DNA from: Actinostola sp. cb2023
Taxonomy: Eukaryota; Cnidaria; Anthozoa; Actiniaria; Actinostolidae
Assembly: GCA_033675265.1 (NCBI GenBank)
Contig: JAUJYZ010000128.1
Coordinates: 62,001-126,000 of the forward strand
Direction: 5' to 3'
DNA: 64,000 nt
Shown: positions 1-64,000 of the stretch, one piece after another
How positions within the stretch are numbered: position 1 is the stretch's first letter
Layout: the number at the start of each line of letters is the position of its first letter
The notes under the pieces: generated by a model
Database searches by the model: none
Told to the model about the DNA's origin: nothing
What the model saw: only the letters and a program-made list of their open reading frames with translations
Program-made: the position numbers and the translations under genes

Positions 1-234
1 TCAGACCAATGGTCACATTCATCCTATGGTGATCCAGGGGGCAGTGATGCTTGTCACGTGACTAACCCTAGCCCCAAAGCCAACCTTCAGTCAAATCTAA
101 CCCTAGCTTCCAGAACTTAACCCAAGGGCAAAAAAGCCAGAATTGTTACCCTAAGCCTAGTTTTGAGTTAACCCCAACCCTAACTTCTTCCCGGGGTGAA
201 AAAAGTCATTGTCACGTGACCTCATATTTTTTCT
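1..234. repeat. degenerate CCCTAA-like stretch, no gene
   Basis: No coding region is apparent. Between about 60 and 190 the words CCCTA, AACCCTA and AACCCCAACCC recur irregularly, resembling a decayed telomere-type repeat or the tail of a small transposon. The copies are too imperfect for a firm assignment. Confidence 0.3.
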
Positions 235-258
235 CCTTAAGGTATCAGGGTACCCTAA
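235..258 (+). repeat. left copy of a 24-bp inverted repeat
   Basis: The stretch opens CCTTAAGGTATCAGGGTACC and holds two small palindromes (CCTTAAGG and GGGTACCC). Its exact reverse complement lies at 8809-8832. The two copies enclose the Mutator-like and Crypton remains and the tandem duplication. They may be the ends of a larger element, but no target-site duplication is clear. Confidence 0.5.
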
Positions 259-539
259 TCAATTTCGATATCTTTTTGAGTTATCACATTTTGATATTTT
301 TCAATTTTCGGATAAATTATGATTCAAACTTTGATTTCCTGAAAAAATTATTGAAAAATGTATTTTTATTTGCGAGATATAGAGGAAAAACGATTTTAGG
401 CAATTATCACTCTTGATGAAGTGATGACATTTACTTGTCATTGACCTGTCAACTGAATTGGGCGCATCCGAGCATAACAACGTCGACGTGATCGAACTCA
501 CTTGGACGCGAATCACGTATGTGTTTGCGTTGATCAAGC

Positions 540-1520
540 ATGTCTAGTCACAAAAAAAGAAGAAATCTATTTGTTTCAATTGCAAATAAACGTAAATCAA
601 AGAAAAACAAGTTAGAATTTCCAGAAAACAAGAAGCAGTCGTTAGCCCAAAGTGATCTAGGCTCTTACTATAGCCGGGGAAATTTACTGACCAACATCGT
701 CGACACAGAAACAACACATATCAGTGCCAGCCATTTTAAGTTGCCTGATCAAGATCATCCTAAAACCAAAGATACAGAACAAGAAACAGAAACTTGGAAG
801 AGAGTCACAGGTAGAACGATAGTGAACGGTGAAGAATTACAACGTCAGTTGGAACAATCAGTTTGTTGCCGTCATTGCAATGGGACAGTAGAATTGTTAG
901 AGAATGCTATCACAAAGCAAGGTCTTGGGTCAACCTGGATGCTGAAATGCCTAAACAGCGAGTGTCCATCTCAAGTTTTAAGCGTTGCCTTTAATATTTC
1001 AGAGAGAGCAAGGGGGTTTGAAATCAACAAAGCTCTTGTGTTGGGCATGCGATCGATCGGCAAAGGACATGCTGCCGCCTCGAAAGTTTGCAGTTTTCTT
1101 GGTTTGAAGCCAATCAACAAACAATACTGGTCTGATACCTCGAAGAAGATTTACGAAGAAACCAAAGAGGTGCTTGAGAAAAATCTCAACGAAGTAGCAT
1201 TGAAGTTGAAAAGATTGAAACGGCAAAGCGGAGAAATTAATTGTGCAGAAAATGACTTGAAAGACGTTGTTGTTGATGCAGGAGTGTCGTTGGATGGCTC
1301 CTGGAATTCACGCGGATGGTCGGCTACAGATTGTGTTGTTGCTGCCATCTCTATTGACACAGGAGAAGTTGTTGATGTTGTACACATGAACAGCCACTGT
1401 CCAGAGTGCAAAACAATAGCACAAAAAAAGGCAGAAGGAAAACTTAGTAGGATGGAGTATCTTAGCTGGTTTGTCAACCACGAGTCAAGTTGTTGTCTCA
1501 ACCACGAAGGAAGCTCAGCG
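540..1520 (+). CDS. Mutator-like transposase, 5' exon
   Basis: This exon encodes about 327 residues of a Mutator-like (MULE) transposase of the kind common in cnidarian and sponge genomes. The first ~100 residues are basic and low in complexity. A Cys cluster follows (CCRHC...C...C, residues ~107-140), probably zinc binding. Then come the conserved block GMRSIGKG and an RNase-H-like start with the catalytic-type motif VSLDGSWNSRGW (around residue 255). The frame runs into a probable donor (GCG|GTGGGT) at ~1520, and the continuation is found at 1736. The assignment rests on remembered family motifs. The start is the first ATG of the open frame. Later exons are broken, so this is a dead copy despite the intact exon. 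Confidence 0.7.
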
Positions 1521-1735
1521 GTGGGTATATAAGCCTTTATTACAAGTAATTGTCATATTAGAATATCCACAGAAACGATCATTTTGTCTTTGACGCATTA
1601 TCTCTAATTCTTTGTCTGCAATTTTAATGTTAGGGTTCATACACGTTTGCTCACTGGAAATGTGCATGCAAAGTTACGCCAAGAAATGTATTGTTAATTT
1701 TGATATCAATGTGGTTTGGTTTATTTTGTTTTTAG

Positions 1736-3106
1736 TCAATGGAAGCTGCTGGAGCAAAAATCCTGTTCTTGCGCTCAGTGCGAACAAGAGGGCTACGATA
1801 CATCCCTTTCATAGGAGATGATGAGAGCAAGGCATACTCTGCTGTATGTGCAGCCAACCCCTATGGGCCTAGTGTCTAGTCTCCCCAAGGAAGAGTGTGT
1901 TGCGCACACATCACTAAGCGTATGGGTACTGGTTTACGATCACTGTTAAAAGACTATAAGGGTATTACTAAGCTTAGTTATTATATTGTAGCATCAGTGT
2001 TATTATTATGCACCTGAGTCAAGTGAAAAAACCGGTTCACCCCGCCTACCTGGGAATGAAAAGGTAGTGAATTTGAAGTGAAAGTCCCTGCTTTCCCCCA
2101 CTAATGCCTGAGGGGGGAGGACCGGGGGTTTCAATTGACTGGTGCATTATTATTAGTACAGGTAATCATATGGTTTCAAGTTCAATAACGAGAAATCGTA
2201 TGGTTACCAATTCTTTTGCAATATTGTGTTCCATTATTTAATTCCAACAACAAATTGTAAAGCGCCATAGAGTCATAGCTATGACGCTTATTATTAATTA
2301 TTATTATTATTATTATTTTGAAGGACGGAAGTTGTCAGATGGAAAAGGTTTGAGTGGAGTTGGAAGGCTAACCCTTGCAAGACACAATGACACAATGACA
2401 ATGACACAATGCAAAACTTCTATGGAAGGGCATTACGGGATTATGGTGATGCTAAAGCCATGTCCAAAGCTACAAAAGCTATCTTAAAACACTACAGTAG
2501 CACTGTTGACAAGCCACAGCATGATGATTGTCCTGAGGGTTCAACGTCTTGGTGCAGCTATCAACGGGATTTCGCCAATGGGACATCATTGCACCTGCCA
2601 ATCAAGAATCCCCTACCAGAAGCAGTCGTGAAAGTCATCCAGCCTCTATTTGATAGGTTAGGAGATGAATCATTCCTGGTTAGCTGTGAAAAAGGCTACA
2701 CGCAAAATCCTAATGAATCCCTCCATCATGTAATCTGGGCTATGTCTCCTAAAGATACCTACACCTCCCCTCAAGAAGTTGGTACTGCTATCAATCTTGG
2801 AGTATTACAATTCAATTCAAGGGTTTCACAAAACCTACAATGAATTGTCTGAAACACTGGACATCACCGTGTATCCAGAAAACATATACTGCATGGGAAA
2901 AAATTGATTCAGACAGGCTTGATCAAGCAGCATATCGAAGTTCTGAAGTGGTTAAAAACCCAAAAGAAAGAAGAAGAGAAAGCACAAGCTTAAGAAACAA
3001 GATGCATTTGTCCACCAGGAAGGCATCACCTACAAGTCCCATGCATTTCATGAGGAAAAGAAAAGTAAAAAAAAGAAAACCAATAAATAAACTGTGTACT
3101 ATTTAG
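1736..3106 (+). pseudogene. Mutator-like transposase, 3' part, broken
   Basis: After an acceptor (TTTTAG) at 1735 the frame continues with GAKILFLRSV...YIPFIGDDESKAY, then meets a stop after NPYGPSV near 1880. The gene resumes at ~2330 with GKGLSGVGRLT, is shifted within a run of GACACAATG words near 2385-2410, and continues as FYGRALRDYGDAKAM...CPEGSTSWCSYQ and TQNPNESLHHVIW, all typical of the MULE catalytic C-terminus. Further frame changes occur at ~2830-2900, before the Lys/Arg-rich tail (KERRREST). At least three lesions are visible, so no functional transposase can be made. A small transposon lies between the two parts at 2000-2155. Confidence 0.65.
2000..2155. mobile_element. short foldback element (MITE)
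   Basis: The left end TTATTATTATGCACC...GTCAA..TGAAA is mirrored at the right end (TTTCAATTGAC..GGTGCATTATTATTA), giving ~30-bp imperfect inverted termini around a GC-rich centre. It has no coding capacity and lies within the broken Mutator-like gene. Confidence 0.55.
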
Positions 3107-3395
3107 TAATAGCTAGTGGCTTATATACTGAACAAAAAGACTAAAACTGTGCAACACAGATAGCACTATTTGGTTCTAAATAGTGTCATATCTATTGCGC
3201 CTGTTCTCATGTAGAACTGAATAATACGCAATTATTGGAAGAGGTTGAATGATATATACATAGTGTTTTTCAACTTGATGATTTGTACTACATTTGTACA
3301 TATTTTAATTCCGTAAAATGTTAAATCAATATGTTTTGGTATTTTCACATTATTTGATTTATTTCAAGAATGTTTATTTTACTGTATAGTGAGTG
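3107..3395. other. intergenic, nothing recognised
   Basis: AT-rich sequence after the Mutator-like remains. No convincing ORF, RNA gene or repeat was seen. Confidence 0.4.
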
Positions 3396-3430
3396 TAAAT
3401 ACATTTATAAAATTCATTAAGAATTCATGA
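3396..3430 (+). repeat. inverted repeat arm left of the Crypton-like gene
   Basis: The last 21 bp (3410-3430, ending AAGAATTCATGA) are a perfect reverse complement of 5471-5491. Imperfect pairing extends outward through TGTAAA. The two arms bracket the recombinase remnant. Confidence 0.55.
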
Positions 3431-3884
3431 GGTTTCTGACCTATGAAATGTTTGCATTCCAGTCACGTGGATAAAGCTGCATACAACACGAGTAACTTAA
3501 AGTACGGGGAGGGTTTGAATAGGCAGCAGGGAAAGGCTGGGGTTGATGAATGAATTAAACAATTGTCATGTAAATTCATACAATCACTAGTGGTCTGTAT
3601 CAAAAATATACAATCAATAGTGTTGTATCAGTTTTGAAATACAACAATTATGCATTAATTATACGTTATAACGCTATTCATAGTACTACAGTAATTCAAT
3701 TCAATTGCGTTTATTTCATAGTATATTTCATTACGCATCTATTTCAACCAAAAGTTAACAGTACAATTATTAAATACTGGATTTACAACATTGCTGCTTG
3801 CACTATCACACTCTGGTACATAGAGAGTAGCCAGCAATTCGTCAGAAATTTCAGAATCAAATAAGTTATATTGCAAAGCATCTG

Positions 3885-5276
3885 TACTTATTTCAGGAAA
3901 TTTTTACATCTGCCAATATTTCATCCGGAATCTCAGGGTGCATTGAAAGATGTTTCTTCATGTAGCGAACTAATTTCTGCTTTACTTTTCTCTAAAGTTG
4001 TTGAGAGAGTAGCATTGGGAGGGCGCCAAAGCATTGCTAACTTGTTTCACCTGTTCCGCACTCGGCCTTTGATACCTAAATAAAGAATCAGATCGGTGGC
4101 CTGTTTCTTTCCCTAGTTTGTTTTTCGTTAATGTTGTTTTGAAAAAGCCTACTGGCACACGTTATACGCATACAATGTGCGGTTTTTCGCTAATTCCTGC
4201 AGCTTTACATAATTTCTCAGGCAGTATCTTGCTTAGTGTATTGATACCAATAGGAATCTTTTCATACTTAAACGCACCATCTCTAGCAGGTCTAAAATAG
4301 AAAGCTTCGATACTTTTGCGTAATCTTTGATTTTTTCTAAGTATAAACTATAACAATCTAGCAAACAGGGGAGAGTGGATCTGTCCAGTCTCGTGACACA
4401 AATGCTTAATAAACTTAGATGTGCGTTTTCAAATCCGAAAGCCCCCCGTGAAAAGGTTTTTGAAACACTTTCATCAAATATAATAAAGTTATCTCGAATA
4501 GTAATATTAGATATCCTAAGAAGCCTTTGTTCATTAGCCCTTATTCCAAATAACTTTCCGCAATAAAAAATAGACAGTATCAATAACGAGCTGAATTATT
4601 GCCAAGAAGTCCCTTGGTCCAAAACATTGTTTCTTCCTCCACTGTAATGGCTTCTCTTTCGTCTTTCTTGGTTTTCAGGTCAATACCACTCTTGTTGCAT
4701 CTCGCATCTCCCCGTCAATCACTTTTCGGAAAAAAAAAAACCTCAAATATTAAGTAAATATATAAATAAAATAAAAATGTGATTAAGGCAAATATCAATA
4801 CGTATATGAATTTGTATTTATTCATGCTTACGTTGTAGACATTAATTTGTACCAACCTCGTGTCTCCTTTATCAAACGGATCCAATCCATTCTTCTCGCC
4901 AATATATCTTTTAATACCACATGCTAAAAGATACAACGTCCTTGGTGGATATCTTTCGCCTTTTTGGTTACACACTTCCTCGATAAATCGACTTAACCAC
5001 CAATTAAGTGTTTTCGGCACTCATATCTCCCAATGGAGTATTTAAATCATCAACTTTCTTCACATCCACAGGAACTATCGATGAGGATAAATCTTCTGGG
5101 ACCTTCTTAGCCCTGCTTATTTGCCACTCCTTCCAAAGTTCCAGAGCCCATTTTGTACTATTTTGAGTATTTTTAGGCACCGTTGTTTTTCCAATAATCG
5201 TCTCTTCTTTCTTCCTCCGCAGATTTAGGCGTACGAAATTTCCGAGCTCCCTCCATTGCAAATGTTGAATGCTCAA
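3885..5276 (-). pseudogene. Crypton-type tyrosine recombinase, broken
   Basis: Read on the minus strand, the order is LNLRRKKEE...STKWALELWKEW (~5200-5140), LNWWLSRFIEEV...YPPRTLYLLACGIKRY (~5000-4890), an intron with donor near 4855, EAITVEEETMFWTKGLLG (~4650-4600), YCGKLFGIRANEQ (~4570), FYFRPARDGAFKYE (~4290) and finally KETGHRSDSLFRY (~4080). This is the layout of the DUF3504 group (ZMYM2/QRICH1/KIAA1958 C-termini), which derives from Crypton recombinases. The last block holds the His-x-x-Arg and a downstream Tyr expected of the active site. Frameshifts near 5015, 4690 and 4590, and a stop at ~4160, make it a pseudogene. Confidence 0.7.
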
Positions 5277-5470
5277 AACCCAAATCTAATGCAATGCAGC
5301 GAATATTCAACTCACGCACAATTGACATTAAAACAATGACATGGAATTAGTTTCTGTGTACCATTTGTAATGTGTACACCACTGCATGTAAAAAATGCGG
5401 ACACTTGGGATTTCACTGTTATAAAAAAGAAATAGTTGGAGACAATGCGCTAAATTAATTTTCTACGCTT

Positions 5471-5505
5471 TCATGAATTCTTAATGAATTTCATAAGCTG
5501 TTTAC
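5471..5505 (-). repeat. inverted repeat arm right of the Crypton-like gene
   Basis: Partner of 3396-3430; the 21-bp core at 5471-5491 begins TCATGAATTC. It runs directly into the hairpin at 5500-5600. Confidence 0.55.
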
Positions 5506-5600
5506 AACATTCGCGTCCGTGTGTATCGGCCATACAATCACTCGCCTTCGGCTCGTGATTGTTATAGGCCGATACAACACGGGCCGCTCATGTTGTAAAC
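5500..5600. repeat. ~100-bp imperfect palindrome
   Basis: GTTTACAACATTCGCG at the left pairs with a mirrored CATGTTGTAAAC at the right. An inner stem pairs GTGTATCGGCC with GGCCGATAC, closed by a loop around CTCGCCTTCGGCTCG. It would fold into a long hairpin and is probably a tiny foldback element. Confidence 0.6.
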
Positions 5601-5777
5601 ATTACGATAAACTCACAAGAAACTTGAACTATATATACATATATTTCAATATACTTTCAATGACTAATGATGCAGTTCTGGTAGCTCCATTGCCTTGCAA
5701 AACTCAGTCAGGGATATTATAAATGCATGCTGAAAATATATAAACGAATTTAATATTATTGTTTCACTCAATTTTTG

Positions 5778-7157
5778 CCAGTAAATCTTTAATAACTCAT
5801 TATATTATTGTAGATGTCAATACAAATAAAATATTTTGTAATAAACAGAACTGAACACGTTTTACTAAGTAAACCTCTCTAATTTTCCCTTTCACATCTC
5901 CTGGCACTAAGTGGCGTATGAATTGTAACACTAATGGGGGAAAGGAGTACTCAGCTTCTGCTGGCCCAATTTCGTTTTCTCTAAATAAAATTGATTCATA
6001 AAAATTATGATTGCATTGACAAATAGACTTTTTATTATTTTTATTGATTACCATCAATATAATACATGGAATACATATGTGCTCATTTTGTTTCAGTCTA
6101 GTTTATTCAGGTAAAAAAAATGTCCATAGCTAGATATTTAGTAGCTTCAGCTATAAATATTCCTGGTAAATTATACATACCAGTAATGCATGTGCCCAGT
6201 TACAATAATGGATATATCGGTTCCTTCGTGTAGGCCTTCCTCTTCTTATTTGATTGACAACACTGATCTCTAAATGGTCAGCAAAAACGTGTACCGTCGT
6301 ATCTACCACAAAATCCAAATATTGTGTTGATAAAGAGGTTGATTTTGTCCTTATTTATGCTCTGCTTACAACGTTGTTATCTCATCAAGACTATATGGTC
6401 AATACATCACTTTAGTCTTACCCAGCTGCTCTCATTTCATTGAGCATCTGTTCACGAGGATCGAGATGCCTTGAATGTTCTTCCCCTTGAACGTCGCGAT
6501 GGTACTATTAGTTCAGTTCGTTCTCTAATTGTCCGCCTTCCGACTCTTGCATGCTCTTGGCATGATATATCTAACATATAATCATAAACAAGTCATTCTC
6601 TGTAAATTCTAACTCAAATACGATGATATTTCTAAGTTTAAAGCCGCAAATGGCTTTCGTAACTGATTTTGCTAAAACATTGCTTCACGAAATCTTTAAC
6701 TTATTTGAAATATAAAGCAACAGATCAGAACACTGAACCAAGATTTGCTGGAGCGATGTGACCTCTAACTCTGAAAGCAAATTACTCCCGCCAAATTTCC
6801 CGCCTATTATGATGAGTAATCCGTAATCATGATATTCGAGAGCCTTTTCACGATCTGTCATCGGAGCCATTGCTATGGTTGGCTAATCTCCATGTGTCAA
6901 CAAAGCCAGTACTTCACTCGAAAACTGTGTTTCGCGCGTTATCTCGTAATCGAAAAACTTGCGCATAATTGCCTGTACATTTTCAGTTCCAAGTTTATAG
7001 GGGTTTTATCGGATTTTTCCAAAAATTCGTATAGATATCATCTCAGATATATGGTTTCCAAAAGGGTGTCTCCGGGGTTTTGTGATTAGTGTTTCCTTTG
7101 AAAAGTTATTGCCTGTTTTGTAAGGACATATATATGTGATTTTAATATTGCTCAAAC
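5778..7157. repeat. tandem duplication, unit 1 (1380 bp)
   Basis: Begins CCAGTAAATCTTTAATAACT, and the same sequence restarts at 7158. Unit 1 is about 37 bp longer than unit 2. Nearly all differences are single-base insertions in homopolymers, with few substitutions. This is what either a very recent duplication or an assembly artefact with unpolished reads would give. Confidence 0.85.
5799..6563 (-). pseudogene. broken copy of the unknown three-exon gene
   Basis: This is unit 1's counterpart of the gene at 7180-7931. All three exons can be recognised, but each carries a one-base insertion: an extra base near the start codon (~6555), an extra A in the run before TTTGCTGACC (~6285), and an extra A at the start of exon 3 (~5980). 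Either this copy has decayed or its sequence is less accurate than unit 2's. Confidence 0.5.
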
Positions 7158-8500
7158 CCAGTAAATCTTTAATAACTCATTATATATTGTAGATGTCAAT
7201 ACAAATAAAATATTTGTATAAACAGAACTGAACACGTTTTACTAAGTAAACCTCTCTAATTTCCCCTTTCACATCTCCTGGCACTAAGTGGCGTATGAAT
7301 TGTAACACTAATGGGGGAAAGGAGTACTCAGCTTCTGCTGGCCCAATTTCGTTTCTCTAAATAAAATTGATTCATAAAATTATGATTGCATTGACAAATA
7401 GACTTTCTTATTTTTATTGATTACCATCAATATAATACATGGAATACATATGTGCTCATTTTGTTTCAGTCTAGTTTATTCCAGGTAAAAAAATGTCATA
7501 GCTAGATATTTAGTAGCTTCAGCTATAAATATTCCTGGTAAATTATACATACCAGTAATGCATGTGCCCAGTTACAATAATGGATATATCGGTTCCTTCG
7601 TGTAGGCCTTCCTCTTCTTATTTGATTGACAACACTGATCTCTAAATGGTCAGCAAAACGTGTACCGTCGTATCTACACAAAATCCAAATATTGTGTTGA
7701 TAAAGAGGTTGATTTGTCCTTATTTATGCTCTGCTTACAACGTTGTTATCTCATCAAGACTATATGGTCAATACATCAACTTTAGTCTTACCCAGCTGCT
7801 CTCATTTCATTGAGCATCTGTTCACGAGGATCGAGATGCCCTTGAATGTCTTCCCCTTGAACGTCCGATGGTACTATTAGTTCAGTTCGTTCTCTAATTG
7901 TCCGCCTTCCGACTCTTGCTGCTCTTGGCATGATATATCTAACATATAATCATAAACAAGTCATTCTCTGTAAATTCTAACTAAATACGATGATATTTCT
8001 AAGTTTAAAGCCGCAAATGGCTTCGTAACTGATTTGCTAAAACATTGCTTCACGAAATCTTACCTTATTTGAAATATAAAGCAACAGATCAGAACACTGA
8101 ACCAAGATTTGCTGGAGCGATGACCTCTAACTCTGAAACAAATTACCCGCCAATTTCCCGCCTATTATGATGAGTAATCCGTAACATGATATTCGAGAGC
8201 CTTTTCACGATCTGTCATCGGAGCCATTGCTATGGTTGGCTAATCTCCATGTGTCAACAAAGCCAGTACTTCACTCGAAAACTGTGTTCGCGTTTATCTC
8301 GTAATCGAAACTTGCGCATAATTGCCTGTACATTTTCAGTTCCAAGTTATAGGGGTTTTATCGGATTTTTCCAAAAATTCGTAGATATCATCTCAGATAT
8401 ATGGTTTCCAAAAGGGTGTCTCCGTTTTGTGATTAGTGTTTCCTTTGAAAAGTTATTGCCTGTTTTGTAAGACATATAGGTGATTTTATATTGCTCAAAC
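7158..8500. repeat. tandem duplication, unit 2 (1343 bp)
   Basis: Second copy of the duplicated block, in the same orientation and directly abutting unit 1. It ends at TTGCTCAAAC, where similarity to unit 1 stops. It carries the open version of the minus-strand gene. Confidence 0.85.
7180..7931 (-). CDS. unknown spliced gene, 145 residues, intact
   Basis: Three exons on the minus strand join in frame. Exon 1 is 7792-7931 (ATG, MPRAARVGRRTIRERTEL..., ending ...LNEMRAA before donor GG|GTAAGA). Exon 2 is 7553-7673 (YDGTRFADHLEISVV...RRGRPTRRNRYIHY...HALL, donor GTATGT). Exon 3 is 7180-7356 (RNEIGPAEAEYSFPPL...PGDVKGEIREVYL..., stop TAA). All splice sites are GT-AG and phases agree, giving 438 nt. 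The product is basic, with no signal peptide, membrane segment or catalytic motif that I recognise. No function is proposed. An upstream non-coding exon ending at a donor near 8060 is possible. It could instead be the end of a longer gene in an older element. Confidence 0.5.
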
Positions 8501-8640
8501 TTTGAGAACGTATAACAAAATAACGGAAACAGTGATGAATAATCGGAGACACCCTTTTGATAAATGATATCTTGTAACCATATCAACATATTTATCACGG
8601 ATTTTCGACAAATTCCTCATGACTTGGAACTTTGAATAGA
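8338..8640. repeat. diverged inverted repeat at the end of the duplication
   Basis: The plus-strand stretch 8338-8500 (GTTCCAAGT..., ...CCAAAAGGGTGTCTCCG...) is mirrored with many differences at 8506-8640 (...CGGAGACACCCTTTTG..., ...ACTTGGAAC). The fold would be a loose hairpin of ~130-bp arms. Confidence 0.5.
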
Positions 8641-8808
8641 CGGCTGTGTGTAAATACTATTCAGTATATTGTCAATATAACATTTTTTTAAATAAAACAA
8701 TATACAGTACTGGATAGTAGGTTTATTGAGCTTTCAGAAAATGTATACTTTATTGGGGTTTAAATGGACGGATTCTGTGTTAAGGCGACTTGAATGAATA
8801 CCGGTCGG

Positions 8809-8832
8809 TTAGGGTACCCTGATACCTTAAGG
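8809..8832 (-). repeat. right copy of the 24-bp inverted repeat
   Basis: Exact reverse complement of 235-258, embedded in TTAGGGTACCCTGATACC. See the left copy. Confidence 0.5.
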
Positions 8833-8839
8833 TACCAGG

Positions 8840-8905
8840 GGACCTTCGTGACCACTGTTCACTGAAAGCCGCGTAGCGCACTAACCACTCGTCCAACATG
8901 TATAA
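8840..8905 (-). repeat. tRNA-like (SINE-type) fragment
   Basis: On the minus strand the segment reads TGGACGAGTGGTTAGTGCGC, close to a tRNA box A. About 40 nt later comes GGTCACGAAGGTCC, a weak box B. It is more like the head of a tRNA-derived SINE than a real tRNA, as no acceptor stem could be closed. Confidence 0.3.
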
Positions 8906-9013
8906 AAGTATACATTTTCTTAAAGCTGAATAAATGCAGATTCTAAATATGCTGGAGATGATTTCCTATTTTGTAAATATGTTTTGTTATTGCACATTTT
9001 AGAAAATTCGACC

Positions 9014-9969
9014 AGCCTTGTTTGACACCGAGATTTTTGAGTTTTTTAGCGATTTTCTGGACCTAATCACGCCATAGGAAATTTCGATTCCATATAAGAG
9101 GTTTCCATGGAAATCTTGACAGTTCTGAAAGCCCACGGGCTCAGGTTCTGACGTAATCTTCCTCTTGTCATGGATCTCCACGAGGGCCAGCAGATCGTAG
9201 CTGCTAGGAGCGGCCAATTTTGCATTTTTAGAGTGTTTATAGCCATTATTCACCACAGAAGCCCACAGGACAGCATCATTAAGCTTGACTGGTGTGGTAG
9301 AGACCGTTCTGCTGAAAGAACCCAGCAGCGAGAAACGATTTTCACGAAGACATGTCGGCTCTGCCATTACGAAATTCAAAATGGCGGACTCAACTGTGAA
9401 ATCGTCTCTCTGGTTGTTCTGTGGTGAATTCCAGGAACTACAAAGGCATTTTTGGCGACTTTGGACTTGTAAAGAATGCAACCGGTGCAATATTTTGCCT
9501 GTAGGACCGAGTGGCTCGACACTCTATATATTCTAAAATACGGATAGGGCGGCATGCTTTCTGTCGAAAATTCCCGGATGTTCCCGGCATCCTTTTCAGG
9601 CGAGCAGAAGGAAAATACGTGTCAGCGAAAAATTCACGAAAATATCAAGAAGAGAGATGGAAGTTTGCTGAGAAAGTGGCGTTTTGTTTCGCAAGGATGT
9701 ATTTTGGAAGAAAATCCAAGTCAAATGTCGTTCATTTTCGAGGTGTAAAATTGCGTCAAAAACGGGCATTTTTGATTTCTATAAAAAAATAAATTGAACT
9801 AGTGCCCAGAAATCGGAACTGTTAGTCAGTTTACTTGAAGTTAAAATTTGAAGAGTTATCTAGTTGTCACTAAAAACTGGTCATGAGATCGATGTTACGA
9901 AAATTCAGAAAGTTAGAAAAGCAGTATCGATTTTTACGGGCGGTTTCGGGCGCCGTGGGAGTCAAAGGG
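9014..9969 (+). mobile_element. piggyBac-like non-autonomous element, copy A
   Basis: This ~0.95-kb block is colinear with the complete copy at 26,603-27,615. It shares the words TTTTTTAGCGATTTTCTGGA, CATCATTAAGCTTGACTGG and AAGAGAGATGGAAGTTTGCT. The right end is preserved as ...GTGGGAGTCAAAGGG followed by TTAA (9970-9973). The left terminus is decayed. Small ORFs in it are not conserved in frame, so it is treated as non-coding. Confidence 0.65.
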
Positions 9970-9973
9970 TTAA

Positions 9974-11166
9974 AGAAGTTTATATTTGAGACATGCCGAG
10001 AGTTTGAAAGTCCAGATAAATACATGGACTTTAAAATTTTGAAAGCCATGAAAGCGAATGCCAAAGTTATAAACAATGCCAAAGTTATAAATTACGATCA
10101 ATATGTTATGAATGAAGGCCTTTATTATACAAACTTGAAGTTAAACTGTTGTATATTTATGAACTACAATCCTGAAAGTGAAAGCAACCCACGATGTTTA
10201 CCGACTAAAGTTTCTAAACACAGGACTGTCAGAACTTATTATATATCTAACATCAAGGTGAAGTGGACTTTACCTTGCATTATTTGTGTCATGATTGTTA
10301 GTATTGTTTACATACAAGTTTATGCTTCTCCTATTGCTGTGCTACCTACCTACATTTAAGCTTAAACAGTTATGATTGTGATATATTTGAGAAAGCAAGT
10401 GAATTATCTGTAAATACTGATGAGAAAGTTTCAGAGTTTATAACAATAAAAACATGTAGATCACGATATGCAAAGTTTATTTATTATAACCGTATTAAAT
10501 ACAACTACTATGATGTTAGTATATGTAGATACAACTACCAAATACCATTAAATTACCATGCAGTTCGTGATAGAGAACCGAGCAGAATTCCAGTGAGGCG
10601 ACTTACACATGCTTTATATAAAAGCAGAAAAATAAGGAGGCTTGAAAGAAAATACATTGCAAAAAATGTACCCAAATCGTCAATATATTCACACATTCAA
10701 TCTTGGAAGTAAGTTATCCAGTGATGAAGACAAAAGGTGTCTATGTAAACCAAGAAAACATCCACATAATATGAAAGGGAAGACATCTACATGTAATACA
10801 GCACTCAATAAAACAAATACAAAGCCTGTGAGAAATAATCAAGCTTCCAATAATTATTGTAATTTACAACTACCTGTTTATAAGAGTCTCAATCACAAAC
10901 TTAATTATTGCCATTTCTGCCTTTGTAACGATATAGAAAAAAAACCTGGTCCTACTCACATTAGTTCTAGTAAGACAATGCATGCACCTTATTGCCAAGG
11001 TAATGTGCCAGTATTTGGTCAAAATGCAGGACAGCAATGTACAGCGATGACTTTATGTGCTCTTATTTACAAGGATACAAAATCAATTGCATCATCAAGT
11101 GACTTGATTCAAATCATGAATATTGGTAATGACTTGTACTCTACCTTATCAAGATTATGTCATTAG
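9974..11166 (+). pseudogene. remnant of a mobile-element ORF with a 2A-like motif
   Basis: Plus-strand coding potential runs in changing frames: KKFIFETCREFESPDK (~9975), SRYAKFIYYNRIKYNYY (~10,460), then a 174-residue open stretch from 10,642. The last contains CLCNDIEKKPGPTH, one residue away from the ribosome-skipping 2A consensus (D-x-E-x-N-P-G-P), with Lys in place of Asn. It is followed by VFGQNAGQQCTAMTLCAL, a block I associate with cysteine-peptidase-like domains encoded by invertebrate transposons. It stops at 11,164. At least two frame breaks are needed to join the parts. The element type is not certain (Helitron-like or other). Confidence 0.35.
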
Positions 11167-11575
11167 TCTTATTAAATGAGTATTACAGGACCGTCCCGGC
11201 ATGCTTTGCGCTCAAACCATATTATCAACCGTTTCGACCCCCGCGATGAGTCATTAGGGAGCTTACGAATCGAGACTTTTGACGACGACGACGACTTTTG
11301 AAGACCGGAAGTGACCATTACGCATGCGCAACCGGATATTGCACCATACGTCACGTCGTGCCGTGAACGGCGACGACTTCAAAAAGAGGAATTTGAAGTC
11401 GTCTTCGGAGAAACGCGACGAAGGTTTGTTTTTACTTATTTCAATGTCTTTTACGTCTTTTTCTTAGGTGTAGTTTCGAATTATAATGTAAGAGGTAATT
11501 TAGTTCGGATTTATGCCTTTCTTTTCAAGTTTACGTATATTCTACCCGATCGAGTGAAGTCAACAAGACTGCAAG

Positions 11576-12927
11576 ATGGCAGACATGGCAGACCATTCAG
11601 CTTCGGTTTCTGCAACAACTTCAAGGTAATGATAAATTTCGGCTTTATTTCTAGAATATTTTATTTGTCCTCCAAAAAAGACAAAGTTAACTCATCATAG
11701 AGAGCCATATTTCCTCTAAAATTCCCTGATTATGCCAATAAAGTCCAATGACAGTACGAGCACGTGTCGACAGATCTTGTTGTGCATTCAGCATTCTACT
11801 CATATCAGAATCCACTCATCATTCTCTGATTATCTTCGGTACTTGTGCAGTGTTCTGTTATTTCTTACGGCTTCTCAACCGCTTTTATAAACATCCATTC
11901 AATGCAGTAAAAGACAGTCAGAAATTAATTAACTTATAAATATTTCTACAATTCACCGCTATAAGCTTAAGCTTAAATATGGTACATGTACATGTAGTCA
12001 AAATGTTAAATTTGTGTTAATTTGTGCTTGCTTATCTGATGTTTCTGATCTGCCAAACAGCGTACTAGCTAGTAGTGGGTCAATCATTGTATGCACTGTG
12101 CAAAGATTCTTGCAAACAAGAGAACCAATGTTTTCAGGACACATCATTTAAAAATACAATCTTGTTTCAAGGTTCAGGCTAAATAATCTGTTAATTAGGA
12201 GTTGTTTATGTTAATTCATTGTAGGACTTCACAGATGAAATGGAGTGCAGAACATGATATAATGCTTGGAAGAGAAATGTTGTTATTTGAATTGTGGAAA
12301 TTCAAAGCTGGGAGTAGAGAGAGAGGAAATTGCCTTGATCGAATCTCTGAAAGTCTTAATCAGCTGACAACACCACAATTTAATGTATCCCAGAAGTCTA
12401 TTAGAGATAGACTAAAAATATTGGAAAGAGAATTCAAGAAGAAGGAGAGGTTTGAAAAGAATGCATCAGGAATTTCACCAGAAAAAACAGAAATAGATGA
12501 CATCATGGAAGACTACTTACAGAGAAGGGAGGAACAGGAAAAAGAAACAGAAAAAACATATTCTGACAGTCGTGAGAAGGCAGCTAAGGATAAGGTTGTG
12601 GCCGAAGATATGCGCAACAAAGCCATGGAACGTCTAGCCGAGACAAAAGTAAGAGCTGGTGATGACCCACCAAGAAAAAAGAGGAAGCAAAGTGCCAATG
12701 AAACTCTTGAGTTCCTAAGGGAGGCTTCAGATAAGGAATGTGAGCTGAAAAAAGAAGAACTAGAGTTAAAAAGGAAGCAAGACCAGAATGCAACTGTTCA
12801 ACAGAACCAGATGTTCCAGCAACAACAGGATATGACCAGGCAATTCCAAACGATGTTCCAAATGTTTATGCAGCAGCAGCAGCAAACACAGGCCTCAATC
12901 CTTGAACTCTTGAAGAAGGGAAATTAG
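11576..12927 (+). CDS. Harbinger Myb/SANT-like accessory protein
   Basis: Exon 1 (11,576-11,625) starts ATGGCAGACATGGCAGAC and ends at donor AG|GTAATG. Exon 2 (12,225-12,927) follows acceptor TTGTAG. The joined product is ~250 residues. Residues ~20-95 form a Myb/SANT-like trihelix (MKWSAEHDIMLGREML...FNVSQKSIRDRLKILERE). After it come a long Glu/Lys-rich coiled coil, a basic patch (PPRKKRKQ, a likely nuclear signal) and a Gln-rich C-terminus (MQQQQQTQ). In Harbinger elements such proteins bind the transposase, bring it to the nucleus and recognise the termini. That role is taken from the family. The frame is intact. Confidence 0.85.
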
Positions 12928-13207
12928 TGTTATTATTGGATGCTATAGGTCAAACAATATTGAACAAACATATAGATTGTTTATTGTTATATAGTACACA
13001 TGTTTGTTGTTTGTGACTTTATTTAGTCATACTTGTCAATGAGATGGCAGTAACTTCCATTGTATCGTTGAGTTAGTTTTCCTAGGATAGCCTTAGATTG
13101 TTCTTGAATCACTGGCTAATATTTTTCTAAGAAAACACATGTTACAATACAGTTAGTATTTTATTCTCATTTTGGAACAGGAAGCCTTATTAGTACTGGC
13201 TTTAACA

Positions 13208-13639
13208 CCCGGGGGGGGGGGGGAGCACCCAGGGGTGGGGGCAAGGGAAGACTCCCATATATAAAGTGGTGGGGATGCTTGTCGTACCTTTTAGAGGTCC
13301 AGATCTGCGATTTGGCACTGCTTATAGGGAGTCTCAAATTTAAAAGGACATAAGACACCAAGTTGGTACCTTTTAGAGTATCTGTTAGCAAATAGAATAA
13401 TTTATGATAGTTGCAGATTGTAATTATATTTCAACTCCGTAACATAAATTAACTGCAAGGTGCAAAGGAATTTATACACTTATTGTTTTAGACTTGGTAC
13501 CTCTTATGGGTGAATATTATTTCATGCCACACCCACTTGAAAGAGACTCGGGTACCTTTGAGGGGTCATTTTCATAATTTCCGACGAGCATCCCAACCAC
13601 TTTATATATGTAATAATTATTCCCCCCTCTCCCCCCGGG
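13208..13639. mobile_element. foldback element with poly-G/poly-C ends
   Basis: The left side (CCCGGGGG..., then ...CCACTTTATA in reverse sense) pairs with the right side (CGAGCATCCCAACCACTTTA...CCCCCCGGG). The words GGTACCTTTTAGAG and GGTACCTCT recur inside. It lies in the spacer between the two Harbinger genes. Related G/C-run foldbacks occur at 30,655-31,030, 35,215-35,545 and 48,836-49,235. Confidence 0.6.
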
Positions 13640-13723
13640 ATTTAGCATTGCCTGCTTTTTTAAGTGATAATCAGTTATTACTGAATAAGTTAGCTAAGTT
13701 GAGTGTAAACTGTACACTTGTGA

Positions 13724-14803
13724 TTAAATGAAATAATCATCCAGAGCTGGTGGATTGATACCAAAATAATCTGAGCTAATTGAGCCGTACAAAATAGTAT
13801 GAGCATTTTGCATTATGACACAATCTATGTACATTTTGCCTACTGCACTCAAACCAATTTTAAGGTTCTTTTTAAAATCCAAAAACTTGAAATAGTTAAC
13901 AATGTCTCCGAAAACCCATTCAACAGAAACACGTGCTGAGCTCATGGAAGTATTGTAAGCCTGTTGATCTGGTGTCAGCACTGCACCTCTAAAAGGTGCT
14001 TGTAGGTGTGCACGGAGAGGGTAGGCGGGGTCTCCATATACACACATGGGCAAACCAGTAACAGGGGAATTTGAGAATCTTTGGAGATCTTGTAAAAGTC
14101 CAGAAGAAGCTAGCATTCCACTGTCATGGCGTTTCCCTTCTACTGGACCATACAAATTACCAACAAGCCCATTGGGCAGTGCAACTGATTGGAACTTGAT
14201 TGAATGAACCCTCTTGTGCCCATTGTAGATAACTCTCTGATTTACACCTGGCCTACAAACTGGCCGGACAGTTCCATCAATGAAACCCCAGCAGTTTTCC
14301 AAAGCTGTGCCTGTTTGATGTACAGCATCAGCATACAACATTAGGTTTGCTGGAGAAAGCAGGTTATGATTATATCTCGTCAGTAAGTGATACCATGTAG
14401 TGTAGATCCAGTCAATCATGTGATTTGTTATGATGCAGAGCTGTGGCACAGGTCTAGCAAAGTAAGAAACCATATCACTATACCTGCAAGGATATGCAAA
14501 GCGCTTGAGGTAGATACACAGAGCAGGAATTGATTCGACTACCAAGCCATTATAGGTGACAATGTTATCTGGCAGTTGAAGTACATCGGCAAGTTTGTAT
14601 ATGTCATTCTTGTAGAATCGGAACTCGGCTTTACATTCAGCATTTGTCATCTCATCTAGGTCAAATCTTTCGTAATTCCAATATGGAAACTCAGGGTTTT
14701 TTGATGTGTTAGCATCGTACAGCAAAACAAATTCGTTTGCGTTGATAAATCCTTTCTTGTAAGCATATGCAATACACATTCTCGTATCTCTAAAGTTTGG
14801 CAT
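13724..14803 (-). CDS. Harbinger DDE transposase (DDE_Tnp_4)
   Basis: An uninterrupted 359-residue frame on the minus strand. It has an N-terminal helical region, then the three catalytic blocks of PIF/Harbinger (HARBI1-type) transposases: GFIDGT (first Asp, residue ~183), YGDPAYPL (second Asp, ~260) and SSARVSVEWVFGD (Glu, ~298). GKRHDSGML and FRGAVLTPDQQAYN are also typical of the family. Length matches full-size Harbinger transposases. The enzyme cuts and pastes the element with its Myb-like partner encoded opposite. There is no frameshift or premature stop. Confidence 0.9.
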   Translation of the reverse strand: MPNFRDTRMCIAYAYKKGFINANEFVLLYDANTSKNPEFPYWNYERFDLDEMTNAECKAEFRFYKNDIYKLADVLQLPDNIVTYNGLVVESIPALCIYLKRFAYPCRYSDMVSYFARPVPQLCIITNHMIDWIYTTWYHLLTRYNHNLLSPANLMLYADAVHQTGTALENCWGFIDGTVRPVCRPGVNQRVIYNGHKRVHSIKFQSVALPNGLVGNLYGPVEGKRHDSGMLASSGLLQDLQRFSNSPVTGLPMCVYGDPAYPLRAHLQAPFRGAVLTPDQQAYNTSMSSARVSVEWVFGDIVNYFKFLDFKKNLKIGLSAVGKMYIDCVIMQNAHTILYGSISSDYFGINPPALDDYFI

Positions 14804-15060
14804 TTCGCTTATATTTAGTTACTAAGTTATAATGCATACGCGACTAATAGTAATAGATTAGTTGTTGTTTTATGGTCCTTGTTTTAGTTAGCCGAACATC
14901 AACATCTCTTGGATTGTGGCGGGAACCGTCGCGACGCGCGTCGCGCCAACGTAAACAAAGTTTGGCGCCAAATGTGGGGACGACGCCGACCTACCATATG
15001 ACGTCATCAAAAGTCGTCGTCGTCGTCAAAAGTCTCGATTCGTAAGCTCCCTATTTCAAA

Positions 15061-16401
15061 ATGGACGCCATAGAATTAACGTCGGGAGAGAGTGATACTC
15101 TCCCCTCGAATACTCTCCTTTATCTATTTTGTGTTGATTCTGCCGCAAAATTTGTAATCACTCCGAAAGAGCTGCCATTTATTTCGGTAGAAATGCTCTT
15201 TGGACATGTTAGTTTGCCAGAGAAATTGAAAGAACGGCGTTTGATCGTGATACCAAAAAGTACATCGCTCAAGGAACGAGTTAGATGTAGAAGTCCTGCA
15301 GTTATAGAAGTAATATCCAGTGGCTATGTTCAGGTAAGAATACTAAAAAATTCGATCCAAATGTGATGTTTTGTGGTGGGAATCATTATGGATGTACTCG
15401 TTTGGATGGTTCGTTTAATTTAGCTTAAATATTCCAAGCCCAAGGTAATCAGAAAGATTTGAATTTACACTAATAGTAGTAATACCAATAAATATAAGCT
15501 TAAAACAAGTAAGCTTAAGTTATTTAGAATGAAAAGATACCAAACATAAAGCTCAGTCTATACTACTTTACACAGTTCATTCATGAACAGTCTTTATAAT
15601 CATAACTTCGCAGTAGCTCGATTAATTTTTTACCTTAGATCTATTTGCTAATAACTTTTAAGTCAAAAGTCTAACCTTTCTATAGTTAAGCTTATATTAA
15701 CTGATTATATACATGTATTTATTTTTTAGATGGACGAACACCAAATTTCAGCTTTGTTGGATTTGAGGCAGCAGGCATTGTAAAACCAACAGACCCTGTG
15801 AGTGAAGTAGATGATTTTCCAAGTATTCCCTGGGCAGACATTGGGAACTGCATTTGCAACTGTTCAAGTTTTCCTAACACTGGAAATGTAATAGTAAATG
15901 AAAATCAGCCAAACTGTTATCAACCAGACACATCAGATTGTGAAAGTGAAGTCGACAATAGGGATAACAATAGTATACATTGGCAACGCTGAAATGGATA
16001 TTGAAAAGCAACCATCAATAATTATTGATAAAGAGGATGCAACTACAAGTGACCATAAAACCTGCTTTTCGGAGAAATACAAATTGAAAGGAAGCAGCTT
16101 TCATCCCAGCTTCCAAAAAGCTATTAAACTTTGTAACAAACTCAGGGCAAGAAAGGAAACATTTTCTTTGAGATTACACTATGAGCAAGCCAACCTTCGA
16201 GATGAAAATGCCTTGGTGGTGCAGTGTTGCATAGACAGAGAATGGAAAACATTGGGCTATATTCCAGGAAAAAAAGTTTGTAAAGTATCTGCTGCCTTTA
16301 ACAAGAACTTAATTACTTCTATCATTCCGTACTTCTATGCCAGAGATTGGACAGTTCCGATTGTTTGCTATCATTATTATTGTCAAGAAAGGTACATGTA
16401 G
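15061..16401 (+). pseudogene. HIRAN-domain gene 1 (frameshifted)
   Basis: Exon 1 (15,061-15,333) gives 91 residues from ATG (MDAIELTSGESD...FGHVSLPEKLKERRLIVIPK...) to donor CAG|GTAAGA. Exon 2 begins at 15,730 after TTTTTTAG. Its opening frame ends after 17 codons, while another frame carries PSIPWADIGNCICNCSS and a third (from ~15,990) carries KLKGSSFHPSFQKA...LRDENALVVQ...WKTLGYIPGKK. The last block is a HIRAN domain, a single-stranded-DNA-end-binding fold known from HLTF/Rad5 (N-x-x-A...GYIP motif). At least two one-base shifts are needed for a full product. The gene is paralogous to 28,009-29,283. A Harbinger element ends 8 bp before its ATG. Confidence 0.6.
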
Positions 16402-16452
16402 ATGGAACCCAGATGACAAGAATTATAACTATAACCAACTTTGAATAAATAA

Positions 16453-16668
16453 ATTGATCAATGTAATAAATAAAATGGCTTTAAAAGTTTTAACAAATGT
16501 TCATAACGTTTTCGACCATTGGGGGTTCATCTTCATTAATGAAGATGACCCCAATGAAGATGACCCAATGGTCGAAAACGCTATGAACATGTTAAAACTT
16601 TTAAAGCCATTTTATTTATTACAAATGTACAGCAATCATATTATGTACACATTGATCAATATTGATAC
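16453..16668. repeat. long near-perfect palindrome after HIRAN gene 1
   Basis: The left arm (TTGATCAATGTAATAAATAA..., CATAACGTTTTCGACCATTG...) is mirrored by the right arm around a centre at about 16,537 (TTCATCTTCATTAATGAAGA). The right arm carries an extra copy of GAAGATGACCC and a ~25-bp interruption. Arms are ~85 bp. AATAAA signals lie in both arms, so it may serve as the 3' end of the HIRAN transcript or be a foldback transposon. Confidence 0.65.
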
Positions 16669-16685
16669 AGTTTTACAACATGTAG

Positions 16686-16889
16686 TGTGAGACATTGCGA
16701 GACATTGTGTGATCACGTGATCACTGAAGCACGTGAAATGCGAGCACGTTTGAGCGAAAGCACACTTGCGAGTGCGAGAGAGAGAGAACGTTGAATTGAG
16801 TAGAACCTGTAGAAAATCATTTGAGTCGAACCATTAAACAAGTTACACGGAGTACGAACCTAATAATCTAGAAGAGGAAAACCCTCACA
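16686..16889 (+). repeat. 5' LTR of the BEL/Pao element
   Basis: 204 bp, TG...CA ends. It contains palindromic GTGATCACGTGATCAC and a GAGAGAGA tract. Confidence 0.95.
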
Positions 16890-16907
16890 TGGTCCTTCGA
16901 GCCGGAT
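16890..16907 (+). promoter_or_regulatory. primer binding site
   Basis: TGGTCCTTCGAGCCGGAT directly follows the 5' LTR. It begins with TGG, complementary to a tRNA 3' CCA end, as expected for minus-strand priming. Confidence 0.85.
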
Positions 16908-16926
16908 ATATTTAGAGATTCAAGTC

Positions 16927-19900
16927 ATGTCGAGCAAGAAAGATAAACAGCGCCAAGGTCATCAACTCAGTGTTAGAAACATGAAAGACGCCGTGGATAT
17001 GGCCATCGCCGAAACTGATCAAAAGATCAAGTTGAAACAACTCAAGAAGTCTCTAGAAGAGAAACATTTAACAATCAACAAACTAGACGAAGAAATATTG
17101 GACAAACTTGAAGACGAAAGTGAAATATTTGAAGAAATCGAGGAGGCGGGAAAATTCACACAAGCGATTCACGAGATGATAATCCAGATAGACACTGCAC
17201 TTTCAGAAACCGAGGTCAGAAACACCGAACAACCAACGAATAGTATACCTTCAGCCCACAGTGGCAAGTCAGCCAAGCTTCCAAAGTTGATTCTAAAGCG
17301 GTTTAAAGGAGAAGCTATTGAATGGCAGTCCTTCTGGGATAGCTTCAAGAGAGCCGTACACGACAACGCCAGCTTGTCTGGAATCGATAAATTCAACTAC
17401 TTGAAAAGCCTCGTCGAAGGAAGTGCCGAAACGACGATAGCTGGCCTCCAATTAACTGAAGCGAATTATCAAACCGCTATCGACCTGCTACAAAGAAGAT
17501 ATGGAGACAAACAAACTATTGTGAGTAGTCATATGGACAGTTTATTGAAAATTCCTGCACTCGGTTCATCTACCGACGTAAACAAACTCAGACATACATA
17601 TGATCAAATAGAAACGCACGTGCGTGGTCTGAAAGCTTTAGATGTACCTACTTCATCTTATGGAGCCTTGCTAGTCCCAGTTATTGTGAGAAAACTACCT
17701 GAAGACGTTAAACTTAGTTTAAGTCGACAAATGAAAGGAACTTGGGACTTAGACCCATTGTTGAAATTATTGAATGAAGAAGTGGAAAATCGGGAACGGT
17801 GCGCTGGAGTCCAGGCTTCTGCACAACATGAGACGGACACATCAACGACCTTTAGTAACAGTAAGAAGCCCCCATTTAACTGGAAAAGATGTAATCCAAC
17901 TACTACAGCAACCTTGTTTTCAAGTGGACCCTTTACTTCAAGGGAATCACCAAGAGCCATCACATGCACCTATTGTAAAAGACAACATAGCTCAGCAAGT
18001 TGCCCTGTTGTAACAGACAGAGCAGCAAGAAGACAGACATTACTTAAAGAAGGACGTTGCTTCAGATGTTTAAAGAAAAGCCATCTCTCCAGAGACTGTG
18101 AGTCAGCAAGAGTGTGTGCCAAATGTTCAGGCAGACATCACGTGAGTCTCTGTGAAGAAGGCACGTCTAGACAAGCAAATTCATCTACAAATACAGCATC
18201 ACGAGTTAAAGATAATACTTCTACAGCATCACAACCAAAGACTCGAGATATGGGGACAAACGTCAACATGCTATATGTGAGTTCATATGACAGTATCCTA
18301 CTTCAAACAGCACAAGCCATTGTAGAGTCACCGAATTCAAGTTCAAGAATGAGAATTAGAGCCATATTTGATTCCGGAAGTCAGCGGAGCTATATCACAC
18401 GACATATTAGAGATCAATTGAATTTAGACACTGTGAAGAGAGAATCATTGATGATAAAAACATTTGGACGAAGTGAAACCGACGAACTTAAAACTTATGA
18501 TAGAGTGGAACTTATTGTTAGAAAGGAAGATGGAGAATCTACAACCTCTGTTCAAGCATTTGTTGTACCTACTATTTGCCCCCCACTGGGAAGTCAAGAA
18601 ATTGATAAAGCTAAGAGAAACTTTGCATTTTTGAGGAACATTGAACTTGCTGACAGCAATAATGGAGATTCTGAAGTTGAGATTGATATGTTGATTGGAG
18701 CAGATTATATCTGGAAGTTCTTTACTGGGAGTATCAAACAGGGGGAGGTAGGACCTGTTGCAAGTGAAACAAAGTTGGGATGGGTGCTTTCTGGACCCAT
18801 CCCATCCACGAGGAGCGATCGATTGTCAAGTGTGAACTTAGTTTCTACACATGTATTGAAGGTGGGATCCGTCATCCAACCAGTCATAGAACCCGAGTCA
18901 GAACAAGAGCTTGTCAATAAACTATGGGACTTAGATTCTTTAGGAATCAGAGACACTGAAACTGTTCATGAGTCATTTTTAAAGAACATCTCCTTTCAAG
19001 ATGGAAGATACAATGTGAAACTACCGATGAAAGAGCATCATGAGCCTCTGCCAGATAACTATGAGCTAGCCTTAGCAAGATTGAATTCCCTAGTGAAACG
19101 GCTTCAGAGAGACAAGGACATTTATAAAGAGTACAACCAGATCATAGAAGAGCAAATACAAAGTGGAATTGTAGAGAAGGTAGACCCTACTGATAGAGAC
19201 AAGATGGAAGCTGTTCATTATTTACCGCACCAGGCAGTGATAAGGAAGGATGCACTTTCTACGAAGTTACGAGTAGTATATGATGCTAGTGCTAAAGTCA
19301 ACCCACGTTATCCATCATTAAATGACTGTATTTATACTGGACCACCCTTGTCAAGTGCGTTGCTGGACATTTTGATACGTTTCAGAGCACATAGAGTTGG
19401 ACTGGTGGCAGACATCGAAAAGGCCTTCCTGAATGTCAGTGTTGAGGACAGTCAAAGAGATTTGATGAGGTTCCTGTGGGTCAGTGACATTAATGATGTA
19501 GATCCAGAAGTCGAGATCTATCGATTTAACAGAGTACTTTTTGGAATGAACTGTTCCCCCTTCTTATTGAATGCTACGCTGAGTCGTCACATTGACTCCT
19601 ATTATTCTGATGACAAAGAATTTGCTAAAGGAATACAAGAAGGATTCTATGTTGATGATTGGACATCTGGAGGAAGAGATGTAGAAGAAGCCTTGGCATT
19701 GTACCATACCACCAAGTCATGTATGGCTGCGGGTGGGTTCAACTTAAGGAAGTGGGCTTCGAATAGCAAGGAACTGATGAAAAACATTGTTGAAACTAGA
19801 ATTGAGAATGAGCCAACCACAGGTACAACTTCAATGATTGAAAGAGAAAACGAGTCATTCGCCAAGATTTCGGTTGGTGGACTGAACGAGATTGACACAA

Positions 19901-21822
19901 CTAGAGGTGAGCACAAGGTGCTTGGCATTAACTGGAACTTGAACTCAGATACTTTAGTTATGAAGTTAGACAAGATGATAGAATACGCAAGAGATTTAGA
20001 ACCAACGAAGAGAAATGTGCTACGTCTGACTGCTAAACTGTTTGACCCTCTTGGACTGATATCACCAGTAATGATACCTATCAAGATACTATTTCAAGAG
20101 CTTTGTGTCCAAAAGTATGAATGGGACACACCACTACCAGAGGGTAAACAGAAGATTGTTAAAAAATGGCTGTCAGATGCAGCTAAAGTACAAAACATTA
20201 TCTTAGCAAGATTTTACCTTACCACAGAGATAAGCGAGCCAGTGAAGTCAGTTAGTCTGCATGCCTTTGGAGACGCATCGAAGAAGGCTTATTGTTCTGT
20301 TGTGTACCTGTGTATAGAGACTCAATCAAGTGGATTTATACACACTTCATTTGTTGCGTCAAAGTCGCGACTTGCACCATTGTCAAACTTCACCATACCA
20401 AGGTTAGAACTGATTGCAGCCGTTATCACGTCACGTCTTGTTACTGCAGTTAAGAAAGCATTGGAAACCATTATGAACATTGACAGGTGTTACTGTTGGA
20501 CTGACAGTAAAGCAGTTTTATATTGGATAACACACGGAAAGGAACTCGAGCAGTTTGTACAGAACAGAGTGAACACTATCTTAGAACTGACGACAGCAGA
20601 CATGTGGAACCACTGTCCAGGAGTTCAGAACCCTGCAGATGTTGGTTCTAGAGGGTGTTTCCCTTCCCAGCTCTCACAGAGCCAAATGTGGTGGGAAGGG
20701 CCCAGCTGGCTAAGAGGATTACCAGAACACTACCCGAAACTAGATACTATAATCGAAGAAGAGAACATTTCTGAAGATTGTCTAAAGGAATTCAAGAGTC
20801 CAAAACAAGACAAACCCACGAACACGACAGCGATTCTTACTTACTCATCCCAGAGCAACACGAAACCGAAACTGACGAATGTTTCCAAGATTATTGATTG
20901 TACACGATATAGCAGTCCCTTGAGACTATACAGAGTCACAGCGACAGTGTTAAAATTCATAACAATCATTAGAGTTAAGTCACATGAAAGTCACAAAGAG
21001 TTACCAAAGAATGTTGAGATCTCTGTAGAAGACATAGCAGTAGCAGAAAGAGCATGGATTCGTGAAATACAGAGAGAAGAAGAACAACGAGATTGGAAAG
21101 ACTTAGAACAACGACTTGGTCTATACAAAGACAGTGAAGGTATCATTAGATGTAGAGGACGACTACGAAACACTTCACTCCCGGAAGAAGCTAAGTATCC
21201 AGTCTTGCTACCACGAGAGCATCATGTTACAAGATTGATTGTTGAACAGTGTCACAAAGACATTCAGCATGGAGGTGTTAAGGATACATTGACACAAATT
21301 AGAAGTCGATATTGGATCCCTCCAGGACGACAGTTTGTGAGAAAGATCATATTTCATTGTGTCTTGTGCAAGAGATTACAAGGAACAACCTACACCTCAC
21401 CGAAACAATCAGATTTACCCACACTTAGAGTTACAGAAACAGCAGCATTTACCCATGTAGGAGTGGACTATGCTGGACCATTGTACTTAAAACCATCTCA
21501 ATTGTTACCTGAAGGAAACACAAAGTCTTACATATGCCTCTTCACGTGCACATCTTCAAGAGCTTTACATTTAGAATTAGCTCCAAACCTGTCAACAGAG
21601 TATTTATCAGATGTTTACGTAGATTTGTCGCTAGACGAGGAATACCGTGTTCTATCACTTCCGACAATGCCAAAACGTTTAAACTCGCAGATAAGGAGCT
21701 ACAGAAGTTATTTGCCGACCAGAGAGTTCAACAATTTACATCTGAGAAAAGAATCAAGTGGAACTTCATCCTTGAAAAGGCCCCATGGTGGGGTGGATTC
21801 TATGAACGAATGGTGCAGTTAG
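16927..21822 (+). CDS. BEL/Pao Gag-Pol polyprotein (frame breaks in integrase)
   Basis: A 1631-codon frame encodes, in order: a coiled-coil Gag N-terminus; the DUF1759-type Gag domain (~120-280, KLPKLILKRFKGEAIEWQSF); Cys/His zinc knuckles (~345-415, CFRCLKKSHLSRDC); an aspartic protease with active-site DSG (AIFDSGSQRSY, ~483); reverse transcriptase (ADIEKAFLNV, then catalytic YVDD, ~910); RNase H (HAFGDASKKAY, ~1120); the integrase zinc domain (HKDIQHGG...CVLCKRL); and the first integrase Asp (VGVDYAGPL, ~1520). Near 21,600 the reading frame is lost by a single-base indel, so the last ~70 codons are out of frame. The true continuation is in the overlapping frame to 22,505. Confidence 0.93.
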   Translation: MSSKKDKQRQGHQLSVRNMKDAVDMAIAETDQKIKLKQLKKSLEEKHLTINKLDEEILDKLEDESEIFEEIEEAGKFTQAIHEMIIQIDTALSETEVRNTEQPTNSIPSAHSGKSAKLPKLILKRFKGEAIEWQSFWDSFKRAVHDNASLSGIDKFNYLKSLVEGSAETTIAGLQLTEANYQTAIDLLQRRYGDKQTIVSSHMDSLLKIPALGSSTDVNKLRHTYDQIETHVRGLKALDVPTSSYGALLVPVIVRKLPEDVKLSLSRQMKGTWDLDPLLKLLNEEVENRERCAGVQASAQHETDTSTTFSNSKKPPFNWKRCNPTTTATLFSSGPFTSRESPRAITCTYCKRQHSSASCPVVTDRAARRQTLLKEGRCFRCLKKSHLSRDCESARVCAKCSGRHHVSLCEEGTSRQANSSTNTASRVKDNTSTASQPKTRDMGTNVNMLYVSSYDSILLQTAQAIVESPNSSSRMRIRAIFDSGSQRSYITRHIRDQLNLDTVKRESLMIKTFGRSETDELKTYDRVELIVRKEDGESTTSVQAFVVPTICPPLGSQEIDKAKRNFAFLRNIELADSNNGDSEVEIDMLIGADYIWKFFTGSIKQGEVGPVASETKLGWVLSGPIPSTRSDRLSSVNLVSTHVLKVGSVIQPVIEPESEQELVNKLWDLDSLGIRDTETVHESFLKNISFQDGRYNVKLPMKEHHEPLPDNYELALARLNSLVKRLQRDKDIYKEYNQIIEEQIQSGIVEKVDPTDRDKMEAVHYLPHQAVIRKDALSTKLRVVYDASAKVNPRYPSLNDCIYTGPPLSSALLDILIRFRAHRVGLVADIEKAFLNVSVEDSQRDLMRFLWVSDINDVDPEVEIYRFNRVLFGMNCSPFLLNATLSRHIDSYYSDDKEFAKGIQEGFYVDDWTSGGRDVEEALALYHTTKSCMAAGGFNLRKWASNSKELMKNIVETRIENEPTTGTTSMIERENESFAKISVGGLNEIDTTRGEHKVLGINWNLNSDTLVMKLDKMIEYARDLEPTKRNVLRLTAKLFDPLGLISPVMIPIKILFQELCVQKYEWDTPLPEGKQKIVKKWLSDAAKVQNIILARFYLTTEISEPVKSVSLHAFGDASKKAYCSVVYLCIETQSSGFIHTSFVASKSRLAPLSNFTIPRLELIAAVITSRLVTAVKKALETIMNIDRCYCWTDSKAVLYWITHGKELEQFVQNRVNTILELTTADMWNHCPGVQNPADVGSRGCFPSQLSQSQMWWEGPSWLRGLPEHYPKLDTIIEEENISEDCLKEFKSPKQDKPTNTTAILTYSSQSNTKPKLTNVSKIIDCTRYSSPLRLYRVTATVLKFITIIRVKSHESHKELPKNVEISVEDIAVAERAWIREIQREEEQRDWKDLEQRLGLYKDSEGIIRCRGRLRNTSLPEEAKYPVLLPREHHVTRLIVEQCHKDIQHGGVKDTLTQIRSRYWIPPGRQFVRKIIFHCVLCKRLQGTTYTSPKQSDLPTLRVTETAAFTHVGVDYAGPLYLKPSQLLPEGNTKSYICLFTCTSSRALHLELAPNLSTEYLSDVYVDLSLDEEYRVLSLPTMPKRLNSQIRSYRSYLPTREFNNLHLRKESSGTSSLKRPHGGVDSMNEWCS

Positions 21823-22505
21823 TGAAGAGATGCCTGAGAAAGACTCTAGGAAATGCCAGATTGGATTATGAGGAACTTATGACAGTATTGACAGAAGTGG
21901 AAGGTACACTAAACTCAAGGCCGCTTACTCACGTTGAGCCAGACATCAGCGAACAGCCTTTGACACCTTCACACCTTATTACCGGACGACGACTGGCAAC
22001 TTTGCCACACCCAAGCGAAATGCAAGAGGACGATGATCCTACAGCCTTGCAGAGAAGACAGAGATATTTAAATCTACTACTGGAACATTTTTGGAAAAGA
22101 TGGATTGCCGAATACTTGATCAACCTCAGAGACTTTCACAGCCACAGAAGAAAGACCTCAAGAAGCAAACTTGTCGAAGTTGGCGATGTTGTGGTAATTC
22201 ATGATGATAACTTGAGTCGGAGTAAATGGAAGACAGGAGTAGTGGAAGAGTTGATACAAGGAGAAGATGGAGAAGTGAGAGGGGTAAAGGTCAGAACTCT
22301 CACCAATAAAGGAGCGACTACTTATCTGAGGAGACCAGTACAAAGGATTTACCCACTGGAAATCACCCAAGAGAAAGAACCACAGATCACACTCGAGGAA
22401 GAAACCTCCCTAGAGGAAGAAGTTCAAGAACGAAGACCTCAAAGAGCAGCAGCGAACCAAGCAAAAACACTCATTAAGAAACTGATAAGTGACCAAACGG
22501 TGTAA
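21604..22505 (+). CDS. BEL/Pao integrase C-terminal part (shifted frame)
   Basis: This frame continues the integrase after the indel near 21,600. It contains the second catalytic Asp (ITSDNAKTF) and the catalytic Glu (PWWGGFYERMV), then the BEL/Pao-specific C-terminal domain (RPLTHV...PLTPSHLITGRR, VVVIHDDN, LRRPVQRIYPLE). It ends in a stop 20 bp before the 3' LTR. The single frame break separates the first catalytic Asp from the other two, so this copy as written cannot make an active integrase. Whether the break is biological or a read error cannot be told here. Confidence 0.9.
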
Positions 22506-22513
22506 CTGTATTG

Positions 22514-22525
22514 GTCAAGGGGGAG
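22514..22525 (+). promoter_or_regulatory. polypurine tract
   Basis: GTCAAGGGGGAG abuts the 3' LTR. It is a purine-rich primer site for plus-strand synthesis. Confidence 0.75.
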
Positions 22526-22733
22526 TGTGAGACATTGCGAGACATTGTGTGATCACGTGATCACTGAAGCACGTGAAATGCGAGCACGTTTGAGCGAAAG
22601 CACACTTGCGAGAGAGTGCGAGAGAGAGAGAACGTTGAATTGAGTAGAACCTGTAGAAAATCATTTGAGTCGAACCATTAAACAAGTTACACGGAGTACG
22701 AGCCTAATAATCTAGAAGAGGAAAACCCTCACA
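22526..22733 (+). repeat. 3' LTR of the BEL/Pao element
   Basis: 208 bp, almost identical to the 5' LTR; the differences are an added AGAG and one A/G change. Confidence 0.95.
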
Positions 22734-22738
22734 TGTAG

Positions 22739-22970
22739 GAATAATAGTTATTTTATTGTTATTACTTATAAAGTCTGTACATACTCTGTAAATCCTATGG
22801 TATTTAGACATAGACATAGACTTTATTTAGTACCAGTAGTTTACATACAATTTAGTTTATAAGATAAGTTAATATATTATATCTGTGAACCAATGCAGAA
22901 AATTAATATTAATTTTATCTTCCAACAAATACAAACTACATGTACATACTCAACTAAGAATTTGAGTACA
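22739..22970. other. intergenic; possible LINE-type tail
   Basis: AT-rich. The TAGACATAGACTTTATTTAG stretch near 22,805 looks like the reverse complement of a retroposon 3' tail with short repeats. No gene is visible. Confidence 0.3.
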
Positions 22971-23111
22971 CTAAAAGCGTGAAATAGTACTAAATCTAAA
23001 TAGTACTACATGTATGTGGGCATCGAGACTCAGTACTTGTGATGCCCTATAGCTATTTATTATGTAGTACTAAGTAGTTAGTACTGTTTCATGCTTTTAG
23101 TGTTTGTACTA
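22971..23111. mobile_element. MITE, ACTAAAAGCGTGAAATAGTAC family, short copy
   Basis: Left end GTACACTAAAAGCGTGAAAT is mirrored by the right end TTTCATGCTTTTAGTGTTTG. A longer relative lies at 25,687-26,046. Confidence 0.6.
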
Positions 23112-23813
23112 TTCTATCATAATCTCTGTTGCAAGATAAGAAATGTACCTTAAAATGTTATCACAGCACAGAATTTAAAACAAATAAAGTGAAAAGCATG
23201 TACTTGTTACATGCTTGACTTTATAATTTATCAAGTTGTGCTATTCGTTGATAACATGATCCACTGATTTATTACACATGTCAGTTTCAGTTTTTATGAT
23301 TATTGTCGAGAAAGTTTTATGAACCCAAATATCAAGGATTATCAAACTCAATCCCATACTGTTTGAAGCCTTTTACAGACATATAACAGTTATTGTTGAC
23401 TACATTTGTAGGCATTCCAAAACTAGGATCAACTATGAAATTAATCAATATTTTATAAGAGGCATATACAATAACTATTGAGTCTGTGAAGAAAGACTAC
23501 ATTAAAAAAAAACATTGTATGCTCTTCAATGAAAAGGAAATGTATTTACAAAAATTCAATTTATACTGTAATTAATTGAACTAATTACACTGAATTACAC
23601 TGTATTTGAAAACTACTGTACAACATATAAGGAGGCTGCAAATAGTTTTCCAATGTTATTGTTTCACCTGTATCTGGATTTTCATGTATAAAAAACTATT
23701 ATTAAAATTGTCTGCAGCCTTCTTGAGGGAATGTTTGCTCCCCTACTTTTATAGTACAGTGTAACATTAGACAGTATGTACCGGTACTTACAAAATAAAA
23801 TTGGATGAAATTA
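23112..23813. other. non-coding gap
   Basis: AT-rich sequence downstream of family-X copy 1. No supported gene was seen. It may include that gene's 3' untranslated region. Confidence 0.35.
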
Positions 23814-26590
23814 CTAAATATTGTTTTGTGGTACTGGGACTGATCCAAGAACTGGACAGTGCATGCGATGACGGATGGTAGTGTGATTTCTTAATGACAG
23901 GAATGCACGTCCAGCTACGATGATAGAGCTGTCTTCTCTCTGGTTGACTCTTAGCCTGTGGAGCCTCAGTGGATGGGACCTGGCATCCCCCTCATTTTCA
24001 TCATAGACAGGGCATTCATCAAATGGCGCTAACTCATTGCTAAACCTTTCATTCAGTGTCCAGTAATAAAAAGGAAGATTGTCATCCATGCGCTTCTTGA
24101 ATTCTCTGAAATACCAATATGAAGTTTGGATCAATGACATGATCATGCGATGACTTCCTTATTTGAAATATTGAATTCCGTCCAATATCCCTTCAGAGAA
24201 CATGTTATCAAATACATGTCATACATGTAAGCTTCATACTAATTAGACTGTGATTATTCCTACATGTATTATTTTTATTGCAAGACTGTAATCCAAATAT
24301 TTCCTTTGCTTAGACATTGATATGCATAAGATAGTAAAAACAATTTAATACATTGTATGGTAAAGTGTTACTAGTGCTACCTACACGTACTACGACCAAA
24401 AATATTTTCTTTTGAAAATCGATTACATATGAAGTGGGATGTTTCAGTATTTTTGATTTGAGCTTGTCATTTGCAAGTTATAAAGGTTCGAAATCGTGAT
24501 ATGCTAATTCGTGACGTCACAATTAAAATACTAAAACATCCCACTTATTTACTGCAAATGTAATTGGTTTTCAAAAGAATGTCAATCGTCATAGTGGCAC
24601 TTTAAATAATAATATTTTACCTAACGAGTCTTGGCCAGATCTGTTTGAAGTCTTTAAGGAGGGTAACGATGGCCTAGTCCAAAAAATGTTTCAAGGTCAT
24701 CAGTGCCTCCTGCACGAGGATGCATAGGATACCCCACTTCCTTGTTGATTCTTCTCCTTGCCTCTTGGCTTTCGATGTTGGTTGTGATTTCAATTACAGT
24801 CTCTCTTGAAAATCCACAGATATTTTCAACAGGCCTAAAAAGTACCAAAATGTAATTTATATTATTTATTTATTTATTCTTATTATTTTATTATAGAACA
24901 ATAAAACAATACCTGTTAACATCTATAGTAGAGAAGTCATAGTTGTTTGTATGCCAGGGCATCCATTCATCGAGAATGTAATTTAGCATTCGATAATTCT
25001 TCTGACAACGTGCAAGTTGTCCAAGCCCTCTGCCATCTCATGCCTCATGCCAATCAGCTAGAATCTGGACAAATTCAGCTTCTCTGGGAAAACCATGATC
25101 TAATAAAGACTTTGCCACTAATGTAGACATCAGTCGTTCAGCATCCACAAGTGACTGCTTTCGCTTCCCTGTCAAGGCAGCATGGGTAAGTCCACTGTGG
25201 ATCCATGAGGGCAGCATCAAAAGCATCAAAATCAAGAGAAGAGTTGTTTCCCTTTTTGATGCTGAAACCTGCTCTCCTGAAGATGTGATTGTGATCTCCC
25301 TGGTCATGCCTGACTGTACCTGTGACAGGATCTACCTCTGGGACATACACATACATGCTAAAATCAACACCCCTTTCTTGCCAGTATTTGACTGTTGACT
25401 TGAATACACATGTTGCCGCAATGGACCTTAGCATGTCAAGCACTGATTCTGGTGTGTTGCGACGGAATGGATACGGTGTATAGCCAAGAGGTACCATGCT
25501 ACTTCTTAGATTTCTCAGTGCATCCTCAAGGGATAGGTTGTGTCTTGTGCGCAGAACATGGAGCTGAAGGATCACCTCTGTTTGTATATCGTCATTCGGT
25601 CTAGCTACTTGTGCATTACCATCAGCATTGACTATTTTATAAAGCAAAAATAAATTAACATTAAGGTTGAAAACAAATATTTCTAGAGTACAAACACTAA
25701 AAGCGTGAAATAGTACTAAATCTACATACTTTATTTGTAAGGTCAGAGATAGGCAGCTTTCGCTGATGTGGATCTCCTGTCTACTATAAATATACAGATT
25801 GTATATTCTAAAATATTTAAAACTGTAAAAACCTACCCCTATAACCTTAAAGTAGTACTTGTTAAAATAAACCTGTGAAATAAGTTAGTAGACTAATAGA
25901 CACTAGTAGACTTTATTTCCATTGTTTTCTTTTGTGTGTATTTGACTATATTACACACTAACATTTATTTTTTATTTCACAGGTTTATTGCAATCACTCT
26001 ACTATTTAGTTAGTACTTTTTCACGCTAATTTTAGAGTTTGTATTCTATTATTAAAAATATTTTAAAATTTATGTAAAAAAAAAAGTAACACAAATATTA
26101 ATTATTAAATTATGTATATAGTCTTCTTTTCTCCTTCACATATACAACATACATGTACAGCCCTTTGTAAAAATTCTGAATATATCAACAGGTATAATAT
26201 TGAATTATTCTATTTTTGAGTTTCCCAACAAAATATGAAGCAAAAACTAACAAACGACAAACGTAAGACTAAAACAAACATTATACTAAATATTTCTACC
26301 AGCTTTGCTAGCGATTATTTAATTACCCATAATGCACCCGATATGTTGATATATGTTTGGAGATGACATAATTTTTGCAAAGGGCTGTAACTAAAAGCTT
26401 TGCACCATATGACCATGTGTTATACATACATCCAGTGACTTCTAGCATCTCAAGTAGAACTTGTTTTCTTATTTTCTGGACGGACTCCCTTTCATCATGT
26501 AGCAATTGCCAAAAATGAAGTGCACGACTCTCCCCCTGTGTTCTAAGAGAACAGAACTCCCCATCTGTCACTGTACCTATTGAAGAAAAT
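23814..26590 (-). pseudogene. family-X gene, copy 1 (truncated and broken)
   Basis: Minus-strand exons of a large conserved invertebrate protein of unknown function. ~26,574-26,430: TDGEFCSLRTQGESRALHFW. ~25,640-24,915: NDDIQTEVILQLHVLRTRH...DHNHIFRRAGF...ALTGKRKQSLVDAERLMST...DEWMPWHTNNYDF. ~24,840-24,620: ICGFSRETVIEITTNIESQE, then GGTDDLETFFGL. ~24,110-23,814: KKRMDDNLPFYYWTLNERF...LRLHRLRVNQRE. The DDLETFF block recalls the region after the nuclease core of P-element/THAP9-type transposases, but that is inference. Breaks are a frameshift near 25,195, a TGA near 25,040 and a frame change near 24,660. The N-terminal exons are missing; a piggyBac-like element lies immediately upstream. Confidence 0.6.
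25687..26046. mobile_element. MITE, ACTAAAAGCGTGAAATAGTAC family, long copy
   Basis: Left end GTACAAACACTAAAAGCGTG is mirrored by TTTTTCACGCTAATTTTAGA at the right end. It sits in an intron of family-X copy 1. Confidence 0.6.
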
Positions 26591-26602
26591 GTACCTATTT
26601 AA

Positions 26603-27615
26603 CCCATTCGCTCCTGAGCTATTTTGCGTTTTTTAGCGATTTTCTGGACCTAATCACGTCGTAGGAAATTTCGATTCCATATAAGGGGTTTCCATGGAAA
26701 TCTTGGCAGTTCTGAAAGCCCACGGGCTCAGGTTCTGACGTAATCTTTCTCTTGTCGTGAATCTCCGCGAGGAACAGCATCTCGTAGCTACTAGGAGCGG
26801 TCAATTTTGCATTTTTAGAGTGTTTATAGCCATTATTCACCACAGAAGCCCCCAGGACAGCATCATTAAGCTTGACTGGTGTGGTAGAGACCGTTCTCCT
26901 GGAAGAAATCAGGAGTTTAGATACGAATTCACGATCACATTTCGACGTTGCCGTTTGGAAATTCAAAATGGCGGTCTCAATTGTGAAATCGTCTCTCTGG
27001 TCTTTCTGTGTTGGATTCCAGGACCTACAAAGGCATTTTTGGCGACTTTGGACTTGTAAAGAATGCAACCGGTGCAATATTTTGCCTGTAGGACCGAGTG
27101 GCTCAACACTCTATATATTCTTAAAAAACAGAGATTCGGGGAGATCTATGCCGAAATTCCCGGATGTTTCCCGGCATCCTTTTCGGGCGTGCAGAAGGAA
27201 AACACGTGTTAGCGAAAGTGGTCCTAAGGAAATGGCTATTGTTCGGCGAGTTAAGGAAAAGAGAGGGCAAAATTCACGACTATATCAAGAAGAGAGATGG
27301 AAGTTTGCTGAGAAAGTGGCGTTTTGTTTCGCAAGGATGTATTTTGGAAGAAAATCCAAGTCAAATGTCGGTCATTTTCGAGGTGTAAAATTGCGTCAAA
27401 AACACGCATTTTTGATTTTTATGGCAAACAAATTGAACTAATGCCCAGAAATCGGACCTGTAAGTCAGTTTACTTGAGGTTAAAATATGAAGAGTTATCT
27501 AGTTGTCACTAATAACTGGCCATGAGATCGATGTTACGAAAATTCAGAAAGTTAGAATTTTTCAAAGCATTATCGATGGTTACGGCCGGTTTCGGCCGGT
27601 GTAGGAGCGAATGGG
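26603..27615 (+). mobile_element. piggyBac-like non-autonomous element, copy B (complete)
   Basis: Termini CCCATTCGCTCCT and AGGAGCGAATGGG are perfect inverted repeats, flanked by TTAA on both sides (26,599-26,602 and 27,616-27,619). A TTAA target and CCC/GGG ends are the hallmarks of piggyBac-like elements. Length 1013 bp. No transposase is encoded, and the short ORFs are not conserved in frame with copies A and C. Insertion lies at the 5' edge of the surviving family-X copy 1 exons. Confidence 0.85.
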
Positions 27616-27619
27616 TTAA

Positions 27620-28008
27620 TCAAAATGCCTTATCATGTTTGTGACTAAATTCAAGATGGTCATACTTTCAGGCATCACACCAAAATCTATTTTGTTGACT
27701 TTTTCGTGTTTTTCGGACTGCATTGTCTACCAAAATCTTTATTTCCAGGTCACTCGCCAAAACGGGACTGTTGTTCTGCCATTACAATTTAGATAATTTC
27801 ATTTGAGATATCATCTCAAAACTGGGGGATATTACCTGACACCCGTCCAGTGAAATTGTACCATGTGACCCATTTCGACCAATGGGCATGCGCGAAATCT
27901 TATCGATGGGTTATAATGAACCAAGGAGGATGCGCTACCTATCCCATAATCCTTTGCGAATGAACTATATTATAAATTTTTCGTGTCACGTGACCACTTC
28001 ATTCGTTC
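27620..28008. other. upstream region of HIRAN gene 2
   Basis: No ORF with recognisable similarity. It presumably contains the promoter of HIRAN gene 2. No remnant of family-X N-terminal exons was found. Confidence 0.35.
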
Positions 28009-29283
28009 ATGGATTTCTTGGAGGTAGGGACTCGAGAGGCACAGTGTTTTCAAGGAAAAAAATATATATTTCTTCATTGTATCGACGAAGAATGCACCGT
28101 AAAAGTTTTCCTGGAAAGCTGTCCGTGTTTAGAAGCGAATGTCGTGCTGGCACATATAAGTTTTCCTGAGAAAATGACAGAAAGGAGGATTTTTTTTTGT
28201 TCCCCTACGATCAGTCCATCTTGGATATTTTGAAGGATCAAAAGTCTGCTGTTCTTCTGGAAATCCTAAGCAGCTGTGAAATAACGGTAAGTTATATTCT
28301 ATATACGTAAATTGAAGTCGTAACGTCGATCTTTTCTTGTTTAGAAGTCAAAATGTTGAAAAAATCGCCACTTTATCTCGAGTTGGCTACGTGTCCAATT
28401 ATGATTTTCGACAATATTTAGCTTGATGTTCCGTTCAATAACTTACTATCTGTGAAGATAGCTGTTCAGTTTCCATTATTAATATGTTACCCTCAAATAT
28501 TCTCTGAACTTAGCCATAATATAATACTAACTTGCTCCATGGTTTTGATATTAGGTGGAACAAAGACAGAAGGCAATAATATTTGATTTCGATATCATCC
28601 TAAGTGTTCTATCTCATAATGTCAAGCCAATCCTTGATTACGAAGGTGAAGATGACGAGGAACTAAGGCATGTACCATGGCTAGATTTAGAGAAATGTAA
28701 TTGCAACTGTACTGGGTCTAATCCTCCTGGAACTGTAATACTGAACACACAGACCAATCAAGTACAGCAACCAGCTAGAGAAGAATTATCTGATGCTAGT
28801 GATGTAGATGATGATTCATGTATTGAGGCCCTAATAGATTTATATATTGATGATGATGATAATATTGAATATGAACAACAGGCAAGGCAGTTATTTAGTG
28901 AACATTTTGCATTAAAAGGCAGTAGTTATCATGAAGATTGCTAGAAGGCACTGAGAGAATGCAAGAATAAGGAAATTAATAATGAGGAAATTCAAATCAG
29001 AGTCACTTCAGAACCCACCAACCCTAGGGATAAAAATGCTATTATTGTAGAATCTTTCATTGATAATAAATGGCAACGCGTGGGTTATATTCCAAGGCAA
29101 AAAATAAAGAAATTGAAAACTGCAATGCTAGGCATTGAAATTCAAAGTGTACAATTTAAGTTTATCAGTCATAAGTACATACCAGATTTGAATGATTGGT
29201 TGTATAGTCCAGTAATTTTAATCACCAAGTATAACAACTGGCTACCAACTAATCCCAATTACAAATACAATGATCCCATCTAA
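28009..29283 (+). pseudogene. HIRAN-domain gene 2 (frameshift and stop)
   Basis: Exon 1 starts at ATG 28,009 (MDFLEVGTREAQCF...LAHISFPEKMTERRIFF) and is paralogous to gene 1 (FGHVSLPEKLKERRL). A one-base indel in the T-run near 28,195 moves the rest (YDQSILDILKDQKSA...LSSCEIT) to another frame before donor GTAAG (~28,288). Exon 2 starts ~28,555: VEQRQKAIIFDF..., an acidic stretch, VPWLDLEKCNCNCTGS (same C-x-C-x-C site as gene 1's CICNC), FALKGSSYHEDC, then a TAG at ~28,942, followed by EPTNPRDKNAI...WQRVGYIPRQKIK, a clear HIRAN domain. HIRAN modules bind 3' ends of single-stranded DNA in HLTF. Here the domain stands in a small ~330-residue protein. Nonfunctional as written. Confidence 0.65.
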
Positions 29284-29497
29284 TTATACACATAAAGGTA
29301 GAGTGATTTCACTAAGAACATGAATAAAGTAACTTTATTCAAATTGAAAATTATTTGTTTTTTTACCGACATGTACATGTATGTAGAAGATGCCAGTTTT
29401 TGACATCACATGACAACCAATAATATATTAATGAATTAAACTAATTTATTATGTTTGCTATAAGTAGCTGATATGATTAATTCAATAAATTGTTTAT

Positions 29498-29738
29498 TCA
29501 ATAATTGGTGACAGTCCATTTACTGATTATTTTCCTCAATTGGGAACAAGAAACCAGATGGAGGTGGTACACCAGCCCTGGGACGGTGATGTTCCTGTCT
29601 AATAGTTCAAATTGGGCCAGACTCTCTCTCTTGTTTCTTCGTACCCTGTGAAGGCGCAATGTATTTCTATTGGCCTGTCCACCTGCACCATCATCACCAT
29701 CATCGCCGTCATCATCATCATCATCATCATCAGGTCTG
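29498..29738 (-). pseudogene. family-X gene, copy 2, last part of last exon
   Basis: Minus-strand coding resumes here after the 10-kb insertion: a run of Asp codons (the GAT repeat at 29,709-29,731), then GGQANRNTLRLHRVRRNKRE, matching copy 1's LRLHRLRVNQRE, and a diverged end. The tail shifts frame relative to copy 1. It is tail-to-tail with HIRAN gene 2, 215 bp away. Confidence 0.6.
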
Positions 29739-30104
29739 TACGGTGGCCGAGAGCGGCAATAAAAAGTGAAAATACAAAAGTCCAAAATCAAAAGTCAAAC
29801 TCGCTGAAGTCAAAATCAAAAACGATAAAAGGCAAACTCACATTGGCTTTTGACCACTTGTCGTGGGTGAATTTTTCTTTATAAAGTTTGCACTCGGTTA
29901 CTTTGAATTGACGCTTCAGCGACTTTGCCTTTTCACCTTAGCGAATTTGACTTGAGTGAGTTTCGCTTCACGCTTTTGCCAGTTTGAATTGAGCGACTTT
30001 CGCTTCAGCGACTTTGCCATTCCAGCTTAGCGAGTTTGACTTGAGTGATTTTGAACCGACAACTTCTGGGCGTTCCTCGCTGCGAAAGAGGGGAGATTGG
30101 TAAC
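29739..30104 (+). repeat. left terminal inverted repeat with internal tandem units
   Basis: The outer ~170 bp are near-identical to the right terminus. The inner part consists of ~80-bp tandem units rich in CGCTTCAGCGACTTTGCC and GAGTTTGACTTGAGTGA. It ends with GGGGAGATTGGTAAC, shared with the right copy. Confidence 0.9.
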
Positions 30105-30195
30105 TAATTAAAATTCCAGCCATTCCATCTCTGTGATACTTCGAGTGTGTAGCAGGTGTAGTGTGGTGTAGTGTTGTTACGTACGTTTCATCTAT

Positions 30196-33100
30196 ATGGC
30201 TCTGGATGCCGAATTTTGGGAGAGCATTCCCTTAATAGAAGATGATATCCCTTCCATTTTTGCAGCAAACAAGGTATTGGAGTTTAAAATTTTAAGCTTA
30301 CTGCATGAAGTACGTTATGAACTAAACTACCTTATTTTGACACAGATAACTAGAATATCACAGTTTATGAGTCTAGAACAACGTGACTTGGACATGATTG
30401 GACTAAGATATCATTCGGATAAACGGCGATTGTTAGGTAAGAGATCGATACACATACATTGTATTCTTCGTTTGCAACCACGTGGTATTTGGCTGTTCTT
30501 AAATTGCGAAATAATACTTTCTTTGCCAAATAAAATAAAATGCTTTAACATGAGCTTGTAGAGCTATCGAAATAACATCTTTGGGGCAAATTTTGGAACA
30601 CAAGAGCATTTCTTTACAGAGCTATGGATGAACGAAGTTTCCATTCCAGTGTGTTTGTATAGCGGCGCCATCCCGGGGGAAGGGGGGGGGGATCCCGGGG
30701 GGAGGGGGAGGGGGGGTTTCTAAAATATAATTCTTAGATAGGGTCCACTTTTTATCGATCTGTCTTGAACAGCGTATGGATTTTCAAGATGCCACTATCT
30801 TTTAGATATAGGGTCGGGATTTACGCACCCCAGCGGGACACCCCATAGGGCCTCTATAGATAACAGCAATTTTTTTTTTTTTTTTTTTTTTTTACATTTT
30901 TTTTTTTTATTGCTGACAGAACTACCGTACCCTGAATTTTAAATAAAGGTTTTCATTCATTCAGACACCCCTATCAAAACCCAGATCATTAGTACCCCCC
31001 AGGGGGCGCCATGAACTTCTAAGCATGTAGCACTAAAAACATTTAAATATTAAAATTTAAATTTAAATTTAAATATTAGCATGTAGCACTAAAAATATTA
31101 AAGTCCTGGACAAGTACATAATAGGTGACTCAAATGAAATTATTAGGCGTCACTTTTGATGAACGTACACTTGAAGTTTAATATTCACATATAGTAGAAA
31201 GGTTGAACGTTTACAAGAGAGAGCACTCAGTGCAATTTACTGTGATAAGAATATAAACATCTCCTTACTAGGGCTAAACTCGATCCCTACACTATCCAAT
31301 CGTAGACTGCAAGAAATTGCAATAATTATATATAAAGTAAAACAACATATTCAACACGAGCAGATAAAATTTGTATCTTCAAGCGAGCATGTAATATTCT
31401 GTTTAGCATATAATATAATTATCGATGAAACATTTTTTTGTTTTTAAATAATTTTTACTATCTTCACACGTACACGTGAAGATACATGTAACATGTTATC
31501 TTCACGTGTGAAGTTATATCAATTTTTCGAAGAAGAGAAATATAGATATTTCATCGATAATTATATACCGTATTAAATATATTTTCACACTCTTAGATAA
31601 ACAACAGAAGCTAGCAGCAAGCGTAATGGGATCAGGAGCAGCACAAAGTGGACCTGGTGGAGGTACATGTACATTTCATCATGCAGTTTATGTGAATCAG
31701 TTGACTCATGATGGAAGCTGTGTATATATACTTCAATGCTTTCAATTTTCTACTGTGAGTCAAAGTTTTTCCATGGAAGAATATTTTCTGTGGATGGTAT
31801 CCATAGCCATCTCCCAGCGGCCTCATCTGATCCCTTTCCTTATATATGCAACCATCATTTCAACCCACATTGACATTCATTGTTTTTCTTCTCAAAAAAG
31901 GAAAGCGTACAGACATTGGAGGACTGGAGAATGGTAAACTTTCCCTTATATTTGTTCCAACACTGAATCCTTTGGTAGGGGAAGTGAGATACCTGGTATT
32001 ACCCCTTAATGCTTCTCCATTCAGTCTGCCCTGCTATGGACACGGTCTGTTTGGGATTGCAAAAAAAAAGCACGAACGATGAACGATTTGCCTATGCAAT
32101 TTGCACCTAAATTTTAATAAATGATTTTAATATATCTATCTAATTTGCATCAATTTTCATAAAGTTTCTGCAATCGTACACCGTTAGAGAAGAATTTGGT
32201 ATTTTTTATTAATAGATTGGATGAACATTGAGAAATGGCATAAGAACAAGCCTCTATTAATGAAATCAAAGAAATCTGCTTTGCCAAAGCAAAAGGTGTT
32301 AAAGGTGGATATTTTGCTGTGAATGTAAACAGACTTTACCTTGTAATGTTATAGAGTACAGAAGTGATGACGTCATAAAAATAAAATATTTCTAGTATTA
32401 CCATCGTTCGCGCAACAAATTAAATGTTCAGTGTTGCAGGTTGCAAAACTTTGTTGCATGAAGTAGAAAGAGCTTCTACTTTGTGCAACAAAGTTTTGCG
32501 ACCTGCAACACGAAAATGTGTTGCACGACAAGTTGCGCGAACGGTGGTAATACGAGAAACATTGCTCTGCAACTTGCAACGCAACAATCTGAACAATGTT
32601 GCACGACAAGTTGCACGATTTTGTTGCTCGTATTACCGCACCTTTAACAACTTTAGATCCCTGATCGTAACGTTATGAACCAATCCAAAATTAGTGATTT
32701 GTGGAGGGAAAGTATAAATTTCACTGGCCATATCTCAGCCGCTATTTAACCGATTGCTGTCAACTTTAGCATGTAAGCTTGATGTTCTTTCAAATTGGGG
32801 ATCGAAAGTTGATAAAGCGAAAAAAAAAAAATTGGCGACATCATTGACTTCAGTACTCTATTTATAATACGACTTTGTTGTTGTTGTTGCTGTAATAAAT
32901 CACATGAAATATATGTCTCCAATTATCTTAGGAATTTCATGTGGCAAAAATGACCTTTTCAAGACAAAAAAATATTCAAGTCGAAAAAGGTCTAATACCA
33001 CTTAAGGTATATATACACAGACTATAAATTATTTGTTGTGTTTAATTTTTATATAATCAGAATGTCTGCATTTTGTATATTTCTCAAATCATTAATAATT

Positions 33101-36100
33101 CATGAAGAGAACACAAAAAGGTGATCTTAAAATTTCCATCAAGTTTGGTGAACGTTTGCTTCAAAATGAATTGATCCAAAAATTGTTAATGATTTGTTTG
33201 AAAGAAATTAAATCAATATTATTTTATCTACAGCATGGACTGAAAAAAAGAAATGTTTTGCAAGCAATTAACACAAACGAAAGTTACCTCACATTCTTGT
33301 CTTTTTAGATATCATGCACCCCCACTTTGACAAATGTTCAATTGGCATGTTACAATGCCTTTAATGAGAAAGAAGAACTCCATATCCCAGAAGGAATTGT
33401 TATTATAATCACCGACAACACAAGAAAGAAGATGATTTCTAAAATTCAAAATGACATGCAGTTGCAAAAGGTCAATATCATTGGATATCTCTGCCAGGTA
33501 AATAACAATGCAGTTTTCTAGTCGGTTGCTCTATATTAACCACTGAGCTACTTGCCCTTGCTCACCATAGAGTGCCATAGAGTGCCACCATAGTAACCAG
33601 TAGTGTGGTTAGCATAAAGCATCCAACTAGAAAACTGAGGTCAATTTTTTTCTGAGTCCTTAAATCACAAATGTGAGGTTTGGTTATTAAATAACTTGAA
33701 TTCACATTTATTATAATTGCATACGTATATATATCACATCTCATAATTTAAAATTTTAATTTTAATTGTCTACCTCACAATGTACTGTACATGTTGTACA
33801 GGATTTAAAGCTTAATGCTGAATGTACTTGTCAAACCTTTATATATTTTCTTATGAACATTCAATGTAGGTTAAAGCAAAAGAACAATCTTATAGTAACG
33901 ATACATGGGAATCTATAAACAAGTCATCAGAAAGTTCTGACCATTCAAGACAATCCCTGGAATTTGCTGGCTATTCCGCAAGAGCACCCCAGAAAATACC
34001 TTCTGCTTCCATCCCTTCTAATGCTTCCAATGCCAAACCTGATGTGCAGATTGTTACGAAAAACCGTCTATGGGACAAGGCGTGTTTTTATGACCATGCC
34101 CGTTACCATCCAGATAACATTACAATTACAGCACCTGCAAAATTGCAAGTGCACACGGACTTCAAAAAAAAAAGATGAGGATATTGCCTTTAAAAAAACA
34201 GGTACATGTACATATCGTCTGGATTTGTGTTGATGGACACGTATGTAAATATTATATGAAACAGTCTCAATAGAATAATAAATTAAACAAAAACAGAAAA
34301 TCATGAGCTAGAATATAAAGTGCCTGCTTATATATATACGGTAATTAACATGAGTTCACTATGTACAGGTTTCCGCTGTATCTAAAATTCTTCCTTTGTG
34401 CAGATTTGTCCACAGTTAACATTGATGAAGATGAAATAGAATTAAAAGATATGATCGGAAAGGGAACATTTGGAAAGGTTTACAAAGGGCTGTGGAAAGG
34501 GATGCAAGTAGCGATTAAAGAGATTCCCAAAGGGTATGGCGACCCTGATCTATCTGAAATAGAAATTTGCAGGCAAGTTTCATGACTGTTTTCTTAATTA
34601 CTGATCCTCTTATAGTTCTTTGATTTCACTTGTTTGCATGTACACCTATTCCAAAAATCTTTGTCCCCGCCGAAAGCAACAAGCATGAAGCTGACGACCG
34701 CAAAGGGCATTGGGACTTTCTCCTTATTCATTTATTCATCCATAGACATTTTAACAACCTGTATGCATTTTCAAATGGCCGAATAGTTCCAAATGATCAA
34801 TGAATGATTGCTATTCAACGCTCGTAGGGATAACTTCTCAAGTACCACGGATACATTAATTAATTAGGAGATTCCCAAAGTCCTTTGCGGTCGTCAGCTT
34901 GTTGCTTTCGGACCTGACAACGATATTTGGAATAGGTGTACACTATATTATTTTGTCCTTTCATCTACTCATGCTTATCATTCTTTTGTTAATATCAGGA
35001 GATTAAAACACCCTAACGTGATAATGTTAATTGGCTGGGTGGTGACAGACACAGATGTCCTGGTTGTAATGAATTATGTTAAAGGAACCAATTTGGCATA
35101 TGCAATTGGGCTAACCAAAAGCAAAAGATCTATTGAGGTAAGTACATGTAATAGAAAAACATGCCCACAATCCATTGTCACTAGTAAGAATCGGGCCCAT
35201 ATCCCAACCTAAGTTGCTGAGCAGAGTTGACCTTCACCAGGGTGTCACCAGGGTAAATTGGGTACCATATTTTGCTTTTTCACCATAAAATAAAATATTC
35301 GATTTTTAATTTGGGTACACCTTTTTCTGTTTTGACTAAAAAATCCGCTTAGCGTAACAGCCAGCGTATGCACTTCTGATATTAGCGATTTCCAAAGGAA
35401 TACTATTAACTTTTTCCTTAAATTGGGTCTATATTTCAGTTACAAATCCTTGGAAAGGGTATGAATTTTCCAATTTTTCATCCTAAAATAGGGTCAGGGT
35501 TTTGACATCCCGGGGGCACACCCCTATCCTAAATTTCCGGTAGTACTCTAACATATTTGTTTAATAAGCACCTTCGAATAATTGCAATATCACAATAAAC
35601 TCATTCCTTACAGCCCAACTTAACCTTTACAAACCAAAATTTGTTTTTTTCTTATGGATTTTATTTCTTCATCACAACATTTGCAGATCCTAGATGCCAA
35701 ATACAATGGCTTTGTGATGTATAACACTGCACAAGGCATGGTGTATCTACACGCAAAGCACATCATCCATCAAGACCTGAAGCCAGGCAATATTCTAGTA
35801 TGTACAGTGTATTGTATTGTTTTCTGCTATTAATTTACATACTTTATTGTCATTCCTTTGGTTCTCAGTTTGACAATTTTCTTTTATAATCAATCTTCTC
35901 AATTTCATTAATAATTCATGAAGAGAACACAAAGAAAATCACCACCATGACCAAAGGTTTGGAAAAGTGATCTTAATTTCGAAATATTTGTAAACTTTTG
36001 CTTTGAAGTTCTCCAAGAATTCTTAATGAATTTTTGTTTCTCATGTTTTATCAAATATCCAAACACTTTGAATTCAGTCAAACCCACTTCTCATGTTCCC

Positions 36101-36601
36101 ACTTCTCATGTTTGGATATCTGCCAAAACACTTTTTCTCATTTGATGTATTATGTCCTAATAAATATTGATGTACATGTAGGTGGAAGACCTGACTAAGA
36201 AGGCAATCATTTGCGATTTTGGCATTAGTAAACTGAGAGAGAACGCCACCATGGCAACTACAGTGTCGGATAAGTGTAATGGTGGTACCCTTGCCTACCA
36301 GCACATTGAGCAGCTGCAAGGCAAAGTGCTAACGTATACAGTTGATGTATATGCCTTTGCCGTTGTAATGGCTGAAGTCCACTCACGAAAAAGAGCATGG
36401 GATGGGAAAGGTGCTACTGAGGTCAGGAATTCCATTTTGGACGGAAAGTACCCTCAGTTTCCAGACATCACAGGGCCATGTGCAGCACTAATTGATAGGT
36501 GCTTTCAACAGCCTTCTGACAGGCCCTCGTTTTCAGAAATGCTGCCCAAATACAAGAATTATGTGAGGTGGACATTTGGTAATTTTTACAACTACATGTA
36601 A
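30196..36601 (+). CDS. transposon-borne protein kinase (TKL-like), multi-exon
   Basis: Exon 1 is 30,196-30,436 (MALDAEFWESIPLIEDD..., donor GTAAGA) and exon 2 is 31,597-31,662. Middle exons include 33,309-33,497 and ~33,870-34,200 (the latter shifts frame in an A10 run near 34,170). Kinase exons are 34,404-34,572, 34,999-35,137, 35,687-35,797 and 36,182-36,601. The domain shows the Gly loop (IGKGTFGKVYKG), VAIK lysine, an alpha-C Glu (LSEIEICR), HQDLKPGN (Arg of the HRD motif is Gln), DFGISK and a degenerate APE region (LAYQHIEQL). It ends at a stop at 36,601. The first kinase intron uses a GC donor (AG|GCAAGT). The ~200 N-terminal residues match nothing I know. Exons between 31,662 and 33,309 are uncertain. 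Role: Ser/Thr phosphorylation, target unknown. Confidence 0.75.
30655..31030. mobile_element. foldback with G/C-run ends
   Basis: Starts GGCGCCATCCCGGGGG and ends CCCCCCAGGGGGCGCC. It contains a long T-run and the words ATAGGGTC and GGTCGGGAT. It is similar in style to 13,208-13,639. Located in kinase intron 1. Confidence 0.45.
31405..31570. mobile_element. MITE with ATTATCGATGAAA ends
   Basis: ATAATTATCGATGAAAC at the left pairs with TTTCATCGATAATTATAT at the right. The centre holds two mirrored copies of ATCTTCACACGT/ACGTGTGAAG. In kinase intron 1. Confidence 0.6.
32393..32640. mobile_element. foldback built of TTGCAACA words
   Basis: TATTACCATCGTTCGCGCAA (32,396 on) is mirrored at 32,531-32,552. 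An inner stem pairs TTGCAAAACTTTGTTGCA with TGCAACAAAGTTTTGCGA. A partial third repeat ends in TTGTTGCTCGTATTACCGC. Non-coding, in a kinase intron. Confidence 0.55.
33512..33650. repeat. two tRNA-like heads in opposite orientation
   Basis: On the minus strand AGTAGCTCAGTGGTTAATAT followed by AGAGC forms a complete tRNA-type D-arm with a box A. On the plus strand a related segment (GTGTGGTTAGCATAAAGC...) runs outward the other way, and both end in ACTAGAAAACTG. It looks like a pair of SINE heads. No complete tRNA cloverleaf was found. Confidence 0.4.
34640..34941. mobile_element. MITE in the GC-AG intron of the kinase
   Basis: Left GTACACCTATTCCAAA... and GCTGACGACCGCAAAGG are mirrored at the right (CCTTTGCGGTCGTCAGC...TTTGGAATAGGTGTAC). 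Arms ~85 bp. Confidence 0.65.
35215..35545. mobile_element. foldback-like element with CCCGGG end
   Basis: Contains ACCAGGGTAAATTGGGTACC on the left and CATCCCGGGGGCACACCCC on the right, with ATAGGGTCAGGG words. Decayed relative of the G/C-run foldbacks. In a kinase intron. Confidence 0.35.
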
Positions 36602-36668
36602 CATCCATATCATCAATCTTAAGAAAGTTGACATCTAAGTGAAAAATCATTGACCAGTTCAAAGTCAG

Positions 36669-36960
36669 TTAATAACCATTATCGTTGAAGTGCGATCTTC
36701 AAAACAACTTGTCAGGTTTGAATATAGTCGGCCGCCAATCAAACAACATGGCATATCCAGCATTTAGCCAATCATAGCAAAGCTAAATTTGATTGCTGGT
36801 TGTCCAGCTTGTCAGGTTTGACAATAGCTGGATGTCAATCAAACAACATGTCCATAACTATTCATAGCAAAGCTAATTTGATTAATGGCTGTCTAGACTG
36901 GAGATTGTCTGAAAGCGTTGTAGTTTTCAGGGTCACACTTCTACGATAATGGTTGTCATT
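36669..36960. mobile_element. MITE with internal 100-bp tandem repeat
   Basis: TAATAACCATTATCGTTGAA at the left mirrors CTACGATAATGGTTGTCATT at the right. Inside, CTTGTCAGGTTTGA...CAATCAAACAACATG occurs twice, 100 bp apart. Confidence 0.55.
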
Positions 36961-37232
36961 AGACGTACAACTTTTTGGCATAGTTTTTTTTTATAGCTGA
37001 GTCTTACATTGGCTGAAAAAAAGCAACTAGTTCCTTGTATATATTGGAGGCATTATTTTGGCAAATATGAAGTTGAGCTGAGTTCATATATGATTCTGCT
37101 TCATTTATAAACGATTCAGGAAGATACTCTAAGTTTTGCTGAAACTTGAATTTCTCTGACAAGAAGTGGACATCATCATCTTGTGTAAGTTTGCCCATGT
37201 GTTTTCCACCTACAGTTAACCAAAACAAAACA

Positions 37233-37388
37233 ATTAACACTTATTTACTGGCACTGGGGGAAACAGTGTTATATGTTTTGTGGTCCCAAAACCACTGATG
37301 TTTCCATGGGTGTAGGCCAAGGAGAACTTCAAGGACACGGGACCACAAAACATACTGCTTTCTCAAGGTCCCAGTAAATAAGTGTTTT
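37233..37388. mobile_element. MITE with AACACTTATTTACTG ends
   Basis: AACACTTATTTACTGG... is mirrored by ...CCAGTAAATAAGTGTT, and inner ATGTTTTGTGGTCCC pairs with GGGACCACAAAACAT. Lies between exons of the integrase-like gene. Confidence 0.7.
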
Positions 37389-38277
37389 ATCATATACCAA
37401 GTGTCAAAGAACACAAAACAAGAGAGGACATACATGTAATAAAAGTTTTAATTTTTCAACTTTCATATACAAATAGGGCAAACTTGCACCCGGTGTTAGT
37501 AATTTCCAGTTTTGTTATTACCAGTCCACAACATTTTGTTGTCCGCTCAGAGCTGTTGCCAGGTAACAGTTGCCAGGAAACAGTCAAACTCTCACATGAT
37601 TCCATTTAATGAAAGTTGTACATGTACATTAAGGTGCATTTAAGAGACCTGTAGTCTGGTTTACATATTGAATATTATAAGTTATCATGTTACAGTTTTA
37701 TTGTGAGAGTTCACATTTGTAATACAATTCAGTTTAAAATGTGCTGGCATGTTACTACATGTACATGACTTTTCTTAATAATTAATAGAATTGCCACCAA
37801 TATGGTCGATTTTAGGTACATGTACTACAATGATCTTCTCAAGCATTATCATTAAAGAACAAAACACACAAAGGGAATAATACAGTATACAATGGTGTAA
37901 AAGGTGCATTGGAGTTATGTTACATTTACAAGACTTTAAATTTGTGCCCACACACCTTCTATTTCAGGGAATTCATATAGTTCATCTGGAATCCCACTGG
38001 GCCGATCTCTTCCTTTTTGCTTCCTAATCCTGTGTGAATTCCAATCTTGTTTCACATCTTCTGACTCGATCTGCAACAATGGCATGTACACGAACAGCAT
38101 ACATAGTCTAAAAAGATACAAAATAAAGACAAGTTTGTTTTCAAAAATGTTCCATTAGTTAACATTTTCCAATGTTTTGAGCAACCCCAACACATGAACT
38201 AGTACTATATTGTATCTCACTTACCGGTGGACAGTGTTGCCAGGATCCCAAAAGCCTTCCCATGTCAGTTTCTAAAA

Positions 38278-39240
38278 ATATTAATAATTACTGTTAGTAA
38301 TAAAGATAATGATGAAGAATAAATAAACAGATAATAAAACATTATATGGGCCCTCAGTAAATTGTTGTATGGCCGACAATAAATTATCATCAGCAGTGTA
38401 ATTATGTACATTTTTTTGTACATTTGATGCCAGTCAGTTCATGTAGTGTACATTATTAATGTAATGGGTTTTGAAAAGCCTTGTTGGAAAACCTAATAAA
38501 GTATGTATGTATGTAGGCCCCGGTTGCATGAAACTCGGGTGAATAGCGCTATCCACCGGATAGGTTCAACTGTATACATGTACATGTACATGTAGGAAAC
38601 AAAACTTCAAGACAAGTAATGATAACACTTTGAAATAATTATATGTTGAACACAATAAGCAGCTGTCCGTAGTCATATTAAAATAAAGACAATGACAAAA
38701 GACAAAGTGGAATAAATTACTGTTCAGCATTTGAGTCTCCATAATGGTGAACTAGAGTTCAAATTGGAGGAGCAACCCAGGGCTATGTACATGTATACGG
38801 GGACATTTCCACTAGAAAAAAAAATGCATGGTTTTTGACCTCTCACTATATTTTTATGTGAGTCTGTCCTAAACAGGGTATATATGGTAATGCATGATTG
38901 TTGTTGTTACTAGTACATCTGATTTTATCTGAATTTAGCAATCCAAGACAAATTTTACAATTGCCAAATAATAATTGTCCTTTAGAAACAGGGTCCTAAA
39001 ATAAAGGATGTTGTCACCCAACCACCACCACCACACCACAAACTCCCCCCCCCCCCCCCCCCCCCAAACTACTAACTACTCCGCCAAGGACAGGGGGATG
39101 CAACGACTCGGTAATATAGAACCAGTCCAAATGCAGAAAAGTAAGAAAAATGCAGGAGTCCAAAGGGCCGCAACTACCATAATGAACTTTAATGACTAGT
39201 ACTATATGATTAGTTTAACTAACTCTAATTCACTACTTAC
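38278..39240. other. non-coding stretch where the transposase core is expected
   Basis: Contains a retroposon-like tail (TAATAAAGTATGTATGTATG near 38,500), a CTATCCACCGGATA word near 38,555 and a ~20-base C-run at 39,046-39,065. No coding exon was recognised. Confidence 0.4.
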
Positions 39241-39526
39241 CACCAAGAAATGTTACAGTCTTTCTTCAGGTGCTTTAAAATTATCGTTGGACTTTTGTTG
39301 AGCTGTACAAGATGCTCAACCAATAACTTAACTCGTTCATGTTCTGTGTGTTGTAAACAATAAAAAAATCAACATGTTTACTTGTAAATCAATAGAGAAA
39401 GAAGTATTTTGTAATACATTACCTTCAGCATCTTTTATTTGTGGTTCTCTCCACATATTTTGTTCGGGAAACTGACCAAAATGGCCATGAAATAATAACC
39501 GCTGACCACTAGACGCGAAGTCATCG

Positions 39527-39948
39527 GTTACCAATCTCCCCTCTTTCGCAGCGAGGAACGCCCAGAAGTTGTCGGTTCAAAAGCGTAAAGTGAAACTCAC
39601 TCAAGTCAAACTCGCTAAGCTGAAATGGCAAAGTCGCTGAAGCGAAAGTCGCTCAATTCAAACTGGCAAAATGAAGCGAAACTCACTCAAGTCAAACTCG
39701 CTAAGCTGAAATGGCAAAGTCGCTGAAGCGAAAGTCGCTCAATTCAAACTGGCAAAAGCGTGAAGCGAAACTCACTCAATTCAAAGTAGCCGAGTGCAAA
39801 CTTTATAAAGAAAAATTCACCCACGACAAGTGGTCAAAAGCCAATGTGAGTTTGCCTTTTATCGTTTTTGATTTTGACTTCAGCGAGTTTGACTTTTGAT
39901 TTTGGACTTTTGCATTTTCACTTTTTATTGCCGCTCTCGGCCACCGTA
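39527..39948 (-). repeat. right terminal inverted repeat with internal tandem units
   Basis: Reverse-complement partner of 29,739-30,104. It is longer because one ~85-bp unit (around GCTAAGCTGAAATGGCAAAG) is present twice. The open frame across it is a by-product of the repeat, not a gene. Confidence 0.9.
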
Positions 39949-41660
39949 GGTCTGACATCAAAGTTATCAAGTGGATCTTCTCTGTAGCGCTCATTGGCTG
40001 TCCAATAATAAAATGGTAGGTTGGCATTGAGGCGTTTTAGAAAACTCTCTGAAACAAAATATATATCAACTGTGACGGCAAATACAATTAATCCATAATA
40101 CAATTAATATCTGTGCCAACAAATTAAAAAACATTCTCAACAAATGTCTCCCAGCTTGCACTACTGACCAATAAGCTTTGGGTATTGCAATATAAGCAAT
40201 GAATGTTCAGACTGCCAATATACAGTACTTACAAAGTAAGTACATATTTCATCCTACATGTATGCCATAAATAAAAGTTACTTTGATATACCGGTATGTA
40301 CAGTATGTGGTTCTAATTGTGAACACTGTTCAGTTAATGTGTACCCTGGTTACCAGATGCTATTATTTTATCTCTCTCGAGTCGTGGGCGCTCTCGTAGA
40401 GTTTAGAAAGAGATAAAATGATAGCCTCTGGTACCCAGTGTTCACAATTAGAACCGTTCACAATCTTCAGCCTTTGACCAATTTCTTCTTGGACCCTTTA
40501 AAAGTTTGCCAGGAGATCTTCCAATACGAAATGTGCGTTGAATAATTGCTCTAAATGAAGAAGTCCTACTTGCACTTGGGTCAGATGAAGATGGAGAGCC
40601 AACCACCTGCGTATACGTGTACATGATTTAATAATTAAATTGTACCATATAAACTTACGTGTCAACTTATATCTATATATGTGGCAAATATATTTATTAA
40701 AACAAAAATAAATAGACAAAATAAAAGATTAAAATGATAATCAAAGACTCACTTGTATAGCTTCTGGATCTCTCTGTTGAAATGCAAGAGATCTCCGAGA
40801 CGATTCTCGCTCAGCTGCTGGCTTGTTCTTTTTCCTGTCGTGGGGAGTGATTCCTGTAGGTTTATGACAGCGTTTTGTGTCTTTCACGGGAGTAATCGTG
40901 GTGTTTCTAAAAAATAGAAAATAGAAAGAACACATTATTAATGTTCAGGAGCTTCTAAGACAATAATATCAGTCAATATATATGTATGCAGGGCGCTATT
41001 ATATCGCCCTGATGTATGTGTACGAACGAAGCCATATGAGATTTGTTATTGTTTAAGAGTCGCCCGACCGTAAAAAGGCAATATTCATGTCTTTTGTTCA
41101 GGGCTTAAACAAGGATTTTTGCAAATGACTGTATTTGTATTATTATACATGTAGTTATTGGAGGGCCACAGGGTTATCAGTTTATACAAACTGTCACATG
41201 CTACCCTCATTATATAAAGTCTATTCAAAATAAAGTATATCCAACTTACCAACTACATGCAGCCCTCGCTCAACCATTTTTTCTTTCAACTCTTTATTTA
41301 AATCCCTCACAAACTGATCTTTAATGGTACGGTATGGAATGTAACGGACAGGCAAGGCATAAGGTTTTCTGTTTCTCTTCTCATCCGATATCATAGTCAC
41401 TAAAACATGTGTGGCAGGACTTCTCTTCTTCTTGAATATATTTCTAAGGTACTTCATGGTATCTGGGTGAATATTGAAAAGGCACACTCCAACAACTTGC
41501 ATATTAGGTGTTGCAGAGGGCCCCAGATGACTCATTGAGTTCTTCATATTCAGAACTCAGATGTTGGTTTTGCTCAAGAAGAGTCTGATATTCTATGACA
41601 TCCCAATTTAGGTTTTTGAGTGTATCTTCAGAGGTTCCATTCTTATTAAGCTTTTCATGG
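39949..41660 (-). pseudogene. family-X gene, copy 2, upstream exons
   Basis: Minus-strand pieces: ~41,660-41,256 (WDVIEYQTLLEQNQHL..., shifting frame near 41,515 into MQVVGVCLFNIHPDTMKYLR...NRKPYALPVRYIPYRTIKDQ, donor GTAAGT); 40,748-40,905 (TKRCHKPTGITPHDRKK, donor GTGAGT); ~40,460-40,612 (VVGSPSSSDPSASRTS...); 40,055-39,949 (ESFLKRLNANLPFYYWTANE...DNFDVRP), where the 10-kb transposon interrupts. RKPYALPV..IPY and LPFYYWT.NER belong to the same protein family as copy 1. The central exons seen in copy 1 (DHNH, ALTGK, DDLETFF) were not found, so this copy has lost its middle. Order and membership of the Ser-rich exons are uncertain. Confidence 0.5.
40307..40463. mobile_element. foldback (hairpin) element
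   Basis: GGTTCTAATTGTGAACACTG mirrors CAGTGTTCACAATTAGAACC. Inner GCTATTATTTTATCTCT pairs with AGAGATAAAATGATAGC. It lies at the end of a family-X copy 2 exon. Confidence 0.7.
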
Positions 41661-43912
41661 AAAGTCTATATACAAAAATAGTCCACAAACTTCTAAGCAG
41701 TACTGTATTCCATTATGTAGTTCAGTAAGATGCTTTTGATGAAGCGTGCTGATCGTCCGAACCTTTGAACCACCCCAGGAGAAGGGCCTGCTTTATATTC
41801 ACATGATACAATGTTTTCAAATTATAACAACCAGGGTACAAAGTTCCTCTATATTATGCTCGCACAAAGAAATAATGGGAAGCCTTCCACACTAATGGCT
41901 TTCTTATTTCCACACTAATGGCTTTCTTCTTTCATATTTCAAGTTGATCTAAATTAAGGTAGATATGTATGTATCCTTTGATCTGGCAGTATTGTGTTAA
42001 TTTGATGATAGCAAAAGAAAAACAATATTGACAAACTGGGAGAGGGAGGCTAAAGAATAAAATGGCTTTATTTCTGATTATAACCAATAATTGCTGGATT
42101 TTCAAGACTGTCCAATAAATAAAATTTTAAAATCAGTTAATATGAATAAATGGTTATTAACCTGTAAAATATATTGTGCAAAATACTTTATCTGAAAAAG
42201 AAAAATCATACACAGGTAATGGACAATAAAATCATGCAAGCTGTTTATCAGCTGAACTTTTCACATTTCAAAAAATATTTTGTTTGTGCACAGTCATGGT
42301 TGGACTAATAAATTGGTTGGGACGTGGACACGTGGTGTACTATAATGTAAAGGGACTTTCTGTCCTTTTACAGCTATTTCAAAAAACGTTGATACTGAAT
42401 ATTATTATATTGTTGGGGTGCAAATTTTATTATTATCTTGTACTTGTACGTTTTAGGGTTTTCTTATTATTATTATTAGTATAGTGAGTATTGTATGTCT
42501 TGTATATATCTTTTTACGCAATTCAGCCTTTTGGCTGCAAAGTTTTAAGTTTAATAAACTATCTATCTCTTTCACTTCGGACTGCAGACCGCGGTGACAC
42601 TTAGTTTTATATCTTATGGTTAACTGTACATTGGATATATAAGTTAATGGGAGGGCTGTACTTATGTGTACTACCCTTTGCAGTTATAAGGTAATTAAAT
42701 GATCGTCGACTGTGGGCCGCGGTGACATTAGTTCAAGGTAGCTTCGGAATTGCGGGGTATTCTGAACTTTAGCCATGTCTTTTGCTGCACATGCTACAAT
42801 TGATCATTTTTTAACAAAAAAGGTTGGTTGAATACTAATTATTGCTAAATACAAGTTCTAATTGTACAATATTGTTTGATTTTTAATTTGATCTTACCGA
42901 GCCATGGCTCTTTTCTAAGTGAAGCATGTCCTCAAGTATTTTATAGCATCAATGCAGGACGCACAGCTAGATGTGTCACTGCAGTACACTGCATCATTGT
43001 ATACAGCTATTTCAAAAAATGTTCAAAACTGAATACTGTATACTGAATAGTGTATTCCAAGACCGAACAGCATTGTGGGTCTCGTTATTTTGAAATAAAA
43101 GGTAAATATACAGCGATTTGCTTGCTATATACATTCTCTACATACAATCTCTACAATTATTCACAAGATCACAGCTTGGGCTGCCTGTGCTTTACCTTGT
43201 GATCTATGAATTGAATTGTGCTCACAATTCTCGATATTTTAAAAGAATGTTTACTGTGAGGTGAATGACGATCTGATACGATCATTAAGCTTATTTACCG
43301 GCATGTGTGCTTGGATTCAGACGCGATGCTGTTGTTTTGTGCTTTTGCCGTTGGAAAATACATTATCGGAACATTTTACGCTAGAGTCCCGTGTGCTATT
43401 AGACCACTTCACGATGTTAATCAGGGCAAAATTATTACGAATATATGCAATCTTGAAGAAGCTTCACGTCATACAGCTACATGTAGTAAGACGATAAAGG
43501 CCGCAAAAAGTTTAAATCGAACTCTTGAAATCATAATCCTACAGTTGTATCTATAAACAACATTCATTCACGTCTTTCCCACCAGCTTTTTACGGCATTA
43601 TCAGTTCTAAAATCTAGGTTCATTAGCGCGCACGTAAGAATGTTATGTTTGAGACACTTGATTGACACATGGTGTGTTAGCACGTGAAACAAGTCTACGG
43701 AAACGAGGGCATGAAACAACCTTACATACAAACACTGTAAGACTACTGAATCGCTATGGTACTAGTACTGTAAAAGGTTGAGAGATCTTTCGAACTTTCA
43801 GTGTTATTTAGCCCTGTAGCGAATAAAGTTCTCGCAATTTGCAAAGCCGGATCGAGCTAGATTTCAAAGGCTGTTTTCTTGTTGTATATCAATCGATCGC
43901 GTGCATCATGTT
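41661..43912. other. intergenic; possible LINE tail, otherwise empty
   Basis: No supported gene. Near 42,525-42,570 TTCAGCCTTTTGGCTGCAAA and AATAAACTATCTATC look like a LINE 3' end with an ATCT tail. A GACCGCGGTGACA / GGCCGCGGTGACA pair occurs at ~42,587 and ~42,714. Short ORFs elsewhere lack recognisable domains. Confidence 0.35.
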
Positions 43913-43916
43913 TTAA

Positions 43917-45230
43917 CTGGCCGTCTCTTTAAAATCCTCTCAGTCGTTTTCGCTTCTAAAATAAATATCTCCCAAACTCTAGCTAATGAAAGACTATATC
44001 AAGGTTAAAACTAAAACGGGTTTGGTTTGCTTCAAAATATTTTTATTTTATTTTATTTTATTTTTTGAAATGATTCCGTCTGAGAGCTGGTCAAGAGGTC
44101 AAATTTGCATGAAATTATGCACTTCTTTACGGCGCTGTACAAACTTCGTCTCGCATTATCCAGCGAAACTTTTTATATCATGTTGTAGATAAATGTATCT
44201 AGTTTGTCTAGAGATAAAGCGTTATTAATCGGTTTAGCCGTTTATGAGAAAATTAGTTGATAATTAACCCCACTAAGATCTAACTGAACGGCGGCTCAAA
44301 ATTACCCAACTTTTTACTCGATTATTTTGCAAAAGTGGCACATCGCTGGACTCTCTCATTGACACAATCGGATTGAACATCATTTCATTTACACAAATCT
44401 GTAAAAACCTGTGTACGTTTTGGATATTTCAAAAGTTACGACAATTTCAGTTGGTGCATGTTAGACGATTTACGAATATTAATTGGGTACAATATCTCAG
44501 ATATCTTATCCATATGAAGTTGAAAACAGCTTACCTCCTTCCTAAATCGCTCATGTTTCCCATTTTACCCATGCTAGACTTCATTCCAGGTCAACATTTC
44601 CAAATACAGCGATTTAGGAAGGAGGTAAGCTATTTTCAACTTCATATGGATAAGATATTGCACCTAATTAATATTCGTAAATCGTCTAACACCAACTGAA
44701 ATTGTCGTAACTTTTGAAATATCCAAAACGTACACAGGTTTTTACAGATTTGTGTAAAATGAAATGATGTTCAATCCGATTGTGTCAATGAGAGAGTCCA
44801 GCGATGTGCCACTTTTGCAAAATAATCGAGTAAAAAGTTGGGTAATTTTGAGCCGCCGTTCAGTTAGATCTTAGTGGGGTTAATTATCAACTAATTTTCT
44901 CATAAACGGCTAAACCGATTAATAACGCTTTATCTCTAGACAAACTAGATACATTTATCTACAACATGATATAAAAAGTTTCGCTGGATAATGCGAGACG
45001 AAGTTTGTACAGCGCCGTAAAGAAGTGCATAATTTCATGCAAATTTGACCTCTTGACCAGCTCTCAGACGGAATCATTTCAAAAAATAAAATAAAATAAA
45101 ATAAAAATATTTTGAAGCAAACCAAACCCGTTTTAGTTTTAACCTTGATATAGTCTTTCATTAGCTAGAGTTTGGGAGATATTTATTTTAGAAGCGAAAA
45201 CGCGACTGAGGTTTTTAGAGAGACGGCCAG
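43917..45230. mobile_element. TTAA-flanked foldback transposon, 1.3 kb
   Basis: Two near-identical arms (43,917-44,551 and 44,608-45,230) in inverted orientation, with a 56-bp spacer. They start CTGGCCGTCTCT and are flanked by TTAA (43,913-43,916 and 45,231-45,234). TTAA suggests mobilisation by a piggyBac or Kolobok transposase. No gene: the identical small ORFs in the two arms are mirror images. Confidence 0.85.
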
Positions 45231-45644
45231 TTAATACGGCGAACGCTAAACGTCAGATTGACGTTTGAGTTTCGCTTTCAGAATCGAACGTCACTAAACC
45301 GGAAAAACTTCTATATTTCAAAGATCGTAAAACAAAACTCTTCCATATTTCAAAGATTATAAAATGATTATAAACAATGAAGTCAGTTCGCTTCTAAAAC
45401 TTTACTTCAAACATCGTCTAGCGGGCTTTATATTTCTAGCAATAAACACATGAAATACGATCTATAATTCTTAAAGGAGAACTGAAGGTAAAAAATGATC
45501 TTTTGTAGAGAAATCTTAAACAATTGCCTTATATCACTATGACATCACATCAAAACAATCTATTGTTTAAACGCTAAGGATCATGGTCGCTAGAGGGGGA
45601 CAAAACAGCAACAACACAAAGGATTTTCCAAATAAATGTATTTT

Positions 45645-45810
45645 ACAGACCGTCTGAAAGCGATAAAAGTCACCAAACACAGTAAATATTGTGGGAAAAG
45701 TATCGATGAACATAATATCTGGAAACTAGCCAATTTGAAATCAAGCGAACCTCAGCAGAGCAGATTTAGTTCAAATTTCTATTGTTCTTCACGATTCTGT
45801 CCCCATCATA
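45645..45810 (+). other. short coding-like stretch, unassigned
   Basis: After TTTTACAG at ~45,648 a frame reads RLKAIKVTKHSKYCGKSIDE...SSRFCPHHK then stop. It could be a terminal exon or a remnant; no family is recognised. Its ~94-bp centre (45,686-45,780) recurs inverted inside the Kolobok transposase. Confidence 0.25.
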
Positions 45811-46046
45811 AATAAGCCGTTACGTCATAATGGTATAGGGCAATTGAGAAACGCTTTATCGCAGTTTTTTTCATCATTTCTTAAATACTTTGAGATACAA
45901 AAATACTTGAAATCAATAATTTTGCGTTTTGTACGGCGGCTCAGAAATGCCTGCCAGCGGATTTCTTTAGTGTCTTGTGACGTCACCGCCGGGGAAGCGT
46001 TCGTGTCTGCCACTGTCAGTGACAAACAGCAAATGTCAAGGAGAAA

Positions 46047-48623
46047 ATGGTATACTGCGTGGCTTTTGGCTGTAAAAATGATTCCAGAAAAAACAAAGAA
46101 TATAGCTATTATCGTTTTCCTAAGGATTCCAACCTTAGAGATGTCTGGCTGGCAAAAATATCTCGTGAAAACGTCCCTGATGTGAACAGCAAAGACACTG
46201 TGTTGTGCTCTGAGCACTTCGAGTCACGTTGTTTCGAGCGAGATTTGAAAGCCGAACTTCTCGGTTTAAAGGCAAAAAGAATCCTGAAAAGCGATGCTGT
46301 ATCTTCGATATTTGTTCATCGTTCTCCTCCTTCAAAGCGTCGACGAGTAACTTCAGAGAAGCGCCAACTGGCAAAGGAAAAGCAAGAGGTAAGATAAGTT
46401 GAAAATGACACTTGCTTCGGATCGTGATTGTTGTCATGTGCTCTCCCTTCGTTTTACCCGAGTTTAGGACACTCTGCTCGTAATCAATGCGATTTTAAAA
46501 GGCATTTTGAAATACCATAACATGATGATCGTTGTAGATAATTTGTTTGTGATTTCTTATTTCAGTATTTGTCTTCTGTCTTCAAAAGTACTGAGAGTGA
46601 AACATGTTCAAGGTCGTCTAACGAACCAACTCCAACTCCAATTTCAAGTATATCTACAACTTGTGAAACTTCTTCGTCTGATCCTGTACATGACGAAACT
46701 ACGTCGACCACCAGTGACACGCAGTTTGACTCAATCCCTACATGTATAGTAGTATCCACTGAAAAGTATAAGTGTCAAGCCATCCAAGCAACTGTGGACC
46801 TTGAAAACAAATATTGCCAAGTGAATACACTAGGAGATAGACTGTTGAGAAAGACAGTGTCAACTCAAACTCCCAATTCCTACAGAGAAATAGGTATTCA
46901 AACTGATTTAAGCTTACTAACAGAAGAGGATGATGATGAAAATATTAGCTCCTCTCAAGAAACTGCATATCCAAGTGATACACAGTTTTTGTCACCACAG
47001 AAAGACCGACTACGTTCTCTTCTGTCAGAGGGAACATCTCATACTGATTCGTGCACATATGACGAACACGATGAACAAGTTATAATGCAACCACAAGAAG
47101 ATATGAAGTATATTGTTTTTGAACAAAAGTTAAATGAACTTCTTGAAAGATGCCCTCAGTGTGGTTCTCCTGTAATTGAAAAGCAAAAGGACACAAAAGC
47201 AACTCTGTTAATTATAACTTTGTCATGTATCAATCACCATAGCTACATATGGCAAGTCAACCCATGTTAAACAGAATGGCTGCTGGAAATCTGCTGTTAC
47301 CTGCATAATTTTGCTTAGTGGTGCCACTTACACCAAAATTGCTACAGTTGCTGATATTTTGAATCTCCAATTTCTCAGTGAAAAGACATTCTGTGACATC
47401 CAGAATGAATATTTATTTCCTGTCATCAATGACTTTTGGAAAGCAGAACAGGAGTCTGTCTTTAGTGATGTAGGCGAGAGAAGACTGTGGCTCTCTGGTG
47501 ATGGTCGCTGTGACAGCCCAGGCTTCAGTGCAAAGTATGGCACCTACACCATGCTTGATCAGCATAATGACAAGGTAGTGGACTTCCATGTTATTCATGT
47601 TGGAGAAGTAAACAGCAGCAATGCAATGGAGAGAGAAGGATTCAAAAGATGCATGGAAGTCATCGCTGAAAGAAGAGTCGATGTGGAAGTAATTGCCACA
47701 GATGGCCATATTGGCATTGCAGCAGACATAAAGAAGGACTATCCACAAGTGGATCACCAACTAGATGTCTGGCATCTTGCAAAACGTGTGAAAAGTAAGT
47801 TGACAGAGAAGGCAAAAAAGAAAGACTGTTCTGAGCTTTTCCCCTGGATCAAGTCTGTCTCCAACCATTTGTGGTGGTGTTCTCAGACCTGTGACAATAA
47901 TCCAGACCTGTTAGTAGAAAAATGGATTTCCATTATACATCATGCAGCCAATTCCCATTCGTGGGATTCTGCTGAAATTTACCACCAGTGCGCGCACCCT
48001 CCAATACCTGATGATGCTGCAAGACGAAAGAGGTGGCTCAAGTGTGAATCAGAGGCCCACAAGGCTTTGGTTAAAGTTGTTTTTGATAAAACTCTGCTAA
48101 GGAACATTAGAAAGCTCACCAAGTCATGCCACACTGGGAGTCTCGAGGTCTACCACAGTGTCCAGACCAGCTACGTACCAAAACGCCAGCACTTCTCTTA
48201 TAAAGAAATTTGAACTAAATCTGCTCTGCTGAGGTTCGCTTGATTTCAAATTGGCTAGTTTCCAGATATTATGTTCATCGATACTTTTCCCACAATATGG
48301 TTGCACGCACACAGTTAGCTGCTCTCCATCACAATGCAAATGTTGGGAGACAACAAGCTGTATCAGCAACAGGTGAGCCAAGATACAAGATCACCTTTCC
48401 TAAGATGACAAAAGAATGGGTAGCAAAACCAATCTATGAAAAGACCACCAAAGACCACCTGAAGCCTATCCTGAATGCAATTGTTGAAAGAAAGCAGCAG
48501 AAAAAGGAAGACAGAAGTGAAGGAATCGATGACAGCAATATATCACAAAACATTGCTATAGTACCTAGACCTCGAAGGGAAGAAGTAATTGCTAGGCGTA
48601 CATCAAGGTTTGCACAGGTCTAA
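46047..48623 (+). pseudogene. Kolobok transposase with THAP domain, disrupted
   Basis: Exon 1 (46,047-46,388) encodes a THAP zinc finger: MVYCVAFGCKND..., a central Trp, CSEHF and a basic tail. Donor is GTAAG. Exon 2 (from ~46,566) has a Ser/Thr/acidic linker, a Cys pair (CPQCGSPV) and the Kolobok catalytic region: RRLWLSGDGRCDSPGFSAKY (first Asp), EVIATDGHIGI (second Asp), VDHQLDVWHLAK, then HPPIPDDAARRKRWL and YVPKRQHFSYK, ending MVARTQLAALHHNANVGR. Lesions: one-base shifts near 47,250 and 47,305, and a ~94-bp insertion at 48,205-48,298 that brings a stop. The enzyme would cut at TTAA. As written it is not functional. Confidence 0.8.
48205..48298 (-). repeat. inverted copy of 45,686-45,780 inside the transposase
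   Basis: Essentially identical, in reverse orientation, to the segment 2.5 kb upstream in the same element. It falls between the codons for HFSYK and MVARTQ and interrupts the frame. Confidence 0.85.
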
Positions 48624-48835
48624 AACAAAACATGAAACCTAAAAAAACATGATTGACTACATTGTGATAGTTTGTTTCTAGACAAGTGAAAACCTTAATA
48701 ATCAATAATAATAATTGTCCATTCATGTTAGCCAATCAGATTGCAGGATTCGTGATAGTATGCTACATGTAGTTGGTTTCTACTAAGTAGTATAATTAGT
48801 TTGATTGCTAATTAGAGTACTGCTAAGTTTGAAAG

Positions 48836-49235
48836 CCCCCCCCCCCCCCCTGGGGGGTACTCCCTGGGGGGGGGGGGGGGGGGGGGACTCTCTTTGTCCA
48901 AGTGGTAGGGGTGATCGGCGGTCGATTTTGAAAACGACCCTAAAAGGTATGCATAAATTAAAAAAGCTGTTGAAGCCATGTTAATTCCAACCCCTAAAAG
49001 GTACGATCATATATGATTATGATTATTATTATTATTATTATCTTTCTTCTGTGGTTCTTTCATGTTTGTCAATAAAGAAATTAAATAAAAATTGACCCTA
49101 AAAGCAGTCATTGAGTCGGAACCCCTATAAGGTACACACAGGAAATATTTTGAACCCTAAAAGGAGCGCCGATCACCCCTACCACTTGGACAAAGGGAGT
49201 ACTATCCCCCCCATCCACCCGGGGGGTTTGAGCAC
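48836..49235. mobile_element. foldback with poly-C/poly-G ends
   Basis: CCACTTGGACAAAG/CTTTGTCCAAGTGG and GGGGTGATCGGCG/CGCCGATCACCCC occur as inverted pairs close to each end, with repeated CCTAAAAGGTA words inside. The outer C- and G-runs exceed 12 bases and are likely imprecise. Confidence 0.75.
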
Positions 49236-49838
49236 TCTAATTGTTGGATTTATAAAATTTAATGATTAACTTGTGACATACCAATCCAATCCTCCACAGT
49301 ACATGTATATAGAATACCCATCCCTGACTAAAATATCACATGTTTATAAAACACTTTATACTAAAACACTTTATACTGTGTCATACGACAGATACCACAA
49401 ATAATATAATTCAAAGTTTCTGCAATTTCAAAACTTTATGCACATCTTGTTTGGTCAATACTTTGAGTCATGATAACATGGTTGAGCCAAATACATGTAT
49501 ATATCATTGCTTTACAAGAAATGTGGAAGAGAATTCAGAAACTATTACATGATCCCAAAGATAGAGTGCAAGACTAAAAACTAACTTTAAAGTGTAATTT
49601 TGGAATTCGATTCTTTATGAAGTTAATAATGGTGTAGTAGTTTCTTGGTTTGGGCTTCGCCTTTGTGAGTTGTAGAAAAGTACTAAATGCTGCTATCTAT
49701 TGTTTTCCATTGTTTCACTTGTGCCATTTTATAGTACCAATTATTAAAAAAGTGTTTTATAGTTTTGGTGCTTGTACCCTACATGTACATAACTTTCAGT
49801 TAGGCTAGCCTATACCCTATGTATAAGACAGATGTATT
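49236..49838. other. Kolobok internal sequence without genes
   Basis: AT-rich, no supported ORF. Small open frames here lack domains. Confidence 0.4.
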
Positions 49839-50184
49839 AGAGTTTTTTCGTATCCTTTGTATTTCACAGGTGAAATACAAAGGGTTAAATTTCTCATGCA
49901 AATTAGATTATTATTTCACTTCGACCCAACGTATGCTAGGATAAGACTTACATGACTTGATTAAGTGTCTTACAGCTGCGCTAATATTTTGTTAGTGAAA
50001 TGAAATATTTTCCCAGATATTTTTCCCATGTATTTTTCGCCACCAAAAGATATTTGAAAATGAACGAAGAAATAAGTTCTCAGACATAGACACAAACATA
50101 ACGTATAACATTTTTTAATTATTTTGAACAGGAACTCATTAATTATTGCTTTATTTGATAATCGACAATAGATTCAACATTAAT

Positions 50185-53100
50185 CACTATCAGAACTGAG
50201 CTGAATATCTTGGCTGTCAGCAATGGCTTTTAGGTAACGTTGATGCGTCCTTGCTGCCTTTCCAGCCACGTCCATCATTCTCGATGCCTGTTCCATCAAG
50301 CTATCCATTCGGTTGTTTCTCATGCTGTTCTTTACTTGTTGAGGTCTACAAGAAAGACATAGTAGTAGGACTGAATAGTTTTCTCGTCAGTATCATTGAC
50401 ACCATTTTGCCCAAAATTCCCACATAACTAATTTTCCTAGAAAAATATTAAAACCAAAGACCTTCATCAACTGAACATAAAACGTTTTAGCTAAAGACGT
50501 GCTAGACCCTAATGCAAGCATGAATGATCGAGCAATATTTGAACTAATAGCTCCGACCCGCGGAACTGACGAAAAAACACTGTTGCCGAGATAATGAAGA
50601 ATTTGAATGTACACACGCAATATTTGTTGAAAACCTCTCGATTTTCCAATATATCATAATATCCAACTGAAAGGCTATTGTAAATTACGATATAGTACCT
50701 TTTCGTTTTAGTTTTTGGAGACTTTGTAGCCACTGAAGACTTTGGATTCTTGCATAAGAAGAAAGGAAAACAAACAAAACATGTGACTGAACCAAGAAAT
50801 ATAGATAAACACGTGAAATACTATCAAAATAACATCTAAACATGACAAGGTGTCGATGCTCTATAAGCTACACCATACAGTATATTCCTTGTGAGTAATA
50901 GGCCGATTCAAATCTATGCCTGCAATACTACCACAAACCTTTAATTGCGATGTTCATGCATTTAGGGTTACCTGTGTTGCACCATATTTGGGTCAAAGTC
51001 GTCTTCAGGCGAACTAGCATCACTGATCGCTTTGTCACTATGTGCATCATCTGAGTTGCTATCATACATTGGGTCTTGCGATTCCTTTTGTTTAGCGTGT
51101 TGCATTTGGACAGCAAGTTCCTGCACACTAGTACACATGGAGGTCTTAAGACTGACTTGCTAGAATTGTCACCTGCGATATGTAAGATAGAAAAATCGAA
51201 AATGTTCATACTATGTCAGAAGAAAGCCCTTAGGAAACCTAACACAATGGTATGAGTTTGATGTCCAAACGATATTTTCTCGGTGATTTTTGAGGAAATT
51301 TCATATTCGGGGGTTCGTGGCGTGTTTGGCGGGTCACGAAGGGCGGTTTTCAGAGAGGCTTAAAATACAACAAAATGATTATAGCTTATAAAGATTTTAC
51401 CTTGATCAGATAAGTATCACTTCTAATTGGTGTTAGAATCATTACAAACAAGAAATCTGGAAACCCGAATTTTTTTCAAGTTTTTTAGCACAACCCATTT
51501 TCAGCATATTTGATCAGTTGCAAAATTAACAATTTTCGAGGCTTAAAAAACCCAATTGGTACATGCAATGGCCAAATAATTTTATACACCATGAATCAAG
51601 CATTATCCCAACTGAAATTTCACGAAATAAAATTCTTGGGCTCTTTAAATCCAAATGCTCTAGAGCACCTAATGTTCGCACCACTTTCACAAATCTTGTC
51701 ATCTTTTGAAGCTAAAAATAGCATGTGAAATTGACAAATCGTTTCAAAACAATTCAAAATCTGGTCTCATTCAAACATTTTATTGCTTTAAACAAGCCAC
51801 TTCATCTATAAAAAACTTGTTTTCAACTAAACAAAGATGATAGTAATGCAGTTATGGACATCAGTGAAACGCATCCCTGTGACACAAGTTCCATATCAGA
51901 CGATTGAATCGCTAGAATACAAGTATAAAACATCCGTGATTATTAAATATGTACCTGATAAAGCCTATTAGACACATATCCGTACGTCAGAAATAATGTA
52001 GCCGTGAAGAGTGACTTGGGTTTCGTGCATTCATTTACTGGCCCAGCAGTGAACAGCTGGTCAGTTAACACAATTCATGCGGGAAATAAACATTCATGCG
52101 GGAAATAACCACGGGAGAAAAACTAGGTCAAACCGCTGAATGCAAGCCAATGGACAAAATAAACCTATGTAAGAGGCATACTGTATAACGCCGACTGGAC
52201 TGAGATTATCATGGATGGACTGGACTGGACTGGACTGGACTGGACTGGACTGGTAGAATCCGCGGACTCTGAATTTGAAGCTTTATCGGAATCTGATCTT
52301 GATAACTGAACGGCGTAGAATCCCCGGGCGTAGAATGGGCAGCGATTCATGGTCAGTTAACACAATTCATGCGGGAAATAAACATTCATGCGGGAAATAA
52401 CCACGGGAGAAAAACTAGGTCAAACCGCTGAATGCAAGCCAATGGACAAAATAAACCTATGTAAGAGGCATACTGTATAACGCCGACTGGACTGAGATTA
52501 TCATGGACTGGACTGGACTGGACTGGTAGAATCCGCGGACTCTGAATTTGAAGCTTTATCGGAATCTGATCTTGATAACTGAACGGCGTAGAATCCCCGG
52601 GCGTAGAATGGGCAGCGATTCATAGCCTGTGAAATTATTATGAAGCTCACATAGCTTTACTTCAAGTCTAAACCGAAAGGCATTAGGTTTTTGGTGTGTC
52701 AGGATGGATTTCCTACGTATAGGCACCAGGTCGACAAAGAAATGTGTCCACGACTCCACGCTACATACATACATAAACTTTATTAACGTGTCGCAAACTT
52801 CTAGCGTACGACAAGTAGTACACTAATCGGGGACACTTAATTGAAATACAATTACAAATACAAATAGAAATGTGAAAAAAGTAGCTACTCCCTAGCCACG
52901 CCATGCTTAATCGTGTAAAGCCATTCATTGTAATTGTAATGTAAGCAAGTCTTTGTTTTGAATAAACCACTTGTAGTGTGACTTGTAGTTGTCCCTTTTT
53001 CCTACGGAGCCCCGTAAGGGCCATCAACAAATAATAATTTCATGTAAGAATATCGCGTGATACTGTGTTTCTATAGACTGTGAACAGTCCCCCTTTAGCA

Positions 53101-56100
53101 ATTAAGCTAATCTAGGCGGGTGGTGTAAAATTTAATATATATATTTAGTCTACAATGTATTTTTTTGCTTCATAAACTGTGTCAGAGAAGAAGAAAAGAA
53201 TCAGGAATATTCTACATAAATATGCAATTAATAATTACAAAGACTGGAAAGTTCAGAAATATGTAATGTAGCTCTGACAAGTACGTTACCGGTACAAACT
53301 TTTAGACCCTCCCCTCCCCTGTCTACACACACACAAAATATATTTTTACTTTATTTTCATAGTTTTCATTTCCTTTCTTCATTCATTCTTTATCTTTTAT
53401 TATAATTTCCTGTACCCTTGTAAAGCAATATTTATAGAGGGAAGTACAAGAAATGTACAACGAAGAAGTTCGAACAAGTGTGTTCGCCACCATGTTGTCT
53501 GCTGACATGTCGAATAAGTAACGTATTACATATACAATCATTATCATTATCGCGCGATAAGTATCGCGTGATAATGAATTATCGCGCGATAACAACGAAT
53601 TATCGCGCGATAACAACGAATTATCGCGCGATAACAACGAATTATCGCGCGATAACAACGAATTATCGCGCGATAACAACGAATTATCGCGCGATAATAA
53701 CAAAGTATCGCACAAACACAGTATCACGCGATAACAACGAATTATCGCACAATAACAACGAATTATCGCGAGATTACAACGAATTATCGCGCGATAATAA
53801 CAAAGTATCGCGCGATAGAAACACAGTATCGCGCGATATTCTTCCACGAAATTATTGTTTGTTGATGGCCCTTACGGGGCTCCGTAGGAACGAGGGACAA
53901 CTACAAGTGTACTACAAAGGACGAAGGCTAGGACAAGATCCTTTGGTTTAGACTTGAAGCAAAGCTATGTGAGCTTCATAATAATTTCACAGGCTATGAA
54001 TCGCTGCCCATTCTACGCCCGGGGATTCTACGCCGTTCAGTTATCAAGATCAGATTCCGATAAAGCTTCAAATTCAGAGTCCGCGGACTCTACCAGTCCA
54101 GTCCAGTCCAGTCCATGATAATCTCAGTCCAGTCGGCGTTATACAGTATGCCTCTTACATAGGTTTATTTTGTCCATTGGCTTGCATTCAGCGGTTTGAC
54201 CTAGTTTTTCTCCCGTGGTTATTTCCCGCATGAATGGGCTCCCTGTGTTAACTGACCAACCTGTTTATGCTAGTCATAAGTACACATTTGGCTGAACTAA
54301 ATCGAGCTGTTTAGTTAAAACTAAACCAGAAAAGTTGGTTCTTTTGTTGAAAAACTTTCATAAATCAAATAACAAATGAACAAAACACGAGTCAAGAGTG
54401 GTGTAGCCTTCGTTTATTACCTTTATCACTATCAGTACTCCATTTGACTTTGTCTTCGCTCAGTTTTAAAAGTTGAAAAATCGGCACGAAAAATCTTCAA
54501 CTTTAACGATCGTTTCTCGCTCAGTTTCTGCAGTGTCAGCCAAAGAAAACTTGCTTGAATTGTCAATGAGATGTCTATATTTATGTGCTTTTTCCATTTC
54601 TTGCTCTTGAGATTTGTTTCTCGGTCTATTTTAGCTCTTTTAGCAAAAAAAACAACCATCGGGTTTGTCCGCCATCTTGCTTCATCTTTCATGGCCAATG
54701 GTTACCATGGTGATTCGCTACTAGGGGACTATCACTATTAGACCCCTAGTAGAGTAGCCAATCAGATTGCAGGATATGTGATAGACCACTAGTTTGTTTA
54801 TACTAATAGGCTTTATCAGGTACTTAGAATATAGTCATACTCACTCGACCAATCAGCGCCCAGCATTTGTGCGCTCTATATCTCATAAAGTAACTAATAG
54901 GGCTTTAACAATGGACTCATTAGTATTCTCTATATAGAGAATACTAATAAAGCTCTTTGTTTTCTTTTGTTACAAAGCCTTATTAGTATTCTCTATATAG
55001 GGAATACTAATGACTAACTTAGAGAATACTAGAGTGCAAATATTATATCCATGAAATAGTTGACTAACTAAATAGTACGTACGTACTAATAAATAGCACC
55101 AAATGCTTTAGTCTATCATTGTTGTCTACTTAGTCGTAAAACTAGTAAAATGTTAATTAGTACCGTAAATGTTAGCGCTTATTTCACGGATATAATATTT
55201 GCACTCTAAATAAAATATATAACGTGTACTAAACTATATACAAAAAATATTATAATACAATCTTAGCCTTAATCTTTAAATACTATTCAAATATTATATC
55301 ATAATCCAATAAATCGACAGTTATTTGGATTCGTTAAGCAGAAGATTTATACATGAATACTGATACAGAAATACAGATCATAGCTATACTATAAAACACT
55401 AAAGAAACGTAGCGAGTCACTTACTCTTCAAAATGAAATCACAAACGAGTTTTTCCATGTTCTACAAGAAGTGTAGATGAACGGATATTCATCAGTCATC
55501 CAAGTTCTCCGTATGATTATTGCGATATAGGTAGCCCAATCTTTCAATATATTAAATGTCCACATCGTGCTTGAGTTTTCTTTGGTGTTCATTATTTCTC
55601 TCGTTTTTCAATTTCGTCCGTTCTAACTGGTTTGAAGAAACTTTGAGATTTCTGCTCTTCATTTCCACAACAAATATCCGTAATTTCTAGCGTTGCAAGC
55701 TTCGTATTTAAAAGTCTCAAGCTTCGGATATTCATCTTCACTCCACTGAAGTCACACACAACTGAACAGCTTTGCATAAGCGTATGTGCATTTGAAATCA
55801 GTATTCCTTTGGGAAAGCAACATACATGCAGCCAAATAATACTCTCGTGAGTATGACTATATTCTAAAACGGTTAGAGAATAAACACTCGTGCTTTATGG
55901 AATTTAGAGCGCCTCGCATTGATAGAAGGGCCCGGCACTCGGCGCTACGCGCCTCGTGGCCTTCTATCTGCTGCTCGGAGCTCTAAATCCCATAAAGCAC
56001 TCGCGTTATTCTCTAACCCTTACATATTTAATAATCACGGATGTTTTATACTTGTATTCTAGCGATTCAATCGTCTGATATGGAACTTGTGTCACAGGGA

Positions 56101-57299
56101 TGCGTTTCACTGATGTCCATAACTGCATTACTATCATCTTTGTTTAGTTGAAAACAAGTTTTTTATAGATGAAGTGGCTTGTTTAAAGCAATAAAATGTT
56201 TGAATGAGACCAGATTTTGAATTGTTTTGAAACGATTTGTCAATTTCACATGCTATTTTTAGCTTCAAAAGATGACAAGATTTGTGAAAGTGGTGCGAAC
56301 ATTAGGTGCTCTAGAGCATTTGGATTTAAAGAGCCCAAGAATTTTATTTCGTGAAATTTCAGTTGGGATAATGCTTGATTCATGGTGTATAAAATTATTT
56401 GGCCATTGCATGTACCAATTGGGTTTTTTAAGCCTCGAAAATTGTTAATTTTGCAACTGATCAAATATGCTGAAAATGGGTTGTGCTAAAAAACTTGAAA
56501 AAAATTCGGGTTTCCAGATTTCTTGTTTGTAATGATTCTAACACCAATTAGAAGTGATACTTATCTGATCAAGGTAAAATCTTTATAAGCTATAATCATT
56601 TTGTTGTATTTTAAGCCTCTCTGAAAACCGCCCTTCATGACCCGCCAAACACGCCACGAACCCCCGAATATGAAATTTCCTCAAAAATCACCGAGAAAAT
56701 ATCGTTTGGACATCAAACTCATACCATTGTGTTAGGTTTCCTAAGGGCTTTCTTCTGACATAGTATGAACATTTTCGATTTTTCTATCTTACATATCGCA
56801 GGTGACAATTCTAGCAAGTCAGTCTTAAGTACGTTAACCTCTTCACGGGCTCTGACTTCTGGGCTGTCTCTATGTAAAAACCCGGCATTTTTTTGCATTA
56901 ATTCTGCCTACACATACATTCTGGTTTAATTATGACTCTTAGTTTTAGAATTACCTCATTTTACGGCCGATATTGGCAATTCGGCTCCGTACACTTTTCA
57001 TCTTATCTTTGTTGTCCTTTGCCACCTGATATTTCAAATACACTGGTTTTGGAAGGGACTTGCCATTCTCCAAAATGTAGTTAAAGATTTGTTTCCAATT
57101 ATTTCCGTATCTTTGTACGGCTTTGCCGTACAAACATTTTTCATCATCTCCTATGGCGTCTTTTCGGCAAACCGATGTTCTCTCAGCTTTCTCTACAGTA
57201 AATAATGAATGTAAGTGATAAACGGCTACAACTAAACAGTGGGTATTTGTAAGTTCTGTACTCACGTTTGCTTCTATGCTGTTGCTCGTGTAGGTCCAT
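50185..57299 (-). CDS. Myb/SANT-like gene of the Harbinger-like element
   Basis: Minus-strand exons: 57,266-57,299 (ATG, MDLHEQQHRSK), 56,955-57,192 (EKCLYGKAVQRYGNNWKQIF..., a Myb/SANT-like helix set, donor GTAATT), then a long intron filled by the foldback 51,150-56,824. Next come 50,972-51,127 (QELAVQMQHAKQKESQDP..., acidic) and ~50,700-50,750 (Lys-rich). The last is ~50,185-50,346 (NSMRNNRMDSLMEQASRMM...AIADSQDIQLSSDSD, stop). Exon phases of the first three agree (AG|T junction at 51,127). This resembles the DNA-binding partner of Harbinger transposases and is divergent from the transposase starting 380 bp away. Splicing across a >5-kb palindromic intron is doubtful. Confidence 0.5.
52059..54257. 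mobile_element. third-level foldback with GGTCAGTTAACAC ends
   Basis: The left end is a direct duplication (52,059-52,350 and 52,351-52,623) containing a GGACT pentamer tract. A single inverted copy forms the right end (~54,000-54,257). The inner part is also inverted (CCTACGGAGCCCCGTAAGGG at ~53,010 and its mirror at ~53,870). A reverse-oriented AATAAAGTTTATGTATG tail near 52,770 suggests retroposon sequence was captured in the arms. Confidence 0.7.
53545..53842. repeat. 21-bp minisatellite based on TATCGCGCGATA
   Basis: About a dozen units of a 21-bp repeat, each with the perfect 12-bp palindrome TATCGCGCGATA followed by ACAACGAAT; units at the edges vary. Because 21 is a multiple of three, both strands stay open for ~150 codons, which is not evidence of a gene. 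Confidence 0.9.
54824..55868. mobile_element. foldback with AGAATATAGTCATACTC ends
   Basis: AGAATATAGTCATACTCAC near 54,826 is mirrored at ~55,845-55,865. Inside is a smaller MITE (55,028-55,210, AGAGTGCAAATATTATATCC ends) and two copies of TTAGTATTCTCTATATA (~54,930, ~54,985). Confidence 0.55.
55869..56022. repeat. hairpin MITE
   Basis: GGTTAGAGAATAAACACTCG mirrors CGCGTTATTCTCTAACC. Inner TGCTTTATGGAATTTAGAGC pairs with GCTCTAAATCCCATAAAGCA, closing on a GC-rich loop. Confidence 0.7.
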
Positions 57300-57503
57300 G
57301 ATGAGAAATGACAACAGCATGCGTATTGTCGTAAAGGTTATGCGATAATTTGTCGCAACCCGCTCGTGAATATGAAGTTATAGCGTGTGGTATTGAACAA
57401 TGGAGCAATTATATACTTTACAATCATAGCAACGAGAAAAAGTGTTGTTTTTGTTAATTACAAATTGGCGCACGTAGCTATTATGTGTCACGCGGATTCA
57501 GAA

Positions 57504-57640
57504 CCCGTCCACACTAAAACGTTAACCTGCGTTTTCCCATTGTTTCTGGTAATGAGCTGATTGTTTTCGATTCCCTTGAGGATATAGAACAATATAAAAA
57601 CGATGCGTTTTCAAACGAAAACGGAGTAGTGTGGACGGGG
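57504..57640. mobile_element. MITE with CCCGTCCACACTA ends
   Basis: CCCGTCCACACTAAAACG mirrors TAGTGTGGACGGG, with GCGTTTTC words just inside. It lies in the divergent promoter region between the Myb-like and transposase genes. Confidence 0.75.
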
Positions 57641-57680
57641 CCTCAAACTCTTCAGCTTTGAATTTTTTTTGAACGGCTAG

Positions 57681-58801
57681 AATGAATTTCTTGCACCAGC
57701 TGTTACTGCTATAATTCTGTTACTAGAAGCAATTGAATTAGATGACAACTCTATGCTTTTGTGTCCCCCATTCCCAGCCGAATATCTAGCTGCTGCTAAA
57801 ACAATGCTTTTACAAATATTATCTGCTATGAGCAATATTTCTATACGAGTTGCCATAAGAGGGCTTTTTCCGACGCTACGTAGAAGAAGGGGAGAGTTAT
57901 GGCCACAGCTAGCTGAAGACGCTGTCCAGTTTTGGGATATAACAGGAGAAACACCTGCAAGCCTCACAAGTATCACAAATCGCATCTCAGCCGACGTGCA
58001 ATGTTACATACGCAATCCACGGAATCCAAGACTAAGATACAGGGAAACAAGGCCATTTGTTCTCAGTGTCCGTGATCGCATTTTAATGCTTTTTGTTTGG
58101 TTGCGAACTTATCCTACCTTTGCACACCTTGGAGGTATGTTTAGCGTTAGTGGAAGTACCGCGGCAGACAATGTACATGTTGTACTGCTAATTGCTCTTG
58201 TTCATTATGAACGATTATACATTTCGTGGCATTCACATCGCATCTGGAATGGCCTTCGAGGTACAATCGCTGATTTTCCAGATGTGATTGCAATGATTGA
58301 TGCTACCCCCATACGTATAAACAGACCGCAAGGTAACCTGCAAAGACTTTACTACCGAAGGGACCGAGGGCATCATTTCATTAATTGGCATGTATCGTAG
58401 ACTGTCTTGGCTATTTCACCTATGGTCAAGCAGGATTTCTAGGGCATTTAACAGACTCGGGGAGCTTTGCAATGTTACCAAGGATAGGCTATAACTGCCC
58501 TTTGTCACTTCCCAGAAACAGCTATGTTATGGCAGACAGTGGGTATCCAACAGGATATCCACTCCTTGTACCATTCTCAAGACGTGGTGGAAGACACATA
58601 ACGGTAGCCATGCAAATGTTTAACCGACTTTTGTCCCGTGTTCGAGTTCGTGTGGAGCATCGCATTCATGAACTAAAGATCTACAGATGTGTTTCAGGAC
58701 GATTTAGACACAGGCGTTGGAGAATTTGTTCTGTAGCAAATCTGGTTATGGCTCTAAGTAACCGAAGACGCCGTATAATAGCCAACATCCGTAGACTGTA
58801 A
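57681..58801 (+). pseudogene. Harbinger-like DDE_Tnp_4 transposase, one frameshift
   Basis: The frame is open from 57,681 (EFLAPAVTAIILL...) with the first ATG at 57,753; a splice acceptor GGCTAG precedes it, so an upstream exon is possible. The N-terminal half has an HTH region (RPFVLSVRDRILMLFVWLRT...FSVSGSTAADNV). Catalytic blocks are FPDVIAMIDATPIRI (first Asp), SYVMADSGYPTGYPL (second Asp) and RVRVEHRIHELKIY (Glu). A single-base shift at ~58,390-58,400 separates the first Asp from the rest (the frame stops at 58,398-58,400). Family membership is clear: DDE_Tnp_4, as in HARBI1/IS5-like enzymes. Almost intact; the lesion could be a read error. Confidence 0.8.
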
Positions 58802-58826
58802 TTTGATTACTTGAAATAACTTATAC

Positions 58827-58915
58827 CGTATTTCCTCGATGAAGTGTCCACCGTCGATTAAGCGCCCCGCCTCCGGCAATTAAACGCCCCCTCCCCTCCC
58901 CCAAGAAATATGGTC
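58827..58915. repeat. fragment of a GATTAAGCGCCC-type repeat
   Basis: CCGTATTTCCTCGATGAAGT...GATTAAGCGCCCCGCC...AATTAAACGCCCCC shows two imperfect copies of an ATTAAGCGCCCC word, as in MITEs common in marine invertebrate genomes. Confidence 0.4.
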
Positions 58916-59109
58916 AGTAAGAATTACAGAATATGGCATACAATTTGCGTTTTATTAAGGCTGATTTAGACGGCATGACTTTTGCCTACAACTGTCACAC
59001 ACAACTTGCTAACAACTTGACTTACGTACCATTTACACAGCTACAACTTTTAGCTCACAACACTACAAAATCGTGTACAACTTGTTCGGTTTGGATTTTG
59101 CCGCTCGAG

Positions 59110-59259
59110 TATCCTTGTTAAAATAATCTTTGTGGCGGCATCGGTACAATTCTCTTCCTCGCCCCACAAGGTTACAAGTTTTTCGATGCCTTCCTCTAAC
59201 CATTCTTGTTTCACTTTCATCCAGTGGAAACCGGGGCTTTGTTTACCGTTGTCTGCCAT
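59110..59259 (-). CDS. short ORF, possibly the start of a MADF/SANT-like protein
   Basis: From ATG at 59,259: MADNGKQSPGFHW...EEGIEKLVTLWGEEEN.... The pattern of a helix with LVxLW recalls MADF/Myb-like DNA-binding domains of transposon accessory proteins, but it ends without a known continuation, and nearby sequence is repeat-like. It could equally be chance. Confidence 0.25.
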
Positions 59260-60266
59260 TTTAAAGTCAAATACCTTCCCCGCGCTATACCCCCCTTTGG
59301 CTAAATTGTTTCAAGATACGCCATTTTACGCCATATTTTTACCTTTTTTGGCTACGACTGTCGCAGGGTTTTGAAACATGATTCAAAATCCCTACAACTT
59401 TTTTCGGCTGATTGAGAAGTTAAGTGTATCTCGAACCGGCAACTAGGTCTTGTTGTCATGAAATCAAAACGAAAATCAAGTCTTTTAGCTGTGGAATCCC
59501 TCCACGGTATGTACGGGGGTAGCAGGGCTAGTAGGCTAAGACCTTGAGAGTATTTTCAATCAGTAATTTGTTATCGTTATGTTATTAGTAGGAAATTTGA
59601 ATTTTCAAATGTATTTTGGCATTGATCAAATTAAAAGGACGTAATTAATAAAGGCTAGAAATGTAGCCACAAAACGGACTGCACAGTCGCCCAAACTCTA
59701 AATACTTTTTAAAATATTATACCTAACAACGACCACCAAAGCGATGTTCTTTTGGCAATCGCTTTCCAATAGATATAGAAACAATAACCTAATTTGCATG
59801 AGAAATTTATCCCTTTGTATTTCACCTGTGAAATACAGAGGATACGAAAAAACTCTATTGGATAATAATAATGGTACGATTGGTCGCATAACTGTGGGAG
59901 ATTGTCACCCGGTGCATTGGCCTGGTATGTTCATAAGAGTGCATTACCTGCTAGGGAAATTAGTGTCCTATTGTAATGTAACCTGCCCTGTGGGCAAAAA
60001 TACAATTATTCTGTACATTTTTTATTGATGATGTACATTTACATAGTATTTTGTTGAAATAATATAAATTTTAAATTATTGAAATAAACATGCTACATGT
60101 ATTACTTGTATTTACAATGAAATTATCTGAACTATATTACCAGTAAAATTTTACATTATACGAAATTGAAGAGTGTTATAGCGAATACAACAATATAAGT
60201 GAGCCTAGAGGTAGCGTGGTAAAGAGCACACTGGTTGATACATTTACATAACGGTATATTTCTTTC
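59260..60266. other. no gene recognised apart from the element junction
   Basis: Contains the right terminus of the Harbinger-like element (to 59,856) and AT-rich Kolobok sequence. No supported ORF. Confidence 0.4.
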
Positions 60267-60951
60267 CTATGAGTCGTTCAAAATAATTTCTGCTTCTTTA
60301 AATCCTGTGTATTCCCCACTTTCTTCTGGGTACTTATCTCTAATGGCCTGAACAACGCACAACGGAATTATTCTTCTATTTTTTTTGCCAAGAGGACCAT
60401 GAGCCCACCAGGTAAATTGACGATATGCTGACAAACGATAAGACCTAAAAACACAAAAACAAAATTGTAATGACTTATTACTGTAAAGTGATGGCCAAGT
60501 ATTATTTATATTTCAGTAAAATACCTATTTTCAATAGGATCTGGCAATGTTCCACAGCGGGCATTTGTGATTGAGACTAGAGCGGTTTCTAGTACATGTT
60601 CTTCCAGACAAACAATCTTGAACTTTTCCCAATCTGTTATGCAATCTACTCCTGCAAAATACAATGCCATAAGCTTCAGTGATGAGCTAGAGCTTCAGAG
60701 TAGTTGATATACCTTCGATAAAACTAACCTGAAACATCAAACTTTTCGTTTAGAGCATCGAATTCTTGACAACAGTAGCATTCATCTGACGTTGGTATGC
60801 TCGCACAATTTTCGCATAAACACCAATCCGTGGTGCCAATCCTTGAATTTTCATCTTCCAATGTGTCTTCTTCATATTCTGACAAATCCTGATCTGGTTC
60901 TTCGCCTTCTTCGTACTCCGGTTCGAACTGAAAGGGCTCAACACAACTCAT
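60267..60951 (-). CDS. P2X7 cytoplasmic-domain-like protein carried by Kolobok, intact
   Basis: Three minus-strand exons join in frame: 60,729-60,951 (MSCVEPFQFEPEYEEGEEPD..., acidic, then TDWCLCENCASIPTSDECYC), 60,525-60,651 (VDCITDWEKFKIVCLEEHVL) and 60,267-60,444 (SYRLSAYRQFTWWAHGPLGK, KNRRIIPLCVVQAIRDKYPE, stop). All junctions are GT-AG with matching phases; total 175 residues. The C-x-x-C...C-x-C-C cluster plus YRQF..W..G.LGK..R..IP.C....IR matches the zinc-binding cytoplasmic 'ballast' domain of P2X7 receptors and the many stand-alone invertebrate versions. No membrane segment is present. Its role is unknown; it lies convergent to the transposase, inside the Kolobok termini. An upstream in-frame ATG gives a 10-residue longer start. 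Confidence 0.7.
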
Positions 60952-61379
60952 ATTCGGTACTTTTCTCGCTGTAAACAACAAACGGCGCCTATCTCTTCCC
61001 CGGCGGTGACGTCACAACCTCAATTTGACAACCGCTGAATCGTGAATATGCGCCTGCGATGCACAATGGTAAAAATGACCAGAATAGCGATTTCAATAAT
61101 TTGTTTCTCCGCTGGTATTCGAGAAACCACCAAAATACTTTAAGAAAGTTATTTCCTATGCTTCTAAGTTTCTTTTAAAGAGTGTTCAATTTTTACCTTC
61201 AGTTCTCCTTTAAGACACAGCATGAGAACGTTATTAAAAGTCTTTGCCTGACGCCAAATGAGTTTTCACTACGATCATAACGCGATGCTCTAAGTTAACG
61301 CCAGGACTTATTTAAACAACAAAGATCCGTCTCGAGAAAAAAAACTCAATGTACACTTTCAATGTGTAGTCTGCATATC

Positions 61380-61555
61380 GGTTACAAACACTCAAGCGAA
61401 ATATCGGTTGGAGGTAACCGAAATATCGTTTGGGAAAGCGAAATATCGGTTCCAGTCAACCGAAATATTGTTTAACGCTCAAACGAAATATCGAATTTAG
61501 GTGCCGATATTTCGTTTCAGCCGATATATCACCACCGATATATCGCCGAACTAGC
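61380..61555. repeat. cluster of CGAAATATCG/CGATATTTCG motifs
   Basis: Within 175 bp the word CGAAATATCG, or its variants CCGAAATATCGTTT, CGATATTTCG and CGATATATCG, appears about eight times on both strands with irregular spacing. It lies directly downstream of the Merlin transposase gene. Confidence 0.7.
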
Positions 61556-61707
61556 GTGACAAACTTTCTGACTGTACTGTATATCTCCACATGAACTCTG
61601 CTAGATACGACGAAAACTGTTCTTTCCTTACTCCAAATTTTGGCAATTTCGCCTTGGTCTGTCTCCAGTGCCCTTCGATCTTGTTAGTGCGGTCGCCGTT
61701 AGCATTT

Positions 61708-62698
61708 GAAGGGGTGCCCATGAAAACTGCGTATGTGACTATTTTGATGATTTTCAAAATGTTATGCAATTGCTTCAAAAATACACCTACTGGCTTCTAA
61801 ATACCTATATAAAAATGGTTTGGTGTTTTTAGATCGATTACACTCGAATTTTGGCCACTACAGTATATTTCATTTAAGTTGTCTCGTGGCGTGGCTATCG
61901 GTTCTGGAAGTGCTTCGCAGAACTAGGCCACTTTGCCACAATTTAAACTCTTTTATTGACATGTTTTCACCACAGAAGCCCCTAGAACAGCATCATTAAG
62001 CTTGACTGTGGTGGTAGAGGCCATTCTCCTGGAAGAAATCAGGGGTGAGGTGCAATTTCACGATGAAACTGAATCTGCAAACACGGCGTCAGATTTGCAA
62101 AATGGCGGATTCAGCTGAGTGAGAGTTGTTGTCTCTGGTCGTTCTGTGGTGGATTCGAGGACCTACTAAGGCAGTTTTGGCGACTTTCGACTTGTAAAGA
62201 ATGCAACCGGTGCATTAGTTTGCCTGTAGGCCCAGGTGATAAAAGACTTTATAAAATATCTCTAAAGCATGGAGGTAGTGAATGTCGCTGACAAAAAGGT
62301 TCATGATATCCCAGAATGCAGTTCGGTCGTGCGTTCGGAAACAACAGGGATCCTGAAATAGTCGAATTAAATGAAGAGACAGGGAAAAATCCCCAAATAT
62401 ATCAAGAAGAGAGATGGAAGTTTGCTGAGCAAGTGGCGTTTTGTTTCACAATGATGTATTTTGGAAGAAAATCAAAGTCAAATGTCGCACATTGTTATGA
62501 CGTCAAAAACGCGCATTTTTGATTTCTATGAAAAACAAACTGCAAAACAAGCTCTTTTTCTAGTGTAATCGATCTAAAAATGACCAAATCATGTTGATAT
62601 AGGTATCAATAAGCCAGTAGTGTATTTTTGAAGCAATTGCATAACATTTTAAAAATCATCAAAATAGTCACATACGCAGTTTTCATGGGTACCCCTTC
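61708..62698. mobile_element. foldback element inserted in the Merlin gene
   Basis: Arms 61,708-61,852 and 62,561-62,698 start GAAGGGGTRCCCATGAAAAC and are mirror copies. The 4-bp target duplication is ATTT (61,704-61,707 and 62,699-62,702). The interior is a partial copy of the piggyBac-like repeat. Confidence 0.85.
61962..62535 (+). mobile_element. piggyBac-like repeat, copy C (partial, captured)
   Basis: Shares TTCACCACAGAAGCCCC, AACAGCATCATTAAGCTTGA and CAAGAAGAGAGATGGAAGTT with copies A and B, but lacks both termini and TTAA. It forms the core of the foldback at 61,708-62,698. Confidence 0.7.
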
Positions 62699-63654
62699 AT
62701 TTACAAACTCTTGTGAATGATTCACTGTTCTGAAGATGTAGCCATGTCTTTCCAAGTTGATATACGCTTTCCAGCAATCGGACACTATGATTGTTCCTGG
62801 CTTGATCCATTTCTGTATAATTGGTATTAAAGTATCCTCGTCCCGTCACTCCACTGTAACCATGAAGCACTTCCTACTGTCATCCTCTATTCCAGCTAAG
62901 ACCCACTGTCCTTCCACATGATGTCCGCGATGACATTTCCACTTTCCAAATTTGCTCTCGTCTATTTGCACTATTTTGTTTTCACCACCTAATTGTTCGC
63001 TATTTTCCAGCAATGTTACCTGACAAATTTCTCGACAAAAGCTGTCACAATCCACCGCAGTACTACTTCCAAGTCCAATCTCATGCTTTATTTGTGCTTG
63101 ATCTAGATCTTGGCACCACCAGTATGTGAACTTCATAACTTCCTCTAACGTCATTCGGCTGTTCTCGAACCAACTTCCCTCTCGTAATGAGACTTCTACC
63201 CTGTGCTTTTTCCCATTCTCTTGCCTTCTGCACTCCCATTTCCAACCATCAGATCTATCTTTGCATTCCACGAGGCTCATTTCTTCGCTACATCGGCGGC
63301 AATACTGTTGTTTCTTTAACAGCCCTTCGTCAATCAACCATTGCACCAGTTTCTGTTTATCAAACATGCATTTGAGCAAGTCATTATATCGCAATTTCTT
63401 GTGGCCATTTTCACGCCCGTGGCTACCGATAGTTCCGCCACATTGATTTGCTTGCTCCTTAGTCGACACTAACAGAGTCTGGCTACTACTGCTCCGTGTC
63501 AATGGCTTTTGCAGTCCTATACTAACTTGTACTGATTTGTCATTCATCTTGAAGAAATGGAAAACGCTCCGAGTGCTCTCACAGGGACTGCTAGAACAGG
63601 AGAGAAGTGTTAGGGGAAGTACAATTAATTACAATGATTAGACCCCATGCATCG

Positions 63655-64000
63655 ATCAATTTTCACATGCAATATGACGACGATTATTTACAGCATTTCA
63701 ATGTTTTCTGTAAATAATTTGCATTTTGCAGAATAACCAAGAAATATTTTCCATTAATTAGCCTTTCTAAATATTTCGTATCAAATTTTAGTTTCATTAC
63801 GTTCACTTTTATTGTACACCGTCGATTTTCACGTGCAATAATTTACAGCATTTGAATGGCTTTCTGTAAATAATTTGCATATCGCAGAAATGTTTACCAT
63901 GAATTAGCAAGAATATGAGAAAAAAAGAAATAATCCTTTCGAATTGAAAGATTTGTTTACGTTCACTTTTAATTGGACACCGTCGATTTTCACGTGCAAT
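63655..64000. repeat. satellite-like tandem repeat, ~161-166 bp
   Basis: TTTTCACGTGCAAT (first copy ACATGCAAT) recurs at 63,660, 63,826 and 63,987. The units share ATTTACAGCATTT.AATG.. and CTGTAAATAATTTGCAT. The array is cut by the window end. Confidence 0.7.

Follow-up and report, generated by a model that had tools for sequence, protein, structure and literature searches.

The window, a stretch of 64,000 nucleotides of Actinostola sp. cb2023 DNA, contains at positions 29739-39948 a 10.2-kb DNA transposon with inverted ends (TACGGTGGCC..) and a 6-bp target-site duplication GGTCTG, present to the left at 29733..29738 and to the right at 39949..39954. The left terminal inverted repeat, which starts with TACGGTGGCCGAGAGCGGCAAT and has internal repeats, covers 366 bp (29739..30104, + strand), and the right one covers 422 bp (39527..39948, - strand). 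The outer 173 bp of the two arms are 99% complementary, and the difference in arm length results mostly from one extra internal-repeat stretch. Re-measurement of the termini, the arm lengths and the duplication returned the values of the initial annotation. Ends and kinase exons related to those of the window element recur elsewhere in the genome, so the combination is not due to chance, and the element is confirmed as a DNA transposon that carries a kinase gene of many exons.

The kinase gene lies on the + strand, and the present gene model has 12 exons, rather than the minimum of eight counted earlier, separated by 11 introns (10 GT-AG and one GC-AG). Exon 1 (30196..30273), with the ATG at 30196, has a counterpart in the related copy C424 and is followed by exon 2 (30346..30436), exon 3 (31597..31662), the 33-base exon 4 (31901..31933), for which no counterpart was identified in a second family of copies, exon 5 (32216..32295) and exon 6 (32932..33006). 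Within the N-terminal half, relatives in the genome are matched through exon 7 (33309..33497), and exon 8 (33870..34201) is poorly conserved. The kinase domain is encoded by exon 9 (34404..34572), with the glycine loop, the VAIK lysine and the GC splice donor, exon 10 (34999..35137), exon 11 (35687..35797), with the catalytic loop HQDLKPGN, and exon 12 (36182..36601), with the DFG motif, the C-lobe and the stop codon. In the window contig, exon 8 closes in a homopolymer frameshift, but in C814, which represents the same locus with the same flanks and duplication, the identical 12 exons read without a stop to give 593 aa; the break is therefore an allelic difference or an assembly error.

Exons 9-12 matched the Pfam Pkinase model at 4.5e-43, whereas a Pfam search of the window kinase gave no match to the alpha-kinase model (PF02816) at E up to 10. 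The product is thus of the TKL-type or classical kind, with a PF00069/PF07714 domain that has the catalytic K, HxD and DFG, and its PDB matches include plant CTR1, TAK1, RAF and RIPK1. It shares with TKL protein kinases a full domain with these three elements, but in the kinases of both families described below HRD is replaced by HQD, and the APE region contains GTLAYQH. A Pfam search of the N-terminal half yielded no significant domain; a SAM-like match there (E 0.035) fell short of the cut-off and is not claimed. With the whole kinase gene as query, the protein database gave 1199 matches, the 120 listed being generic kinases with 26-38% identity, the majority from plants, and with residues 1-303 as query none of 803 candidates scored. 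With database matches either generic or none, no orthologue of the kinase was found outside this genome, which may reflect a limit of the search.

On the opposite (-) strand, facing the kinase, the element contains remnants of an rva_4 transposase gene whose DDE exons are gone. The last exon (37016..37216) corresponds to residues 324-390 of the C424 transposase (tblastn E 4e-10) and the penultimate exon (37951..38115) to residues 273-327 (E 2e-19). The N-terminal exon (39243..39332) matches residues 13-42 at an E of 0.006, weak alone, and agrees with C424 in its order and strand. In a tblastn search with the C424 transposase over the window element, the exons of the DDE triad (T3-T8 of C424) matched nowhere. 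The degenerate integrase-like gene of the initial annotation is therefore real but core-less, consisting of these three tblastn stretches only, and the window copy is predicted to be unable to make a full transposase.

Several known groups of transposons were compared with the element. Ginger1 and Ginger2 produce a 4-bp target-site duplication, and were rejected for the window element on account of its 6-bp duplication. Polinton/Maverick elements measure 15-20 kb and carry DNA polymerase and capsid genes; the window element is 10.2 kb long, and inspection of its ORF list by eye revealed no polymerase or capsid frame. Judged by its ends, its duplication and the transposase of its relatives, the element fits the IS3EU superfamily. 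Its ends, TACGG..CCGTA, agree with both the TA..TA termini and the fungal consensus TAYGG..CCRTA, and 6-bp duplications as in IS3EU/GingerRoot are found in the window element and in the elements C735 and C1567. A DDE transposase of the integrase/IS3/IS481 kind is present in the relatives C424, C735 and C242, its core being absent from the window copy. As in IS3EU/GingerRoot, no HHCC zinc motif precedes the catalytic core of the C424 transposase, where reading by eye found just one Cys ahead of the first catalytic D.

IS3EU or GingerRoot elements are described in the main text of PMC10045372, in which the word “kinase” is absent, as having TA..TA termini, usually a 6-bp duplication, and an integrase-like DDE transposase. 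The window element has the same termini and duplication, but differs in its kinase gene, and the second family differs in having 7-bp repeats. According to PMC12730594, TET+ IS3EU elements of rust fungi have TAYGG..CCRTA ends, a 6-bp duplication, and genes for an alpha-kinase and a TET/JBP protein, with the kinase gene oriented opposite to the transposase. Ends, duplication and orientation are as in the window element, whereas the kinase there is an alpha-kinase and here a classical one of TKL type, and no TET gene was noticed here. Kinase-carrying DNA transposons, of which the initial annotation knew no description, had thus already been published for fungi.

The second family consists of C424, C89 and C1343, three insertions with differing flanks, each of which has a 7-bp repeat (3/3 copies inspected) that abuts both ends only in C89. 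Gaps apart, the kinase region of C424 is matched at 99.7% identity or more by each of C89, C1343 and C587. In C424 both genes are open: the kinase (596 aa) across 11 exons and the DDE transposase (392 aa) also across 11 exons, with D140, D199 and E240 (D-58-D-40-E); the concatenated transposase pieces matched rva_4 at 1.5e-25. The kinase frame is broken by small indels in the other three of the four family 2 copies (C89, C1343 and C587; 1-7 gap columns), possibly through assembly errors, and in C332, a family 1 copy, the kinase is broken and its last exon is missing.

C814 was rejected as two more full-length copies and hence as evidence of conservation. Its right arm is the window locus, with identical flanks and duplication and near-identity between window positions 29373 and 47199. 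The left arm repeats the right one in inverted orientation and with many insertions, at ~81-94% identity, flanks included. As the left arm looks like an unpolished palindromic read in which the flanks were copied too, C814 was not counted. This noisy arm is a genuine assembly artefact, and one might suppose that the ends and interior of the element are likewise unjoined in the genome, or that its copies are duplicated contigs. Such an explanation is exceedingly unlikely, given that C424, C89, C1343 and C735 share the architecture, each with its own flanks and repeats.

Comparison of the families revealed that the family 2 kinase is homologous to the window kinase, with matching exon order, and that DNA matches between families 1 and 2 are confined to exons, ends and a C-rich run. 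The kinase domains share 56% amino acid identity, with pN of 0.28 against pS of 0.82, synonymous sites being saturated, and both families keep the catalytic lysine, the HxD aspartate and DFG, as read off the alignment. Exon 8 is hardly conserved (33% identity, pN 0.50 against pS 0.65). Within families, C332 and the window element differ at 3 of 1362 exon and 9 of 4120 intron positions, with no deficit in exons (Fisher p = 1), and family 2 copies differ at 0-5 of 1791 exon and 4-13 of ~3860 intron positions. The dN/dS comparison across copies proposed in the initial annotation is thus informative between the families, where synonymous far exceeds non-synonymous change, and it favors the accompanying suggestion that a conserved kinase helps the element; within families 1 and 2 the differences are too few for a test.

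The kinase could instead mainly help the host, in defence or another domesticated role, with the transposon as a vehicle only. The C814 version of the window locus, which lacks the transposase core and has an intact kinase, would suit such a role. However, family 1 and 2 kinases sit in or beside such elements among the scored matches, from which the old relatives C446, C322 and C62 were left out, and no stand-alone host kinase was seen among them; moreover, the near-identity of the family 2 copies fits recent spread of an element better than a fixed host gene. Host benefit is accordingly improbable. The initial annotation had named two observations that would speak together against a role in the element, namely copies with the same termini but no kinase, and the kinase as an ordinary host gene. 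The former exist, as seven short two-ended family 2 copies of ~1.0-3.8 kb without a kinase match (end coordinates only), whereas the latter was not seen among those matches.

Far more diverged is C735, a 9.0-kb element with the 6-bp duplication GTTGTA, another kinase and a transposase, in uninterrupted frames of 772 and 425 codons, respectively. Its ends, TACGA, conform to the terminal consensus in TA..TA only. The transposases of C735 and C242 matched rva_4 at 1.3e-36 and 3.7e-31, respectively. In C217 and C973, too, the C735-type kinase frame runs open from end to end; in C1506, C196, C330 and C1234 it has stops or breaks. Over the families as a whole, fewer than half of the kinase frames are intact. 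Between C735 and C242, pN and pS are 0.345 and 0.78 for the kinase, and 0.40 and 0.87 for the transposase. The two kinds of kinase, that of families 1 and 2 and that of C735, share 25% identity and the same convergent position. In the kinase tree, the window kinase with C424 and C735 with C242 form separate pairs, and 7 of the 52 tips fall under the node that joins them; this topology is compatible with one acquisition as well as with several.

The pairing extends to further loci. Of 65 kinase loci, 7 have a member of the set of 105 transposase loci nearby (expected 0.35). With the C735 kinase protein as query, a transposase is present within 10 kb at 11 of 35 loci (expected 0.17), four of these 11 being matched through the N-terminal part alone. 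All pairs are convergent. The probabilities of co-occurrence are overstated, since copies of one family do not count as independent and the C735-type query was itself picked beside a transposase. A convergent transposase, predicted for six further kinase loci, was present in 5/6, two being family copies. No such kinase partner was found within 10 kb of 94 of the 105 transposase loci; therefore, the kinase is not needed by every IS3EU lineage in this genome. Of 47 alpha-kinase matches in the genome, none had any of these 105 listed loci within 10 kb.

Was a host kinase simply picked up by accident, hitch-hiking without use to the element? TKL-like kinases are plentiful in the genome, the seven short family 2 copies are apparently mobile without a kinase, most transposase loci lack one, and its frame is broken in several copies. 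Against these points stand the excess of synonymous change across two deep splits, the occurrence of two very different kinases in one convergent position, and the success of five of six predictions, which together leave accidental capture unlikely. Judging from the sequences, the window kinase does not appear to be a chance passenger. Its location in the same place in distant relatives within one genome suggests that it may serve the transposon itself.

We consider it likely that the window element derives from a two-gene IS3EU-type cut-and-paste transposon as a non-autonomous copy that has lost its core, and that the kinase is kept by selection and acts for the element. In full elements such as C424 and C735, the transposase and kinase genes read inward from opposite ends and converge. 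We propose that an intact IS3EU transposase, presumably supplied in trans for the window copy, binds the inverted ends, cuts the element out and inserts it, which would leave the 6-bp duplication that is seen. Selection on the element would keep the kinase, as supported by the comparison between families. The substrate of the kinase might be the transposase or a host factor of repair, of the cell cycle or of silencing, and its phosphorylation might raise the chance that new insertions reach completion or evade control. A function for the element is inferred from sequence. The open kinase and transposase pair of C424 is valuable in that it allows a direct test of whether the element modifies its own transposase or its host by phosphorylation.

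A variant that overlaps with this two-gene reading is that the kinase, or a HECT ubiquitin ligase, opposes host control of transposons outside the transposition reaction. The TET/JBP genes of fungal IS3EU elements are read by their author as countering silencing (PMC12730594), and another lineage in this genome carries a HECT frame, for an enzyme that could likewise act on host proteins. From sequence alone, such counter-defence looks the same as action on the transposase, and we regard it as a tentative possibility. The HECT frame (PF00632, 5e-10) lies in C1567 where related elements have the kinase. C1567 has IS3EU-type ends (TACGGAGCCC.., TACGG), the duplication CTATTC, and a convergent partner gene with an N-terminal part like that of the C735 kinase, but differs from the window element in having a HECT domain instead of a kinase.

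Relatives of the transposase were sought more widely. In the protein database, 79 of 138 candidates scored, the named ones being animal proteins of corals, an anemone, molluscs, a nemertean and a ctenophore that have PF24764 and no IS3EU label; the precomputed domains of these 79 include no kinase domain. No relative was confirmed in the viral contigs searched. Among GTDB contigs, three short ones, probably sponge DNA inside a bacterial bin, have a transposase, and their ORF lists showed no evident kinase.

The enzymes seen in the slot convergent with the transposase comprise two TKL-type kinds and a HECT ubiquitin ligase here, and an alpha-kinase in fungi. We give about even chances to the broader idea that several animal IS3EU lineages possess an ancient second component in the form of a convergent signalling enzyme, whose catalytic part was repeatedly replaced or recruited. 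If so, such transposons would bring their own post-translational-modification enzyme to control the transposase or host factors. We know of no description of such a modification layer of their own for eukaryotic DNA transposons. On the two-gene reading, what looked like a one-off “captured gene” becomes a part that recurs, under selection, within a superfamily of animal transposons. For genome annotation, a caution follows that some models labelled “TKL kinase” or “HECT ligase” in animals of this kind may belong to transposons.

We regard the element described here as belonging to an animal lineage of IS3EU transposons that has long kept a TKL-type kinase as its second gene. The window element, a DNA transposon at 29739-39948, is bordered by two inverted arms, 366 and 422 bp long, that start with TACGGTGGCCGAGAGCGGCAAT and are 99% complementary over the outer 173 bp, and GGTCTG flanks it at either side. 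Its kinase gene (30196-36601, +) consists of 12 exons, separated by ten GT-AG introns and one GC-AG intron, of which exons 9-12 encode a complete kinase domain (Pfam Pkinase, 4.5e-43). Its best PDB matches, after one EGFR tandem whose single domains have lower scores, belong to the TKL group (for example CTR1, TAK1 and RAF). A homopolymer break interrupts exon 8 on the window contig, and at the same locus on contig C814 all 12 exons are free of stops, giving 593 residues. By eye, the catalytic motifs (window 35687-36601) are unusual, with HQD and no APE, both in family 1 (the window element and copies with its ends) and in family 2 (the type of contigs C424, C89, C1343 and C587).

On the opposite strand, the transposase of C424, used as query, matched three remnants at 39243-39332 (weak), 37951-38115 and 37016-37216 (all -). 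With this query, the exons that hold the catalytic triad (T3-T8 in C424) were not found in the window element, so the window copy is non-autonomous. The closest named relatives of the transposase come from Actinia tenebrosa (70% over 39% of the query) and Acropora muricata (65% over 51%). Relatives are also encoded on short contigs in a sponge Cycloclasticus-symbiont bin; these contigs thus probably come from the sponge and not from the bacterium.

In the assembly searched (424 Mb, 1594 contigs, with the window on G000:C999:62001-126000), the terminal 173 bp of the window element has 15 matches. The C332 copy is cut short on the left, has no last kinase exon and carries a break in exon 10; the C427 copy is internally deleted; C636 and C952 hold one end each, beyond which nothing similar to the window element was found in the 18 kb examined per contig. 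The region G000:C814:1-47474 is an assembly palindrome, whose left arm is an inverted, insertion-rich copy of its right arm; we rejected it as a source of extra copies, as this artefact duplicates the window element and misleads copy counts. Most of the kinase gene is therefore held by only two independent family 1 loci, the window and C332.

Searching with the N-terminal half of the kinase revealed diverged, open relatives of exon 7 on C424, C1343, C89, C1263 and C587, and one with a single stop on C62. The kinase-domain query matched C424, C1343, C89 and C587, with the exon order as in the window. The C424 element (345544-357122, 11.6 kb) has arms of ~600 bp that start with TACGGCGGCCGAGAGC and are 88% alike. 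The flanks differ among C424, C89 and C1343, each with a 7-bp repeat (TCCTGGG, GAGAAAG and CAGCAGC, respectively), which adjoins both ends only in C89; three extra bases separate repeat and element in C424, and the right end is altered in C1343. Gaps apart, the kinase region of each of C89, C1343 and C587 matches that of C424 at 99.7-99.9% identity, and their frames are broken by small indels (1-7 gap columns in exons). In C424 both the kinase (596 residues) and the transposase (392 residues, with D140, D199 and E240) are open.

Eleven of the 12 window kinase exons have a counterpart in C424. The two kinase domains share 56% identity (pN 0.28, pS 0.82), compared to 51% for exons 1-7 (pN 0.33, pS 0.80) and 33% for exon 8 (pN 0.50, pS 0.65). 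The family 2 terminal inverted repeat has 165 matches in the assembly. Judged by coordinates only, the matches listed include at least seven end pairs ~1.0-3.8 kb apart (C870, C681, C1540 twice, C1416, C875 and C520), less than the 5.7 kb that the kinase gene occupies in C424; the kinase-domain search has no match in any of these seven. At G000:C294:33606-49149, family 2 ends lie 15.5 kb apart, with no match to the N-terminal half or the domain of the kinase.

We then compared 105 transposase loci (those scored out of 903 candidates) with 65 kinase loci. The latter were kept from 95 kinase-domain matches, of which 30 were dropped, namely exon matches on the eight family 1 and family 2 contigs and another stretch on C446. 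A transposase is within 10 kb of seven of the 65, always in convergent orientation, against 0.35 expected. The seven appear to be copies of two families (three with a spacing of ~1.1 kb, four with ~2.4 kb), and so do not count as seven independent cases.

A clean case of this pairing is a more diverged element on C735 (17938-26939), which has its first 24 bases identical at both ends and a 6-bp duplication, GTTGTA. Its kinase frame runs uninterrupted for 772 codons; the transposase frame has 425 codons, with the first ATG far inside, so that a start in another exon is possible. By eye, this kinase has HRD, and DMG instead of DFG. The full 772-residue frame is open in C735, C217 and C973; in C1506, C196, C330 and C1234 it is broken. 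C242 has the same layout; the two share 52% identity in the kinase domain (pN 0.345, pS 0.78) and 46% in the transposase (pN 0.40, pS 0.87), values by which the kinase domain is as constrained as the transposase.

With the C735 kinase protein as query, 56 match rows merged into 35 loci, of which 11 are beside one of the 105 listed transposases, all convergent (0.17 expected); in four of the 11 (C803, C1053, C1519 and C1567) the match is limited to the non-kinase N-terminal part. The other 94 transposase loci showed no kinase partner within 10 kb with this query. From the 24 kinase loci without a listed transposase neighbour, we took six (C121, C78, C1433, C1574, C1135 and C951) and examined 4 kb of each on the side expected for a convergent transposase. 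It was present in the predicted orientation at five of the six, and was not found in the 4 kb at C78. Two of these five, C121 and C1433, add little, being so near to C242 (77-97% in the transposase); greater divergence is seen in C1574, C1135 and C951, where the last is in broken pieces.

Altogether, the elements have defined ends and target-site repeats, with near-identical family 2 copies at different sites; transposase and kinase are both open in C424 and C735, and synonymous exceeds non-synonymous change between families. The transposase would act on the element ends, in the window copy presumably supplied from elsewhere, and the kinase may benefit the element by acting on either the transposase or a host factor. 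The accessible text on IS3EU (IS3EU/GingerRoot) describes elements that end in TA..TA or TAYGG..CCRTA, usually duplicate 6 bp and encode an integrase-like transposase (PMC10045372, PMC12730594), features that are all found among the present elements. A kinase in such an element has a precedent, as fungal TET+ IS3EU families carry a transposase gene and an alpha-kinase gene of opposite orientation, with a TET/JBP gene in between, although the alpha-kinase is another kinase family (PMC12730594, accessible text). The open-licence literature searched, as far as its listings showed, yielded no animal case of an IS3EU element with a kinase, of another transposon-encoded kinase or of a HECT transposon.

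The IS3EU-type element on C1567 (89978-99616, 9.6 kb) has ends TACGGAGCCCCCTAAGGGAC and the duplication CTATTC. Two frames are found opposite its transposase. One, of 428 codons, is similar in its N-terminal part to the N-terminal part of the C735 kinase (31% over 139 residues; 5e-15 in this single comparison); the other, of 335 codons, has a HECT domain (5e-10) in the place of the kinase. The two are presumably exons of one gene.

Elsewhere in the window, long frames at 16867-22505 encode a gag/pol-like protein that we take to be of a BEL/Pao retroelement, frames at 13724-14818 and 57681-58801 are presumably PIF/Harbinger-type transposases, and another at 62846-63628 seems to resemble ISXO2-type transposases. 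Two similar frames at 8999-9523 and 26619-27110 (both -), starting with SVEPLGPTGKILHRLHSLQVQ, represent a repeated element, and 12.8 copies of the 21-bp unit GAATTATCGCGCGATAACAAC form an array at 53576-53838.
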